From a virus: a DNA stretch of 49,845 nucleotides. Shown piece after piece: positions 1 to 49,845 of the stretch. The position numbers were made by a program, and so were the translations under genes. The notes beneath the pieces are model-generated. The model searched no databases. It saw nothing but the letters and a program-made list of their open reading frames with translations, and was not told the origin of the DNA. Numbering within the stretch: position 1 is the first letter of the stretch; each line of letters starts with the position of its first letter. The stretch spans positions 1-49,845 of the IMG/VR virus record IMGVR_UViG_3300005617_000468. The stretch is one strand, 5' to 3'.

Positions 1-80
1 CCGAGCTGGCAGCGTTTGATGCCTGCGGCGAGGGTGCGTTGCAGGGGCGTTGTGCCCCAGTCGTCATTCTGTAGTGACAT
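1..80 (-). CDS. partial hypothetical gene at left edge
   Basis: An ATG at 80 opens a leftward frame that stays open to the window edge (26 codons, beginning MSLQNDDWGTT). It lies 61 bases downstream of the preceding leftward gene and would be the last visible member of the early operon. I do not recognise it and only the N-terminus is visible. Confidence 0.45.
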   Translation of the reverse strand, partial: MSLQNDDWGTTPLQRTLAAGIKRCQL

Positions 81-141
81 GTGATGTGTCCTGTGGTTGT
101 GCGCCGGTCAGGGCGCGGTTGTTGTTGACTGCGTTTGCAGA

Positions 142-690
142 TTAGCAGGCGCACCGAAACGAGCGCGGCGGGTCATTCACCTTGCGCCCAGTAAAGCGTT
201 CGTAGTGCGCCCAAAACTCGTCGTTCGGCTCAAGCCCGTCGCCGCATTCAAGGTCAGTGCCGAAGCATCCGTGCTCGGCGCAAGCAATCAAGTGCTCAAA
301 GCGCGTGCCTTCTTCCGGTTCATAGCTAAACAGGCGATGGGCGAAATCATCCAGCCACTTGCGCGATGCTTCCCGTGCGTCGTCGTTTGGCGTTTGTACA
401 AACGCCGGATGCGTCCAATCATGGCGCAGGCTGGTGATGGTCTGCGGGTAAAGGCACAGCCAGAACACGTCGCCGGGTTGTGCGGTATGCGCCAAGAACG
501 GGTCAACGATGCCGATGCAAGCCTCGTCAGCTTCAGCACCGCGCACAGAGCGCACTACGCCGGGCTTTACGAGGACGACGTGCTGGCCAGGATAAAGGCG
601 CTCGTCGGAGGTAACAGGCGCGATGGCAATGTGGATGGCGTCACGCTGAGCCGAAGCGGGCGCAAGTGTGCCGAGTTTGATGTCGCTCAT
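142..690 (-). CDS. hypothetical phage protein, 182 aa
   Basis: Leftward gene starting 3 bases after the stop of the gene before it, so co-transcribed with the recombination genes. The protein reads as a soluble globular protein with a central GDVFWLCLYPQTITSLRHDW stretch, an aromatic/acidic helix (ASRKWLDDFAHRLFSYEPEE) and a Cys-containing C-terminal half (CAEHGCFGTDLECGDG). There is no signal peptide or membrane span. Proteins with this Trp-rich pattern recur in environmental phages without assigned function. Placement beside a Sak4-like ATPase and a RecB-like nuclease suggests a role in DNA metabolism, but that is inference only. Confidence 0.75.
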   Translation of the reverse strand: MSDIKLGTLAPASAQRDAIHIAIAPVTSDERLYPGQHVVLVKPGVVRSVRGAEADEACIGIVDPFLAHTAQPGDVFWLCLYPQTITSLRHDWTHPAFVQTPNDDAREASRKWLDDFAHRLFSYEPEEGTRFEHLIACAEHGCFGTDLECGDGLEPNDEFWAHYERFTGRKVNDPPRSFRCAC

Positions 691-693
691 AGG

Positions 694-909
694 TCAGGGC
701 GCCGTTTGAGCGGGCGCGGGTGCGTCCGCCATTTCTACCCAGCAACAACCCTCCGCTTCATCGCAGAGGTGCTGGTAAATCTTGCCGCATGAGCAGGTCC
801 AGCGGTCGCCGGTGACGCGGTAGCCGGACATGGCCCAGCGGCTCTGCCGAATCAGTATGTCGCAGTTATGTCGCTTTTCGCCAATACGCTTGGGTTCTTG
901 TGCGTTCAT
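694..909 (-). CDS. small Cys-rich protein, 71 aa
   Basis: Starts at ATG 909, whose last two bases are shared with the TGA (908-906) of the upstream gene, the ATGA overlap used throughout this operon. A longer in-frame start at 972 would run back into the upstream gene and is not needed. The protein has CSC...C...CC cysteines (WTCSCGKIYQHLCDEAEGCC), suggesting a small metal-binding fold, and a Pro/Ala tail. Function unknown. Confidence 0.7.
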   Translation of the reverse strand: MNAQEPKRIGEKRHNCDILIRQSRWAMSGYRVTGDRWTCSCGKIYQHLCDEAEGCCWVEMADAPAPAQTAP

Positions 910-1697
910 GCGCTCGGTGCGGTTTGCGCCGTGGACGGCGCGGGCGCGTCCGGCAAAAAGTATTTGTCCCAATAAGCCCGCACAACGCCGTCAACGCGCT
1001 CGCTAATGAGAATTTCCTGCCCGGTAAGATGCTGGCAGCGCGAGCCGCAGTTGACGGTGTCGCTGGTTTTGAAGTTGATGTACACCTGGTTCGCGAAGTT
1101 GCGCCACACATAGCCGAGGCTGGAGCAACGGCTGGCGACGATGGCGCGAACCTTGCCCGTAAGTGCGATATCCTGGGCGGCGACCTCTTGCTGCCCTTTG
1201 CGCTCGATATACTTCTCGCGTACGTGTCCAAGCAAAACGCACTCGTCCGCGGCCTTGCAGAACAGCCAGAGCGTTTCGCCCATTGCTTCGCGCAAGCGAC
1301 CGTAGCCCGCGCCCTGCGGCAGTTCCACAATGGACGTGCCTTGGAAGTCCTTACCGAGCACGCTTTTCTTGTACTGGGCGAGCGCGTAGGGATCGCAGAG
1401 CGCTTCGACCTCGTCGATGGTGTCGATGACGAGGCGGCGGCAGGCGGGAGTGCCCGCTTCACGCAACGCGATGAGCTTCGCCAGAACCGCCTGAAGATGC
1501 GCCATGTCGCGTATGTTGATCTTGCGCGCGGTGACGAAATCGGCGCCGGCAGGCTCCAGTTCGAGAATGAGCGAGTCGGGCAACAAGGCGGCGATCGTGG
1601 TTTTGCCGCCCTTGGGCGGGCCGTAGAGGAGAGAGAGTTGCGGGTTGCGGCGCGACGGCGGAACGGGCGCGGTCGGAATGTTGATGGGGTCGCTCAT
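906..1697 (-). CDS. AAA_24 / Sak4-like RecA-fold ATPase
   Basis: A 263-residue P-loop ATPase. Walker A is GPPKGGKT at residues 26-33 and Walker B is in RRLVIDTIDEVEAL (about 87-100). This layout, a near N-terminal P-loop after a short Pro-rich leader with the acidic strand some 60 residues later, is that of the phage AAA_24 group, which includes Sak4-type single-strand annealing/recombination ATPases related to RecA/UvsX. It overlaps its neighbours by 4 bases on both sides and lies near a PD-(D/E)XK nuclease (1909-2865), so the two probably form a phage recombination module (resection plus annealing). No SSB was recognised nearby. The family assignment is good; the precise biochemical role is inferred. 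Confidence 0.82.
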   Translation of the reverse strand: MSDPINIPTAPVPPSRRNPQLSLLYGPPKGGKTTIAALLPDSLILELEPAGADFVTARKINIRDMAHLQAVLAKLIALREAGTPACRRLVIDTIDEVEALCDPYALAQYKKSVLGKDFQGTSIVELPQGAGYGRLREAMGETLWLFCKAADECVLLGHVREKYIERKGQQEVAAQDIALTGKVRAIVASRCSSLGYVWRNFANQVYINFKTSDTVNCGSRCQHLTGQEILISERVDGVVRAYWDKYFLPDAPAPSTAQTAPSA

Positions 1698-1912
1698 GGT
1701 GCCGCCTCCCTACGCCCTGCCGCTGCGAGGCGGTCGGCGAGCCGTGCTTTGACCAAGTCGCGCAGTTGACGCTCGCGGTTCTCGGCTTCGACACGCAGCA
1801 ATTGATTCATCCACTCGCGACACACGTCGCACAGTTTGTTTTCAGCGGCGATGCGCTCCATGTGGAGTTCGTTGAGCACGCCTTCGGCTTCAAGCAGTTC
1901 GGCGTCAGTCAT
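1694..1912 (-). CDS. small helical protein between nuclease and ATPase, 72 aa
   Basis: ATGA overlaps on both sides place it between the PD-(D/E)XK nuclease and the Sak4-like ATPase. The sequence is almost wholly charged helix (EAEGVLNELHMERIAAEN..., VEAENRERQLRDLVKARL) with one CDVC pair, so a short coiled coil is likely. It could be an accessory subunit of either enzyme. No known family recognised. Confidence 0.65.
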   Translation of the reverse strand: MTDAELLEAEGVLNELHMERIAAENKLCDVCREWMNQLLRVEAENRERQLRDLVKARLADRLAAAGRREAAP

Positions 1913-2865
1913 GGTGTCCCCTCGGGTTGTGCGCCGTCGCGGGCGCGTTCGCGTTGCTTGGCGGCTTCGGCATCTTCAAATTCGTCAGTGGCGAGCTTCA
2001 GCGGGCGGTCGCTGGGCGGCAGTACACAAACACCAATGTACTCGCAGCACCCGAAAGTATGGCGGCAACAACCAAGTTCAGCGCACGCCATCGGCCACGA
2101 GTCATGGTCCTGCGGGTCGCGTTCAAGAATCTCGCGGGCCTTGCGAAGCGTATGACGACGCCACTCGTCAACACGGTCCTGCGGGAAGAACAGTCCGCCG
2201 TCCTTGGGAAAGGCGTAGGCGACGCCGGTCTTGCTCGGCTTGCGCATGATAATGCGAACAGGTTGAACGCCAGCGACGGACTTGTTGGGATGCTGCACCT
2301 GCCACGAATAGATATAGCCCATGAACTGGCCGCTATTCTGCATCGCTTTGATTTGGGCGTCCTCGTCGCGGCTGCTACTTTTCCAATCGACTATCCAGCG
2401 ACGGCCGTCTTGGTCAACGCCAACGAGGTCGCGGCGAAACTCCCACATAATACGGGCGGGCACTAAATCAGCGCAACCCATGTCCTGCGGTTTTCGGGCT
2501 ACGTGGACAATGCCAAGCTCGACGACGCCCTGTTGTTCCACTTCCTCAATGGTCCAGCCAGTGAACGTGCTCGCATGCTCCGCGCGGAAAGCCGCGAGCG
2601 CATCCTTCAAATATGGCGCGGTCCTATACTCTTTCTCGCTCGCCGCAATGGGCGTCTCAGCCAGCACCGCGTCAATCGCCGCTTCCTGCGCCGCCACGTC
2701 CTTGCCGGTTTGGAGCGCATGCAACGCTCCGTGGATGGCGGTGCCAGCGATGAGGCCGCTGGAGGTGCGCACCGGACGGCGGTCGAGTACCTTGTACATT
2801 CTGTACGCGGCAGGGCAGCGCGAGTACATGCCTAGCGACGAGGAGGAGAGCGTCAGCGTTGTCAT
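1909..2865 (-). CDS. PD-(D/E)XK nuclease with Cas4/AddB-type cysteine cluster
   Basis: A 318-residue RecB-family nuclease. The N-terminus LSSSSLGMYSRCPAAYRMYK carries the SxxxxxxCPxxY motif with C17. GTAIHGALHAL (41-51) gives the conserved His. Motifs II/III are the strands ending VDWK (D160, K162), and GQFMGYIYSW supplies the QxxxY helix (Q180, Y184). A C-terminal cluster (C261, C266/C267, C273/C274, C280) together with C17 matches the four-cysteine pattern that holds a 4Fe-4S cluster in Cas4 and AddB. It is thus likely a DNA-end resecting exonuclease partnering the Sak4-like ATPase 200 bases downstream. No cas genes or CRISPR repeats are present, so this is not evidence of CRISPR. Confidence 0.85.
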   Translation of the reverse strand: MTTLTLSSSSLGMYSRCPAAYRMYKVLDRRPVRTSSGLIAGTAIHGALHALQTGKDVAAQEAAIDAVLAETPIAASEKEYRTAPYLKDALAAFRAEHASTFTGWTIEEVEQQGVVELGIVHVARKPQDMGCADLVPARIMWEFRRDLVGVDQDGRRWIVDWKSSSRDEDAQIKAMQNSGQFMGYIYSWQVQHPNKSVAGVQPVRIIMRKPSKTGVAYAFPKDGGLFFPQDRVDEWRRHTLRKAREILERDPQDHDSWPMACAELGCCRHTFGCCEYIGVCVLPPSDRPLKLATDEFEDAEAAKQRERARDGAQPEGTP

Positions 2866-3119
2866 GCGACCACCGACCTTTCGCCTGCCGCATGGGCGCG
2901 GCGTTCTTCGACCAGGGCGGCGATGGCGGCTGCGGCGATGCCCGTGCTGCCCAGCAAAGCATTGCGCTTGTTCGCTGGCGCACTCGCTTCAAGCAAGCAA
3001 CAGATCGCGTGGACAAGCTGCGGGCCGCTGAGGCTCGTGGGTACGGCCTCCTCAATGAGTTGAATTGCGCCTTGGGCAAGAGCGATGCCGTCGAGGTCTT
3101 TTTGGGTGAGGAGGGTCAC
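2862..3119 (-). CDS. hypothetical, 85 aa
   Basis: Joined to its neighbours by ATGA overlaps. Composition is Ala/Leu-rich with predicted helices (AIQLIEEAVPTSLSGPQLVHAICCLLEAS, and IAAAAIAALVEERRAHAA). Hydrophobic stretches are too short and interrupted for a clear membrane span. No family recognised; position immediately upstream of the nuclease is its only context. Confidence 0.6.
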   Translation of the reverse strand: MTLLTQKDLDGIALAQGAIQLIEEAVPTSLSGPQLVHAICCLLEASAPANKRNALLGSTGIAAAAIAALVEERRAHAAGERSVVA

Positions 3120-3436
3120 GCTTTGCCTTTGATGATGCGGTTCAGGGCGCGAAGGATGTTGCGCTTGGGCGTTTGCACAAAGGCGCGTCCGACTGCTCTA
3201 AGACGGTCATTGATGCGATAGGTCGGCATACCGAACAAATTGGCCAAGTCTGTTTCAAGCGCGTTGAAGTGAGGCGTGTATCGCGGAATCTTTTGCAACG
3301 CTGCAATGTGCCCAACCGCACAATGACGCCCGCGCAAGTCGTCGTAATCGCCAACGCACCATTGACTGGACGGGATGCGTTTGAGCCGTTCAGCGTATTG
3401 CTTCGCCGCGTGTACTTTTAGTGGGTCGGTTTTCAT
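3116..3436 (-). CDS. hypothetical, 106 aa
   Basis: Shares ATGA overlaps with both neighbours. Short basic protein with several helices. The segment CVGDYDDLRGRHCAVGHIAAL followed by LFGMPTYRINDRLRAVGRAF and a Lys/Arg tail resembles a common class of small phage and host proteins of the 'RCAVGHI' type, which have no firm function. Net positive charge would suit nucleic-acid contact, but I see no definable motif. Confidence 0.65.
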   Translation of the reverse strand: MKTDPLKVHAAKQYAERLKRIPSSQWCVGDYDDLRGRHCAVGHIAALQKIPRYTPHFNALETDLANLFGMPTYRINDRLRAVGRAFVQTPKRNILRALNRIIKGKA

Positions 3437-3627
3437 GGCGTCATCTTCGCCGACCGCGCCAGCGTCCGTTCAATCTCCTCGTGCGTCACGACGAGGCCGT
3501 AGTGGACGGCGAGCCGGTGCGCGGCCAACTCGAACAGCGTCGCCGTCGCGATGCCGGGAAAGCCCTGCTCGTGGTTGCGCACCACGGTTTCGATCAACTC
3601 GCTGCGGTCGGTGGCGGTCATATTCAA
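3433..3627 (-). CDS. hypothetical, 64 aa (TTG or ATG start)
   Basis: Small acidic helical protein (TDRSELIETVVRNHEQGF..., HEEIERTLARSAK). Two starts are possible. TTG at 3627 makes a TTGA overlap with the upstream stop, in keeping with the 4-base overlaps of the operon; ATG at 3621 is canonical but leaves a 2-base gap. I list the longer form because TTGA and GTGA overlaps recur elsewhere in this genome. Function unknown. Confidence 0.6.
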   Translation of the reverse strand: MNMTATDRSELIETVVRNHEQGFPGIATATLFELAAHRLAVHYGLVVTHEEIERTLARSAKMTP

Positions 3628-4082
3628 AAAGGGGGTTCGTCGTCGCCCACGTCAGGCTGTGCCGGTGCCTGCGCGGGTTGCGGCATGGCCTTCGCGCCAG
3701 CCAGCGCCATCTCGATTTGCGCCCGCAGCCACGGCTTGGGCGGCGGGTCGCTGCGGTCAAGGAGAAAGCGCAGGTACTGTGCGTCCTCACGTGCAATGCG
3801 CGACAACGGCCACGCGCTCTTGGGCGATGATGGCCCGTACTTTGAGCCGTACGGCATCGTCGGGTCTTTGAAGCGCGGCTCTGTCGGCGTCGAAGCCGAC
3901 ACGGGCGCAGCGGTCACTTGCTTGATGCTGCTGGGGTTCGCCGCGAGTGCGTCGTCAATCTCACGCCGCGTGCAGCCGAGCGAGCGGAACTCGCGCAGCG
4001 CGGCCTGGGCGTCGTCGTCGCTCACGTCAGACGAGGTGACGCGGCGAAACAAGGCAGCGAGCTTGGAGCGGAGGTCGGTCAT
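3624..4082 (-). CDS. DUF3820-like protein, 152 aa
   Basis: The C-terminal half shows the DUF3820 pattern (putative quorum-sensing-regulated virulence factor family): MPYGSKYG, then PLSRIAREDAQYLRFLLDR, then KPWLRAQIEMAL. This corresponds to the family signature of a small 'MPFGKYKG' turn, 'PLxxIPxxYLxWLL' helix and 'LRxxIExEL' helix. The N-terminal about 65 residues (acidic helix DDDAQAALREFRSLGCTRREIDDALA) are an addition not typical of the family. The family is common in phage replication or recombination clusters, and the biochemical role is unknown. It overlaps both neighbours by 4 bases. Confidence 0.6.
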   Translation of the reverse strand: MTDLRSKLAALFRRVTSSDVSDDDAQAALREFRSLGCTRREIDDALAANPSSIKQVTAAPVSASTPTEPRFKDPTMPYGSKYGPSSPKSAWPLSRIAREDAQYLRFLLDRSDPPPKPWLRAQIEMALAGAKAMPQPAQAPAQPDVGDDEPPF

Positions 4083-4369
4083 GGCGCGGGTGTTGCGGGG
4101 GCTTTGTGCAATCGCACAGCATCAGCTTCCGCTTTCGCTTCTGCTTCCTTTTTCGCTCGGGCATCCCTTCGCGCACGATGCTCCTCAGCCTGTTTCATCG
4201 CGTAGTCAAAAGCAGTTTCAGTGCGCTTTTCTTCATCGCCGTCAATCTCCTCTAGGATGTCATAGGCGTTTTGTACCGCAGTTTCAACTTCGATGGGATT
4301 TTCGGGATGTGCCCATTGCCCGCCTACAATCGAAGCAGCCATTAACGCTAACAATTCTCGGTCTCTCAT
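4079..4369 (-). CDS. hypothetical, 96 aa
   Basis: Helical, strongly charged protein. The N-terminal part (MRDRELLALMAASIVGG... NAYDILEEID) resembles short phage proteins of unknown function that begin 'LLALMAA', and the C-terminal part is a Lys/Glu/Ala coiled-coil-like tail (KQAEEHRARRDARAKKEAEA). Overlaps neighbours by 4 bases and is the second gene of the leftward early operon. Confidence 0.6.
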   Translation of the reverse strand: MRDRELLALMAASIVGGQWAHPENPIEVETAVQNAYDILEEIDGDEEKRTETAFDYAMKQAEEHRARRDARAKKEAEAKAEADAVRLHKAPATPAP

Positions 4370-4602
4370 CGTTTGCTCGCTTTCTCTGGTTCAGGTTCAA
4401 TCACGAACAGTTCGTCCAGCGACACACCGCTCTTATGCGAAATCTGCGCAGCGGTATCCAATGTCATGCCGCCTGCGTCCTTCTTCGACATGAAGCGGTA
4501 AAGTATCGTCGGATGAATCCCCCATTTGTCGGCAGCCGCGTTTACCGAACCGTGAACGCGCTCGACAAGCAGGGTGAACTTTTCAGAAGGGCGAACGTTC
4601 AT
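4366..4602 (-). CDS. Cro/CI-type HTH regulator, 78 aa
   Basis: First gene of the leftward early operon. Residues about 9-60 form an HTH_3-type fold: FTLLVERVHGSVNAAADKWGI, then a recognition-helix region HPTILYRFMSKKDAGG, then LDTAAQISHKSGVSLDELF. The start ATG lies 9 bases after a TAATTT box (see promoter 4612-4640), so the transcript is probably leaderless. It lies divergent from the RepA-like gene, with inverted TGTCAA/TTGACG boxes between them, the usual arrangement for a regulator controlling both directions. Confidence 0.8.
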   Translation of the reverse strand: MNVRPSEKFTLLVERVHGSVNAAADKWGIHPTILYRFMSKKDAGGMTLDTAAQISHKSGVSLDELFVIEPEPEKASKR

Positions 4603-4611
4603 GTTTCGCGC

Positions 4612-4640
4612 AAATTACACACGACGCGAAAATGTGTCAA
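4612..4640 (-). promoter_or_regulatory. leftward early promoter
   Basis: Reading leftward: TTGACA at 4640-4635, 17-base spacer, TAATTT at 4617-4612, then 9 bases to the ATG of the HTH gene at 4602. The expected transcription start falls within 2-3 bases of the ATG, leaving no room for a ribosome-binding site. It would drive the whole operon down to the left edge. Confidence 0.7.
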
Positions 4641-4651
4641 CACTTTTTTAA

Positions 4652-4679
4652 TTGACGCTATACACAGCCTATTTAAGCT
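4652..4679 (+). promoter_or_regulatory. rightward promoter of the RepA-like gene
   Basis: TTGACG at 4652-4657, 16-base spacer, TAAGCT at 4674-4679, then 6 bases to GTG at 4686. It is back to back with the leftward promoter: GTCAA (4636-4640) and TTGAC (4652-4656) form an inverted repeat 11 bases apart. That could also be an operator for the adjacent HTH protein. The promoter supports the GTG start over the later ATG at 4806. Confidence 0.65.
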
Positions 4680-4685
4680 GTCGTT

Positions 4686-5681
4686 GTGCCTGCCGCTATT
4701 TTCAAACCGGGCCTCTCTGGCGCAACGCTGGACGAGGCGTTGGAAACGTGCGGCGAGAGTCCACCAGTCCTTATTGACCAACTCATCAGCGACAATTCCA
4801 CGGTGATGCTTTCAGGCGATGGCGACACCGGGAAAAGCATCATCAGCCTTTGTGTCGCGGCGGCCGCCAGCAGCGGGCTTCCAGTTTGGGGCCAGTTCGA
4901 TTGCCGAACGCCACTGAAGATTTATTACCTTGTCGGCGAGCGCAACGCCCGAGAGTCCTTAATTCGCCTGCGCCAGATGCGAGCCAAGTTGCCGTTGAAC
5001 AAAGAGAACTTTTCCATCAACGGCAGCTTGGTAGGAACCATCGACTTGAGCAGCGACATCTACGTCGCCAGCTTCATCGACTTTCTGAAGAAGGATTGCC
5101 CCGGCCTGCAACTGCTATTTCTTGAGCCGATCTACGCGATGGTCCCCGTTTGGGACGAGCGGCATGTTCTCGCTTTGGTTCGTAACCTTACGCTCATCAA
5201 GGCCCAACTGAATTGCGCCGTTTGGCTCACCCACCACAACACCAAATCCATTGTCAGCACTTGGGGGAGCGAGAAGCAACGCGCAAACGCTTACTATGGA
5301 CCTGTTTGGCTGTACAACCACGTCGAGGGGCAATACAGCGTCACCAAAACCGGGGACAACACCCGCAAGTTGACGATGCAGAAGGACACAAATCGAATCA
5401 TGCTCTCCGAAATCCCGCTCGTTTACGACTCCTCGACATGCACGGTCGAGATGGACCCCAACGACCTGCTGGCGCCGCTCAAGGTACGGGATCGCATGTA
5501 TGTCTTCCTGCGACGGTGCGAGAACGAGAACCGCGGCTTTACCTTGAATGAAATCATGCTCCAAACTTGTGTGTCCCGCGCTACCTTCTTTCGCATCTGC
5601 GATCTGCCTCCGTGGAACGGCAGAATCAGCAACACAAACGCGCCCGGAAAAGAGGCTTTTTACACCATCGCGCCACGGTGA
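4686..5681 (+). CDS. RepA-like AAA_25 replication ATPase/helicase
   Basis: A 331-residue RecA-fold ATPase of the RepA/AAA_25 group. It shows an N-terminal GESPPVLIDQLISDNSTVML lead-in, Walker A GDGDTGKS (44-51), a YLVGERNARESLIRLR segment (81-96) that matches the family's 'GExxxxxLxxR' motif, Walker B LQLLFLEPIY with E147, and the motif-III-like strand VWLTHHNTK (179-187). The C-terminal about 60 residues (NEIMLQTCVSRATFFRICD) look like a winged-helix domain. Family members are hexameric replicative helicases in plasmids and phages. With no DNA polymerase or DnaB seen here, this is the best candidate replication initiator/helicase. The putative iteron array begins 40 bases after its stop. Confidence 0.8.
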   Translation: MPAAIFKPGLSGATLDEALETCGESPPVLIDQLISDNSTVMLSGDGDTGKSIISLCVAAAASSGLPVWGQFDCRTPLKIYYLVGERNARESLIRLRQMRAKLPLNKENFSINGSLVGTIDLSSDIYVASFIDFLKKDCPGLQLLFLEPIYAMVPVWDERHVLALVRNLTLIKAQLNCAVWLTHHNTKSIVSTWGSEKQRANAYYGPVWLYNHVEGQYSVTKTGDNTRKLTMQKDTNRIMLSEIPLVYDSSTCTVEMDPNDLLAPLKVRDRMYVFLRRCENENRGFTLNEIMLQTCVSRATFFRICDLPPWNGRISNTNAPGKEAFYTIAPR

Positions 5682-5722
5682 ATTTTCCCATTTTCGGGAC
5701 GCTGTAAGTCATTGATGCCGTA

Positions 5723-5887
5723 GTGAGACACCCCCCCTTTTTTCAATTTTGCTCAGCAAAACGCGAAATTCGCGTCGTTTTTGGGGTGTCTCAGCCTCTT
5801 GTGCATTGCATCGGTGAGACACCCCTGCGATTGTTCGCAACTTGCGTTGGTTATAGGCGCTTGCAAAGTGCCTCTAGGGTGTCTCAC
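5723..5887. repeat. four GTGAGACACCCC boxes with nested palindromes (candidate origin/operator)
   Basis: The 211-base gap between the converging RepA-like gene and the 82-aa gene holds a 12-base box in four copies of alternating orientation: GTGAGACACCCC at 5723-5734 (+), its complement with one mismatch at 5783-5794 (-), a perfect copy at 5814-5825 (+), and a complement with one mismatch at 5876-5887 (-). Box centres are spaced 60, 31 and 62 bases. Between boxes 1 and 2 lie two abutting perfect palindromes, TTTTGCT-C-AGCAAAA (5747-5761) and CGCGAA-A-TTCGCG (5762-5774). Between boxes 3 and 4 lie hairpins TGCGA-TTGT-TCGCA (5826-5839) and a weaker one at 5857-5873. Placement next to a replication ATPase makes an origin likely; operators or a bidirectional terminator are alternatives. 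Confidence 0.6.
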
Positions 5888-5892
5888 GTTTT

Positions 5893-6141
5893 TTACTCTG
5901 TATTACCACCATACGGTGATACAGGTAGAGAAAGATACTGGTCGCCGCTTGCGCGCCGCCTCTCAAATCGCGCTTGCCGCAACTGCGAATTCTCCTGCCT
6001 CAACCGCTCGCATTCCCAGCGCCACCGTTCGCACTCAGCCGCCAGCCAAAGCAGCGTGCTCCGGTGCGCCTCCAGGACCACTTGCAGGCGAAACGCGGGC
6101 TGTTGTAGCTGGCGCTCGGTCATTGGGCGCAAGGCTACCAT
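5893..6141 (-). CDS. coiled-coil protein, 82 aa
   Basis: Second gene of a two-gene leftward unit. I choose ATG 6141, with a GAGG 8 bases upstream and 14 bases after the previous stop; an in-frame start at 6240 would overlap that gene by 85 bases. The C-terminal half is a leucine-zipper-like helix (AAECERWRWECERLRQENSQ) followed by an Arg cluster, the look of a small dimerising DNA-binding protein. It ends 5 bases from the last box of the 5723-5887 repeat array, so it may bind there; that is inference. Confidence 0.55.
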   Translation of the reverse strand: MVALRPMTERQLQQPAFRLQVVLEAHRSTLLWLAAECERWRWECERLRQENSQLRQARFERRRASGDQYLSLPVSPYGGNTE

Positions 6142-6155
6142 GTCGCGTGGCCTCG

Positions 6156-6557
6156 TCAACGGGGCGCAGGTGCTGACTTGCGCCGTTGCAGGCCCGTCAG
6201 CGTCACCAACTTGGCAAGGTTCGCGTCTGTCCAGTCGCAATAGAAGTTCGCTTCCCGATCGCCGACGGCCTTAGCACGCAGCCAATCGCCAGCTTCGCGG
6301 CATTTGCGAATGAATTGCGAGCCTGTCACCGTCAGCCCCAACTTACCCACTCCAAACTCCCATATCTGGCTCCTGTGTCCTCTCCCATCGACGAACCAGC
6401 CGTCCTCATGGCGGCGTAGGCGATACTTTTGGGCCAGTGTAACGAGCAATTCCCGGTTTTCGGGCAATACGCCAAGCGTTTCGCCCGTCAGCACCTTCCG
6501 CGACTCAATTACCGGCCCTACAAGTAAAGCACCGTTGGTCATGTATTTTGAATTCAT
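6156..6557 (-). CDS. hypothetical, 133 aa
   Basis: First gene of a short leftward unit. The start is ATG 6557, placed 7 bases after a TAATCT box; the reading frame continues upstream to a TTG at 6593, but that TTG is itself the -35 box. The protein is a globular alpha/beta sequence with many charged residues (YRLRRHEDGWFVDGRGHRS, GSQFIRKCREAGDWLRAK, FYCDWTDANLAKLVTLTGL). No motif or family recognised. Confidence 0.7.
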   Translation of the reverse strand: MNSKYMTNGALLVGPVIESRKVLTGETLGVLPENRELLVTLAQKYRLRRHEDGWFVDGRGHRSQIWEFGVGKLGLTVTGSQFIRKCREAGDWLRAKAVGDREANFYCDWTDANLAKLVTLTGLQRRKSAPAPR

Positions 6558-6564
6558 GCTGTAA

Positions 6565-6593
6565 AGATTATTGGTTGACAGTGGTGCGGTCAA
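6565..6593 (-). promoter_or_regulatory. leftward leaderless promoter
   Basis: Leftward TTGACC (6593-6588), 17-base spacer, TAATCT (6570-6565), then 7 bases to ATG 6557. It overlaps face to face with the rightward promoter at 6575-6603, so the two -35 boxes lie inside each other's spacers and the promoters should compete. Confidence 0.7.
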
Positions 6594-6603
6594 GCTGTAT
6601 TGT
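6575..6603 (+). promoter_or_regulatory. rightward leaderless promoter
   Basis: TTGACA (6575-6580), 17-base spacer, TATTGT (6598-6603), then 7 bases to ATG 6611. It mirrors the leftward promoter on the other strand, with the same 7-base gap to the start codon. Confidence 0.7.
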
Positions 6604-6610
6604 GCGCGGT

Positions 6611-6787
6611 ATGCAGCGACCTAGACGCAGCAACCAATCAACCCAACACCTTATGAGCGCCGCCTTTGCGCAACCTGGACCTAACAGGGTCGATGGCTGG
6701 TGCGGCTGTTACCGCACGCGCTCGCCAAATTGCCGCCGTGCCCCGGCAGCGCCCTGCTGCTATCTAGGCGGGGTGCGGCGGCGCTAA
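6611..6787 (+). CDS. small Arg/Cys-rich protein, 58 aa
   Basis: ATG at 6611 sits 7 bases after a TATTGT box, which is the main support for this short gene. The protein is basic and Cys-rich (GWCGCYRTRSPNCRR, APCCYLGG), suggesting metal binding. It ends 3 bases before the next gene. No family recognised. Confidence 0.5.
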   Translation: MQRPRRSNQSTQHLMSAAFAQPGPNRVDGWCGCYRTRSPNCRRAPAAPCCYLGGVRRR

Positions 6788-6790
6788 CGT

Positions 6791-7093
6791 ATGCAAGGAC
6801 TTATGAATGCGAAGTATCCGATAAAAGCACCGCAAGATTTCACTATAGAATGCGGGTGCCAGGTGCGATTCGATAACGACGGTTATGTGCGGCTCGCACA
6901 GTGCCCAATGCACACAATGGCCGCTGATTTGCACGATGTTCTTAAAACGATTGTGGATAAGTCGTACCTACGTCCCGGTAAACACGAGGATTGTCACGTC
7001 CACCCTGAATTGATTGAGGCGGGGCGAAGGGTGTTGGACGCAATCAAGCTCACATCTCCGCTCGCCGTCCCTGCCGAAAAGGGGGCACAATGA
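6791..7093 (+). CDS. hypothetical, 100 aa
   Basis: Rightward gene in the same unit as 6611-6787. ATG 6791 is the first start; a second ATG at 6803 has an AAGGA sequence 3 bases upstream and could be used instead. The sequence ECGCQVRFDNDGYVRLAQCP, followed by MHTMAADLHDVLKTIV, is a small Cys/His pattern common in short phage proteins (possibly zinc-binding), followed by a charged helix. Ends in an ATGA overlap with the next gene. Confidence 0.7.
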   Translation: MQGLMNAKYPIKAPQDFTIECGCQVRFDNDGYVRLAQCPMHTMAADLHDVLKTIVDKSYLRPGKHEDCHVHPELIEAGRRVLDAIKLTSPLAVPAEKGAQ

Positions 7094-7455
7094 CCTTGCA
7101 AGCCTTCATTCGCGACAATCCCGCCGAACTGGACGCCGCAATTGGCCGCGTCCTTGGTCACGTACCACGCACCGCAAGCTGCGATTGCCCGCGCTCAGGC
7201 ACAGACCACTACCACGAGCCGCCGCGCCTCAGCGACGCAGACAGGCGCGATTGGATACTCAATGACGCTGGCCTTTATCGCCATTGCGTCAACGCGACTC
7301 AAACCGTCCGAGGTAAAGGCGCTGGATCGCTTCGCCAAGCGCCAAGGGCTAAACCGAGCCGCGCTTATCGCCGAAGTGCTGCGAATCGCGCTAAAAACCA
7401 TGCGCCAGCGCACTTGACGCCCGCCCGCCTCGGTGCGCTTTACGCACCGGGGTAG
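7090..7455 (+). CDS. small phage protein with overlapping 3' end, up to 121 aa
   Basis: Starts in an ATGA overlap. The first about 65 residues (MTLQAFIRDNPAELDAAIGR, RTASCDCPRSGTDHYHEPPR, DRRDWILNDAGLYRH) match a widespread small phage protein that begins 'IRxNRAEIDxxI' and ends near 'ILNDEGLY'. The remaining about 55 residues are Arg/Ala-rich and look like the out-of-frame reading of the ribbon-helix-helix gene embedded at 7262-7417. The true protein is probably the N-terminal part, with a stop lost and the frame running on. Confidence 0.6.
   Translation: MTLQAFIRDNPAELDAAIGRVLGHVPRTASCDCPRSGTDHYHEPPRLSDADRRDWILNDAGLYRHCVNATQTVRGKGAGSLRQAPRAKPSRAYRRSAANRAKNHAPAHLTPARLGALYAPG
7262..7417 (+). 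CDS. ribbon-helix-helix (CopG-like) protein, 51 aa
   Basis: Lies wholly inside the 3' part of 7090-7455 in another frame. Residues about 12-45 (STRLKPSEVKALDRFAKRQG, then NRAALIAEVLRIALK) fit the RHH fold: a beta strand with alternating small/basic residues, helix A, a 'G-L-N/S-R' turn, and helix B. Dimeric RHH proteins bind short inverted repeats, and a perfect 12-base inverted repeat begins 45 bases after its stop (7462-7540). Likely a phage transcriptional regulator. The start is weakly marked (ATG 7262, no clear RBS), so translation probably depends on the surrounding gene. Confidence 0.6.
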   Translation: MTLAFIAIASTRLKPSEVKALDRFAKRQGLNRAALIAEVLRIALKTMRQRT

Positions 7456-7540
7456 CATTCGCCCCGTAAGCCACGCAAGCCGCGTTTACTGCTCAGACCA
7501 CCATACGACAGCGGAAACCCGCTCCCGATGGCTTACGGGG
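7428..7540. terminator. hairpin plus 12-base inverted repeat between converging genes
   Basis: A stem CGGTGCG/CGCACCG (7431-7437 and 7443-7449, loop CTTTA, extendable outward through a G-T pair) is followed by a perfect 12-base inverted repeat CCCCGTAAGCCA (7462-7473) and TGGCTTACGGGG (7529-7540). The right arm overlaps the stop of the leftward gene at 7533. Lying between converging units, this may be a bidirectional terminator, though no T run follows. The 12-base arms could instead be an operator for the neighbouring RHH protein. Confidence 0.45.
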
Positions 7541-7811
7541 TTGTCACGGGCACCAAAATCTCATGGTAACGGCGTTCTGACCTGTCTGCTGAGACACACG
7601 CCCAGCTATAAGAGCTGAAATCCTCGTTTCCGGCCAATACTTCGCGCTCTGGATAGTCCCGACCCATGATCCGCTCTGGCGGACGCGCTCGCACTTGATA
7701 GACCTCCCAATAAGCGCTGTGCGCCGCCTTGTACATCACCGCGGCACCGTCTCGTTTGACCAGCATCATCAGATGACCCGCCTGCTTGTAACTGTCAGGG
7801 ATTGTTTGCAT
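7533..7811 (-). CDS. hypothetical, 92 aa
   Basis: Single-gene leftward unit. ATG 7811 lies 6 bases after a TATCGT box. The protein is globular with aromatic residues (HSAYWEVYQVRARPPERIMG, EDFSSYSWACVSADRSERRY) and no membrane segment. I do not recognise a family; the strong promoter and absence of a credible competing frame support it. Confidence 0.65.
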   Translation of the reverse strand: MQTIPDSYKQAGHLMMLVKRDGAAVMYKAAHSAYWEVYQVRARPPERIMGRDYPEREVLAGNEDFSSYSWACVSADRSERRYHEILVPVTTP

Positions 7812-7817
7812 GGCGCA

Positions 7818-7845
7818 ACGATACCAGAACCACGCAAGCCGTCAA
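7818..7845 (-). promoter_or_regulatory. leftward leaderless promoter
   Basis: Leftward TTGACG (7845-7840), 16-base spacer, TATCGT (7823-7818), then 6 bases to ATG 7811. It is divergent from the rightward promoter at 7855-7882, with the two -35 boxes 9 bases apart as an inverted CGTCAA/TTGACA pair. Confidence 0.65.
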
Positions 7846-7854
7846 CCAACGCAC

Positions 7855-7882
7855 TTGACACGCTCGACGCTTCGTGTATCTT
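7855..7882 (+). promoter_or_regulatory. rightward leaderless promoter
   Basis: TTGACA (7855-7860), 16-base spacer, TATCTT (7877-7882), 6 bases, then GTG at 7889. It would transcribe the short 7889 gene and the clamp-like gene at 8067. Confidence 0.65.
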
Positions 7883-7888
7883 ACCCGC

Positions 7889-8089
7889 GTGCAACGTCAA
7901 CCTGCACCAACCAACAACGCCCGCTTTGCCGTGCGGCGCCTGCGTCTGGGCGTGGCCTCCACGCTCAGGTTGACCGCGGGCTGTCGCGCGGCTCTCACTA
8001 AACCGTATACAAACCAACGAAACCCAAGCCCCGTCAACATCCACGCCAGCAACCGCTCAAACCGTTGTGCTCCTCAGCAAAGAGCATGA
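7889..8089 (+). CDS. short basic leader peptide or protein, 66 aa
   Basis: GTG at 7889 is exactly 6 bases after the TATCTT box, matching the spacing of the other leaderless starts. The translation is Arg/Asn-rich and low in complexity (NNARFAVRRLRLGVAST...), overlaps the next gene by 23 bases and resembles nothing known. It may act mainly as a translated leader that delivers ribosomes to the GTG start at 8067. Confidence 0.4.
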   Translation: MQRQPAPTNNARFAVRRLRLGVASTLRLTAGCRAALTKPYTNQRNPSPVNIHASNRSNRCAPQQRA

Positions 8090-8684
8090 CATTACCGCGT
8101 TTGCGTCAGATGATCCCAGTCGCTTTGTCATTCAAGGTATCCACTACAACGCGACGGCTGGCTGTGTCGAAGCAACCAACGGCAGGCAGCTTATTCGCGT
8201 GCCTGTCGAGCGGTCCGAGGACTTCCCGCCAGTGTCAGGTGCGTTTACGCCTGCTTCTGACGTGATTATCCCATCAGCGCCGTATAAAAAGGCGCTGGCT
8301 GGCATTCCCCGGTCAAAGACATTGCCGATCATTGAGAACGTCGCCTTGTCCGCCGTCAACGGCTCGAAGGTGCGACTGACAACCAATGACTTAGACAACG
8401 AGAACAGCGTAGTTGCCAAGGCCATCGAAGGCAATTACCCCCGGCTGGACCTTGTTATTCCCACAAAACCGCCCGTGTTCACAATCGCCTTGTCAGCTTA
8501 CGAACTGCGAATCATCGCCGACTACTTCGCCCGGCACAGCGACGCCACAGCCGCCGTTACCTTCCAATTCACTGCCGACACCGAACCCGTTCGCTTCGCT
8601 GGCACCTTGGCCAGCGGCAAACGCGCTACTGGCGTGCTCATGCCGTGCCGCCTAACCCAGCATCCCAGCTATCCTCGCCATTGA
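8067..8684 (+). CDS. sliding-clamp (DnaN)-like protein, half length, 205 aa
   Basis: GTG 8067 is the only usual start in the open frame. Two beta-clamp-like repeats can be read. The first contains CVEATNGRQLIRVPVE (the DnaN 'ATDGHRL' strand) and ends near VRLTTNDLDNENSVVAKAIE. The second contains LSAYELRIIADYFARHSDA (like DnaN 'LLxALKALG'), a strand TVRFAG-type turn (EPVRFAGTLASG) and the terminal TGVLMPCRL, close to the DnaN ending 'VVMPMRL'. Bacterial DnaN has three such domains in about 370 residues; this has two, the size of T4 gp45 or PCNA subunits. It may replace or recruit host replication factors. Family call is moderate, function inferred. Confidence 0.6.
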   Translation: MLLSKEHDITAFASDDPSRFVIQGIHYNATAGCVEATNGRQLIRVPVERSEDFPPVSGAFTPASDVIIPSAPYKKALAGIPRSKTLPIIENVALSAVNGSKVRLTTNDLDNENSVVAKAIEGNYPRLDLVIPTKPPVFTIALSAYELRIIADYFARHSDATAAVTFQFTADTEPVRFAGTLASGKRATGVLMPCRLTQHPSYPRH

Positions 8685-8710
8685 CGCCCCTCCCTCCCTT
8701 GGCGTATCGT
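8681..8710 (+). promoter_or_regulatory. rightward leaderless promoter
   Basis: TTGACG (8681-8686) overlaps the stop codon of the clamp-like gene; an 18-base pyrimidine-rich spacer is followed by TATCGT (8705-8710) and 7 bases to ATG 8718. It adds a new transcript start within the rightward run. Confidence 0.6.
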
Positions 8711-8717
8711 CCGCCCA

Positions 8718-9062
8718 ATGAGCGCCGTTGCCGAATGCGTAGCTGATCCGCCCGCCTTACGTCCATCCAGACCGCCCGGCCCGCGCTCTGGCGTCCATCG
8801 CCTCTCCGCACTCACTCAAGCCATGGACCTGAAAGACGTTGCCTACCGCGATGGCACGGCCGACTCAACCCCCGTTCATATCAAAGCCGCCCTAATGCGT
8901 GCTTGGGTTGACCTACAAGAAATGGCGATGGCATTGCGCGGCCAGGGTAAGCCGAAACCAGTCGAGGCGCGCAACGCAGTTCGCAAGGTTCGCGGGTCGC
9001 AGAGTGTCGCGCCGATAGCGCCGGCAGTCGCGTCTAGTAACGCAGTTGACAAGAGCGCGTGA
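8718..9062 (+). CDS. hypothetical, 114 aa
   Basis: ATG is 7 bases after the TATCGT box. The protein has a Pro/Arg-rich N-terminal third, a central helix (IKAALMRAWVDLQEMAMALRG) and a Lys/Arg then Ala/Val-rich tail; net basic. No family recognised. The central segment resembles small phage proteins of the terminase-small or regulator size class, but I see no HTH. Confidence 0.6.
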   Translation: MSAVAECVADPPALRPSRPPGPRSGVHRLSALTQAMDLKDVAYRDGTADSTPVHIKAALMRAWVDLQEMAMALRGQGKPKPVEARNAVRKVRGSQSVAPIAPAVASSNAVDKSA

Positions 9063-9073
9063 TAGTGTAGGCT
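9046..9073 (+). promoter_or_regulatory. promoter followed by structured leader
   Basis: TTGACA (9046-9051), 16-base spacer, TAGGCT (9068-9073). Unlike the others it is not followed by a start codon at 5-9 bases; transcription would begin near 9080, about 118 bases before ATG 9198. Confidence 0.5.
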
Positions 9074-9085
9074 ACGGGCGTCGAA

Positions 9086-9167
9086 GGTCAAAGTTCGATG
9101 AACCGTCACGCAAAATTTGCCGCTGATCTGTGCGCCTCACGTAGCGCCCGCTCCGTGAACTTTGACC
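9086..9167 (+). repeat. 11-base inverted repeat in the 5' leader of the HTH gene
   Basis: GGTCAAAGTTC (9086-9096) and GAACTTTGACC (9157-9167) are perfect complements 60 bases apart, inside the presumed leader of the 9198 gene. It may be an RNA stem or a pair of operator half-sites. The right arm also contains TTGACC, so the arm could overlap a second -35 box. Confidence 0.45.
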
Positions 9168-9197
9168 GCGCGGGTCGGCGGCTTCCTTCATTACACA

Positions 9198-9533
9198 ATG
9201 AACCCACACAATACGGATGTTCACTCGATTCGCTACAGCGACGAAGTGAAACGTGAAGCCGTGGCGCGATTGCGAAACGGCGAGAGTTACAAAGCAGTCG
9301 CAGCGTCCATCGGTTGTCACACCAGCAACCTCTCAATATGGAAACGCAACGTCGAAGGCACAACGCCAGTGAAACGCGCTCACGGTTGCCCGCATTGCGC
9401 GGACCTTATCGCGGCGTTGCGCCTGGTGCTCGCAAGCGCCGATGGCTCGCACGCGCTCCGGGCCAGCGTTAATCAAATCGCGGAGCAGGCCATTGCTCGC
9501 GCCACACACAGCGACAAGGAGGCTGCGTTATGA
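9198..9533 (+). CDS. transposase-type HTH protein (Tnp_8/IS3 OrfA-like), 111 aa
   Basis: The N-terminal half YSDEVKREAVARLRNGESYK, then AVAASIGCHTSNLSIWKRNV, is the helix-turn-helix of transposase_8 / IS3 OrfA proteins. The C-terminal part has HGCPHCADLIAAL (CxxC) and a helix, not an integrase. No DDE transposase partner or terminal repeats lie nearby, so this is more likely a domesticated DNA-binding protein or regulator than an insertion sequence. I use ATG 9198; a TTG at 9162 lies within the inverted repeat. Confidence 0.65.
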   Translation: MNPHNTDVHSIRYSDEVKREAVARLRNGESYKAVAASIGCHTSNLSIWKRNVEGTTPVKRAHGCPHCADLIAALRLVLASADGSHALRASVNQIAEQAIARATHSDKEAAL

Positions 9534-9829
9534 ACGCCGCGTTAATTGAGATTGGCCCGAACCTGGTCGCTGCGCTCAATGAGCTGTATCCTGAATCGTC
9601 GCCGGTTGAGCAAATAGAGTTGCTGCTGTGTGAACACGATTTGCAGGCGCAAGCCGAAGTCACGGCCCTGCGCGCCGAACTATCCGCGCTCGCCGCAAAA
9701 CTAGACGCGACGCGCGCCGCTTGTGAAGCGGTGTTAGCGTTCTCGCGCACCTACGACAATCTGCTAGGCCACATACCCAACGCCGACCAGACTCGCCTTG
9801 TGCGGCAACTGCGCGCCGCCCTCGCCTAA
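9530..9829 (+). CDS. coiled-coil hypothetical, 99 aa
   Basis: ATGA overlap with the HTH gene. The sequence is helical: LVAALNELYPESSPVEQIEL, then a heptad-like stretch QAEVTALRAELSALAAKLDA. The last 40 residues form a helix ending NADQTRLVRQLRAALA. A rho-independent terminator follows 20 bases after the stop. No family recognised. Confidence 0.65.
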   Translation: MNAALIEIGPNLVAALNELYPESSPVEQIELLLCEHDLQAQAEVTALRAELSALAAKLDATRAACEAVLAFSRTYDNLLGHIPNADQTRLVRQLRAALA

Positions 9830-9849
9830 CCCTCACCGCTACCATCACG

Positions 9850-9879
9850 CCCGGCCCGTTCACGCGCGCTGGGTTTTTT
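9850..9879 (+). terminator. rho-independent terminator
   Basis: Stem CCCGGC (9850-9855) with GCTGGG (9868-9873), one G-T pair, 12-base loop, followed directly by TTTTTT (9874-9879). It closes the rightward unit ending at 9829. The remaining 210 bases up to 10089 show no credible gene. Confidence 0.65.
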
Positions 9880-10089
9880 ATACCCGTGTACTTGTACCGC
9901 TTCGCCCGCCGATTGCGGCTCGCGCCGCATCGACGTTCTCCGCTATGGCAGGCGCACGCTGCGACCCGCCCAGCGCCGGGCAGGCGGCAAAAAAGAGAGC
10001 CTAGGTTGCTTTGTCCGCGCGACCGTCCCCGCACCGTCCGGGTGGCATGGGCGCAGGTGGGCGAGATGCGTCGCGTTGGGACTCCGGCT

Positions 10090-10227
10090 TTAGCTGGGGC
10101 GGCGTCTGGGGAAGCGGGTGCGGCGGACGAGTTTTAGCCACGGGTCGGTGCGCTGGGCGATGAGGGCAACGTCGAGCGGTGCGGTGTACGTACTATAGGC
10201 TGGCTTGCGGCGGGGCTTGCGTTTCAT
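10090..10227 (-). CDS. very basic small protein, 45 aa
   Basis: Last gene of the leftward small-protein operon, joined by an ATGA overlap (ATG 10227-10225, preceding TGA 10226-10224). It begins MKRKPRRKPAYSTYTAPLDV and ends KLVRRTRFPRRRPS. Both ends are Arg/Lys clusters, so nucleic-acid binding is possible. Too short for family assignment; the overlap is the main support. Confidence 0.5.
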   Translation of the reverse strand: MKRKPRRKPAYSTYTAPLDVALIAQRTDPWLKLVRRTRFPRRRPS

Positions 10228-10640
10228 GGGGCGGGCGGAGCGGCGACGTTCTGGGCCGCGATACGGTCAATAGCGGCTTGGACGACGGAGACGCGGAGGT
10301 TGGTGCGGACGGCGATGGAGGCAGGGGAGCGGCCTTTGGCGAGGTGATGGGCGATTTCGCGGTCGAAGCCCAAGCGGGCGGTACGGCTAGAGGTGCGGGC
10401 AGCAGCGCGGCCGCGAAGCCGTTTATTGGTTTGGCGTTTGTGATAGCTGTTGCGGTTGGAGTCAAGAACGCGTTGGTAATTGTCGCCGGTGGCCCGCCAG
10501 TGGGCGTTAGCGGCGAGCTTTTTAAGGCGGGCCTCGGGATGGGTGGCGTAATGTTGGCGTTGGTAACACGCGCCGCACAGTCCCTTGGCCCTCACAGGGC
10601 GACCGCATTGCGGCGTGGCGCACAGCTTCGCGGCAGGCAT
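10224..10640 (-). CDS. zinc-finger DNA-binding protein, 138 aa
   Basis: I choose ATG 10640, 14 bases after the previous stop; an in-frame ATG at 10727 would overlap that gene by 73 bases. The N-terminus has a four-Cys zinc site, LCATPQCGRPVRAKGLCGAC, followed by YQRQHY, the form seen in many phage HNH-associated and Ogr-like fingers. The C-terminal half is helical with HTH-like spacing (FDREIAHHLAKGRSPASIAV, RTNLRVSVVQAAIDRIA). No nuclease motif is present. Probably a small regulator. Confidence 0.65.
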   Translation of the reverse strand: MPAAKLCATPQCGRPVRAKGLCGACYQRQHYATHPEARLKKLAANAHWRATGDNYQRVLDSNRNSYHKRQTNKRLRGRAAARTSSRTARLGFDREIAHHLAKGRSPASIAVRTNLRVSVVQAAIDRIAAQNVAAPPAP

Positions 10641-10654
10641 GTCAGAGGGAGGCG

Positions 10655-10945
10655 TCAAGGGACGGGCGCATCGGAACGCAGGCGCGTTCCAGACGGGGCG
10701 TGGGGGTGGGGTAAATCTTTCATGCAAATGGCACAGCGATAAAAGGTCACCAACTTAATCCTTAATGGGTGGACGCGGTTCACGCTGCCAACTTCTTCTG
10801 GTACGCACTTGTGCGTCTTGTCTTTAGCGTAAATTCGGCGCAACGTCGCTTCGTGTCGTCGCATCTCGCGCCAGTATGCTTTGAATGTCTTTCCGCATGT
10901 GCGGTTGATGAGCGCTTCAACGTTCTTGTAATGGGTGCGGTTCAT
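10655..10945 (-). CDS. hypothetical, 96 aa
   Basis: ATGA overlap with 10942-11310. Basic, helical protein with a CxxC (YRCAIC) near the C-terminus and two further Cys, so a partial zinc site is likely. The N-terminal part (NVEALINRTCGKTFKAYWRE) has no recognisable family. Confidence 0.6.
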   Translation of the reverse strand: MNRTHYKNVEALINRTCGKTFKAYWREMRRHEATLRRIYAKDKTHKCVPEEVGSVNRVHPLRIKLVTFYRCAICMKDLPHPHAPSGTRLRSDAPVP

Positions 10946-11310
10946 GGGTCGGGCGGCACGGGACGGGAGGGCGTTGCGGGCGGTGGGGGCACGCTGACAC
11001 AGGCGTGCTCAATGGGGAACAGCGGGCCGCCGCACTTACCGCATCGGCCTCGGTTGAAATGGCGGAGGTCGGCTTCGAGTGTCGTTGTGCGCTTGCCGCA
11101 TGACGCGCATTCTACGGTTTCGTCGGACGACGTGGCGGACTCATCGGAGCACGGCGGTGCTCCGGCTAGGGCGGCGTCAATGAGTGCGAGCGCGTCGGTA
11201 GTCGCGTTGCGATGGCGGGTGTAGGCTGGACTGCTGGTGCCTGTGCGGAACGTTTCGAGGAGCGGGTTGGAGCGCCCGCGCTCCGAGGCGGTCGTGTGTG
11301 GCGTGCTCAT
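10942..11310 (-). CDS. zinc-ribbon protein, 122 aa
   Basis: Start ATG 11310 forms an ATGA overlap with the 59-aa gene; the frame is open further upstream but that would swallow the smaller gene. The C-terminal third has a four-Cys ribbon: VECASCGKRTTTLE, then GRCGKCGGPLFPIEHAC. The N-terminus is polar and probably disordered, and the tail is Pro-rich. Likely a nucleic-acid or protein-binding adaptor of unknown role. Confidence 0.65.
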   Translation of the reverse strand: MSTPHTTASERGRSNPLLETFRTGTSSPAYTRHRNATTDALALIDAALAGAPPCSDESATSSDETVECASCGKRTTTLEADLRHFNRGRCGKCGGPLFPIEHACVSVPPPPATPSRPVPPDP

Positions 11311-11486
11311 GGGCATGGCTTGGCGGGTGTCGGCGAAGGCGCTTTTGGCGAAGGGATTCTCATGGCTTGCGACCATTCAAATTCACTGGCGCATTCGGCG
11401 CAGGTCACTCTGTTGTCCGGCGATTGGTCGGCGGGAGCGAAGTTATGCGCTCCGCACTTGCACCACCAGTAAAGCTGTTTGCTCAT
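11307..11486 (-). CDS. small zinc-ribbon protein, 59 aa
   Basis: Short gene with an ATGA overlap at each end (upstream at 11483-11486, downstream at 11307-11310). The protein begins MSKQLYWWCKCGAHNFAP and continues VTCAECASEFEWSQAM. The pairs CxC and CxxC make a complete four-Cys zinc ribbon, then a Pro/Lys tail. The double 4-base overlap and the intact Cys pattern support reality despite the length. Confidence 0.65.
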   Translation of the reverse strand: MSKQLYWWCKCGAHNFAPADQSPDNRVTCAECASEFEWSQAMRIPSPKAPSPTPAKPCP

Positions 11487-11677
11487 GCCGTCTCCTTCAG
11501 TTCATCGCGCCAATTGCCCGCCAGCCCTTCGCCGTGCTCGCGACACACAGGCATCGCCTCGGGCTTGTGCCAAGGCAACGGGCGTGGCGTCCAAGTATGT
11601 GTAGCAGGTCGCCCGCAGCGCGGCCAGCCGCCGTCGCGCTTCGCCGCGTCGAACAGGATGAATTGGCAGGTGGTCAT
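11483..11677 (-). CDS. small Cys-containing protein, 64 aa
   Basis: ATG 11677 overlaps the upstream stop as ATGA. The protein reads MTTCQFILFDAAKRDGGWPR, CGRPATHTWTPRPLPWHKPE, AMPVCREHGEGLAGNWRDEL. Its C..C..C-x2-H layout (C4, C21, C45, H48) is that of a small zinc knuckle. An identical style is common in phage 'CxxCGRPAxH' proteins. Role unknown. Confidence 0.6.
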   Translation of the reverse strand: MTTCQFILFDAAKRDGGWPRCGRPATHTWTPRPLPWHKPEAMPVCREHGEGLAGNWRDELKETA

Positions 11678-11883
11678 GGCGATCCTTCCTTGCCCGCGGC
11701 GCTGCGACCCGCCTGGGCCTCGCAGAATCGGTGCGCTTCGCACCAGAGCGCGTGGGCAACCCCAACGGCGCGCTTGTAGGATTTCTCCGTCCACTCCGTT
11801 TCGCTGGACAGCAACGGCGCTGCAATCAACGCAAGCTCGGTTGGCGTGGGTTGTGGTGCGTGGATGATGGCTTCGTCGCTCAC
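11674..11883 (-). CDS. hypothetical, 69 aa (GTG start)
   Basis: I take GTG 11883, which forms a GTGA overlap with the upstream stop, rather than the longer frame to 12006. The resulting protein (MSDEAIIHAPQPTPTELALI... WTEKSYKRAVGVAHALWCEAHRFCEAQAG) is mostly helical and acidic. No family recognised. Confidence 0.55.
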   Translation of the reverse strand: MSDEAIIHAPQPTPTELALIAAPLLSSETEWTEKSYKRAVGVAHALWCEAHRFCEAQAGRSAAGKEGSP

Positions 11884-12233
11884 GCGGCCTCCTTCAACCC
11901 CGCAGCGCGAAGCAGGATGCGGCGTAATCGACGGTGCTTCCACGGGTAAATGGAGTCTGAAAAGCTTTCTTGCGAATCGGCTGCACACATTATAGGCGTT
12001 GCCCAATACCCCAGGCCCATCTGCGTTGCTGCCGCTATAGCTCTATTGCCCGACGACCCCAAATATCCTCCCACAAATGTCAGTGGGCACTGATCGCCAT
12101 GCCGAATTTCCTCGCAGCTCAGTCGCCACCCCGTCCCCTTACGCATCGCCCGCGTCAACGCTCGCATTTTGCGAAAGAGGCTCGCCTGCCGCAGCACAGC
12201 AGCGTCGTCGCCTTTCAACATCATGTCGTTCAT
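11880..12233 (-). CDS. hypothetical, 117 aa
   Basis: ATGA overlap with the HTH gene upstream. Basic N-terminal helices (FRKMRALTRAMRKGTGWRL), a central SCEEIRHGDQCPLTFVGGYL segment, and an Arg-rich C-terminus (HRRLRRILLRAAGLKEAA). It resembles generic small phage proteins; I cannot name a family. Confidence 0.6.
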   Translation of the reverse strand: MNDMMLKGDDAAVLRQASLFRKMRALTRAMRKGTGWRLSCEEIRHGDQCPLTFVGGYLGSSGNRAIAAATQMGLGYWATPIMCAADSQESFSDSIYPWKHRRLRRILLRAAGLKEAA

Positions 12234-12499
12234 TGCTCGCTCTCCTTTCGCGACGCGCCTCGCGACGCCGCCGCCTCGTTAACCGCCGCCTTGTAAGCTT
12301 CCACCACCACCTCGGTCCACCGTTGCCTGCCCCGCTCCAGGTTGCTCACATGGGTCGCCGACTTTCCCAGTGCCCGCGCCACTGCCCGCAGCGACACGCC
12401 CATCTCCTCACGATACGCCCTCAACCCCATGCCCACCTCGCGCGGATCAGCCAGCTTGCCCGTCCCACCGCACCGCTTGCAGGGTATCGTTTGGTTCAT
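12230..12499 (-). CDS. zinc knuckle plus HTH_3 regulator, 89 aa
   Basis: The N-terminus has CKRCGGTGKLADP (a CxxCGGTG knuckle like that of DnaJ-type zinc domains), then a complete Cro/CI HTH: LRAYREEMGVSLRAVARALG, KSATHVSNLERGRQRWTEVV. The 'SxxxVSNLERGRxxW' recognition region is well conserved. It is the second gene of the leftward small-protein operon and probably regulates it. Confidence 0.8.
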   Translation of the reverse strand: MNQTIPCKRCGGTGKLADPREVGMGLRAYREEMGVSLRAVARALGKSATHVSNLERGRQRWTEVVVEAYKAAVNEAAASRGASRKESEQ

Positions 12500-12507
12500 A
12501 GCGTCGC

Positions 12508-12693
12508 TTATTTAGGCCGCAGTTGCTTTACCGGAATCACAAACGGATAGCACCCTTTTCGCCGCACCATCGCATATCCCTCTGCCACCGACATCACACG
12601 CGCCGTCTCCTCATAGTGCGCCCTCACGGCAAGCATCACGGACCCGACTCTAATACCACCCGTCACTGTGCTTGCTCGTTTACCTTTGCCCAT
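12508..12693 (-). CDS. small basic protein, 61 aa, operon leader gene
   Basis: ATG 12693 is 7 bases after a TAGAGT box; an in-frame ATG at 12702 overlaps that box and is rejected. The sequence begins MGKGKRASTVTGGIRVGSVM and ends with RRKGCYPFVIPVKQLRPK. A compact beta-rich basic protein, no family recognised. Head of the ten-gene operon running to 10090. Confidence 0.6.
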   Translation of the reverse strand: MGKGKRASTVTGGIRVGSVMLAVRAHYEETARVMSVAEGYAMVRRKGCYPFVIPVKQLRPK

Positions 12694-12700
12694 GCCGCCC

Positions 12701-12730
12701 ACTCTACGCCTCGCCCCGTCTGTGTGTCAA
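12701..12730 (-). promoter_or_regulatory. leftward leaderless promoter of the small-protein operon
   Basis: Leftward TTGACA (12730-12725), 18-base spacer, TAGAGT (12706-12701), 7 bases, ATG 12693. It is the only promoter-like sequence I see for the ten genes down to 10090. Confidence 0.65.
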
Positions 12731-12747
12731 GTGCCGCGCTTTACACC

Positions 12748-12777
12748 TTGACACCCGCCCAGTTCGCGCCCCACAGT
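12748..12777 (+). promoter_or_regulatory. possible rightward promoter of the GIY-YIG gene
   Basis: TTGACA (12748-12753), 18-base spacer, CACAGT (12772-12777), 5 bases, GTG 12783. The -10 box is poor, but the spacing matches the other units and the -35 is divergent from the one at 12725-12730. Confidence 0.35.
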
Positions 12778-12782
12778 GCCGC

Positions 12783-13124
12783 GTGTTCACCGTTTACGTC
12801 CTGTCGCTGCTCTACATTGACGGTTATTACGTCGGCTTCAGTTCCAACTTTCCGCGCCGACTCACCCAGCACATCCTTGGCGAAGGCGCGAACGTCACCA
12901 AGGAATTTGGCGTGTGCTCCATTATGCACACCGAACCCGCGCCTGACGCTCCCTCAGCCATTGCTCGGGAAGGCCAACTTACCCGCCTCCTACGCCAACA
13001 GGGTGCCATTGCTTGGGGCGGCTCGCTCGCCACCACGAAGCCAAGACTGAAGAACTTCTTGCACCGCGCATCGCGTATCATCGACCCGAATGCGCCGGAG
13101 CGAAGCAGGCCAAGAATATCGTAG
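12783..13124 (+). CDS. GIY-YIG endonuclease-like protein, 113 aa
   Basis: A GIY-YIG domain starts at once: VYVLSLLYIDGYYVGFSSNF, then PRRLTQHILGEGA. This gives the 'YVL...YYVG' strand pair, the Arg in PRR and the His in TQH; an AREGQLTRLL helix supplies the catalytic Glu. Length and domain fit the single-domain UvrC/SLX-type GIY-YIG proteins rather than the NUMOD-bearing homing enzymes elsewhere in this genome. I use GTG 12783 because the domain begins there; the frame is open to 12672 but that would include the divergent promoter. A 165-base gap to the portal stop follows, in which I see only a short direct repeat (AAGCACGCGGA near 13168 and 13194). Confidence 0.75.
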   Translation: MFTVYVLSLLYIDGYYVGFSSNFPRRLTQHILGEGANVTKEFGVCSIMHTEPAPDAPSAIAREGQLTRLLRQQGAIAWGGSLATTKPRLKNFLHRASRIIDPNAPERSRPRIS

Positions 13125-13289
13125 CAATTCCGGCCGTAGCGTGCGGTGCGCGAAGCGCATGGCGAAGCCAAGCACGCGGAGGCTTGTCCAGCGAAGCACG
13201 CGGACCCCTCCCAGCGAACCATATCGTCGCCTGCGCGTATATACAGTACGTACAATAGGCGACTTAAAAACGCCGCACCTGCCGTGGGA

Positions 13290-15608
13290 TTACTCCTTGT
13301 TCTTGGTCGCGCTGGCCTTCTTCGCCGCTGCCTTGGCTTCCGCTTCCGCCTTGCGCTCGATGGCGCGCACTTCGGCTGCCGTCTTGGCGTGCTGCGCTGC
13401 CGTCTCCGCCACGCCCTCCATGCCCGCAACGAACACGTCGGCACGCGTCTTTTCCATCTCGTGCGCCTGCTTCTGGCGGAACGCAGCTTCCTTTTGTGCG
13501 AGCTTCTGCTGGTCGCTGACCTGTTTGGCCTGCACCTTTGCTTGCGTGGTCGCCGCAATCGACGCCACCTTGGCCATCGTCTCCGGGTCTTGGTGCCCGT
13601 TCTGTTGCGCTGCCATTTCTTGTTGCCGTTGCGCGAACGCCTTAACCTGATTACCCAGCTTGCCCAAGAAATCGCGATACTGTTTCACGCGCTGCGCCTC
13701 GCTCTCGTCCTGCTCCAGCAAATCAATGTGCTGCGTCACGTAAGCTGCGGCATTCGTTATCCCGACCACGTCCTGCGGCATGCCCACGCCGCCGCTCTGC
13801 TCAATCTGCTGCGCCTTCATGTCCATCATTCGTAGCAGCGTTTCGATAACTTCGCGGTGCGAGTCGCCTTCCTTGACTGGCATCGGCACGCCGGTCATCA
13901 GCGTCCCCCACGCAAGCGCCGCATCGAACACCGTGTCTGTGATCTTGTTCGGCTTGATTGGCGCAAGCTCATCCGCTTCCGCCGCGCTGTCCGTCACCGC
14001 CAGCACCAACTTATGCAGCGTCCGTTGTTGCGCCGACGGCTCCATAAACTGCCGCACGCTCATCAGTTTGTCCGCGCCGGCCAACTCAAGTTGCTTGCTG
14101 CCGCCGCCCATGACGGTCTCGGCGCGTATCTCCCAGCGGTCCGAGTCCAACCACTTCTCAAGCACGCCCGCCTCGCGGCACCGCTTCTGGAACGCCTTCG
14201 CGTCCGCGTTGTGCGTGTCCTTCAGGCACAGGCGCCGACAAATCTCGCGATACTCAAACTCCGCCTGTATGTACGCATTATTGAGCAGCGAACTGAGCAA
14301 CGCGCTGGTCTGCGCCAAGAGCGCTTGCACCTCGAACTTGGTGCGCTCCTTCTCCGTCCCGCTGTCGATGTCCTGTGTGTAGCTGCTCGCGCTCTCGCCC
14401 ATGTATTGCTTCAGGTTGCTGAACAGCATTTGGCTTAGCTGCGGGTCAAACTGATAACGGTCCTCGCGCTTCACAAATCCAATGCCATCGGGCAGCAGGC
14501 CGTAACGAAGGCCGAAGTGGATTTTATCGACGGCTGCGCGATCCGCCGGGTCTTGCACTCTGAGCAGTAACAGAAAGTCTTCGTGAACCTTCGACACGAA
14601 GCGGTTCATCGTCATGTCCTGTATCTGGCATAGGTCAAATAGCAGGAATCCAAGCGACCGAATGCTGTAGAACATGAACGGCGCTTTGTGATTCGAGTCG
14701 CCGACTTGCATGTGCAAAATCTTGTCGAGCGAGTCTGTCACCGGGCGCTTGCTCTCGTACAAAAACTCGTCGAGTTCGTTTACGGTGCCGTAGCTGTTGG
14801 TGAATTCGCGGTCCAACACGATTTGCTGGTTCCACTCGCCGGTCTCGTCATCTTGCGAGTAGAAGTCGAAGCACCATATCTTGGGCACGGCATCGGACTG
14901 CCAGTAAACGCAGTTTTGCTTGTAAAGCTCTGCCGCCTTTTCGGGATAGTTTACCCAATCGTACGCTTGGTCCGATGTGTCGTCCTTCTTTATGGCTTGC
15001 AGAACGCGCCTCACCATCTTGACGTTCCATCCCGGATCAATGTTTTCGTCCTTGGCAATCGTCTTGCGGTAAAGTTCATACGGTGTCATTCCGCGACGCA
15101 CCGAGAAGTGGGAAATCCCGTTCAAGCTAACGGGCGTATCCGTGGGGCACAGCCAATCTTCAATCGCGATGAAGGCAGGAATCAGTTGGTCCTTGTCGAA
15201 CCACATCTTGATGGCTACGCCGTTGAGCATCACTGACGCGCCCGTCTCACGAATCAAGCTCCAGTACTCTCGCGAGCGCTTCAATGGTCGATTCGCCTCC
15301 TTGGTAATGATTTGCCCCCATTCTAGCGCTTTATCCACCGGGGCATCCTCAAGGGAAACGTTAAAGTAGTGCGCCGTCTTGCCAAAGGCGTTCTCGTATT
15401 GCCTTCGGGCCGTCGCGAGCAGATTTGAGCAGGTCTTGGTCGAAAAGTTGACATCCAGTTTGTTCTCCGCCATCTGCGCGTCAGTAAAAGGCGGCAACCC
15501 GTTCGCTTGATTTTGGATGAGCACGCGGTTACGCGCCCGAATCTCGTCCGCGAGCCGCATGCTTTGAATCACCTCGCCAACTTTGGTGGCTGTTGATGTG
15601 TCGCTCAT
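13290..15608 (-). CDS. portal protein (P22-like), 772 aa
   Basis: A large podovirus-type portal. The start is ATG 15608, in an ATGA overlap with the HNH gene; an upstream in-frame start at 15647 would overlap it by 43 bases. The protein shows the family layout: an N-terminal helical leader, a 'DVNFSTKTCSNLLATARRQYEN' region, a beta-rich wing (IAIEDWLCPTDTPVSLNGIS), a central helix-loop region (SIRSLGFLLFDLCQIQDMTM), and a long C-terminal coiled coil rich in Ala/Gln/Lys/Glu (from about residue 650) that would form the barrel. Portals of this size (P22 gp1 is about 725 residues) form the 12-mer at the packaging vertex. It works with the terminase encoded upstream in the same direction. Confidence 0.85.
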   Translation of the reverse strand: MSDTSTATKVGEVIQSMRLADEIRARNRVLIQNQANGLPPFTDAQMAENKLDVNFSTKTCSNLLATARRQYENAFGKTAHYFNVSLEDAPVDKALEWGQIITKEANRPLKRSREYWSLIRETGASVMLNGVAIKMWFDKDQLIPAFIAIEDWLCPTDTPVSLNGISHFSVRRGMTPYELYRKTIAKDENIDPGWNVKMVRRVLQAIKKDDTSDQAYDWVNYPEKAAELYKQNCVYWQSDAVPKIWCFDFYSQDDETGEWNQQIVLDREFTNSYGTVNELDEFLYESKRPVTDSLDKILHMQVGDSNHKAPFMFYSIRSLGFLLFDLCQIQDMTMNRFVSKVHEDFLLLLRVQDPADRAAVDKIHFGLRYGLLPDGIGFVKREDRYQFDPQLSQMLFSNLKQYMGESASSYTQDIDSGTEKERTKFEVQALLAQTSALLSSLLNNAYIQAEFEYREICRRLCLKDTHNADAKAFQKRCREAGVLEKWLDSDRWEIRAETVMGGGSKQLELAGADKLMSVRQFMEPSAQQRTLHKLVLAVTDSAAEADELAPIKPNKITDTVFDAALAWGTLMTGVPMPVKEGDSHREVIETLLRMMDMKAQQIEQSGGVGMPQDVVGITNAAAYVTQHIDLLEQDESEAQRVKQYRDFLGKLGNQVKAFAQRQQEMAAQQNGHQDPETMAKVASIAATTQAKVQAKQVSDQQKLAQKEAAFRQKQAHEMEKTRADVFVAGMEGVAETAAQHAKTAAEVRAIERKAEAEAKAAAKKASATKNKE

Positions 15609-16255
15609 AGATTCAAGAGTTGTTGTGCTCCACGGTAAGCCGCCCACTCAATTAGCGATTTGGCACCTTTGCTAAGATTGCAAGGTCCGCAGGAAACGCA
15701 CAGATTTTCGACTGCGTGCAGTCCGCCCTTAGAAAGCGCGATGATGTGGTCGAAGTGAATGGTGCGTGTAGAAACTCTCTCTTGGCAGTAGTAGCAGGTT
15801 GCAAGGGGCTTTGCCTTTATGCTCCGCACGAAGGCTATAATGCCTTGCATGTTGATTGTGGCCGCTTTCTTTAACGCGTTTCGCTTTTGCACGCGGGCGA
15901 AACTCTCTGCTTTGTGTCCTTTGTAATAGGCAACGCCCTGCTCACGCAGCTTTTCTCGGTTGGCTTCTCTGTAAACGATGCCTCGCGATTGCCTCTTTTG
16001 TTTGTGCTGCTCTAGTTTGTGAGGGTCGGCTTTTATTACGTCACGCGCCAAAGCTGCCTGCTGTTTTGCATGCTCCTGGTTTGCCTTGTAATATGCCGCG
16101 CCTCGTCGAAGTCTGCGCTCCCTGTTTTTTGTGTGGTATTCGGCTTGGTAACGGCGTTGCTTCTCGATGACTTCGGCTTTCTGCGCCTCGGTCATGGATT
16201 GCCAGCGACGGCGACGATACTCCATCTTTCTTTGGCTCTGCTGCGTGGCGCTCAT
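15605..16255 (-). CDS. HNH homing-type endonuclease, 216 aa
   Basis: The C-terminal 60 residues are a classic HNH nuclease with a structural zinc: CYYC (C154, C157), FDH (D169, H170), IIALSKGGLH, AVENLCVSC with N184, and CGPC (C189, C192). The N-terminal 130 residues are basic helices with tandem 'R..A.YYKANxE...' units (KNRERRLRRGAAYYK, REANREKLREQGVAYYK), probably DNA-wrapping repeats. It sits between the glycosyltransferase-like gene and the portal with ATGA overlaps on both sides, so it has been fitted neatly into the operon. No intron or intein is associated. It is probably a free-standing mobile endonuclease. Confidence 0.85.
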   Translation of the reverse strand: MSATQQSQRKMEYRRRRWQSMTEAQKAEVIEKQRRYQAEYHTKNRERRLRRGAAYYKANQEHAKQQAALARDVIKADPHKLEQHKQKRQSRGIVYREANREKLREQGVAYYKGHKAESFARVQKRNALKKAATINMQGIIAFVRSIKAKPLATCYYCQERVSTRTIHFDHIIALSKGGLHAVENLCVSCGPCNLSKGAKSLIEWAAYRGAQQLLNL

Positions 16256-17364
16256 ATCACAGCCATCGGCTCACGCTGTTTGGTCGCCTGTTGCTGCGCC
16301 TTGCGCTTCGCCTCCTCCTGGTATTCCTTGCTGCGTTGTGCGGCGGATTTGCGGCGTTCGGCGAGTGTTGCGTCGCCGCCTTTGAAGTTCGGGTTCGCCT
16401 CGCCGGGCTTGCCCACGACCGCTTCGCCTTCCTGCGTCGGTGCAGGCTCCGTTGCCGTCGGCAACGCCTTAGGTGCTTCGATCAGCCCCGCTTCCAGCGC
16501 CTTGTCCAGCACGTATGCGCTCGCTCCGGTTGGCTTCAGCGCCTCTACCGCCAGCGCCTTCCTGTGCTCCAAGCCGACGCGCCACATCGTCAGAAAGTCC
16601 TCCGTCTCTTTCACCCGGTGGAAGATTGCCGCCTCGCGCTTGATGAAGTCCAACGTCACCACGTTCGCCGGGTCCGCCTCCGTCCGCAGCGTCTTGAACA
16701 CAGGCGGCGTGCTGTAAGCCGTCCCCCAATGGCTCTGTATCAGCGGCGTGTGATGCGCCCGCGGCGTCAGCGTGTCCGCGAAGGTCATATCCCACGCGCC
16801 CACTGCGGGTGCCTCGCGCTGTCCCGGCCGGCGCACCGGACTCGTCGGCCCGGTGAACTTCGCTTCCTGCCATCGCTTGCTGAGCAGTCCGAACAAATCC
16901 TGCGGATAAACCGCGATGCCGCTCACGTATCGCTTTGGCAAACCTTCCGGCGCGTCTGGGTTGTCAATCACATGCCCCATCAGCGGCCGCGGGCATAGGC
17001 GATACGCGCCCGCCAAATCATCCAGCCAGCCCGCTCGCAGCGGCACGCAATCCGGCTCCACCCACAGCCACGGCAACTTGTAGCCCTCGTAAATCTGCCG
17101 CGTCACCGCCCGAAACATCAGGTTCGCTGCCAGTGGCCAGCCCTTCGCGCCTGTCTGTATAATCATTGCCCGCACGCTATGGAATGCCGGTCGCGCCACA
17201 TCCAGAAGCGCCTTCACGCGCTCCTGCGGGATGCCCGCGTCCGCGCCCACCAACAGGCTGTGCTCGCGCATTGGGCCAAGTTCTACCATCCACTTCATCA
17301 GCGTCTCGGCCTGTTCGATGTCGCCTGCGTGGGTCGGCAACGCGACTATTAGAGGTTGTGTCAT
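16252..17364 (-). CDS. glycosyltransferase-like protein, 370 aa
   Basis: Start ATG 17364 overlaps the upstream stop as ATGA. It begins with a GT-A-type Rossmann half (LIVALPTHAGDIEQAETLMK, HSLLVGADAGI) and has WLWVEPDCVPLRAGWLDDLA at about 125-145, where EPDC takes the place of the usual DxD metal motif. YVSGIAVYPQDLFGLL and AVGAWDMTFADTL follow, as in related phage and bacterial enzymes. The last 100 residues are a Lys/Glu/Gln-rich tail with a GGDATLAERRKSAAQRSKEY stretch, unlike a catalytic domain. Likely target: a virion protein or host surface glycan; not determinable here. Confidence 0.6.
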   Translation of the reverse strand: MTQPLIVALPTHAGDIEQAETLMKWMVELGPMREHSLLVGADAGIPQERVKALLDVARPAFHSVRAMIIQTGAKGWPLAANLMFRAVTRQIYEGYKLPWLWVEPDCVPLRAGWLDDLAGAYRLCPRPLMGHVIDNPDAPEGLPKRYVSGIAVYPQDLFGLLSKRWQEAKFTGPTSPVRRPGQREAPAVGAWDMTFADTLTPRAHHTPLIQSHWGTAYSTPPVFKTLRTEADPANVVTLDFIKREAAIFHRVKETEDFLTMWRVGLEHRKALAVEALKPTGASAYVLDKALEAGLIEAPKALPTATEPAPTQEGEAVVGKPGEANPNFKGGDATLAERRKSAAQRSKEYQEEAKRKAQQQATKQREPMAVI

Positions 17365-18026
17365 ATCATTTGGGGTCGTTCGTTTGTCACCCAGCACCAT
17401 GCCGGGAAAGCGTTCAATGTGTCTTGGTCCGTGTGGTTCAAGATCGTGCCGATGGGCACATGCACTTTTAATTTCAAGGCGCACCGGCAGACGGCGCACG
17501 AGTACAGCTTTTCCTCACCCTCGACGCGCAGCTTTAGATGCTCCTTCGCGTTTAGCTGTTCGGCGATGGCGCGCACGGCGTCCGCTGTCAGCCGCAAAAG
17601 GCTGTGCCCATCGCGGTTCTCTGGGCATTCCAGGCACACGTTGGCCCGTCGCTGTGCCACTTCAATGGGAACTGGCACTGCGCCCTCCCCTAGCCACTCA
17701 ATCAACACGCGACCGCCGACCGCCGCATGTCCGACACTTCTTGACAGGCGGTCTATCGCTGCTCGAACGCCTTTTTTTTTATCCGCGTCGATGCAGTGCG
17801 CCGGATCATTATGCAGCCGCTCGCATTGCGCGTCGTCGATGTCCTTCAGCGCTTCCTTGGGCGTTGCCCGCTCCAGCCCGTTGCCCGCCCGGAAGTTCGC
17901 CACCTGCACCGCCAAGCTCCACGCGTCATTCATCGTGTGGAAGTTCTTCGCGGGCGTGCGGTCCGTCGCCGCTTGCGTGTAGCGAAAGCCGCCAGGGGGC
18001 ACGACCAGAATGTTGCGTAATGGCAC
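17361..18026 (-). CDS. Cys-rich phage protein next to terminase, 221 aa
   Basis: Located between the terminase and the glycosyltransferase-like gene. The C-terminal part carries a four-Cys metal site, RRANVCLECPENRDG paired with YSCAVCRCALKLKVHVPIG, a pattern repeated in many phages directly after or before large-terminase/portal genes. The N-terminal part is globular (PGGFRYTQAATDRTPAKNFH, MNDAWSLAVQVANFRAGNGL). A packaging or head-assembly role is plausible from position; no experiment-backed function is known to me. Confidence 0.65.
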   Translation of the reverse strand: MPLRNILVVPPGGFRYTQAATDRTPAKNFHTMNDAWSLAVQVANFRAGNGLERATPKEALKDIDDAQCERLHNDPAHCIDADKKKGVRAAIDRLSRSVGHAAVGGRVLIEWLGEGAVPVPIEVAQRRANVCLECPENRDGHSLLRLTADAVRAIAEQLNAKEHLKLRVEGEEKLYSCAVCRCALKLKVHVPIGTILNHTDQDTLNAFPAWCWVTNERPQMI

Positions 18027-18058
18027 TGTGCCCCTTATCTACCCCCCGGTGCACTCCG

Positions 18059-20896
18059 TCAAGCCGCAGTCTTGAGGCGCATGCTGGCGATGAGCTTCCT
18101 GTGCCGGTCGTTGAGTTCTTCCAGCCAGCTTTTGCCGCCCCCCTCGATGAACTTGTCAGCGCCCAGTTTGGCTATCTGCAAACCGCGTTGCCGCGCCCCT
18201 TCCACGGCCGTCGCCAGCCAGTCCGCCTCGTCCGGCGACCTGCCGATGCGCTGCTTGGTTTTGTCCTTCGGCTCCACGTCGCGCTTGTTGCCGCCGACAA
18301 AGATGAACTCCCGCATGAAGAACTCCTGGGCGACCGACTCCGGCAACTCCCGCAACTGTTCGCTCTCCACTAGCCAGCGCACCGCGAACCAGAACTCGCT
18401 CACCCGCTTCTGGTATTCCTCGTCGGCGCGCTTCAACCTGCGCTGCTGCGTATGCTGATCCACAACGAACAGGTCCAGACGCACCGGCCTAGCGCTTGGC
18501 CTGCCTCCGAACTCCACCGGCACTGGAATTACATGCCCGAACACCCGCGCAAACGCTGCGCCCAGCGTCCCGCGCCCCGTCGAGTCATAGAACACGTTCT
18601 CGACCGGAATGCCCTCACGCAGGCACTCGTCGCGCACATGCTCGGCAATTTCGTCCTCCGGCTCCGCACCCCGCTTCATGCCAATCTTGATAACGTGCGG
18701 CTTCTCGACGCGCACAATCTGCTTGCCGTCCACGTCGTCGCCGAACTCAATCCAGCCCCCGACGCACCTATCGCCTCCGTACGCCGCGTCCACGCTATAA
18801 ATCTTCGTCCGGTTCACGCCTTTCCATGTCGCCTTCTCAAACGCCTTGTGAATTGTGCAAAGCTGCTTCGTCAAGACTCGCTGCGAGTCTTCGCCCGGCC
18901 GCATGATGCCCAAGCACATCGCGTTGAACTCCTCGCTATGCGGCCCGTAGAACCGCAGCGTGCTGTCAATGCGCTCTTGGTCGATCAGGAACGGGTAGTG
19001 CCGCCCGTCGCCCTCGAAGTTCGGTGAGTCTGTCCCGACAAAGTTGATGCACTTGCCTTTCGCGTACTTCGTCGGCCAAATCGTCGTCTTGGTGATGTCG
19101 CGCACGCTGCCCCAGCCCAGTTCCGGTTCGCACGACTGGCCCATCGGCGAGTGCTCCCCGTTCACCGGGTTCGCGATTGGGATGAAGAAGAAGCGCTCGT
19201 TTTTGTCCAAGTTCGACGTTGCCCGCAAATACGAAATATGCATGAGGCTGCATTCATCCGCCACGAGGAATACCCACTTGTTCTTGATGCCGACGAACGG
19301 TCCGATGCCCACCCAGTGCTCTCCCTTGTAGCAGTTGTGGACGATTACACCGTTGACTGAGTAGCTTGGATGTCCTGCAACTTCGAGATTGTGGACTCGA
19401 TAGCCTCCTTGACCCGCGTCGTATCGTTCATCGCCTTCTTGTTTGAGAATCTCAACACGGTCCACCCAAGCTCCCTGAGTCGGCTGTCGCGGAATTTGTC
19501 CTTCGTTGCCACACTCGGAATCCGATGAATGCCGCCGTCGATTTCCACGCCTAACTTCAACGTTGGAAAAGCCACGTCCACCTTGTACCCGTGTCGTCTG
19601 CCGTCGGCCTTCAACAAGCCGCTCCTGACGTAAAGGTTCCACGTTGCGTCGGGAAACAGCTTCCAGATGATTAGTTCCTCTGGCGTCGGCATCCTGCCCT
19701 TGCGATGGTGCCGCTTGGAAATCCACTTCAGCCTGCAAGATAGACCGCAGAACCGCGTCCTGTCCTTCGCGGGCGATTCGCGCAGCGAAACAAAAGCCTT
19801 CCCACACCGCTGACAAGGCATCGTCTCCGGGCGATTGCGGCATTGCACTGAGCAGAAGTCGCGGTTGTGATGCACAGCTTTCATTGGTTGCCCGCAATTC
19901 TTGCACGCCTTCGACACTTTCTTGATGCAATCTTTGTGTGCGGCTGCCCATCGTCCCGCGCAATCCGTACCGCAGAAACGACCGGATCGGGCGTTGCTCT
20001 TGCGCCACGGGCGAAACGGCTTCTGGCAATGAGCGCAGTTTTTGGGTGGTAGGAAAATGCGGCACTCGCTTGAGCAGTACTTTCGGTTGGGATAGCCCGG
20101 TCCCAAGTTCCCCTTGCAAGAGGCGCAGCGTTTCATGCACCGAGAATACCCTGTCATAAGTCTCCAAGTCACGTACTTTCACCCATCCTCGTTGCGTAAA
20201 AAACGGATGTTCCTCTGTGCAATCTATCATTCGGCCATCCGACAAGTGAACTCGGAATGCTCGGTCAACTATTCTTGTGTGCGTCTCGGTAATGGTTCCG
20301 ATGCCAGAGGCATTGAAAACCTTGTCTCCAACGCGCAATGTTTCGATGGGCTTTGGACCGCTCGGAGTGTCAACCAAAGTGCCCGGTAAAAAACATGCAA
20401 TCCCAATCACGCCGTTTCTGAAATCACGCGTGTCGCCGTCCTCGCTCCGGTCCGTGATGATGCACCGCTTATAGTCCAGCGCCACGCCCGGCAAATCGTC
20501 CCACCGCGCCTTGGCCTGTTTGTGCAGCTTCTTCACTTCGCCCAATATGCCGAGGTCCAATTTCTGCACCGTCGTCGTCGTCAGCAGTATCGTCGTCTCC
20601 TCCGGGTAAACGTAGTAATGCGACAGGACGAACTTGCTCGCGTAATACGTCTTGCCGCTGCTGCCCGGTCCGAGCAACCCCACCATGCCGCGCTTTCGAA
20701 GCTCGACGCAGTCCGTGAACTCGCGCAGCGCCAAGTCGCTCCACTTGTTGTGCTCGTCCTCCCACAACAGCGAGTGCAGCGCCCGGTAATGCGTGAACAG
20801 GTCTTTGCCCTGCCGGATGCACCATTTCTCGATGTCAATGGCTCGCGTGCCCGCTTTCCAATGATGCGAGTACCGCTCGAAGGTCGCCGTTGCCAT
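18059..20896 (-). CDS. terL: large terminase subunit interrupted by an intein, 945 aa precursor
   Basis: N-extein residues 1-167 carry Walker A GPGSSGKT (76-83) and the strand ILLTTTTVQKLDLGILGEVK. The C-extein (from C522) carries Walker B WVFLVADECS (541-550) and the RNase-H-like nuclease: IYSVDAAYGGD, VFYDSTGRGTLG, and RSPDEADWLATAV, giving the three acidic positions. The mature terminase after splicing would be 591 residues, typical for a phage large terminase. The intein (C168-N521) lies between Walker A and Walker B, so unspliced protein should lack ATPase activity. ATG 20896 lies 6 bases after a TAGGTT box. Head of the leftward packaging operon (terminase, Cys-rich protein, GT-like, HNH, portal). 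Confidence 0.9.
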   Translation of the reverse strand: MATATFERYSHHWKAGTRAIDIEKWCIRQGKDLFTHYRALHSLLWEDEHNKWSDLALREFTDCVELRKRGMVGLLGPGSSGKTYYASKFVLSHYYVYPEETTILLTTTTVQKLDLGILGEVKKLHKQAKARWDDLPGVALDYKRCIITDRSEDGDTRDFRNGVIGIACFLPGTLVDTPSGPKPIETLRVGDKVFNASGIGTITETHTRIVDRAFRVHLSDGRMIDCTEEHPFFTQRGWVKVRDLETYDRVFSVHETLRLLQGELGTGLSQPKVLLKRVPHFPTTQKLRSLPEAVSPVAQEQRPIRSFLRYGLRGTMGSRTQRLHQESVEGVQELRATNESCASQPRLLLSAMPQSPGDDALSAVWEGFCFAARIAREGQDAVLRSILQAEVDFQAAPSQGQDADARGTNHLEAVSRRNVEPLRQERLVEGRRQTTRVQGGRGFSNVEVRRGNRRRHSSDSECGNEGQIPRQPTQGAWVDRVEILKQEGDERYDAGQGGYRVHNLEVAGHPSYSVNGVIVHNCYKGEHWVGIGPFVGIKNKWVFLVADECSLMHISYLRATSNLDKNERFFFIPIANPVNGEHSPMGQSCEPELGWGSVRDITKTTIWPTKYAKGKCINFVGTDSPNFEGDGRHYPFLIDQERIDSTLRFYGPHSEEFNAMCLGIMRPGEDSQRVLTKQLCTIHKAFEKATWKGVNRTKIYSVDAAYGGDRCVGGWIEFGDDVDGKQIVRVEKPHVIKIGMKRGAEPEDEIAEHVRDECLREGIPVENVFYDSTGRGTLGAAFARVFGHVIPVPVEFGGRPSARPVRLDLFVVDQHTQQRRLKRADEEYQKRVSEFWFAVRWLVESEQLRELPESVAQEFFMREFIFVGGNKRDVEPKDKTKQRIGRSPDEADWLATAVEGARQRGLQIAKLGADKFIEGGGKSWLEELNDRHRKLIASMRLKTAA
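19345..20157 (-). CDS. zinc-finger Vsr/DUF559-like endonuclease nested out of frame in the intein
   Basis: A 270-residue protein in the frame shifted by +1 from the terminase. Four tandem CxxC...CxxxC zinc fingers come first (C11/C14/C28/C32, C41/C44/C62/C66, C85/C88/C102/C106, C115/C118/C137/C141). A nuclease of the Vsr/DUF559 (PD-(D/E)XK-like) type follows: MPTPEELIIWKLFPDATWNL, YKVDVAFPTLKLGVEIDGG with D194, E205 and D207, H211, D220/D224, and LRELGWTVLRFS. The E-D-x-x-H-D set resembles the EDxHD homing-endonuclease group. ATG 20157 has GGAG 4 bases upstream, so it can be translated on its own. It starts at the end of intein block B and stops 11 bases before the intein ends, so the C-terminal splicing blocks are also double-coding. 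Confidence 0.85.
   Translation of the reverse strand: MTGYSRCMKRCASCKGNLGPGYPNRKYCSSECRIFLPPKNCAHCQKPFRPWRKSNARSGRFCGTDCAGRWAAAHKDCIKKVSKACKNCGQPMKAVHHNRDFCSVQCRNRPETMPCQRCGKAFVSLRESPAKDRTRFCGLSCRLKWISKRHHRKGRMPTPEELIIWKLFPDATWNLYVRSGLLKADGRRHGYKVDVAFPTLKLGVEIDGGIHRIPSVATKDKFRDSRLRELGWTVLRFSNKKAMNDTTRVKEAIESTISKLQDIQATQSTV
20158..20170 (-). promoter_or_regulatory. internal Shine-Dalgarno for the nested endonuclease
   Basis: On the leftward strand the bases before ATG 20157 read GACTTGGAGACTT, with GGAG ending 4 bases from the start codon. In the terminase frame the same bases encode the block B end (DLETY). This decides the endonuclease start in favour of 20157 over GTG 20172 and ATG 20136. 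Confidence 0.6.
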
Positions 20897-20926
20897 TGAC
20901 GGAACCTACGCGAGGGCGCATAAGGT
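20896..20926 (+). promoter_or_regulatory. possible rightward structural-operon promoter
   Basis: TTGACG (20896-20901), 19-base spacer, TAAGGT (20921-20926), then a leader of about 35 bases with AAAGG shortly before ATG 20965. It overlaps the terminase start and its leftward promoter. The spacer is long and, unlike the others, the transcript would carry a normal ribosome-binding site. Confidence 0.35.
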
Positions 20927-20932
20927 AGGCAA
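20903..20932 (-). promoter_or_regulatory. leaderless promoter of the terminase operon
   Basis: Leftward TTGCCT (20932-20927), 18-base spacer, TAGGTT (20908-20903), 6 bases, ATG 20896. The -35 departs from TTGAC but the layout is the same as at the other unit heads. Confidence 0.55.
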
Positions 20933-20964
20933 TACCCGAACGGCGGGCCAACGAAAGGCACTTT

Positions 20965-21792
20965 ATGAGCTTCGGATTACAGGACTGCTGCCAAGTATGT
21001 CCAACTCCAGAGACGGTCTCGATACCGGGTTTGGAAGGGCCGCCGGGCACCGACGGCACCAACGGTACCAACGGCGTCAGCGCCTTCACCTTCACCACTG
21101 CCGACTTCGTTGTGCCACCTGCGGACGGTGCGACACCCGTAACTGTCGAAGTGGAAAACACAAGTTGGATGGCTGCCGGGGAGCCAATCTTCATTCCAGG
21201 CGGTCTGTTCTTTCTCGTTGACGCGATTATCGACAGCACCCATTTCAGCGTGGTCAGTCCTGATTGGGAAAGCAACACGCACGCTGGCGATACGATTTCT
21301 GCTGGTGAAAAGGTTTCCCCATCTGGTTGGCAGCCCGCCGTCACTCCACTGCCCGCTATCAACGCCGTCGTTAAGTACGCCAGCGGCACCGGACACGTCA
21401 TTACTGGTGCGGCGTTTGCCGAAGTCACGTTTGGAACCAGTGGCGCTGAGGAAATAACGCTGACAACCGCAGGTGCGTGGATGCTCTATGCGCGAGCACG
21501 CGTCGATTACACGGGTAGCACATTTGCTGCATCGCGCACCGTCAGCCTAAAGTTGCACAGGCAGAACAACACGCCAGGCGACGTGGCTAACGCTGCCACT
21601 GCGTTCAAGACTCGCGTCGTCACCGCTGAAACATCTACGGCCATCGACTTGGTTGTGCCGCCTGTGATGTATTCCACGGCTGGCGTGACCGACATCATTG
21701 AAATGATGGTGGCGATTGACACGGACCCATCTGGCGGCACGACGATTACCATTGTCGAGTGCGAGATTGTGGCCGTGTTCCTTCACGCTTGA
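20965..21792 (+). CDS. virion protein with collagen-like neck segment, 275 aa
   Basis: First gene of the rightward structural run. A short Cys-rich head (LQDCCQVCPTPE) is followed by collagen-type triplets GLEGPPGTDGTNGTNG at about 23-38. Next comes a repeated phage adhesion fold, AFTFTTADFVVPPADGATPV, VEVENTSWMAAGEPIFIPGG, often found next to collagen stalks in environmental phage fibres. The C-terminal 120 residues (ITLTTAGAWMLYARARVDYT... IVECEIVAVFLHA) look like a beta-sandwich head. Probably a decoration or fibre protein. A 5' AAAGG precedes the ATG. Confidence 0.7.
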   Translation: MSFGLQDCCQVCPTPETVSIPGLEGPPGTDGTNGTNGVSAFTFTTADFVVPPADGATPVTVEVENTSWMAAGEPIFIPGGLFFLVDAIIDSTHFSVVSPDWESNTHAGDTISAGEKVSPSGWQPAVTPLPAINAVVKYASGTGHVITGAAFAEVTFGTSGAEEITLTTAGAWMLYARARVDYTGSTFAASRTVSLKLHRQNNTPGDVANAATAFKTRVVTAETSTAIDLVVPPVMYSTAGVTDIIEMMVAIDTDPSGGTTITIVECEIVAVFLHA

Positions 21793-21880
21793 CGGGGACG
21801 CCCGCTCCTTCACAATTCGCAGCGACGTTGGTTTAACAGCCCAACGCCGCCGCTAAACAAAGCATTGGAAACACAACGCT

Positions 21881-22030
21881 ATGCCTAAAAGAATCTCCCT
21901 CGTTGGCCGCACTTTTACAAGGCTTGAAGTCGTCGCTGATGCGCCAATCCATGTTGACGCTGCTGGAAGGAAGTACGCGCAAAGCCAGTGTAAGTGCCTT
22001 TACAGCGCCGTTGAAACAGCGGATAAGTGA
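21881..22030 (+). CDS. remnant of an HNH/AP2-type mobile protein, 49 aa
   Basis: MPKRISLVGRTFTRLEVVAD followed by KYAQSQCKCLY matches the first 45 or so residues of phage HNH/AP2-domain endonucleases ('LVGxxFGRLTVV...xCxCxCG'), after which the frame stops; no HNH or AP2 domain follows. It ends in a GTGA overlap with the next gene. Either a decayed homing gene or a small protein co-opted for translational coupling. Confidence 0.55.
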   Translation: MPKRISLVGRTFTRLEVVADAPIHVDAAGRKYAQSQCKCLYSAVETADK

Positions 22031-24042
22031 GTGGATTGGCTGATAAAGTAAATTACCTGTTTGATTCGGTTGCCGCGTTCCCAGACGGGATGAACTCTGG
22101 GATGCTCCCTTCCCAGCTTCCTCGCACGCAGTTGGCCTATGCCACGAATGTTAGCGTACGCGGGGGATATGCTACTCCTCGCGCACCGAATCGCAAGTTG
22201 GCATTGGATTGGGGAGGCGACGCGGTTTTGCAGTCGCGTCAACAGAACGCAAGATTTCAAGGCAGCGCCTACTACCGCGCCGACTCCGGCCAAGGCTCGA
22301 TCATCGCGTCCATCGGCGGGCGCCTGTTCCAGTTCACGCCCGCGGCTAAGAGCGCGTCGGTCCGCGAAATCACCATCGCCCACAACACCATCGTTGACGT
22401 GGGCTTCGCCGTGCCGGCCATCGGCGCGACCGTCACCATCACTGTCCTGTCCACGGCGAACCTCGCCGCCAATTACGAAATCCGCATCGGCAACCACAAT
22501 TACCTCATCGTGTCGGTGGACAGCGCGACCGTGCTCACGGTCGAGAACATCGACGATCCTGGCCCGCTCGTCGCTGCTGGCGCCGTCCTCACCTTCTGGG
22601 ACGTGAACCCCGCCTCGCGCACTCAAGCGTGGCTTTGGCAGGCCGAGAAGTGGATGATTATTAACGACGGCCAAAGCGTGCCCATCTTCTTCGACGGCGC
22701 GACCAGCCGACGCTCCGTGCTCGTCGGCGCAAACCCCGAGCTTCCCATCGCTCGCATGGGCACCTACTGGCTTGGGCGCGTGTGGCAGGCCGGTCCCGAT
22801 GGGCGCACCTTCATCGCTGGCGATGCCGTTGGCGGTGCGAGCGGTACAGCAGCATACCAGTTTCGCGACGCCGTCCTGCACGTCGCCGAAAATACCTACC
22901 TCGCCTCGAACAAGGTCTTTTACGTCCCCGGTAACGTGGGCGAAATCACCGCCATTCGCGGCGTGCCCACCCTCGACGCGTCCCTTGGTCAAGGCCCAGT
23001 GCAAATCCTCACGCCTGAAATCGTCTTCTCCTGCAACGCGCCCACCGTGACCGCCGACTGGGCGACCGTCACCAACCCCATCCTGACCGTGTCGCAGGTC
23101 GAAAGCGGTGGCCTATCCCAATACAGCACCGTGGTCGCGAAGGGCGACCTCTGGTATCGCGGCACCGTCGGCATCTGGTCGCTCATCCTTGGCCGACGCG
23201 ACTTCGCCACCTGGGGCAACGTGCCCATGAGCCGCGAAGTATCCAACGTGCTCGACAAGGACGACCCGGCATTGCTCCAGTACTCCAGTGCCGTCGTGTT
23301 CGACAACCGCTTGCTAATGACCGTCTCGCCTGTGTTCACTCAGCACGGCGTCCTGCATCGCGGCTGGGTCGCGCTCAATTTCGATCTGATTAGCTCGCTT
23401 CGAGGTAAAGCGCCGACAGTGTGGGAGAGCGTTGATACTGGCATCAGCGTCCTTCAATTTGTCAAAGGCCGATTCAACGACATAGAGCGGTGCTTCCCAT
23501 TCGTGCTCAATGCGGCGCAGGAGATTGAGCTTTGGGAAATCCTGCCGTCTGAGACTGATGTCATCGAGGACAACGACCAGACGCCCATCATCTGGTCGCT
23601 GGAGACCGCTGCGCTGGATTTCCACAACGCCGATCCGCGCCATTTCATCAATCGACTCGAAGATGGTGAAGGATATTTCTATGATGTGCGCGGGCGAGTG
23701 GATGTGACTGTCTATTGGCGAGCAGACGAGTATCCGTGTTGGAATTTATGGACGCGGTTCTCTCTTTGCGCTGCGCTTGCCTCTTGCGGCGTCGATCCGC
23801 TCACTGGATGCAGTCGAATCAATAACGTTCCATCTCAGATTCGTGATCCAATCGGCTTTGGCAAGCCCGAGTCACTATGCGACGAGATTAATGACAGACC
23901 GCTAACAGATGGTCGGCGCATTCAGTGGCGCTTTTTGTTGCAAGGGCATTGCCGATTCTTCGGCGCTTCGTTCATGTCGTCGCTTGTGCCCATGCCCAAA
24001 TTTGCTCGCCCTTTGTGTACTTTGCAGGAAGACTCACAGTAG
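22027..24042 (+). CDS. large virion structural protein, 671 aa
   Basis: GTG 22027 in a GTGA overlap. Beta-rich protein with no signal peptide. The N-terminus (VNYLFDSVAAFPDGMNSGML, RTQLAYATNVSVRGGYATPR) matches a recurrent class of phage virion proteins that begin with a 'MNSGxxPxxLPxxQLAxAxNVTVRGGxxxxRP' signature. An inserted beta domain at about 115-190 (TVTITVLSTANLAANYEIRI) resembles the fibre fold of the preceding gene, and the rest resembles a propeller or sandwich (LWYRGTVGIWSLILG). The last 50 residues are Cys-containing. Likely a tail or neck structural protein; exact role not determinable. Confidence 0.7.
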   Translation: MSGLADKVNYLFDSVAAFPDGMNSGMLPSQLPRTQLAYATNVSVRGGYATPRAPNRKLALDWGGDAVLQSRQQNARFQGSAYYRADSGQGSIIASIGGRLFQFTPAAKSASVREITIAHNTIVDVGFAVPAIGATVTITVLSTANLAANYEIRIGNHNYLIVSVDSATVLTVENIDDPGPLVAAGAVLTFWDVNPASRTQAWLWQAEKWMIINDGQSVPIFFDGATSRRSVLVGANPELPIARMGTYWLGRVWQAGPDGRTFIAGDAVGGASGTAAYQFRDAVLHVAENTYLASNKVFYVPGNVGEITAIRGVPTLDASLGQGPVQILTPEIVFSCNAPTVTADWATVTNPILTVSQVESGGLSQYSTVVAKGDLWYRGTVGIWSLILGRRDFATWGNVPMSREVSNVLDKDDPALLQYSSAVVFDNRLLMTVSPVFTQHGVLHRGWVALNFDLISSLRGKAPTVWESVDTGISVLQFVKGRFNDIERCFPFVLNAAQEIELWEILPSETDVIEDNDQTPIIWSLETAALDFHNADPRHFINRLEDGEGYFYDVRGRVDVTVYWRADEYPCWNLWTRFSLCAALASCGVDPLTGCSRINNVPSQIRDPIGFGKPESLCDEINDRPLTDGRRIQWRFLLQGHCRFFGASFMSSLVPMPKFARPLCTLQEDSQ

Positions 24043-24044
24043 TT

Positions 24045-24611
24045 ATGGCACGCACACCAAGCTCTTATATTTGTCAGCTTTGCGGCAAATGCTTCATGGC
24101 TGATTGGAAGAATCCGAAGTACTGTTCTCATGTGTGCGCGGCAAAAGCGACGATAGGTAAAGTCGGCGCTGAACACCCTCAATGGAAAGGCGGGCGAAGA
24201 CTTACGCATTGGGGATACATTGACGCGTGGACAGGGCCAAACACAGCGGAGCGCGAACACCGCATTTTAGCTGAACGTGCGTTAGGTCATCCGTTGCCAG
24301 ATGGAGTGGTCGTTCATCATTTCGATGAAAACAAGGCGCATAACGCTCCCGGCAACTTGGTAATTTGCCAAGACAATGCCTACCACAAATTGCTGCATGC
24401 TCGAAAGCGCCGATTGGACGATACCGGGTCGTTCGATTTGAAGCGGTGTCGTGTGTGCAAAGTCGTGAAGGCTGTGTCGGCTTTCTCTGGCGCTAAATTG
24501 GAGTGGGACGGCAAACGTAGCGCCTGCAAGGAATGCGATAACGCTAGAAACCTTGCGTACTATTATCAGGCGCGAGCGAAAGGCAAAGCGTGGGCACTCC
24601 GACACACGTAG
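24045..24611 (+). CDS. HNH homing endonuclease with zinc fingers, 188 aa
   Basis: ATG 24045, 2 bases after the upstream stop. The N-terminal finger has C10, C13, C27 and C31 (ICQLCGKCF, KYCSHVCAAK). The HNH core is AEREHRILAERALGHPLPDG, then VVVHHFDENKAHNAPGNLVI, with H91-H92, N100/N104 and H114/H118. A second four-Cys finger follows: CRVCKVVKAVSAF and ACKEC. This is a typical free-standing phage HNH enzyme, inserted between two virion genes. Its 3' end overlaps the next gene by 22 bases. Confidence 0.85.
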   Translation: MARTPSSYICQLCGKCFMADWKNPKYCSHVCAAKATIGKVGAEHPQWKGGRRLTHWGYIDAWTGPNTAEREHRILAERALGHPLPDGVVVHHFDENKAHNAPGNLVICQDNAYHKLLHARKRRLDDTGSFDLKRCRVCKVVKAVSAFSGAKLEWDGKRSACKECDNARNLAYYYQARAKGKAWALRHT

Positions 24612-26548
24612 AATGCTTTGAGGGTCCAGAGTGTTGCCCTGTTCCAGCGCCGCCGTTTTACACACAGGGCAGAGTTTACGCGTCCGATCAAGTTGGATTT
24701 CTATTGCAGTGCCCAAGTGGATTCTCGTGTGACGCGGGCGCATACCCACATCCCATAGTTATTCCAAAGGGCGCGATTCCCTTCACACCGCCGACGGGCA
24801 TGAATCCTTTGCGCTTTACGTGTTGTGATGGCGTAATTGCGATTAGGTATTTAGCCGACGGATTTACACAACAAGAGTTTGACCAAGCGGCACAAAGTAT
24901 CGCCAATGAAGCCGCCGAACACCTCGCGCTCTGCGAAGCCGCCGCTTACAACGCGCAGCACGCCCGCCAGAACCCGAACTGCGTCATCTCCACGCCCGGC
25001 ACGTTGCCCGAAGCCTTCTCCGGCACCGACTACTTGGCGACCTTGGAACAGTCCGGCGCACTCGCGCCCGTCGTGTGGACGGTGGTTGGCGGCACTTTGC
25101 CTGGTGGCTTGAGCCTGTCCGCTGATGGTGTCATTTCCGGTATGCCGATGGTGTCGGGGCTGTTCACGTTCGTTGCGCAAGCCACAGGCGCAGCCGAACC
25201 CGTCACAGGCAGGCGTCTTGTGTGCAAGCGCGTGTTCCGGCTCACCGTCTCGACTGACGTGCCCTGCGACCTCGGCGTCAGCGACAACACCAGCTTCGGC
25301 GACCGCGCCCTGAACACATTCGACTCCACCGCCACCGTTCAGTGGACGAGCCTGAAGATCGGCACCTACACCGTGCAATACGTCAGCGGCGGTGTCGCCT
25401 CCAACTTTCCGGTGCTCGGCTCCGGCCCTTCGTCGCCGTGGCTGGTCAACCCGCAGTTCTTCGCCGGGCCGCCCGACAGCAACGCCCAGCTTGTCCATGA
25501 CGGCACCACGCGCCTTGAACTGCCTTGGGGCAAGTGCGCCGAAGCCTCCTTGGCCGATCTCGAAGCCAACTTCGACGGCAACGCCGTGGGCTGTGGCACC
25601 GCAGGCGGGTTCTTGCCGCCACAGGGGCGCACCATCCAGTTCCAGAGCCTCGGCGCGACCATCTTCATCGACGTGCAGACCACCTGGGCACCCAACTCCG
25701 GCGCATCCAACTGGCGTCTCACGCGCATCCGCAAGCCCGCGCTCGACTACCAAGCGATGCAGCTTCGCATCGTCAATCTCGCGTCGGTGCTCACCAGCCT
25801 GACGCCATTCTCCGGCTGCGCCGCTGGTGCTGGCACCCTTTGGGATGGCACCTTTCCGGCGTTCGAGCCGAACCTTAACTACGTCAATTACGAGTGGCGC
25901 GTCACCAGCGGCTTTGCGCCGTTCCAGCTCAATAGCGCGCTCCTCGACACGCCCGCCGCCGTTAAGGTCTATCACGACACCGCTGGCCAAGCGACGCCCA
26001 CCGGATGTGCGTGGATTCTCGCCGTCACCTACCTCCACCCCGTCCAGGGCAACGTCGTCTCGTGGGTTGGCCTTGGCGGCGCTGGCTACGCGCCCGCTGG
26101 CACCTTCGTCTTATCCTCCGACGTGGTCGGCTGGACGATGTTCGGCAAGAAAACCGCGTGGCGAGTTGCCACGACCGTTGCGCTGCCAGCCAATACCCGC
26201 GTCCTAAATGTCCTCACCGCGAATGCCAACGGCGCGTTGCCTGCCATCGACGGCATCGCCTTGTCCGTCGCCGACCGCGTCTTGGTCAAGGACGAGGCGA
26301 CGGGCGCAAACAACGGCAGCTACGTCGTCACCTCCCTTGGCAGTGGCGGTACGCCTTGGGTGCTTACGCGTTCCGCCGACCTCGATACCAGCGCCGAAAT
26401 GTTGCGCGGCATCTTCGCCCCCGTCACCGACGGCCTCACGCTCGCCGGCTCCCACTTCCGCCTCGTCACCAACGGCGTCATCACGCTCAACGCGACCGCT
26501 CTGTCCTTTACCGCCATCGCGCCCACCATCGCCGTCGAGGAGTATTGA
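24590..26548 (+). CDS. multi-domain virion/fibre protein with Ig-like domain, 652 aa
   Basis: GTG 24590 with AAGG 6 bases upstream. The N-terminal 130 residues are Cys-rich (ECFEGPECCPVPAP, FSCDAGAYPH). Residues about 135-215 form a putative Ig (He_PIG-type) domain: PGTLPEAFSGTDYLATLEQS ... LPGGLSLSADGVISGMP. The C-terminal 110 residues carry a domain common in phage tail fibres: ALPAIDGIALSVADRVLVKD, ANNGSYVVTSLGSGGTPWVL, TRSADLDTSAEM. It is followed by a strong terminator. Probably an adhesin or fibre protein. Confidence 0.7.
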   Translation: MGTPTHVECFEGPECCPVPAPPFYTQGRVYASDQVGFLLQCPSGFSCDAGAYPHPIVIPKGAIPFTPPTGMNPLRFTCCDGVIAIRYLADGFTQQEFDQAAQSIANEAAEHLALCEAAAYNAQHARQNPNCVISTPGTLPEAFSGTDYLATLEQSGALAPVVWTVVGGTLPGGLSLSADGVISGMPMVSGLFTFVAQATGAAEPVTGRRLVCKRVFRLTVSTDVPCDLGVSDNTSFGDRALNTFDSTATVQWTSLKIGTYTVQYVSGGVASNFPVLGSGPSSPWLVNPQFFAGPPDSNAQLVHDGTTRLELPWGKCAEASLADLEANFDGNAVGCGTAGGFLPPQGRTIQFQSLGATIFIDVQTTWAPNSGASNWRLTRIRKPALDYQAMQLRIVNLASVLTSLTPFSGCAAGAGTLWDGTFPAFEPNLNYVNYEWRVTSGFAPFQLNSALLDTPAAVKVYHDTAGQATPTGCAWILAVTYLHPVQGNVVSWVGLGGAGYAPAGTFVLSSDVVGWTMFGKKTAWRVATTVALPANTRVLNVLTANANGALPAIDGIALSVADRVLVKDEATGANNGSYVVTSLGSGGTPWVLTRSADLDTSAEMLRGIFAPVTDGLTLAGSHFRLVTNGVITLNATALSFTAIAPTIAVEEY

Positions 26549-26631
26549 CAGCGCCCGCCGTCCGCCTCATGCTGCCCGCGCTGGTCTCCCCGGCCAGCCG
26601 TCCTAAACTCGGGAACCTTGGTGAAAAGTGG

Positions 26632-26664
26632 GCGCTCGCGATTGCATACCGCGGGCGCTCTTTT
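26632..26664 (+). terminator. rho-independent terminator
   Basis: Stem GCGCTCGCG (26632-26640) with CGCGGGCGC (26650-26658), one G-T pair, 9-base loop, followed by TCTTTT. It closes the segment ending at 26548; the next gene upstream of 26718 is an inserted homing endonuclease. Nothing else is evident in the 169-base gap. Confidence 0.65.
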
Positions 26665-26717
26665 GCTTTCGTTCGCGTTGCGGTTCTGTTGAAATCAGCG
26701 CATCGGATTCAGAGCCG

Positions 26718-27575
26718 ATGGAAGCCACAAATCAATTTGCACCTGCTCGCTCTTGTGAGACGGCACCCTGCCAGTCTTCTCTGAAACCTGAGCGGGCGGG
26801 TGTAACTTTCATTTATGCTTTGCGTGATCCGCGCACGTCGGCCGTTAGGTACATTGGGAAAGCTGACGACGTAGAGAAGCGCTTAATGGGCCACATTTAC
26901 GACTCCCGCCACGAAACGAACCGTAAAGCAAATTGGATTAAGCTGCTGCTGCGGCAAGGGCTAAAGCCAATTATCGAAGTCATTGACCAAGTAGCGCAAT
27001 CTGAGTGGATGCCAGTTGAGTCGGCCTACATAATTTTTTACAAGGAAGAAGGCGCAGACTTGCTAAACACAACGCTTGGTGGCGATGGTTGGGGCGCGGG
27101 CGAAGATCATCCTAAGTTTGGAAAGCGCCAATCGCCTGAGGCCATTGAGAAAATGCGTCAGACAAAGCTGGGCAAGAAGCTCTCTGTAGAAGCCCGCGCC
27201 AATATGAGTGCGGCTGGTAAACGAAGGAAGCCGCCGTCTGACGAAACACGGGCAAAGTTGAGTGCGGCGAGCGCTGGAAGAAAGTATTCCGTTGCGGCTC
27301 GTGCAAATATGAGTGCCGCACAGAGAAAGAGAAAGCATTCTCCCGCAACTCGCGCTAAAATCGGCGCGGCACAAAGAGGTAAGAAGCGTTCTCCCGAAGC
27401 CATCGCTAAAATTGTTGCAGCAAACACAGGCAAAAAGCGTTCTGACGCGATTCGCGCTAAAATGCGGGCAGCTTGGGTAATTCGGCGCGAACAAAATCGG
27501 TCGCTCGTTTTCCATTGTAAACCCACCGGAAAAGGGCCATTGGTAGTGACGTGGCAGCAGATGACATTATTTTAA
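26718..27575 (+). CDS. GIY-YIG homing endonuclease with NUMOD3 repeats, 285 aa
   Basis: The GIY-YIG domain runs from FIYALRDPRT (31-40) through VRYIGKADDVEKRLMGHIYD, with the Glu in the ESAYIIFYKEE helix. LLNTTLGGDGWGAGEDHPKF leads into about seven NUMOD3 units of 17-18 residues: GKRQSPEAIEKMRQTK, GKKLSVEARANMSAA, KRRKPPSDETRAKLSAA and so on, the DNA-binding half. The start is ATG 26718; the frame is open upstream but only this ATG precedes the domain closely. The 3' end overlaps the next virion gene by 25 bases. It is a paralogue of the protein at 39909-40673. Confidence 0.85.
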   Translation: MEATNQFAPARSCETAPCQSSLKPERAGVTFIYALRDPRTSAVRYIGKADDVEKRLMGHIYDSRHETNRKANWIKLLLRQGLKPIIEVIDQVAQSEWMPVESAYIIFYKEEGADLLNTTLGGDGWGAGEDHPKFGKRQSPEAIEKMRQTKLGKKLSVEARANMSAAGKRRKPPSDETRAKLSAASAGRKYSVAARANMSAAQRKRKHSPATRAKIGAAQRGKKRSPEAIAKIVAANTGKKRSDAIRAKMRAAWVIRREQNRSLVFHCKPTGKGPLVVTWQQMTLF

Positions 27576-28105
27576 GAACTGCGGTTTCGCCGTTTCCTCC
27601 AGGGTATTGCCCGAGCAGCCAACAGCAATTTGCAAACGACATAGCGGCGGCGCTTGAGGTTTTCCTGCCAAATGACTTCGGCTTCATTGTTATTTCGTCG
27701 TCGCAGCCTACGGTTGAACAACGGTCGCGCATTTGGGCAAAAGTGGATGCCTCAACTGGCGTTATCGTTGGCTTCTATACTTGGAATTTGATTGTGGGGG
27801 CTTGGGTGAAAAATCACTGGGGCGCTGGTGTTGCTCCCACGAATCTGCGCCAGATTTATGTTGGTTCTGCGCTGTCGCTGGAGACGTTTGACGGCGGTCA
27901 GTCAGGCACAGTCAGTCAAAGCACAGGTCCATTTTGGCAGATTGATAGCGCCTTTTCCGACAAGTGGCCCTTGGGCGTGGGCGCACTCATCGCCGCACCC
28001 CTCGCCACTTTGAGCGTGTTCGACGATGCTACGCCGGGCGTGCCGGATGCAATCGGCTGCTATTTTATTCGACCAACCACACGCATTTGGGACGTTGCAA
28101 CATGA
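27551..28105 (+). CDS. virion-associated hypothetical, 184 aa
   Basis: GTG 27551 overlaps the homing endonuclease by 25 bases; no later start keeps the conserved N-terminus AVSPFPPGYCPSSQQQFAND. The rest reads as a compact beta-rich protein (FIVISSSQPTVEQRSRIWAK, TGVIVGFYTWNLIVGAWVKN). Environmental phage virion clusters often contain proteins of this type beside fibres. No function assigned. Confidence 0.65.
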   Translation: MAADDIILRTAVSPFPPGYCPSSQQQFANDIAAALEVFLPNDFGFIVISSSQPTVEQRSRIWAKVDASTGVIVGFYTWNLIVGAWVKNHWGAGVAPTNLRQIYVGSALSLETFDGGQSGTVSQSTGPFWQIDSAFSDKWPLGVGALIAAPLATLSVFDDATPGVPDAIGCYFIRPTTRIWDVAT

Positions 28106-29145
28106 CCTTCGGCGAACTTCGACAAACGCGGGCGTCAGACGTAGTGGGCGTCTGCTCGAACAAGGAGACGTTTCGCGCCCTGACCAATGAGGCCACCTCT
28201 CGGCTGATGACGAGGGGGAACTTTTGGGCGACCGTCACGAAGCTGCGCACCTGCGTCCGGTGCCGCGCCATCGTATGGCCTCGCGCCGTTGACACCGTGC
28301 TCGCGACCAACATTTGCGGCACGCCTGTCGCAAACAGCGGTTACTGGTATCAATTCCTTCCGATGAACGGTGCGGACTTCGGCAGCTTGCGCGGCTGGGG
28401 CACATTCGGCGCAGGTGGCATCGGGCGCGGTAGCTGCGGCAACGTTGTCATCCTGCACGACGGACCTGTGCCGGTGCAGGCGCAGTTGACGTGCGGCAAC
28501 CCGCGTTACATTCGCGCCTTCGCCTCCTATCAAGCTGACCTCGGCAAGCATATCATCATCTTTGGCATCGACGATAACGGGCAAGTCATAATGACGAAGC
28601 GGGATGACGGCACATGGCAGCCCGGCGTCCAGCTCACGCTCGCGTCGCCCTTCGTCGGCACGCCCTTCCTTGTGCGCGAAGTGACCCGCGTGCTTAAGGA
28701 CGCGACGATGGGTCCGGTGCGTCTCTATGCCTATGACGCCGTCCACGACGTAATGGAGGACATGGCTTACTACGCGCCTAGCGAACGGTCGCCCGCCTTC
28801 TTGCACAGCACCATTCGCGGTCTGCGACGCGTCACGCTCGCAGGCGTCTCCAATTGCAACGGCCTCACCAGTATCGAGGCGCTCGTCAAGCTGCGCTTCA
28901 TCGCCGTCGAGACCGACGACGACGAGGTGCTCATTCCGAATTGGACCGCGCTCAAGCTGATGATGTTGTCCATTCGCGCCGAGGACGCAGGCAGCACCAG
29001 CGAAGCGCTCGCGCTACAGGCGCGCTCTGTCCACGAACTGAACCTTGAGCTTCGGTTGCATGTGCCCGAGGACCAAATTCCCATTGCCATCGAGCCGTTC
29101 GGCAGCGCGACGCCCCGCAGCGTCGGGGTCGGTTGCCTCGTTTAG
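28102..29145 (+). CDS. virion structural protein, 347 aa
   Basis: Start ATG 28102 in an ATGA overlap. The N-terminal segment MTFGELRQTRASDVVGVCSN, then ATSRLMTRGNFWATVTKLRT, matches phage proteins that pair with the preceding 184-aa class in tail or neck operons. The middle is beta-rich, and the C-terminus has helices (STSEALALQARSVHELNLEL). No enzymatic motif. A head-tail connector or tail-tube role is possible but unproven. Confidence 0.65.
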   Translation: MTFGELRQTRASDVVGVCSNKETFRALTNEATSRLMTRGNFWATVTKLRTCVRCRAIVWPRAVDTVLATNICGTPVANSGYWYQFLPMNGADFGSLRGWGTFGAGGIGRGSCGNVVILHDGPVPVQAQLTCGNPRYIRAFASYQADLGKHIIIFGIDDNGQVIMTKRDDGTWQPGVQLTLASPFVGTPFLVREVTRVLKDATMGPVRLYAYDAVHDVMEDMAYYAPSERSPAFLHSTIRGLRRVTLAGVSNCNGLTSIEALVKLRFIAVETDDDEVLIPNWTALKLMMLSIRAEDAGSTSEALALQARSVHELNLELRLHVPEDQIPIAIEPFGSATPRSVGVGCLV

Positions 29146-29148
29146 CCT

Positions 29149-30093
29149 ATGCCACGTTCATCCAGCACACGCACCGGAGACTTCAACTTCACGCCGTTGC
29201 CATTCACAGGCGGGACGCCGCCCTTCAACCTCAACGCCGCGCCACGCACCGGCCAAGGCCCGTTTGGGCTTGTGCCAGGAGCCATTGGCCTGCCGAACGT
29301 TTACAATGACGTGGCGGGCGCTTTCCCCGGCTTGAGCGGCAACCTCGGCAAGCTGTCGGCGACCATCGGCAGCGAGTTGTCAGGCGAACTCGACCCGGAG
29401 ACAATCGCCATGCTCCAGAACACGGCCGCGCAGTTCGGCATTGGCGCAGGCGTTCCGCTCAGCCCGTTCGTGGGTGCCAAGGGGCTGCGCCAGCTCGGGC
29501 TAACAGCCGAGGCGCAGAAATCCAAGGGCGCGGCTGACCTTCTCGCAGCGCTGCCGACCGTGGCGAAGACGCTGACGGTGTCGCCCGAGACGCAGCTTGA
29601 CGTGACCAATCGCAACGCGACCTTCAACGCCGCACCCGATCCGCAGGCCGCAGCACGCGAAGCCGAGCGCCTGTTCAACGCGTACTTGGCCAAGACGCAG
29701 CGCGGCGGCGGTGGTGGCATTTCTTATGGCGGTGGTGGCGGTGGCGCGCCGCGCAACCTGAATGCGCCCGCCAACTTCAACGCCGGTCCGTGGGCACCGT
29801 TCTCCGGCGACAGCGTGTGGGGCAGCATACCCACGACGCCTTACTATGCGGGCACTGGCATCAATTGGGGTGCTCAAGGCGGTGCGCCACAAGACTTGTG
29901 GAGCGGCACGCGTGGTGGCTTCCCCGGACCCGAAGGCGGCTCCTACGCGACACCGGGCGGCGGTGGCTTTATGGACTGGTTTAACGACCCGTTCATCGGC
30001 GGCGGTGCGGGCGCAGGCTTCGCTGGTGGCAACTGGGGCGATGACATGGCGTTGCAGCCCATCTATCCTGACTTCCCTGAGTGGGACTTCTGA
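29149..30093 (+). CDS. Gly-rich virion protein, 314 aa
   Basis: The N-terminal 150 residues hold a helical, Leu/Ala-rich core. The C-terminal half is low-complexity with poly-Gly runs (RGGGGGISYGGGGGGAPRN) and aromatic-acidic tail (YPDFPEWDF). Such Gly/aromatic segments suggest a flexible virion or ejection protein. It sits 3 bases after the previous stop and 3 before the next start, in the block before the giant internal protein. No family named. Confidence 0.65.
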   Translation: MPRSSSTRTGDFNFTPLPFTGGTPPFNLNAAPRTGQGPFGLVPGAIGLPNVYNDVAGAFPGLSGNLGKLSATIGSELSGELDPETIAMLQNTAAQFGIGAGVPLSPFVGAKGLRQLGLTAEAQKSKGAADLLAALPTVAKTLTVSPETQLDVTNRNATFNAAPDPQAAAREAERLFNAYLAKTQRGGGGGISYGGGGGGAPRNLNAPANFNAGPWAPFSGDSVWGSIPTTPYYAGTGINWGAQGGAPQDLWSGTRGGFPGPEGGSYATPGGGGFMDWFNDPFIGGGAGAGFAGGNWGDDMALQPIYPDFPEWDF

Positions 30094-30096
30094 CGC

Positions 30097-30825
30097 ATGG
30101 CATTGTCAACGTCATTACCGTGGCTCGACATCACGCCGAACCTGTTCTCGCAGGCGCTTCAAGCTGGGGCGCATGTCGGCCTCGCGCTGAGCGACCAGAG
30201 CCTTCGAGCGCAGGCGATGGCGCAGGCGCAGCTAGAGCGACAAGCGCAGGCTCAGGAACGCGCTGACGTGCAAGCCGAGCGCCAGCGCGAGTTCGAGGAG
30301 ACGCGCCTGCTCAACGTGCAGAAGATTGCCCAGGACGCCCAAGCCTTGGCACAAAAGCAGGCTTACGAGAACGCCCGAGAATCGCGCCTGTTCAAGTCTG
30401 CTCAAGCCAGGCTCGCCGTTGATTGGGCCAAAGCCGACACGGCGGAAAAGCGGCAGGAAGCGCTCGACAAGTTGGCTACGTCTCGGCTCGACCAGCAGAA
30501 AACCGCTCTGGCCCTGCGCACCAAGCATTACAACGAACTTGAGCAGCACAACCGCGACATGCTGGACTTTCAGCGGGAAAAGGCGGCGAAGGAGAAAGCG
30601 CCCACCGTCGTCAAGAACGTGTATGACCCCGCCAATCCATTCGTCGCCATTGGCAGTGTGCGCGGCACGCTCGACCAAGTCGGAATGCCCGGCGAAGTTG
30701 ATAACAGTGCGGTGCTGCCCATACCCGCCACGAAAGAAGAACTCGTCAAAGGTAAGCGATACCGCGACCGGCAGAATCGCGTGTTGGAGTGGGACGGCGA
30801 GAACTTCTTGGACTATTCACAGTGA
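30097..30825 (+). CDS. coiled-coil internal virion protein, 242 aa
   Basis: A short hydrophobic N-terminus (LPWLDITPNLFSQALQAGAH) is followed by a long Gln/Ala/Arg/Glu helix from about 35 to 170 (QAMAQAQLERQAQAQERADV and onward) typical of podovirus internal or ejection proteins. The C-terminal 60 residues look globular (GKRYRDRQNRVLEWDGENFL). It lies directly before the 1402-residue protein, as do small internal core proteins in T7-like or P22-like phages. Confidence 0.65.
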   Translation: MALSTSLPWLDITPNLFSQALQAGAHVGLALSDQSLRAQAMAQAQLERQAQAQERADVQAERQREFEETRLLNVQKIAQDAQALAQKQAYENARESRLFKSAQARLAVDWAKADTAEKRQEALDKLATSRLDQQKTALALRTKHYNELEQHNRDMLDFQREKAAKEKAPTVVKNVYDPANPFVAIGSVRGTLDQVGMPGEVDNSAVLPIPATKEELVKGKRYRDRQNRVLEWDGENFLDYSQ

Positions 30826-30831
30826 TCCGCA

Positions 30832-33800
30832 ATGCCCAAGACGCTCAGTTTCGAGGAAGTAACGCGGCCTCGTAAGATTAGCTTCGAGGACGCGCAGAAC
30901 CCGTTGCTACCGTTGCCGCCCATTTCGCAATACTACGCGACGCATCCCGACGACGATGGTATATCGTTTCAGCAGCCCGCGTTGGAATTGTTAGCCCCTG
31001 ACGACTTTCCCGGTCCCGCTGGCATCCCGCGCATCCCATCGCTTGGACGCGAAGGCTCGGCGTTGCGGGGTGCGTCTGAGTTTGCGGGCGGCGCTCAAGA
31101 ATCGGTTCTTGGCGGGCTATCGAGCATGACGAGCCGTGAAGGCATGTTGACATACCCCTTGTTCAGCCTGCCCTACATCGGCCCCGCGCTTGGCCTTGTG
31201 CTCGGTTCCAAGCTGCTTGGTGAAGGTGGCGGCGAATTTGTGCATGGCATCGAACAAGGCGAGCCGCGTGTCGCAGGCGCGGGCGCTGGCAAGAGCGTGC
31301 TGAGCTTGCCCCTGCTGTTGGGTGGCGGCAAAGGCGCAAAGGAACACGTTATTGGGCCTGACCCACGCGAAGTCGCTTTGACGGAGTTGGCCCGCGAAAA
31401 GGCGTTGCAGGCATCGTTGCCGCAGGTCGGCGAAGGGCGCATACGCCATCAAGTGCCTGAGAACATTTACCAAGTCGGCGGTTTGAATCGACCGCAAGCA
31501 ATGCCGGTGGTGTCGACTGACATTTGGGCGAAGCCAGAGCCGCAGCCAACGCCAAAGGGAACGGTGCCTGCTAAAGGATTGCCAGAGCCAACGCCCGCAT
31601 CTTTGCCACCTGCTGAAGAAGTAATACGTGGCGAAACCTTTCGCGAGCCGTCTGGACTTGAGCTTCAACCTGAAACGCTGCCCGTAGAGGCTAAGGGTGG
31701 TGTGGCAGCACCCGAGGGTGCGTTGGGGTTATTGCCGACACCCACTATTGAACAGCTTGCCATCAACGAACTGCTTCGTGGTGAAAGTGCTGAGATGCGT
31801 CAGCTTATTGAAGCGGAAGGAAAAGCCGTCGAACGCACTGGTGAAGCATTGCCGCAGCCCGCTGATGTTGCCGAACCCGTTCCGCTTGGCCAACCAAAAC
31901 AGCCTGAAATTGTAGCGGGCACTATCGCCCCTGAAGGATTGCCCAAGTTGCCGACTGTGCCTAAGCCACAAGCGACAGTTCCGCTGGGCGAAATGAACAT
32001 TCCCGCCGTACCAGAGTCGTCGGGTTTGCGCATGGCTGCTGACGCATTACCCGAGACGGCCAAGGGCGGTGCCAAAGCCGTCGCTGACATGCTCGACTTG
32101 CTGCCCGAAGGCGAACTCAAGGAAGTCGCCATGAACGAACTCACGCGCCAAGGCGTTGAGCGTGGCGAAGCGCTCCGTCGCGTGGAAGCGTTGGGCGATG
32201 CGATGCGACGCGTCACGGACTTCGCCAAAGCCCGAGCCGAAGCCCCTGGCCAAGCCGTCACAGGCCAGATTGCCGAGGGCATCATCAACGAGGTGCATCC
32301 AGGCAAGCCGATGACGGAGAATCAGCTTCGCATCACGAAGGCCAGCTTGGTAAAGGCGCTGACGGAGAATCGACTGTCGGAAGACCGACCTGGCATCGTT
32401 TCAGGCAGTCGCCTCGAAGCATGGGCCGACCGCACCATCGCCGAGGGGCGCGGTCGCGTTAGCGCTGGCATTGATCCCGTGCAGCTCGCGGCCTACGCCG
32501 TCAAGGGTGTCGCGTTGCTGGAGCGCGGCATCACGGACATCGCTAAGTGGACGGCGGAAATGGTCAAAGCCTTTGGCAAGGAAGTGACGCCTTACTTGAA
32601 AGACATTCGCAAGCAGTCTGAGGCGCTGCGTGCGGCGACGTTTACAGCATCGCAAAAGGCTGAAGCGAAGGCAGAGCCGCCTGCCACACCTGCCCCTGCA
32701 CCTGAGACCGCGACGTCAGCCCTTTCCAGAGCCGCACGCCCGTTGCCGAGCACAAGCGCTGCTGAACAGTCCGCATTCACCCGCAGCATGAACAATCTCG
32801 CGCAGGACATTAAAGCGCTCTTTCAGCGGCGCGGCGTTAAGCGGGACATGGCACAGTTGGCCGACGCCCTGATCGACACTATTCCCGCAAATAAAGGGCG
32901 GCAGGCAGGCAACGAATTGCGCGTGCTGAGTCGCAGCGTGGTCAAAGGCAAGGTCGTTGACAACAAGCTCGCTCGAAAGGCGGTGGTGTTCGTCGTCCAA
33001 GCAGGCGGCGACCTCGGCAAGCTCGCCACCGATCTTGTGAAGGTCCAGGGCAACAAGGACGCGGAAGCCGCCGTTCGCTACGCCCAAGCCAACTGGAATG
33101 CGCTCCAGCCGTTGGCGGCTCGCACCAAGCTCTTATTCGACGAGCAAATCGCTTACGAGCAGGGCAACGGCATCGACACTAATTACGAGAATCATTACGT
33201 GCCGCAGCGTCACGAGAACATCCTAACTGACCGTGGCGTGTTGTTTGGCGAGACGGGCGGCGGCATCGCAGGCACCTCCTTCAAGAAGGCGAAGGTGTTC
33301 CCTGATTACGCCAGCGCCATTCAAGCGGGCTACAAACCGCGCAACTTGGACATCGCCGACCTCGTCGAGCACCGCGTCCGAAGCGGCCAGCGCTTGGTCA
33401 ACAAAAAGCTGTGGGCGGAAGGTTTCAAAGGCGTCGCCGACCCCTATTCGAGCGACCCGGTAATGACGGACCTCATTACCCGCAAGATTCAGCGCCCGGA
33501 CGGCACGACTGACACGCAATTCAGCGCTCCGCAAGGCTACGCTGTGAAGGAGATCATCCCCGGCGTTCGCATCGCCGTGCGCCAAGGCTACGGGCACCTG
33601 TTTAACGCGCTCACGGGCACGAGCCAGATACGCGAGTCTGCTGTTGGCCGTGCTGCCTTAACCAGCGCTGGCTGGCTCAAGCACAAGCTGCTTTTGCTCG
33701 ACAGCTTCCATGCCGTCCGCACGATGGAGACCAGCTTGGCGAGTCGCGGCAGCGCTGGCTACAATCGCGGGTTGAGCGTCCTTGAGTATTCTGACCGTGC

Positions 33801-35040
33801 GTTGCGTGATGCCGTCCAACGAAAACTCGTGACGCCGGAAATGGCCAAGTGGGTGCAGACGCCGCAGCCCTTTGAGATAGGCGGCAAGACTCTACAACTT
33901 ACGCCGCGCACCGTTCTCCAAACAGGAATGCGCAATGGTCTCAACGTGGGGCGCTTTGCCGACGCCCTTTACAACGACGCGAAGGGCACCGTCGGCACGA
34001 ATCCTTTTAGTAAGTGGTTGTTTGAGAAGCTGACGCGTGGCGCGATGGCTGAAACGTTCATGTCCGAGTTCGCCCGCGTCGGCAAAGCGAACCCCGAATT
34101 ATCCTTGAACGCGGTCGCCAAGCAGGTGGCCCGCGACGTAAATGTCATCTTCGGTAACTTGCAACGCCAATCTATTATCAAGAATCCAGCCATCCGCGAC
34201 CTCATGCAAATCGCCTTCCTCGCGCCGCAATGGGTGGAATCGCTGGCGCGTCGCGAGCTTCGTGCAGTGGGCCAAACTGCGGAAGCTGTCGTCAGTGGAG
34301 CACGCGGCAAAGGCGTCCAACTTGGCACAGCCGCGAAGACCGTCGGCACTGGCCTCGCCGCTTATGTAGCTGTTACGCAAGCGCTCAATTACATCACTCG
34401 CGGACACAGCACACTTGAGAACAAAGAGGAAGGGCACAAGCTCGACGCGTTCATTCCTGACCCGCTGGGCGGCAGTGAGGGATTCTGGTTTTCGCCGCTG
34501 GCTGTGTTCGCTGAAGTAACCCACGACCTGTTGCGCTACTCGCACATAGAACCAACCAAGATTGGCGCTGCGGCCCGCATTGTGCAGAACAAGCTCGGGC
34601 CAATCGGACGCGCCTTGTCCATCGTCGCATCGCAGGAAGATACCATTGGCACCAAGTTGCCCAGCAGTTGGGACGTGGCGAGCGAAGCCGGATTCGCCGC
34701 CGTACCGCTTCCCATTGGCGCGAAGCCCATCGCGCAAGAAATTGCCAATCGCGTCTCGGGCGGTAAGGTGCCAGCGCCCAAGCCTGGCACCATCACGCGT
34801 CAGATTGCGTCCTCAGTCGGCCAGAAGATTGAGCCATACAACAAGGACGAGGCGCAAATCAAACGCGCTCGCGAAGTGAACCTTTACATCGACTATTGGA
34901 AGAAGCACGCTCGCCAGTTGCCGCTGCCTGAACGCGGTAAGTATTTGATGAGCGAGATGAAGAAAAGCGGCTTGAACGGTGCCGAGGGCAAGAAGGCCGT
35001 GCGCGAGTTTCACGAAGCCGGTTTGTTTATCCACCCATAA
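30832..35040 (+). CDS. giant internal virion / polyvalent-like protein, 1402 aa
   Basis: The longest gene. Segments: Pro/Glu-rich N-terminal 130 residues; a Gly/Leu-rich hydrophobic segment at about 110-135 (LFSLPYIGPALGLVLGSKLL); a Pro/Glu-rich spacer (about 200-420); helical regions with 'PETAKGGAKAVADMLDLLPE'-type repeats (similar phrases near 290 and 410); and a C-terminal 700-residue part resembling the large polyvalent-protein (LPD) type, with YVPQRHENILTDRG, QRLVNKKLWAEGF, and LNYITRGHSTLENKEEGHKL. Position before the scaffold and length suit an ejection-apparatus protein. No lytic transglycosylase motif was found. Confidence 0.6.
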   Translation: MPKTLSFEEVTRPRKISFEDAQNPLLPLPPISQYYATHPDDDGISFQQPALELLAPDDFPGPAGIPRIPSLGREGSALRGASEFAGGAQESVLGGLSSMTSREGMLTYPLFSLPYIGPALGLVLGSKLLGEGGGEFVHGIEQGEPRVAGAGAGKSVLSLPLLLGGGKGAKEHVIGPDPREVALTELAREKALQASLPQVGEGRIRHQVPENIYQVGGLNRPQAMPVVSTDIWAKPEPQPTPKGTVPAKGLPEPTPASLPPAEEVIRGETFREPSGLELQPETLPVEAKGGVAAPEGALGLLPTPTIEQLAINELLRGESAEMRQLIEAEGKAVERTGEALPQPADVAEPVPLGQPKQPEIVAGTIAPEGLPKLPTVPKPQATVPLGEMNIPAVPESSGLRMAADALPETAKGGAKAVADMLDLLPEGELKEVAMNELTRQGVERGEALRRVEALGDAMRRVTDFAKARAEAPGQAVTGQIAEGIINEVHPGKPMTENQLRITKASLVKALTENRLSEDRPGIVSGSRLEAWADRTIAEGRGRVSAGIDPVQLAAYAVKGVALLERGITDIAKWTAEMVKAFGKEVTPYLKDIRKQSEALRAATFTASQKAEAKAEPPATPAPAPETATSALSRAARPLPSTSAAEQSAFTRSMNNLAQDIKALFQRRGVKRDMAQLADALIDTIPANKGRQAGNELRVLSRSVVKGKVVDNKLARKAVVFVVQAGGDLGKLATDLVKVQGNKDAEAAVRYAQANWNALQPLAARTKLLFDEQIAYEQGNGIDTNYENHYVPQRHENILTDRGVLFGETGGGIAGTSFKKAKVFPDYASAIQAGYKPRNLDIADLVEHRVRSGQRLVNKKLWAEGFKGVADPYSSDPVMTDLITRKIQRPDGTTDTQFSAPQGYAVKEIIPGVRIAVRQGYGHLFNALTGTSQIRESAVGRAALTSAGWLKHKLLLLDSFHAVRTMETSLASRGSAGYNRGLSVLEYSDRALRDAVQRKLVTPEMAKWVQTPQPFEIGGKTLQLTPRTVLQTGMRNGLNVGRFADALYNDAKGTVGTNPFSKWLFEKLTRGAMAETFMSEFARVGKANPELSLNAVAKQVARDVNVIFGNLQRQSIIKNPAIRDLMQIAFLAPQWVESLARRELRAVGQTAEAVVSGARGKGVQLGTAAKTVGTGLAAYVAVTQALNYITRGHSTLENKEEGHKLDAFIPDPLGGSEGFWFSPLAVFAEVTHDLLRYSHIEPTKIGAAARIVQNKLGPIGRALSIVASQEDTIGTKLPSSWDVASEAGFAAVPLPIGAKPIAQEIANRVSGGKVPAPKPGTITRQIASSVGQKIEPYNKDEAQIKRAREVNLYIDYWKKHARQLPLPERGKYLMSEMKKSGLNGAEGKKAVREFHEAGLFIHP

Positions 35041-35045
35041 CGCTT

Positions 35046-35207
35046 ATGCCATTCAAATCCAAAGCTCAAAAGGGGTACATGTTCGTCCACCACCCACAAA
35101 TCGCCAAGCGTTGGGCGCACGAGTACGGCGTGCCCAAGAACCTGCCTGAGCACGTCGCCCACGAGAAGGCGCAGCGCAAGCGCAACCATCGTTACATGAA
35201 CAAATGA
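35046..35207 (+). CDS. small phage protein MPFKSKAQ type, 53 aa
   Basis: Not long enough for many gene callers, but the sequence MPFKSKAQKGYMFVHHPQIA, then KRWAHEYGVPKNLPEHV, is a well-known small phage/plasmid protein of the 'MPFKSxAQRRFMFxxxPEIAKxW' type. It ends in ATGA overlap (35204-35207) with the next gene. Function unknown; it is regularly found near head genes. Confidence 0.75.
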   Translation: MPFKSKAQKGYMFVHHPQIAKRWAHEYGVPKNLPEHVAHEKAQRKRNHRYMNK

Positions 35208-35488
35208 TCTCCTTCGCCCCCGTTGACCTGTTCCGCGACAACTCCGACTTGTCCTCGCCGTGGAAGGACGAGGCACGCCAGCGCATGTTTCACGAAGCGG
35301 CCACGCACGCGCTCGCCAAGCTGGCTTGGGACGGCGCTACCGCCGACGAGATGGCCGGTGCCAAGAAGTTCCTCGTCCTCCTGCTCAACTGCGCCGAGAC
35401 GCCCGAAGCAATTAGCGTTGCGAGTCCGCCGCGCTTAAACTACAACGTCGAAGCTGAGATCGCCGCTCGCCGCATGAAGAAAGAATAG
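35204..35488 (+). CDS. hypothetical, 94 aa
   Basis: ATGA overlap with the preceding gene. An N-terminal polar segment is followed by two helices (EARQRMFHEAATHALAKLAW, ATADEMAGAKKFLVLLLNCA) and a polar tail. Proteins of this size class lie between the internal virion protein and scaffold genes in related phages. No motif recognised. Confidence 0.6.
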   Translation: MISFAPVDLFRDNSDLSSPWKDEARQRMFHEAATHALAKLAWDGATADEMAGAKKFLVLLLNCAETPEAISVASPPRLNYNVEAEIAARRMKKE

Positions 35489-35491
35489 CCT

Positions 35492-36778
35492 ATGCCCGCT
35501 GCACCTGTCGCTGCCGCACCCGTCGCCGCCCCTGTCACCGCGCCCGTTGTTGCTTCGCCGCCCAAACCCGCCGCCGCTGCTCCTTCGCCTGCACCGAAGC
35601 CAGCGGCGGTGCCTCCTGCGCCGGGTCGCGCTGGCGAACGCAGCAACTTCTTCGAGGACGAGGACGCGTTGCCTGCGGCAGTGGACGCTGACCCGACGCC
35701 TGCGCCAGCCAAGAAGGAGGACGACGACGACGCGCTACCCGACGACGCGCCACCCGCGAAGGCCGACGACAAAGCTCCTGTCACCGCGCCCAAGCCCGCC
35801 GACGAACCGCCCGAGCCGGTATTCCGCACCAACCGCGAACTCAAGAAGGCTTATGAAACGACCAAGAAAGCGAACAAACAGCTCACAGTGCGCGCACAAG
35901 AACTTGAAGCGCGCATCGCTGAACTCGATAGTGTCGCCTCGCATGCAAAAGCAGATAGTGGCCCTTTGGCTGAGCAGTTGGCTGCTGCCCAAAAGCGAAT
36001 AGACGATTACGAAGGCCGCCTGCGACTGAAGGCGTACGAGGAAAGCGACGATTTCAAGACGAAGCACCTCGCGCCGTTCAAGCGCACCGAAGCCCGCGCG
36101 TTCAATGACGTGCGCCAGTTGGAATACATCGAGGGCGTGGACGAGGAGACGCAGACGCCGCGTACTCGCGCTGCCACAGACGCCGACTTCATCGAACTCT
36201 ACAATTTGCCCACTGGCAAAGCCTACGCCCACGCCAAGCGCGTCTTTGGCGACTCGGCGCAGCTCGTGATGAACCACTATCATACACTGCACCAGCAGCA
36301 GGACGACATGCGCGAGGCCATCGCCGACTATCGCAACCGCGGTGCCGACGAGGAAAAGCAGACGCAGGCTCGCACCGCACAGGAGCGTGAAGCCGCCGAC
36401 CGCATGTGGCGCATCGCCAACCAGGAGACGCAGGCCAAGTATTACAAGGACTTGGGCATCGACCCGGACGACGCCGAAATGAAGGAGACGCTGGCCAAGG
36501 GCTATGGGCCGGTGCAAAAGCTATTTGGCGGTAACGGCAACCTGACGCTCGCGGAAAAGGTGGGCTTGCAGGCGAGCGTGCTGCACCGGGCTGCGCTGTT
36601 TGGTGTCACGCGCAAACAACTGCTCGCGGCGAAGGCTGAACTTGCTGCCGCGAACAAGACCATCGAGGAATTGCGCGGCAGTGCGCCCGGCAAGCCGAAG
36701 CCCAAAGCCGACGCCGTGCCAGTGGGCGACTACAAGGACATTGCTGACGAAATGGCCGCTTACCAGATGGAGATCTAG
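35492..36778 (+). CDS. probable capsid scaffolding protein, 428 aa
   Basis: The first about 110 residues are Pro/Ala-rich with an acidic stretch (FFEDEDALPAAVDADP, KKEDDDDALPDDAPP). A long charged coiled coil follows (from TNRELKKAYETTKKANKQLT to about 180), then helices with acidic bias and a Lys-rich C-terminus (GKPKPKADAVPVGDYKDIAD). Acidic, disordered/coiled-coil proteins of this form upstream of the major capsid gene act as scaffolds. Here the capsid gene is 4 kb further on, separated by the glycosyltransferase cassette. Confidence 0.7.
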   Translation: MPAAPVAAAPVAAPVTAPVVASPPKPAAAAPSPAPKPAAVPPAPGRAGERSNFFEDEDALPAAVDADPTPAPAKKEDDDDALPDDAPPAKADDKAPVTAPKPADEPPEPVFRTNRELKKAYETTKKANKQLTVRAQELEARIAELDSVASHAKADSGPLAEQLAAAQKRIDDYEGRLRLKAYEESDDFKTKHLAPFKRTEARAFNDVRQLEYIEGVDEETQTPRTRAATDADFIELYNLPTGKAYAHAKRVFGDSAQLVMNHYHTLHQQQDDMREAIADYRNRGADEEKQTQARTAQEREAADRMWRIANQETQAKYYKDLGIDPDDAEMKETLAKGYGPVQKLFGGNGNLTLAEKVGLQASVLHRAALFGVTRKQLLAAKAELAAANKTIEELRGSAPGKPKPKADAVPVGDYKDIADEMAAYQMEI

Positions 36779-36780
36779 TT

Positions 36781-37062
36781 ATGGACGCTTCTATCGGCTG
36801 GAGCAGTTCACAGAATCGCGTGCGGATTGAAGCGGTCATGCGCGATGCCGTTCCAAGGCGACAAATCGTAGTTGAAATTGAGACGTGCGACATGGACGAG
36901 GCGCGTGAAAATCTAGCTATGCACCGCGCCATGAGAGCCGCAGACCGCGCTATCGGCGAGGTGCAGGGCTTGCCACAGAAACAAGTGGAGCGCGAGTGGC
37001 AGGCGCATTTAGATGAGATTGCACGTTGCGGAGTGCGCTTCATTCCAACGCCCCCCGTTTAA
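36781..37062 (+). CDS. hypothetical, 93 aa
   Basis: Directly after the scaffold and joined to the next gene by TAATG (stop and start share one base). Helical protein with MDEARENLAMHRAMRAADRA and a basic-acidic mix. No family recognised. Confidence 0.6.
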   Translation: MDASIGWSSSQNRVRIEAVMRDAVPRRQIVVEIETCDMDEARENLAMHRAMRAADRAIGEVQGLPQKQVEREWQAHLDEIARCGVRFIPTPPV

Positions 37063-37940
37063 TGCGTCTGCACATCTTCACCATCGTCTTGGACGGCCTT
37101 CCGTTCTTGCCGATGCAGTTCGCGAACTACAACCGACTTCCTGACAGCGTCGATTGGCACTGGTCAATTGCCGAGGGCGCGGCCATGAACGTAAACTGCA
37201 CGAAATGGTGCCGCACCCAGCGACCGCGCCTCAGCAACGACGGCACCACCGACTTCCTCAATAGCCTGCGTGCCCACCCGCGAATCACGGTGCATCAGCG
37301 CGCGAAATGGATGGGCAAAGTGGACATGGTTTGCACCTGCCTCGCTGACTTCAAGCAACCCGGCATCGTGCTGGAAGCGGACGCCGACGAGCTTTGGCTG
37401 CCGCCCCAGCTTGAAACGCTGCTCGCGCTGTTTGAGCGCCGCCCTTCGCTCGGCTCCGCGCACTTCTTCTGCCGCTACTTCGTCGGCGTCAACATCCTGA
37501 TTACCTCGACGCACAGCTATGGCAATCGCCCAACCGAATGGGCGCGTTGCTGGCGCTGGACGCCGGAGCTTCGCGTCCTGTCGCATGAACCGCCGCTGAT
37601 GAGCGGCATCGCAGGCGAGTGCGCTTCCCGCGAAGAAACCCGCGATGTCGGCCTCGTGTTCGACCATTACAGCTACGCGCTCGAATCGCAGGTGCGTTAC
37701 AAGCAAGACTTCTACGGCTACCGCGATGCCGTCCTGCACTGGCGACGGCTGCAAACCAATCGCGATTGGCCGGTGCGCGATCTGCGAGCCTTCCTGCCGT
37801 GGGTCGATGCAGGCGTCACGGCAGACCGATTATGGACGGCAAACTCTACCTTATCCTTGGGCGCACCGGCGACATCCTCGGCGCACTCCCCATCGTTCAG
37901 CACGAGGCCGCTGTCGGCCGCAAAGCCTGCGTTATGGTGA
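37062..37940 (+). CDS. glycosyltransferase-like protein (GT-A type), 292 aa
   Basis: Start ATG 37062 overlaps the previous stop as TAATG. Opening strand LHIFTIVLDGLPFLPMQFAN and the later VLEADADELWLPPQLETLLA with DAD (DxD metal motif) and E are typical of GT-A family-2-like enzymes that transfer a sugar from a nucleotide donor. The last about 35 residues (after GVTADRLW) overlap the next gene by 109 bases and read like an out-of-frame tail, so the functional protein may end earlier than the frame. First of four adjacent glycosyltransferase-like genes between the scaffold and the capsid gene. Confidence 0.65.
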   Translation: MRLHIFTIVLDGLPFLPMQFANYNRLPDSVDWHWSIAEGAAMNVNCTKWCRTQRPRLSNDGTTDFLNSLRAHPRITVHQRAKWMGKVDMVCTCLADFKQPGIVLEADADELWLPPQLETLLALFERRPSLGSAHFFCRYFVGVNILITSTHSYGNRPTEWARCWRWTPELRVLSHEPPLMSGIAGECASREETRDVGLVFDHYSYALESQVRYKQDFYGYRDAVLHWRRLQTNRDWPVRDLRAFLPWVDAGVTADRLWTANSTLSLGAPATSSAHSPSFSTRPLSAAKPALW

Positions 37941-38635
37941 GCCGCGAGTACGCTGACGTGCTGGATGGCGCCGGCGTTGCTCGCATCGTGTGGGACGGCG
38001 ACTGGCGTCATGTCCGCGCCGCTTATGACAGCGTCGTCCATGACTGGCCTCGCATCGTCGTCCTCCAGCAATACAGCACCGATGGCTGGCCGGTGCAGCA
38101 CGTCACCGATAGCTTCATTAAGGAGATGTATCGCGTTGCGAACAAGCTGCCGCTGTTCCCGCTGCCATTGCGATTTGACAGGCGCGATCCGCAGCGCGAG
38201 TCGGCGCTGGTCGCCGCATTGCCAGAAGGCGCGCCCATCATCCTCGTCGCCACCCGCGGCTTCTCCAGTCCGTTTCCGCAGGGCCACGAGTTGCTAGCGC
38301 TCGTCGCCGACGCTTTTCCCGATGCCGTACTCGTCACCATGGACGCGGTGCGAGCCGAACGCATCTATGATCTGCTGGCATTGTTCGAGCGTGCCTCCTG
38401 TCTCGTTACCGTTGACAGCGCCTTGTTGCACTTGGCGCAGGCTACGCCCTCGCTGGCCGTCATCGCTTTGGTTGCCTCGCACCCCACGACATGGCACGGT
38501 TCACCCGCTTATGCAGGCCAGCGTCTCCGCATCCGTTATCGCGAATTCGACAGGAACAAGGGCCGCATCGTCGAGATTCTTGGTGCATGTCTGGAGTCAG
38601 CGCCAGCGCTGGGGCCACGACGAGCGACGGCATGA
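37832..38635 (+). CDS. heptosyltransferase-like GT-B protein, 267 aa
   Basis: ATG 37832 within the end of the preceding gene. The N-terminal Rossmann half (LYLILGRTGDILGALPIVQH, AAVGRKACVMVSREYADVLD) and the C-terminal donor-site half (FERASCLVTVDSALLHLAQA, TPSLAVIALVAS) fit glycosyltransferase family 9 (ADP-heptose transferase) proteins, where the 'D-S-G-x-x-H-L-A' motif appears here as DSALLHLAQA. Shorter than bacterial enzymes (about 320-350), so the fold may be trimmed. Probable donor is a nucleotide sugar; acceptor unknown. Confidence 0.6.
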   Translation: MDGKLYLILGRTGDILGALPIVQHEAAVGRKACVMVSREYADVLDGAGVARIVWDGDWRHVRAAYDSVVHDWPRIVVLQQYSTDGWPVQHVTDSFIKEMYRVANKLPLFPLPLRFDRRDPQRESALVAALPEGAPIILVATRGFSSPFPQGHELLALVADAFPDAVLVTMDAVRAERIYDLLALFERASCLVTVDSALLHLAQATPSLAVIALVASHPTTWHGSPAYAGQRLRIRYREFDRNKGRIVEILGACLESAPALGPRRATA

Positions 38636-39218
38636 GCTTGCTAAGGCAAGCTGGAGGCGCGAGTACACCAGCGGGCACTGGCGCGGGTTGCCCATCAGCG
38701 CACCGCAACGCACCGCTAAGAGCGTCCTGCGCGACCCGCGTGCGCTGCCCTTCCTGCGCGATCTGCTGGACGCGGCCATGCGCCATGCCTCACCACGCGA
38801 CCTCATCGTCTTCACCAACGACGACGTTGTATTCGCGCAAGGTCTCACGGCGACGTTGCTACGTGTGGAGCACGCCGCTTGGGCGAGCCGCATGGAGTTC
38901 ATTCGCCTGCGGCAATTGCCGTCCTGCATCGAAATCATCAGCGGTCGCAAGCATCCCGGCGCTGACCTGTTTGCCATGACGCCGGGATGGTGGGCGCGGC
39001 ATCGCCCCGAGTGGCCCGACATGGTCGTGGGCTGCGAAGCCGTTGACCTCGTACTGCGCAAGCTCATGGCAGCGAACGGCGGCATCGAGCTTCATGCCGC
39101 CATCGCCCACGAGGAGCATGCAAGCTGGTGGCAAAGCCATCGCGGCGACCCTGCCGCCAAGCACAACCGCAATCTGGCCGGCCCGTGGCTCGCCAAGCGA
39201 GGACTCACATGGGACTGA
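38583..39218 (+). CDS. glycosyltransferase-cassette protein, 211 aa (GTG start)
   Basis: Frame is open well upstream but coding-like sequence begins at GTG 38583 (HVWSQRQRWGHDERRHELAK), overlapping the previous gene by 53 bases. It contains RDLIVFTNDDVVFAQGLTAT, an 'N-D-D' motif like the DxD of GT-A enzymes, and a Trp-rich C-terminal half (LFAMTPGWWARHRPEWPDMV, ASWWQSHRGD). Probably a third glycosyltransferase-type protein; the start and family are uncertain. Confidence 0.55.
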   Translation: MHVWSQRQRWGHDERRHELAKASWRREYTSGHWRGLPISAPQRTAKSVLRDPRALPFLRDLLDAAMRHASPRDLIVFTNDDVVFAQGLTATLLRVEHAAWASRMEFIRLRQLPSCIEIISGRKHPGADLFAMTPGWWARHRPEWPDMVVGCEAVDLVLRKLMAANGGIELHAAIAHEEHASWWQSHRGDPAAKHNRNLAGPWLAKRGLTWD

Positions 39219-39961
39219 AATTGTGGGCATTCACAATGTCGCACTGGAACGATGCCGCCGACGCGCAGGCCAAGGGCGACGGCCTGTTCGGGCTGCGTTC
39301 ATGGCACGAGCGCGTCACCCGTTACCTGTCGCCGACGCACTGCTTCATCGCATGCGGCACTTGGTCCGAGCCGTCCTTGTCGCCGCTACCGCCCAGCGTG
39401 CCCACCGTCAATGCGGGCGTCCAATCCGATGCGCCCTATGACGTTCATTACAACCAACTGTCGCTCTGCGCTATGACCGCCGCGATGGCCTATGCGCTCA
39501 ACCACGCCAAAGAGTGGGACTTGTTGGCGCTGCTCGACACCGACGCGCTCATCGGCGCGGTGGACTTCGACGCCCTCATCCGCGAGTTCCAGCAACGCAC
39601 AGAAATCATGCTCGCCCAGTCGTGGTGGGACGGCATCGGCGGACCGCTCTACGTCTGGAAGCTCATCGGCGCGATTCGCATGCAGCACCATCGCCTTCGC
39701 GCCAACATCATCGCCCGCCCCGACGACGACAAAGCGCCCAAGCCGCTCTTGCCCGAGGAGGAAATGGCCGCTATCTATCGCGGCTTGTGGTGGAATCCGT
39801 GGCCCGACCAGCGCACGCTGCGCCAAGACTACGGCGGCATTGACCCGTTTCGCGATAACGCCGCCGTCCTCAAGTGGCCCTTTGTGCGCCTGCCCGACCC
39901 CGCCATCGTTGAAGAGTACACGCGCACGCAAACGCCGCTCGCCAAGCCACTTCAGCCTTGA
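39209..39961 (+). CDS. glycosyltransferase-cassette protein, 250 aa
   Basis: ATG 39209 overlaps the previous gene by 10 bases. It opens with LKLWAFTMSHWNDAADAQAK and has LLALLDTDALIGAVDFDALI at about 107-126, with DTD as a DxD candidate, then WWDGIGGPLYVWKLIGAIRM. The fold looks like GT-A without recognisable family. Ends at 39961, where the GIY-YIG reading frame is already open. Confidence 0.55.
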   Translation: MGLKLWAFTMSHWNDAADAQAKGDGLFGLRSWHERVTRYLSPTHCFIACGTWSEPSLSPLPPSVPTVNAGVQSDAPYDVHYNQLSLCAMTAAMAYALNHAKEWDLLALLDTDALIGAVDFDALIREFQQRTEIMLAQSWWDGIGGPLYVWKLIGAIRMQHHRLRANIIARPDDDKAPKPLLPEEEMAAIYRGLWWNPWPDQRTLRQDYGGIDPFRDNAAVLKWPFVRLPDPAIVEEYTRTQTPLAKPLQP

Positions 39962-40673
39962 TTCTCCACGTGGAACATGCTTCACTTGCCCCATCGCCAC
40001 GACCTTCATATACGCTCTGAACGACCCGCGCCCCGGTGACACCCATGTCTATATCGGCAAGGCGGATGATCCACAGACGCGCTACTGGGAGCACTCTCGC
40101 AAAGTGAACCGCGAGCGCACTTACAAAGCTCACTGGTGGCGCAACCTCAATAGCCAAGGGCTTGCGCCGAAGCTCGAAATCCTCGCACAAGTGCCCTTTG
40201 ACGAATGGGAGCAACACGAGCGCGAATATATCCGTTGGTATCGCGTGCTTGGCTGGAACGTGTTGAACGCGACCGATGGTGGCGATGGCGGCGCGATGCC
40301 AATGACCGCAGAACACCGCGCCAACATTTCCAAGGCGACTAAGGGTAAGTTCAGCGCAGAGCGGCGTGCGGCTATTAGCGCGTGCCACAAGGGCAAAATG
40401 GTATCTCTCGAAACGCGGGCTAAGATGAGCGCTTCGGGTGGCAAGCACCTCAAAGGCAAGCGCCAATCGCCCGAGCACATTGCTAAATGTCGCGCTCCTA
40501 AAGTGGGCAAGAAGTTCACGGCAGAACACAGCGCTAAGATTGCCGCAGCCCTCAAAGGCAAGCCCAAATCCGATGAGGCACGACGCCAAATGAGCATCGC
40601 GGCCAAGCTGCGCCGCCAAAGAGAAAATTTGACTTCGCCCCCGGACAGTGCTTTTGTGCGGTTGTTGCTCTAA
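39909..40673 (+). CDS. GIY-YIG homing endonuclease with NUMOD3 repeats, no usual start
   Basis: GIY-YIG domain: TTFIYALNDPRPGDTHVYIG, KADDPQTRYWEHS, catalytic Glu in EHEREYIRWYR, then LNATDGGDGGAMPMTAEHRA and about six NUMOD3 units (ISKATKGKFSAERRAAI, SACHKGKMVSLETRAKM, ...). A close paralogue of 26718-27575 (same FIYAL, YIGKADD and LNxTxGGDG motifs). No in-frame ATG or GTG lies near the domain; the nearest usual start is TTG 39909, inside the preceding gene, so TTG is listed. Translation may instead rely on a non-standard start or on a frameshift from the preceding gene. Confidence 0.7.
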   Translation: MKSTRARKRRSPSHFSLDSPRGTCFTCPIATTFIYALNDPRPGDTHVYIGKADDPQTRYWEHSRKVNRERTYKAHWWRNLNSQGLAPKLEILAQVPFDEWEQHEREYIRWYRVLGWNVLNATDGGDGGAMPMTAEHRANISKATKGKFSAERRAAISACHKGKMVSLETRAKMSASGGKHLKGKRQSPEHIAKCRAPKVGKKFTAEHSAKIAAALKGKPKSDEARRQMSIAAKLRRQRENLTSPPDSAFVRLLL

Positions 40674-40814
40674 GCAGCTTCAAGCCCGACTCAGCAGTTC
40701 CTTTGGTCGGCAGGACGCACGAGATAGCGATACCCTCTCAGGCTTGTGACTCTACCTTGAGTCGCTAAACCGGCGAACGCCGACGGAAACGGCCCCCCAC
40801 GTAAGCTAATCAGC
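40674..40814 (+). promoter_or_regulatory. structured gap and weak promoter before the capsid gene
   Basis: This 141-base gap can fold: CAAGCC near 40681 pairs with GGCTTG near 40741-40746, enclosing small hairpins (CGAC/GTCG and GAGA/TCTC). Downstream are GACTC/GAGTC and GGCG-AA-CGCC hairpins. A promoter-like pair CCGACG (40780-40785), 16-base spacer, TAAGCT (40802-40807), then 7 bases to ATG 40815 matches the layout of other units; its -35 lacks the TT. No tRNA or intron core could be fitted. Confidence 0.4.
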
Positions 40815-42185
40815 ATGAGTTCGCGACTCGGTTCGCGTTTCGTGCGTAACTTGTTGAGTGCAAAGCATATGTGGAACTGCCAGGCTTTTTTTGATTACTT
40901 GTTCGATAGAACTCCGCACTGGGACGCTAGGGTTGAGCGTGATTGGTGGCCCAACGACGACGCGTGGGTTGGGCAAGTGGAGATGATGCAGTGGGAGCCG
41001 CGCACCGGCACGTCGCACACGTGGGACCGGGTGCATGTTGGCACGCCGGACCTGACGGGATGCTGGGAGGAAGTAAACTTCGAGGACGAGCAGTGCGTGG
41101 ACAACGCGTGCGATCCGGCGAGCAAAACGGTTAGCTGGGGCAGCACGCGCAAGAGTTACACGTACTCTAGGCAGCGCGTGAAGACGTTGCCGCTGTGCTT
41201 CGACCAGATCAACACGCGGGCGCTCGCCGAACAGCAGGTGAGCAGCATCGTGGACGGCCTCAAGGACATCGTGAAGATGTACAAGAGCGACTTCATGCGG
41301 CGCAACTCGCTCCAGAAGGCCGACTTCATTTACATCGCCGACGACCGCAACCTGAGCATCGCGATTGACGGCAGCACATTCAACGTGGACTGCACGGAGA
41401 TTGACCTGGGCAGCGCTGATAACGTGCCGCAGAGCCAGTTGACCATTCCCTATCTGCAACGGCAGTGGGCGCCGCTTCAATACAACGGCTACTTCAAATA
41501 CAAGTTCGTGCCCAACGGCATGATGAAGCTTATCACCGACCCGATTGTGGCGTGGCAGCTTGAGCAGGGCAACCCAGCGCTCACGGAGAAGTACCGCTTC
41601 ACGGACTTCACCAAGGGCGGCGAGTTGTTCAAGTACGGCATGAGCACGGCGGTCGGCAACTTCGGCATCGCCTATGACGTGTTCCCTATGCGGTTTAATC
41701 ACATCGGCGGCGGCGTGCTGCGACGGGTGTTCCCTTACACGAACACGGCGGCGACCATCGGCATCAAGCGCCAGTTCGATCAGGCGTACGAGGAAGCCTG
41801 CATTCAGTACAGCCCAATCTGGCATCCGAGCGCGATGATTGCGCTGGTGCCGTCGTTGCGGAGCGTGTCGCCGGAAGCGCCGTTCTTCAACCGCGACCTG
41901 TTTGGCAAATGGTACTTCCTTGGCGGCAACCGCGACCGCAGCTTTGTCGCGACCGACCCGTCCACAGGCGACGTTTGCACCATCGACAACACGGCCGGAA
42001 ACAAGGGGCTGTGGTGGACCGACATGCAGGCGGGCATCAAGTTTGTGCGGCCCGAGCTGGTGCGCGGCATCCTGCACTTGCGCGAGCCTGGGTGTCTGAG
42101 TAATTCGCCGCGGTGTACTCCTTGTCCAGACACGTACGCTCCTCAAAACTTTGAGCAGAATCCGTTTTGCCAAGAGCTCACATAA
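40815..42185 (+). CDS. major capsid protein, 456 aa
   Basis: ATG 40815 is 7 bases after TAAGCT; an internal ATG (Met 19, before WNCQAFFDYLF) is a possible alternative and closer to the usual N-terminus of this family. The protein carries WNCQAFFDYLFDRTPHWDAR, FDQINTRALAEQQVSSIVDG and the extended beta-rich C-terminal region of capsid proteins seen in environmental podo/siphoviruses. Extra N-terminal residues (MSSRLGSRFVRNLLSAKHM) are basic and might bind DNA or the scaffold. Several Cys at the C-terminus (RCTPCPDTYAP) could form disulphides. The HK97-type fold is presumed from family resemblance. Confidence 0.8.
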   Translation: MSSRLGSRFVRNLLSAKHMWNCQAFFDYLFDRTPHWDARVERDWWPNDDAWVGQVEMMQWEPRTGTSHTWDRVHVGTPDLTGCWEEVNFEDEQCVDNACDPASKTVSWGSTRKSYTYSRQRVKTLPLCFDQINTRALAEQQVSSIVDGLKDIVKMYKSDFMRRNSLQKADFIYIADDRNLSIAIDGSTFNVDCTEIDLGSADNVPQSQLTIPYLQRQWAPLQYNGYFKYKFVPNGMMKLITDPIVAWQLEQGNPALTEKYRFTDFTKGGELFKYGMSTAVGNFGIAYDVFPMRFNHIGGGVLRRVFPYTNTAATIGIKRQFDQAYEEACIQYSPIWHPSAMIALVPSLRSVSPEAPFFNRDLFGKWYFLGGNRDRSFVATDPSTGDVCTIDNTAGNKGLWWTDMQAGIKFVRPELVRGILHLREPGCLSNSPRCTPCPDTYAPQNFEQNPFCQELT

Positions 42186-42236
42186 TTCATCGTCGGCGCG
42201 GGGCGCTTCACAACCGTCCCGTGTCGGCTTCATCTT

Positions 42237-42473
42237 ATGGCTATGCCTATGCCCGAGCCTGACGTTGAGACAGGCGCCGACAGCATCACGATTCCCAAGA
42301 GCGTGCTGGGCGACCGCAAGTGCAAGCCCGGCGAGAAGCTGACCTTTACCGTGACGGACGTGGACGAGGACGCGGGCGAAGTTGAAGTCGTGTTCTCGGG
42401 CTACGGCGGCGGCGGCGGGGCTGACCGCGGCGGACGCGACCCGGAGATGGACAACTACGCAATGGAAACCTGA
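42237..42473 (+). CDS. small Gly-rich virion protein, 78 aa
   Basis: A short beta-type sequence (ADSITIPKSVLGDRKCKPGE, KLTFTVTDVDEDAGEVEVVF) ends in a poly-Gly/Asp tail. Position straight after the capsid gene suggests a decoration or head-completion protein. Function not established. Confidence 0.6.
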   Translation: MAMPMPEPDVETGADSITIPKSVLGDRKCKPGEKLTFTVTDVDEDAGEVEVVFSGYGGGGGADRGGRDPEMDNYAMET

Positions 42474-42476
42474 CCT

Positions 42477-42842
42477 ATGCCACTCACCTGCACAGCAAGC
42501 GACATCGCAGAAGCCGCGAAATGCTTCCAAAACTACTGCGTCAACGAGGCGGACCGGCTCGCCATCGCTGTCCTGTTCAAAGCCTACCAGCTAGTGACGG
42601 CGGGCGGCACAAACTACACGACCAACTTCGACGCGCTCATTGCCGATTCGGTTGGCATCATCAGCATCGGCCACAACGAAATGTCCGCGGAGGAACTGGC
42701 GCTGTTGCAGGACGCGACGGTCGGTGCGCCGGATACCGTGAATGAATTGCTTGCGGCGGTGACCTGCCTGCGATGCCAGCCGCTCAAGGTGCTTCGCAAG
42801 GCGCTCCTGTTCTTGCAGTGCGCCATCACGGCGGAGGGCTAA
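42477..42842 (+). CDS. hypothetical virion-cluster protein, 121 aa
   Basis: Begins MPLTCTASDIAEAAKCFQNY and has several helices with five Cys. A related N-terminal motif and Cys placement occur in the next gene (TNELLAQVACLKCAV versus NELLAAVTCLRCQP), so the two may be diverged paralogues. Head-tail connector roles are common at this position but not shown. Confidence 0.6.
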   Translation: MPLTCTASDIAEAAKCFQNYCVNEADRLAIAVLFKAYQLVTAGGTNYTTNFDALIADSVGIISIGHNEMSAEELALLQDATVGAPDTVNELLAAVTCLRCQPLKVLRKALLFLQCAITAEG

Positions 42843-42845
42843 ACC

Positions 42846-43205
42846 GTGGCCGTCATAGACCCACAGGCGGCGATTGACGCAGCGCAGCCGTGGTGCTGCG
42901 TGCCAACCGGAGACCTTTGGTATGCGGTCCTCGCCGCTTTAATCGACGTTGGAGAAGGGAATCCCGTGCCTGCTACAAATGAACTCTTGGCTCAGGTCGC
43001 GTGCTTGAAATGTGCCGTGCAATCGGGCGACCTGCCGTTGCTGCTCCTCGGTGCGGTGAGTGGCATTACAGGTGGGGGCAGCGGCGGAAGTGGCGTTACG
43101 TGCGGTTCCGGCCCTCCTGTCGCAGCGCCGTCAGGAACGTGCGGCATCTACATCGACACCGACGACGGCACGACGTACAAGTACTATCTCGGAGCTTGGC
43201 ATTAA
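42846..43205 (+). CDS. hypothetical virion-cluster protein with Gly hinge, 119 aa
   Basis: GTG start 3 bases after the previous stop. Helical N-terminal 75 residues with Cys (QPWCCVPTGDLWYAVLAALI) are followed by a Gly/Ser hinge (GITGGGSGGSGVTCGSG) and a C-terminal beta segment GTCGIYIDTDDGTTYKYYLG. The last resembles the fibre-tip motif that often ends short phage tail or decoration proteins. Confidence 0.6.
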   Translation: MAVIDPQAAIDAAQPWCCVPTGDLWYAVLAALIDVGEGNPVPATNELLAQVACLKCAVQSGDLPLLLLGAVSGITGGGSGGSGVTCGSGPPVAAPSGTCGIYIDTDDGTTYKYYLGAWH

Positions 43206-43209
43206 CCCA

Positions 43210-46197
43210 ATGAAACGCCTGTTCGCAGTCATCATCACGGCCCTCGCAGCATTGCCCCTCGTCGCAGCCAACTTCGACAACGCCTTTACGACAAACCGAT
43301 TCACAAATGCGTTTTATGAAGCGACTACCGGGCGATTGACGTTGGGCACGCCCACAACGGCTGGACCTGCGCTTCTGACGCTGGGTGGGTCGCTGGGCAG
43401 AACCAACGGCCTCTACATCGGCACCGGCACAATTGGTAACGGCAACAATCTGCAACTCTGGCAAACCAATGGCGAGAGCTTCCTGTCGTTTGGCAAATCG
43501 GTCGGCGCTTATAGCTTCAGCCTCTACGATAACTTTACGCAAGTGCCGTTGCTCAAGTTGCGCGGCAGCGGCATCGCCGACCTGACAGGCAACTGGCGTC
43601 CGCTAAATGTCGGGCCGACGAAGCTGGTTACGACCGACGCGAACACCAACTTGGCGGGCGTGGCGATAACGGGCGATTCCAATGTGTTCTTCAACGGCAA
43701 CGGCGCATTCAGCGCACCACCCGGCAGCGGCATCACGAACTCGGGCACCGGGACGGCAAACACGCTGGCGAAGTGGACCGGGACGAACTCGCTGGACAAT
43801 TCGACGATTACGAACACCGCCAGCGCCATTGGCTTGGGCAACGGCTCGCTGGCTGGCACCACGCTTTCGGGTAGCTCCGACGTGGTGGCCATTGGCGAGA
43901 CGGCGCTGCAAACCTCAGCTTTCACGAACAGCTCGTCGATTTTCGTTGTGGGATCGCTCGCGGATGTGGGAGCCAGCAATCTTTTTGGATTCTACGGCTT
44001 AGGCATTAGCGGCGGCGGGAACAGCCTGTTTCGAGACTCCAGTCAGCTCGTTTGGCTTGGGGATTCGCTATTCGACAGTACGACCGTGACGAACAGTTCC
44101 GATCTGATAGGCGTAGGCCATTCGGTATTCAACTCGGCGGTGATACAGACCGGCACCGACCTATTCGGGATAGGCCATTTCGCCCTTTCAAGCTCGGTCA
44201 TCACCAACTCACAGGACATTTATGGATTCGGCTACGGGCCTCTGTTTGCCGCCAAAGTCACGAACAGTTCGCAGATTTACGGCTATGGCGATTCGGCCTT
44301 GGATCATGCAAAGGTAAGCGCATCGTCCGAAGTTTACGCTTATGGCGACGGGGCGCTGGAGACATCGACTCTGACGAACGTATCGGATATCTACGCCTTC
44401 GGCACCAGTGCCGGAAGCGCGTTGAGCCTGAGCGGCAAGTCGCACATCTTCATGCTCGGCAGTGGAGCGCTGGCGACCAACAGCAATGACTACGTGCTCG
44501 GCGATTCGGCCTACAATTATTTCTTCCCCGGTGCGGGGGCAACCTTCGCCAACTATGTCCGGCTGTCCGGCAACACCAATCGCTACACAGACAACGGCAC
44601 GAACCTGATGCGGAATGGCGTGGCGGTTGGCAGCGGCGCAGGCACGGTCACAGGCAGCGGCACGGCAAACACGCTCACTAAGTTCCTGAGCGCATCGGTC
44701 ATCACCAATTCCATGCTCTACGAGGACGGCACGAACGTCTATCAGAGCGGCACCGGCGCATTCAACCTGCCGCAAGGGACCACAGCACAACGGCCATCCG
44801 CCCCCACAAATGGCATGGCCCGGTTCAATACAACGACTGGACGAAGCGAATACTATGCCGGTGCCGCCTGGAACAATCATGTGCGACTCGCGGGCGACGC
44901 GATGACTGGGCCGTTAACGAACACTGCAAGCACAGCTGCCGATGTGCCATTCGTCGCTGTGGGCGCTTCAGGGCAGACCAACGATTTGATGCAGTGGATG
45001 GCGAGCGCAGGCACGAATTATTCAAAGGTCAACTCGAACGGGCAGTTCCTTCTGCAAAGAGGTAGCCAGACCAATCCTAGCATTGGTTTCCTTGAGGATG
45101 CAGACGGCGCTGCCACCGGCTTATTTCGTCAGGCTGCCGATACGATAGGCTTCACTCTCAATGGAACCGAAAGAGTCCGAATTGCGAGTAGCGGCGCGCT
45201 GCACACCACGTTCTTCGCCGCGACTTCTGACGGTGCCTATGGGTTTACTTCAAGCACGTCGCTTGGCGGAGGGTACGATACTCAACTGAGTCGTGATGCC
45301 GCAGCGGTGTTTCAGATGGGTGCGGACGCAGCGACGCCGGTCAACCAGGCACTCAAGGCGGCAGACGGCTCCGGCACCGACAAGGCAGGCGCGAACTTCA
45401 CGCTCGAAGGCGGACAGGGCACCGGCACCGGCGCAGGCGGCACGTTCTACATCGCCACATCGAAGGCCCGGACGACAGCGGCGACGGTTAATCCTTACAC
45501 GAACTGGTTCAGCGTGGATGCCAATGGCGCTGTAGCCGTCAGCAACATCACCGGCACGGCGACGCTGTTGGCCGGGGTCACCTCGTCGAACACGCTCGCG
45601 GGCGTCGGCATCGGCACTGGACTGGCCATGAGCGGAACCAATCTCACGGCGACCGGCACGTTCACCGGCATCCTACGCGACTTTTCGATTGAGCCGGGCG
45701 CAATGTTTCCGGCTCCAACGGCGGCGACGCTGACGCAGTACACGAACAGCGTGAACGAAACTCTCTCGGATGCGTGGGTGTTCGCCGATGCAGCAACGCA
45801 GGCGACACGTTTTGCCATCACGCTGCCGGATGTGTGGAATGTCGGCACCGTAAAGCTCAAGCTCTACGTCACCAGCAGCGGTACCAACGTGGCGACGACC
45901 ACCAACCTCGTGTGGGGCGTCAAGGCCGGATCGCTCGCGCCATTGGAGGCGTTGACGAATGCGGTATTCGGAACGCAGGTTTTCGTGACGAACGGTCTCG
46001 ATACCGTAGGCAATGTGATGCAAGTGTTCACGACACCGGCTATCACAGTTGGCGGCAGTCCTGCGGTGGGCGACTCCCTCTGGTTCGACATCTCGCGCCA
46101 AGGCAGCAACGGCAGTGATACGTGGACGAATACCGTTTTGCTGCTCAAGGCCAGGCTTCAATACACCGAATCATCGACGGCACCCAGCGCATGGTAA
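43210..46197 (+). CDS. long tail fibre with signal peptide and 19-residue repeats, 995 aa
   Basis: ATG 43210. The N-terminus MKRLFAVIITALAALPLVAA is a clear Sec signal peptide with an AxA cleavage site near residue 20, which is unusual for a phage fibre. From about 43870 to 44520 there are roughly ten 19-residue repeats of the form SSQIYGYGDSALDHAKVSA, SSEVYAYGDGALETSTLTN, probably a beta-helix or beta-solenoid. The C-terminal third holds fibre-type segments (GTTAQRPSAPTNGMARFNTT, SEYYAGAAWNNHVRLAGDAM, SIGFLEDADGAATGLFRQ). Probably the receptor-binding fibre. It overlaps the next gene by 7 bases. Confidence 0.8.
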   Translation: MKRLFAVIITALAALPLVAANFDNAFTTNRFTNAFYEATTGRLTLGTPTTAGPALLTLGGSLGRTNGLYIGTGTIGNGNNLQLWQTNGESFLSFGKSVGAYSFSLYDNFTQVPLLKLRGSGIADLTGNWRPLNVGPTKLVTTDANTNLAGVAITGDSNVFFNGNGAFSAPPGSGITNSGTGTANTLAKWTGTNSLDNSTITNTASAIGLGNGSLAGTTLSGSSDVVAIGETALQTSAFTNSSSIFVVGSLADVGASNLFGFYGLGISGGGNSLFRDSSQLVWLGDSLFDSTTVTNSSDLIGVGHSVFNSAVIQTGTDLFGIGHFALSSSVITNSQDIYGFGYGPLFAAKVTNSSQIYGYGDSALDHAKVSASSEVYAYGDGALETSTLTNVSDIYAFGTSAGSALSLSGKSHIFMLGSGALATNSNDYVLGDSAYNYFFPGAGATFANYVRLSGNTNRYTDNGTNLMRNGVAVGSGAGTVTGSGTANTLTKFLSASVITNSMLYEDGTNVYQSGTGAFNLPQGTTAQRPSAPTNGMARFNTTTGRSEYYAGAAWNNHVRLAGDAMTGPLTNTASTAADVPFVAVGASGQTNDLMQWMASAGTNYSKVNSNGQFLLQRGSQTNPSIGFLEDADGAATGLFRQAADTIGFTLNGTERVRIASSGALHTTFFAATSDGAYGFTSSTSLGGGYDTQLSRDAAAVFQMGADAATPVNQALKAADGSGTDKAGANFTLEGGQGTGTGAGGTFYIATSKARTTAATVNPYTNWFSVDANGAVAVSNITGTATLLAGVTSSNTLAGVGIGTGLAMSGTNLTATGTFTGILRDFSIEPGAMFPAPTAATLTQYTNSVNETLSDAWVFADAATQATRFAITLPDVWNVGTVKLKLYVTSSGTNVATTTNLVWGVKAGSLAPLEALTNAVFGTQVFVTNGLDTVGNVMQVFTTPAITVGGSPAVGDSLWFDISRQGSNGSDTWTNTVLLLKARLQYTESSTAPSAW

Positions 46198-46943
46198 CGC
46201 GACTTCTTATTCTATTGCTTCTGCCCATCGTGGTCCACGGTCAATGGGCGACTCAGGCCAATCGACGCCGGTTCACCTGCGGTTATCCGGCGAATGTGCC
46301 CGGCCTCGTGGCGCTCTGGAAAGCCGAGTCGGTGCCTGCGGTTGACGCTCAGTCCATCGACGTGTGGGTTGATTGCCTGTATCGCAACGAGGCAGCGGCA
46401 TCGACCACGGCGCGGCCCGCGTATAAGACGGCGATCTTCGGCAACAAACCCGTGGCGCGGTTCGACGGCACCTCGGATACGATGCTCCTTCAAACCACGA
46501 TCACGCTGCGGACCAACACTGGCTGGAGCGTGATTGCGTGCTGGGCTTACAACAGCGGGGCTGGGACGCGCTACCTCATTGCGCGACCGGCAGTGGGTGC
46601 GGGCGGCATACGCATCGACGTGTCGGCAGCGCAACGGTTCATCTTCGACGGCGTGCTGTTTCCGTCCAGCAACCTGCCAGGGGCCACGGGCACAAACCCG
46701 CTCATGGGCACGTTCGCTTACACCGGCTCAACGTGCCAGTTCCGTGAGGCGACCAGTTCGCTTGGGAATAACCAAGGCGCACTCGGTCTGAACATCGACA
46801 TCGCGCAATTCGGCTCACAGAACTCAGCCGCGTTCTTCCTTGGCGACCTCGCGGAGATTATGTTCTACAACCGGGCGTTGACCGATGCGGAGATGGACGG
46901 TATGTACCTCAATTACCTGAAGCCGAAGTATTCGATCCCGTGA
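46191..46943 (+). CDS. secreted LamG-like protein, 250 aa
   Basis: ATG 46191 overlaps the fibre's stop. Signal peptide MVTRLLILLLLPIVVHGQ (h-region 4-16). The rest is a LamG/concanavalin-like jelly roll: VPGLVALWKAESVPAV, PVARFDGTSDTMLLQTTITL, and NIDIAQFGSQNSAAFFLGDL, AEIMFYNRALTDAEMDGMYL, whose last part is the classic LamG ending. Carbohydrate binding is likely. A tip lectin or secreted adhesin is possible. Confidence 0.75.
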   Translation: MVTRLLILLLLPIVVHGQWATQANRRRFTCGYPANVPGLVALWKAESVPAVDAQSIDVWVDCLYRNEAAASTTARPAYKTAIFGNKPVARFDGTSDTMLLQTTITLRTNTGWSVIACWAYNSGAGTRYLIARPAVGAGGIRIDVSAAQRFIFDGVLFPSSNLPGATGTNPLMGTFAYTGSTCQFREATSSLGNNQGALGLNIDIAQFGSQNSAAFFLGDLAEIMFYNRALTDAEMDGMYLNYLKPKYSIP

Positions 46944-47077
46944 ACGACGAGCAACCTGACTGGAATTGGGCAGACGCAGCCATCGGCATAGTGACCGTTG
47001 TGGCAATGATTACGATTGTGGTTGCCGCCGCGATGAAATTTGCTGAGTGGTTGGGCTTGGGAAACATGGCAACATAA
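46940..47077 (+). CDS. single-span membrane protein, 45 aa (holin-like candidate)
   Basis: GTG 46940 in a GTGA overlap. Acidic N-terminus (MNDEQPDWNWADAA), one strong hydrophobic segment IGIVTVVAMITIVVAAAM, then KFAEWLGLGNMAT. Size and topology fit small holin or spanin-type phage proteins. No endolysin was recognised nearby, so the role is inference. Confidence 0.6.
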   Translation: MNDEQPDWNWADAAIGIVTVVAMITIVVAAAMKFAEWLGLGNMAT

Positions 47078-47082
47078 ACCTT

Positions 47083-47496
47083 ATGAAACGAATCCTTCTT
47101 CTACCGGCTCTGTTGCTTGCAGCTGCGACCGTTCAAGCGCAGAGTGTCAGCGTCCGCGTCACGACCAACGACGGGTCGCTGCAAGCCACAAACACGATCA
47201 ACGTGCCCGCGATTTACGTGTCGGGCTTGCTCGCACAATGGAACGACAACTCGCGGACGCGGACCAACTCCGGGTTGTTGGCGCTGACGTTCAACGCTTA
47301 CGTGTCGCAGGAGCTTGGCGACAAGAGCGCGGAATGGAACCGACGCGGCGGTCTCGATGCGGCTACGGCGTTCGCGCTGACGCAGGGGCAGACCAACCTC
47401 GCAATCCCGAACAAGGTTGGCGATCTGTGGGGTGGTTTCACGCAGACCCAACGCACCAACGTCATCCTGTTCATCTCGACGGTCGGGCCGTTTTGA
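47083..47496 (+). CDS. secreted small virion/periplasmic protein, 137 aa
   Basis: ATG 47083. Signal peptide MKRILLLPALLLAAATVQAQ with AxA-type cleavage after QAQ. The remainder is a polar alpha/beta domain (VSVRVTTNDGSLQATNTINV, AIYVSGLLAQWNDNSRTRTN) with no known family. Part of the signal-peptide cassette following the fibre. Confidence 0.65.
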   Translation: MKRILLLPALLLAAATVQAQSVSVRVTTNDGSLQATNTINVPAIYVSGLLAQWNDNSRTRTNSGLLALTFNAYVSQELGDKSAEWNRRGGLDAATAFALTQGQTNLAIPNKVGDLWGGFTQTQRTNVILFISTVGPF

Positions 47497-47615
47497 ACCT
47501 GCTCGATTACCTTCGGGCAATGCTCTGCTGGTTCATCGGCCATCGCTTTGTCGAGCGCCCTGACGGGATGCGCTTTTGCGTGCGTTGCCGGCGTCATGTG
47601 CTGTTGGTGCGCTAA
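47493..47615 (+). CDS. DUF1660-like zinc peptide, 40 aa (TTG start)
   Basis: TTG 47493 in a TTGA overlap. MNLLDYLRAMLCWFIGHRFV and MRFCVRCRRHVLLV match the small DUF1660 phage protein pattern 'CxxxGHxW....CxRCxxH', probably a zinc-bound peptide of unknown function. The short length and the unusual start lower confidence, but the motif is conserved. Confidence 0.6.
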   Translation: MNLLDYLRAMLCWFIGHRFVERPDGMRFCVRCRRHVLLVR

Positions 47616-47659
47616 AACCAGCGGTTGACGGCAGCGCAGGCGGGGCGGACACTTGCGGG

Positions 47660-47971
47660 ATGAGCGACACAGTTGAAGTTTATCTCCCAAAGGCATCGCG
47701 TCCGGTTTTACTTGATTGCCAAGATTTCTGCGACGTGTGGCAGAAAAACAGATGGACACTACAGAGCAATGGTGGCCTTTTTGCGAACTCCGGCGAATTC
47801 AGAAATCATAACATCGCCTTCATTATTCTACGTCCAACGCGGCCATTAGTGGTCGATCATATTAATCGCAATCATACCGACAATTCGACGCTGGAAATCG
47901 TCATCGCCGGGGTGGTGGCGGCGGTGGGCATCGGGTGGTCGTATTGGCATCATAAATCGCCCGTGTCGTGA
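47660..47971 (+). CDS. HNH fragment joined to a membrane segment, 103 aa
   Basis: ATG 47660. The N-terminal 75 residues resemble the lead-in and first HNH motif of AP2/HNH homing enzymes (GEFRNHNIAFIILRPTRPLV, VDHINRNHTDNS). Where the second half of HNH ('RRxNLR') should follow, the protein changes to STLEIVIAGVVAAVGIGWSY and WHHK, a single transmembrane span. The nuclease is therefore incomplete. It may be a fusion created by decay, with the membrane part acting as a holin-like peptide. Joined to the next gene by GTGA. Confidence 0.55.
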   Translation: MSDTVEVYLPKASRPVLLDCQDFCDVWQKNRWTLQSNGGLFANSGEFRNHNIAFIILRPTRPLVVDHINRNHTDNSTLEIVIAGVVAAVGIGWSYWHHKSPVS

Positions 47972-48450
47972 CTCGCATGACCCTCAAGAGCGCGTGCCTC
48001 ATCCTCGACCTCGAAGCGCCTGACGACACGAAGCTGTTGTCCAACGCCGACCGGGACGAGCTGATGACGCAGGCCAAGCGGCAGTATCGCACGCTGCTGA
48101 AGCGCGAGCACCCCGACAAGAACGGCCTTGGGAACGCGCACGACCGCACGATTGAACTGAACGCGGCGTATAAGGTGGTCAAATCCCTGACGCGCCGACG
48201 ACTTACGGTGACGGAGTATTTCGCGACTCTGACGCAGAAGGAGCGGCAGGCGAAGGCGGACAAGAAGCCACGCGAACGGAGCGGACCGCAACCCGTCGGG
48301 CAGTATTCGGTGAACGGCACCTTTATTCGCGAATGGCCGTCGATCAAGGACGCTGCGAAAGCCGTGGGCATAGGGCGGCAGTACCTGAATCGCAATGTCT
48401 ATAACGCAGACCGCATCGTGGCAGGCTACAGATGGAAAGTAATCGCATGA
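47968..48450 (+). CDS. J-domain protein fused to a NUMOD1-like domain, 160 aa
   Basis: GTG 47968 forms GTGA with the upstream stop; ATG 47977 is an alternative. Residues about 32-75 form a J-domain: helix II ELMTQAKRQYRTLLKREHPD with H48-P49-D50, helix III HDRTIELNAAYKVVKSL. Residues 110-157 (GQYSVNGTFIREWPSIKDAA, KAVGIGRQYLNRNV, VAGYRWK) match NUMOD1, the DNA-binding helix of homing endonucleases. The C-terminus should bind DNA while the J-domain could recruit host Hsp70 (DnaK). No zinc or client domain of full DnaJ is present. Confidence 0.7.
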   Translation: MTRMTLKSACLILDLEAPDDTKLLSNADRDELMTQAKRQYRTLLKREHPDKNGLGNAHDRTIELNAAYKVVKSLTRRRLTVTEYFATLTQKERQAKADKKPRERSGPQPVGQYSVNGTFIREWPSIKDAAKAVGIGRQYLNRNVYNADRIVAGYRWKVIA

Positions 48451-49364
48451 AAACACTTCTCACATTGGCGCTGGCGCTGTGGGCGTTGGCCGCGAGCGCG
48501 GCGAACACCAACCTTGTCTGGAACACGAGCGCAGGCGCGGCCAGCTACACGGTTTACTCGTCGGTGGGCACGCCGTCGTTTGCGCCCATCCTGAACCTCA
48601 CCGGGAACACTGCGTCGGTGCCGGTGAACGCCACGTTGGTCACCCGCTTCTACGTGACGGCGGTGAACACGGTTGGCGAGAGCGGGCCGAGCAACACGGT
48701 GACGAATCAGCCGGGGCCGGTGCCGCCGAGCGGTCCGGTCATTACGATGGTCGCGCCGGGCCTCTCGACGACCAACGTGGCCATCGGCCAGAGCGTCAAC
48801 ATCACGGCGCTGATACAAAACACGGGCGACGCGGATTTCGTTGCGATGGACGGGGCACTGACGCTGTTGCCGCCCGGTGCAACGCGCGACAATGGGCCTT
48901 ACATTCACGTCGTCGTGGTGACGCCGCCGCTGGTCGTTGCGGCCAAGAGTAGCGCCGCGATAAGCGGGACATGGACGGCCTCGACGGGCGTGGCGACGGG
49001 CATCTACACGGCGTACATGGTCGTCAAGTCTTCGGCGGGCGTGTGGACGGCAAGTCCATACAGCTACTTCACTGTCACCGCTGCGCCTGCGCCGAGCGTG
49101 CCGCCTGCGCCAACCGACCTGCGCATTACGCCCGCGACTCAGACGCGGCTCGACCTGCGCTGGGTGGGCACGATGACGGCCGCGACTGAGGTGGAGCGCA
49201 ACGAGGAAAACACCAGCTTCAAGCGCGTGGCCACGGTTGCGCCGGGGATACAGAACGTGAGCGACAGCATCCGACGCCGCAGGAACTACGCTTACCGCGT
49301 CCGGCAGCGCAACAGCTTGGGCACAGGGCCTTATAGCAACGTCGCCGAGTATGCCGCACCATGA
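48447..49364 (+). CDS. secreted FN3-domain protein, 305 aa
   Basis: ATG 48447 in an ATGA overlap (a frame-compatible ATG at 48432 lies inside the previous gene). Signal peptide MKTLLTLALALWALAASAAN. Residues 20-95 form an FN3-like domain (LVWNTSAGAASYTVYSSVGT, TRFYVTAVNTVGESGPSNTV); the middle 105-215 is a CARDB-like beta sandwich (GLSTTNVAIGQSVNITALIQ); and 225-300 is a second FN3 (TDLRITPATQTRLDLRWVGT, YAYRVRQRNSLGTGPYSN). Such secreted adhesion domains fit a virion or host-surface protein. Confidence 0.75.
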   Translation: MKTLLTLALALWALAASAANTNLVWNTSAGAASYTVYSSVGTPSFAPILNLTGNTASVPVNATLVTRFYVTAVNTVGESGPSNTVTNQPGPVPPSGPVITMVAPGLSTTNVAIGQSVNITALIQNTGDADFVAMDGALTLLPPGATRDNGPYIHVVVVTPPLVVAAKSSAAISGTWTASTGVATGIYTAYMVVKSSAGVWTASPYSYFTVTAAPAPSVPPAPTDLRITPATQTRLDLRWVGTMTAATEVERNEENTSFKRVATVAPGIQNVSDSIRRRRNYAYRVRQRNSLGTGPYSNVAEYAAP

Positions 49365-49636
49365 TTTCAATGACCGGCACGCAACAGTTTGTGCTCGCGC
49401 TGATTCTTGGGCTTGTGGCCGGGATACCGCCTGCCATGACCGCTCTTGTCCTCTATCGGAAGGCGCAAATTCAGGCGCGACGCGACGCCGAACGAACACG
49501 GGCGCAGCTGGTCGAGGTGCATCAGATCGTGAACAGCCGCTTGGACCGTGCGCTCAACAGCATGAAGGTGCTGGAGGAGGCGCTGCGGTCGGCGGGCATC
49601 AAGATACCGCCGACGCCAACTACGCCGGACCCATGA
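49361..49636 (+). CDS. membrane-anchored coiled-coil protein, 91 aa
   Basis: ATGA overlap. One hydrophobic span (QFVLALILGLVAGIPPAMTA, about 9-28), then a basic-acidic coiled coil (RKAQIQARRDAERTRAQLVE, IVNSRLDRALNSMKVLEEAL). This topology is that of i-spanin/Rz-like or holin-associated phage proteins. The Pro-rich tail ends TPTTPDP. Function inferred from topology only. Confidence 0.6.
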   Translation: MISMTGTQQFVLALILGLVAGIPPAMTALVLYRKAQIQARRDAERTRAQLVEVHQIVNSRLDRALNSMKVLEEALRSAGIKIPPTPTTPDP

Positions 49637-49833
49637 GCGCGCCCAGCGTCAGGCGGTGGATCGTCAAGTTTCCGCACCTAGCCGCGCGTCCGTTGATGGA
49701 CCCGGCATTCCCGAAGCAGTACGTCAACCGCATACCGATCATGCGCCTGGAGGAGATGGAACCGCCGAGCGGCTATGCGACGTGGCTGTTGGCGGTCAAA
49801 CCGGGCGTTGACAGCGCAGCGCGAGGCGCGTAA
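49633..49833 (+). CDS. hypothetical, 66 aa
   Basis: ATGA overlap with the membrane protein. Basic, globular small protein (MSAPSVRRWIVKFPHLAARP, MRLEEMEPPSGYATWLLAVK). No family recognised. It is followed by a promoter-like sequence at the window end. Confidence 0.55.
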   Translation: MSAPSVRRWIVKFPHLAARPLMDPAFPKQYVNRIPIMRLEEMEPPSGYATWLLAVKPGVDSAARGA

Positions 49834-49836
49834 ACC
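49808..49836 (+). promoter_or_regulatory. rightward promoter at the right edge
   Basis: TTGACA (49808-49813), 17-base spacer, TAAACC (49831-49836), then 6 bases to ATG 49843, the last three bases of the window. Same spacing as the leaderless units; the -10 lacks its final T. The gene it starts is outside the window unless the molecule is circular. Confidence 0.4.
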
Positions 49837-49845
49837 TGCCGCATG

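Follow-up and report, generated by a model that had tools for sequence, protein, structure and literature searches.

A four-box stem-loop array following a RepA-like helicase gene is a probable replication origin of a soil bacteriophage

Theta origins of the iteron type are built of tandem direct repeats, about one per two helical turns, with DnaA boxes and an AT-rich unwinding element adjoining. In pRN1 of Sulfolobus, a 100-nt stem-loop located 54 bp past the replication gene is required for replication, and replication is still supported when this stem-loop is relocated elsewhere (PMC4234260). A downstream stem-loop origin has been proposed for the Bordetella phage BIP-1 as well (PMC4234260). 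In RSF1010, RepA unwinds the DNA and thereby exposes the ssiA and ssiB hairpins for priming (PMC4234260; PMC4434180).

The DNA studied here comes from a soil bacteriophage (IMG/VR record IMGVR_UViG_3300005617_000468), and the whole stretch that was analysed, 49,845 nt, is referred to as the window. As judged by comparison with other phages, the element at positions 5723-5887 is probably where replication of this phage originates, or the part of the origin at which the initiator is loaded, and it would serve the RepA-like helicase encoded upstream. The features of the region are as follows.

4366-4602, minus strand: Cro/CI-like HTH protein (phrog_3037 transcriptional repressor, 7.8e-4), divergent from the RepA-like gene
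4686-5681, plus strand: RepA-like AAA_25 (RecA-fold) helicase, hexameric-type by likeness, 331 aa (PF13481, 5.9e-17)
5723-5887: whole element, proposed replication origin, made of stem-loop units 5724-5793 and 5815-5886
5723-5734, plus strand: box 1, GTGAGACACCCC, exact; left arm of stem-loop unit 1
5747-5761: inner palindrome TTTTGCTCAGCAAAA, arms TTTTGC and GCAAAA around TCA (sequence and fold)
5761-5775: inner palindrome ACGCGAAATTCGCGT, arms ACGCGAA and TTCGCGT around A, then CGTTTTT; terminator-like on the plus strand
5783-5794, minus strand: box 2, CTGAGACACCCC, one mismatch; right arm of unit 1, forming an 11-bp perfect inverted repeat with box 1
5814-5825, plus strand: box 3, exact; left arm of unit 2
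5825-5838: inner palindrome TGCGATTGTTCGCA in unit 2, arms TGCGA and TCGCA around TTGT (sequence and fold)
5854-5872: inner imperfect palindrome AGGCGCTTGCAAAGTGCCT in unit 2 (sequence and fold)
5876-5887, minus strand: box 4, GTGAGACACCCT, one mismatch; right arm of unit 2, with GTTTTTT next
5893-6141, minus strand: small coiled-coil-like ORF, convergent with repA (ORF list)

The 10-mer TGAGACACCC occurs exactly four times in the element, in the order +, -, +, -. The 11-mer TGAGACACCCC is exact in three of the boxes and the 12-mer GTGAGACACCCC in two (boxes 1 and 3), boxes 2 and 4 each differing from the latter by one base. The sequence-only reading of this DNA had reported four copies of the 12-mer; the four alternating sites stand, and it is the 10-mer, not the 12-mer, that is exact in all of them. 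The alternating orientation and the spacings of 60, 31 and 62 bp between box centres given in that reading are both correct by the box coordinates. It had also been asked whether the box is scattered through the genome, and it is confined to this site, with no further copy at one mismatch or less to the 11-mer in the rest of the window. Dinucleotide shuffling of the window, repeated 200 times, never produced a comparable array, defined as any 10-mer with four copies of alternating orientation inside 250 bp, and no other place in the window has as strong a local-repeat peak (score 36 here against 21 for the runner-up).

The most fitting description of the array is a pair of neighbouring stem-loop units, 70 and 72 bp long and separated by 21 bp. 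In both, the outer stem measures 10-11 bp, the loop has 48-52 nt and small palindromes lie inside. These nested palindromes, noted earlier from the letters, are real and are seen both in the sequence and in the fold; TTTTGCTCAGCAAAA and ACGCGAAATTCGCGT overlap by one base (5761). Relative to shuffles, the single strand folds far better, with z-scores of -5.7 as DNA and -5.5 as RNA; for the stem-loops past the helicase gene the fold z-scores range from -5.7 to -6.8. The segment 5735-5782 is 60% AT, versus 40% overall.

Good folding as RNA, together with the terminal inverted boxes that flank the 165 bp, would also suit a mobile-element remnant, an attachment site or a structured non-coding RNA with no relation to replication. 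However, no direct target duplication is visible, an Rfam search of the array region gave no match, and none of the 90 ORFs scanned in the end regions of the window belongs to an integrase or resolvase family. Furthermore, a scan of viral contigs for the paired box pattern gave a single other match, in a ~99% identical relative (IMGVR_UViG_3300010401_000039, hereafter G001) in which the array has zero substitutions, and an unrelated array occupies the same place in the more distant relative G016 described below. An origin of the array in any of these three ways is accordingly regarded as very improbable, and a widespread MITE or mobile element was rejected on the outcome of the contig scan.

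The claim that the array lies directly after a gene for a RepA-like ATPase was confirmed by the PF13481 match, and the array starts 42 bp past the stop of that gene. The best PDB sequence match of the protein is RepA of RSF1010 (1g8y, E=0.0012), which is also the top PDB fold match of the predicted model (E=1.4e-6). Model confidence (pLDDT) is about 80-93 in the core and about 52-75 at the C-terminus, where helices are predicted at residues 264-280, 287-294 and 298-305 and strands at 314-316 and 326-328. With moderate confidence, the last 70 residues may thus follow a winged-helix-like order (helix-helix-helix-strand-strand). No homologues of RepA were found in plasmids, and genome-contig searches with RepA and with a Sak4 alignment returned no confirmed relatives.

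To the left of the HTH gene lie genes for a PD-(D/E)XK exonuclease and then a Sak4-like annealing protein. On the other side, the ORF at 5893-6141 has no family matches, and it starts with ATG in the window and with GTG in G001 (substitution at 6141). Just past this ORF, the 566 bp at 6164-6729 of the window are replaced in the ~99% identical G001 by 251 unrelated bp, and this swap is, as judged from the two sequences, a recombination joint. A leader-like sequence, GGCGGCGCTAAC, is common to window positions 6777-6800 and positions of about 8045-8070 in L122; in each phage it lies ahead of the next gene transcribed rightward, and the flanking genes differ.

One syntenic relative, G016 (IMGVR_UViG_3300009156_000033), was available for comparison, L124 having been rejected as an independent relative because it is the same phage as G016 (99.98-100%). 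G016 is related to the window phage at the level of 58% identity in PolA, 63% in Sak4, 51% in the exonuclease and about 84-85% in the HTH protein. The gene divergent from its HTH gene likewise encodes an AAA_25 protein (3.8e-13), which is unalignable with RepA of the window and for which a single-sequence model is poor except at the C-terminus. Directly past the stop of this gene, CTTGCACCTTGCA boxes alternate as +, -, +, -, the second being a loose copy, and their centres are spaced by 29.5, 27.5 and 30 bp. They form two hairpins on folding, with a modest z-score of -2.6 to -2.8. DNA similarity between the window and G016 ends at window position 4657, before repA, and is back near 8676; hence, the helicase gene and the array were replaced within one block, which in this single comparison carries other genes too.

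These data bear on the protein that may recognise the boxes. As an alternative to an origin, the sequence-only reading had offered a regulator's operator array, which could serve the HTH protein, the coiled-coil protein or RepA autoregulation. Cooperative operators typically consist of repeated inverted boxes at regular spacing, and a repressor-like gene is nearby. However, between the window and G016 the HTH protein keeps 85% identity and the boxes are completely different, which weakens this alternative and makes the HTH protein an unlikely binder. In addition, the array is located where two genes end, with no promoter-like site found beside it, and the divergent HTH/repA promoter has no copy of the box. 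An operator function is therefore considered improbable. The helicase changed together with the boxes, which makes the RepA-like helicase their likely binder.

More remote relatives were collected by an alignment-based search, which gave 73 viral loci encoding AAA_25 proteins about 22-29% identical to the RepA-like protein; most are PriCT_2-AAA_25 primase-helicase fusions, and the broad statistics rest mainly on these. In 48 of 70 loci (near-identical G001 included), against 4.0 expected, the 250 bp richest in repeats within the whole locus were at the helicase 3' end, i.e. centred -100 to +400 bp from the helicase stop. Non-redundant sets gave 31/45 (<90% identity), 23/33 (<70%) and 10/16 (<60%). 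Repeat scores downstream of the helicase gene were compared with two backgrounds and were higher than both, namely 268 ends of other genes (p about 1e-28) and the remaining noncoding gaps (p about 8e-10). Box orientation in the regions after the helicase was mixed in 28 of 46 and purely direct in six. Among six named phages, downstream repeats or stem-loops were present in five (Aster, BCJA1c, Vegas, Javan74 and Javan311) and absent in Castelnaud. Several of the named-phage proteins are annotated as 'replicative DNA helicase, repA', and no origin after the helicase is annotated in the annotation tables of five named phages.

An array-type structure of unrelated letters thus recurs, by these comparisons, at the same position in many phages. 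This recurrence of the structure, at one position but in different letters, makes an origin the most likely identity of the array. The origin-like function beside the RepA-like gene that had been suggested from the letters is well supported by this comparison, i.e. by the repeats and stem-loops at the helicase 3' end in most distant relatives and by G016, where another array takes that position.

A bidirectional terminator between convergent genes was also considered, in which the nested hairpins and T-runs would stop repA from the left and the ORF at 5893-6141 from the right. The genes are convergent and hairpins are expected between such genes, the array folds strongly, ACGCGAAATTCGCGT-CGTTTTT is terminator-like on the plus strand, and GTTTTTT follows box 4. 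Yet four copies of a motif and two 11-bp stems with 48-52-nt loops are not needed for termination, and terminator-like sites in the region are at the level of chance (3 found, 3.2 expected). Moreover, irrespective of exact repeats, a fold z-score below -3 was obtained for 32 of 39 regions downstream of the helicase (non-redundant set) and for two of the 48 other noncoding gaps in the related loci, and in the named relatives the genes downstream of the helicase are co-directional and the repeats are still present. pRN1 has both a terminator and the required stem-loop, of which the stem-loop alone matters (PMC4234260). A terminator as the explanation of the array is hence judged unlikely, and termination as an additional side role is plausible.

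Two further signals of an origin were sought. GC skew, which had been proposed as a check around 5.8 kb, gave no origin signature there, the cumulative skew peaking near 4 kb and then dropping. No DnaA box is present in the array, the nearest being TTATCCACA at 6952, more than 1 kb off. This single perfect DnaA-box-like site is on the minus strand inside the ORF at 6791-7093, and one such site is about the chance expectation.

The earlier argument for an origin from the lack of a DNA polymerase in this genome fails, because the window is probably incomplete and the ~99% identical G001 carries a family-A polymerase. G001 joins the right and left ends of the window through 8.1 kb that are absent from the window and that encode a split family-A polymerase and a C5 methyltransferase, arranged as follows.

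G001 (L032), 2721-6901: UDG plus 3'-5' exonuclease ORF; polymerase ORF; C5-cytosine methyltransferase ORF between them; HNH/AP2 ORF alongside

The phage therefore probably has its own family-A DNA polymerase, encoded in the missing 8.1 kb, and the statement that it has none is probably wrong.

In the rest of the window, the 945-aa ORF at 18059-20896 (minus strand) includes a Hint/intein-splicing domain. Several relatives match this ORF over its whole length but with DNA shorter by about 1.08 kb, which suggests intein-free alleles. These relatives were discarded as comparators for the array, as they share only the 13-21 kb block and are devoid of RepA, the boxes, AAA_25 and DnaB. More generally, in phages sharing the 13290-21000 block the replication module is absent, with no recognised AAA_25, DnaB or PolA. 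The left part of the window (1-13000), with the replication and early genes, is on this comparison mosaic relative to 13290-21000. The structural half includes homing-endonuclease-like ORFs (phrog_314) at 26628-27575 and 39492-40673, both on the plus strand, and one matched stretch of G001 terminates inside the latter.

If the array is the origin, the winged-helix-like C-terminal tail of the RepA-like protein would bind the boxes, and the two sets of inverted boxes would load helicase rings on both strands, at the two units. Unwinding, aided by extrusion of the stem-loops, would then expose single-stranded hairpins for priming. Among the scanned ORFs of the window and the main ORFs of the 8.1 kb of G001, none matched a primase or Rep family, a search in which divergent forms could be missed; hence, priming would probably involve a host primase or an unrecognised protein. 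The primed strands would be extended by the phage family-A polymerase and host factors.

Few environmental phages have a known origin, and in most lineages examined a look at the noncoding DNA behind the AAA_25 gene is enough to anticipate a structured repeat element. The proposal made for pRN1 and BIP-1 would thus be extended from prim-pol/SF3 initiators to RepA-like helicases, and a helicase gene with 200 bp would make a candidate minimal replicon of about 1.3 kb. The pattern suggests that helicase specificity and origin boxes swap as one cassette. It is close to an even call whether the AAA_25/RepA-like phage helicases form a wide class of helicase-plus-cognate-origin cassettes, in which each helicase recognises a rapidly diverging semi-palindromic box array after its own gene and the gene and origin are exchanged as one portable module. 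The phage studied here would then be the minimal stand-alone case, with no primase and two stem-loops.

Among described systems, theta-plasmid iteron origins and the PLE RepA_N origin (PMC7145576) share with this locus several copies of a short motif beside an initiator gene. Unlike in iteron origins, the boxes here alternate, are 31-62 bp apart and have no adjoining DnaA box. The array is thus not organised like iterons, as had been thought, and with its alternating boxes in two stem-loop units it is closer to the stem-loop origin of pRN1. Like the oriV of RSF1010/IncQ, it has paired hairpins near a gene for a RepA-type helicase, the RSF1010 protein being the closest solved structure. However, RepC with its iterons and the RepB' primase were not found among the scanned ORFs, and the hairpins here are larger than the ssi hairpins, nested, and built with one common box. 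A repeat or stem-loop cluster right after the helicase gene is also characteristic of the PriCT_2-AAA_25 phages (Streptococcus Javan, Bacillus BCJA1c and Faecalibacterium Aster), in which, unlike here, the proteins are fusions and the boxes differ, are often present in more copies and are partly direct. In pRN1, the initiator is a prim-pol/SF3 helicase and a single loop is closed by a 21-bp stem, whereas here the protein is AAA_25 only, with no primase domain, and two loops share a repeated box. Nevertheless, a noncoding stem-loop follows the replication-protein gene at about 50 bp in both (54 bp in pRN1, 42 bp here), and in both its structure and position are conserved and its sequence is not. 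The initiator of pRN1 has a C-terminal winged helix, and the same order of elements is predicted, with moderate confidence, for the tail of the RepA-like protein. The array would accordingly be a variant within the initiator-adjacent stem-loop origins, and the rapidly diverging arrays after AAA_25 genes would be the more interesting result.
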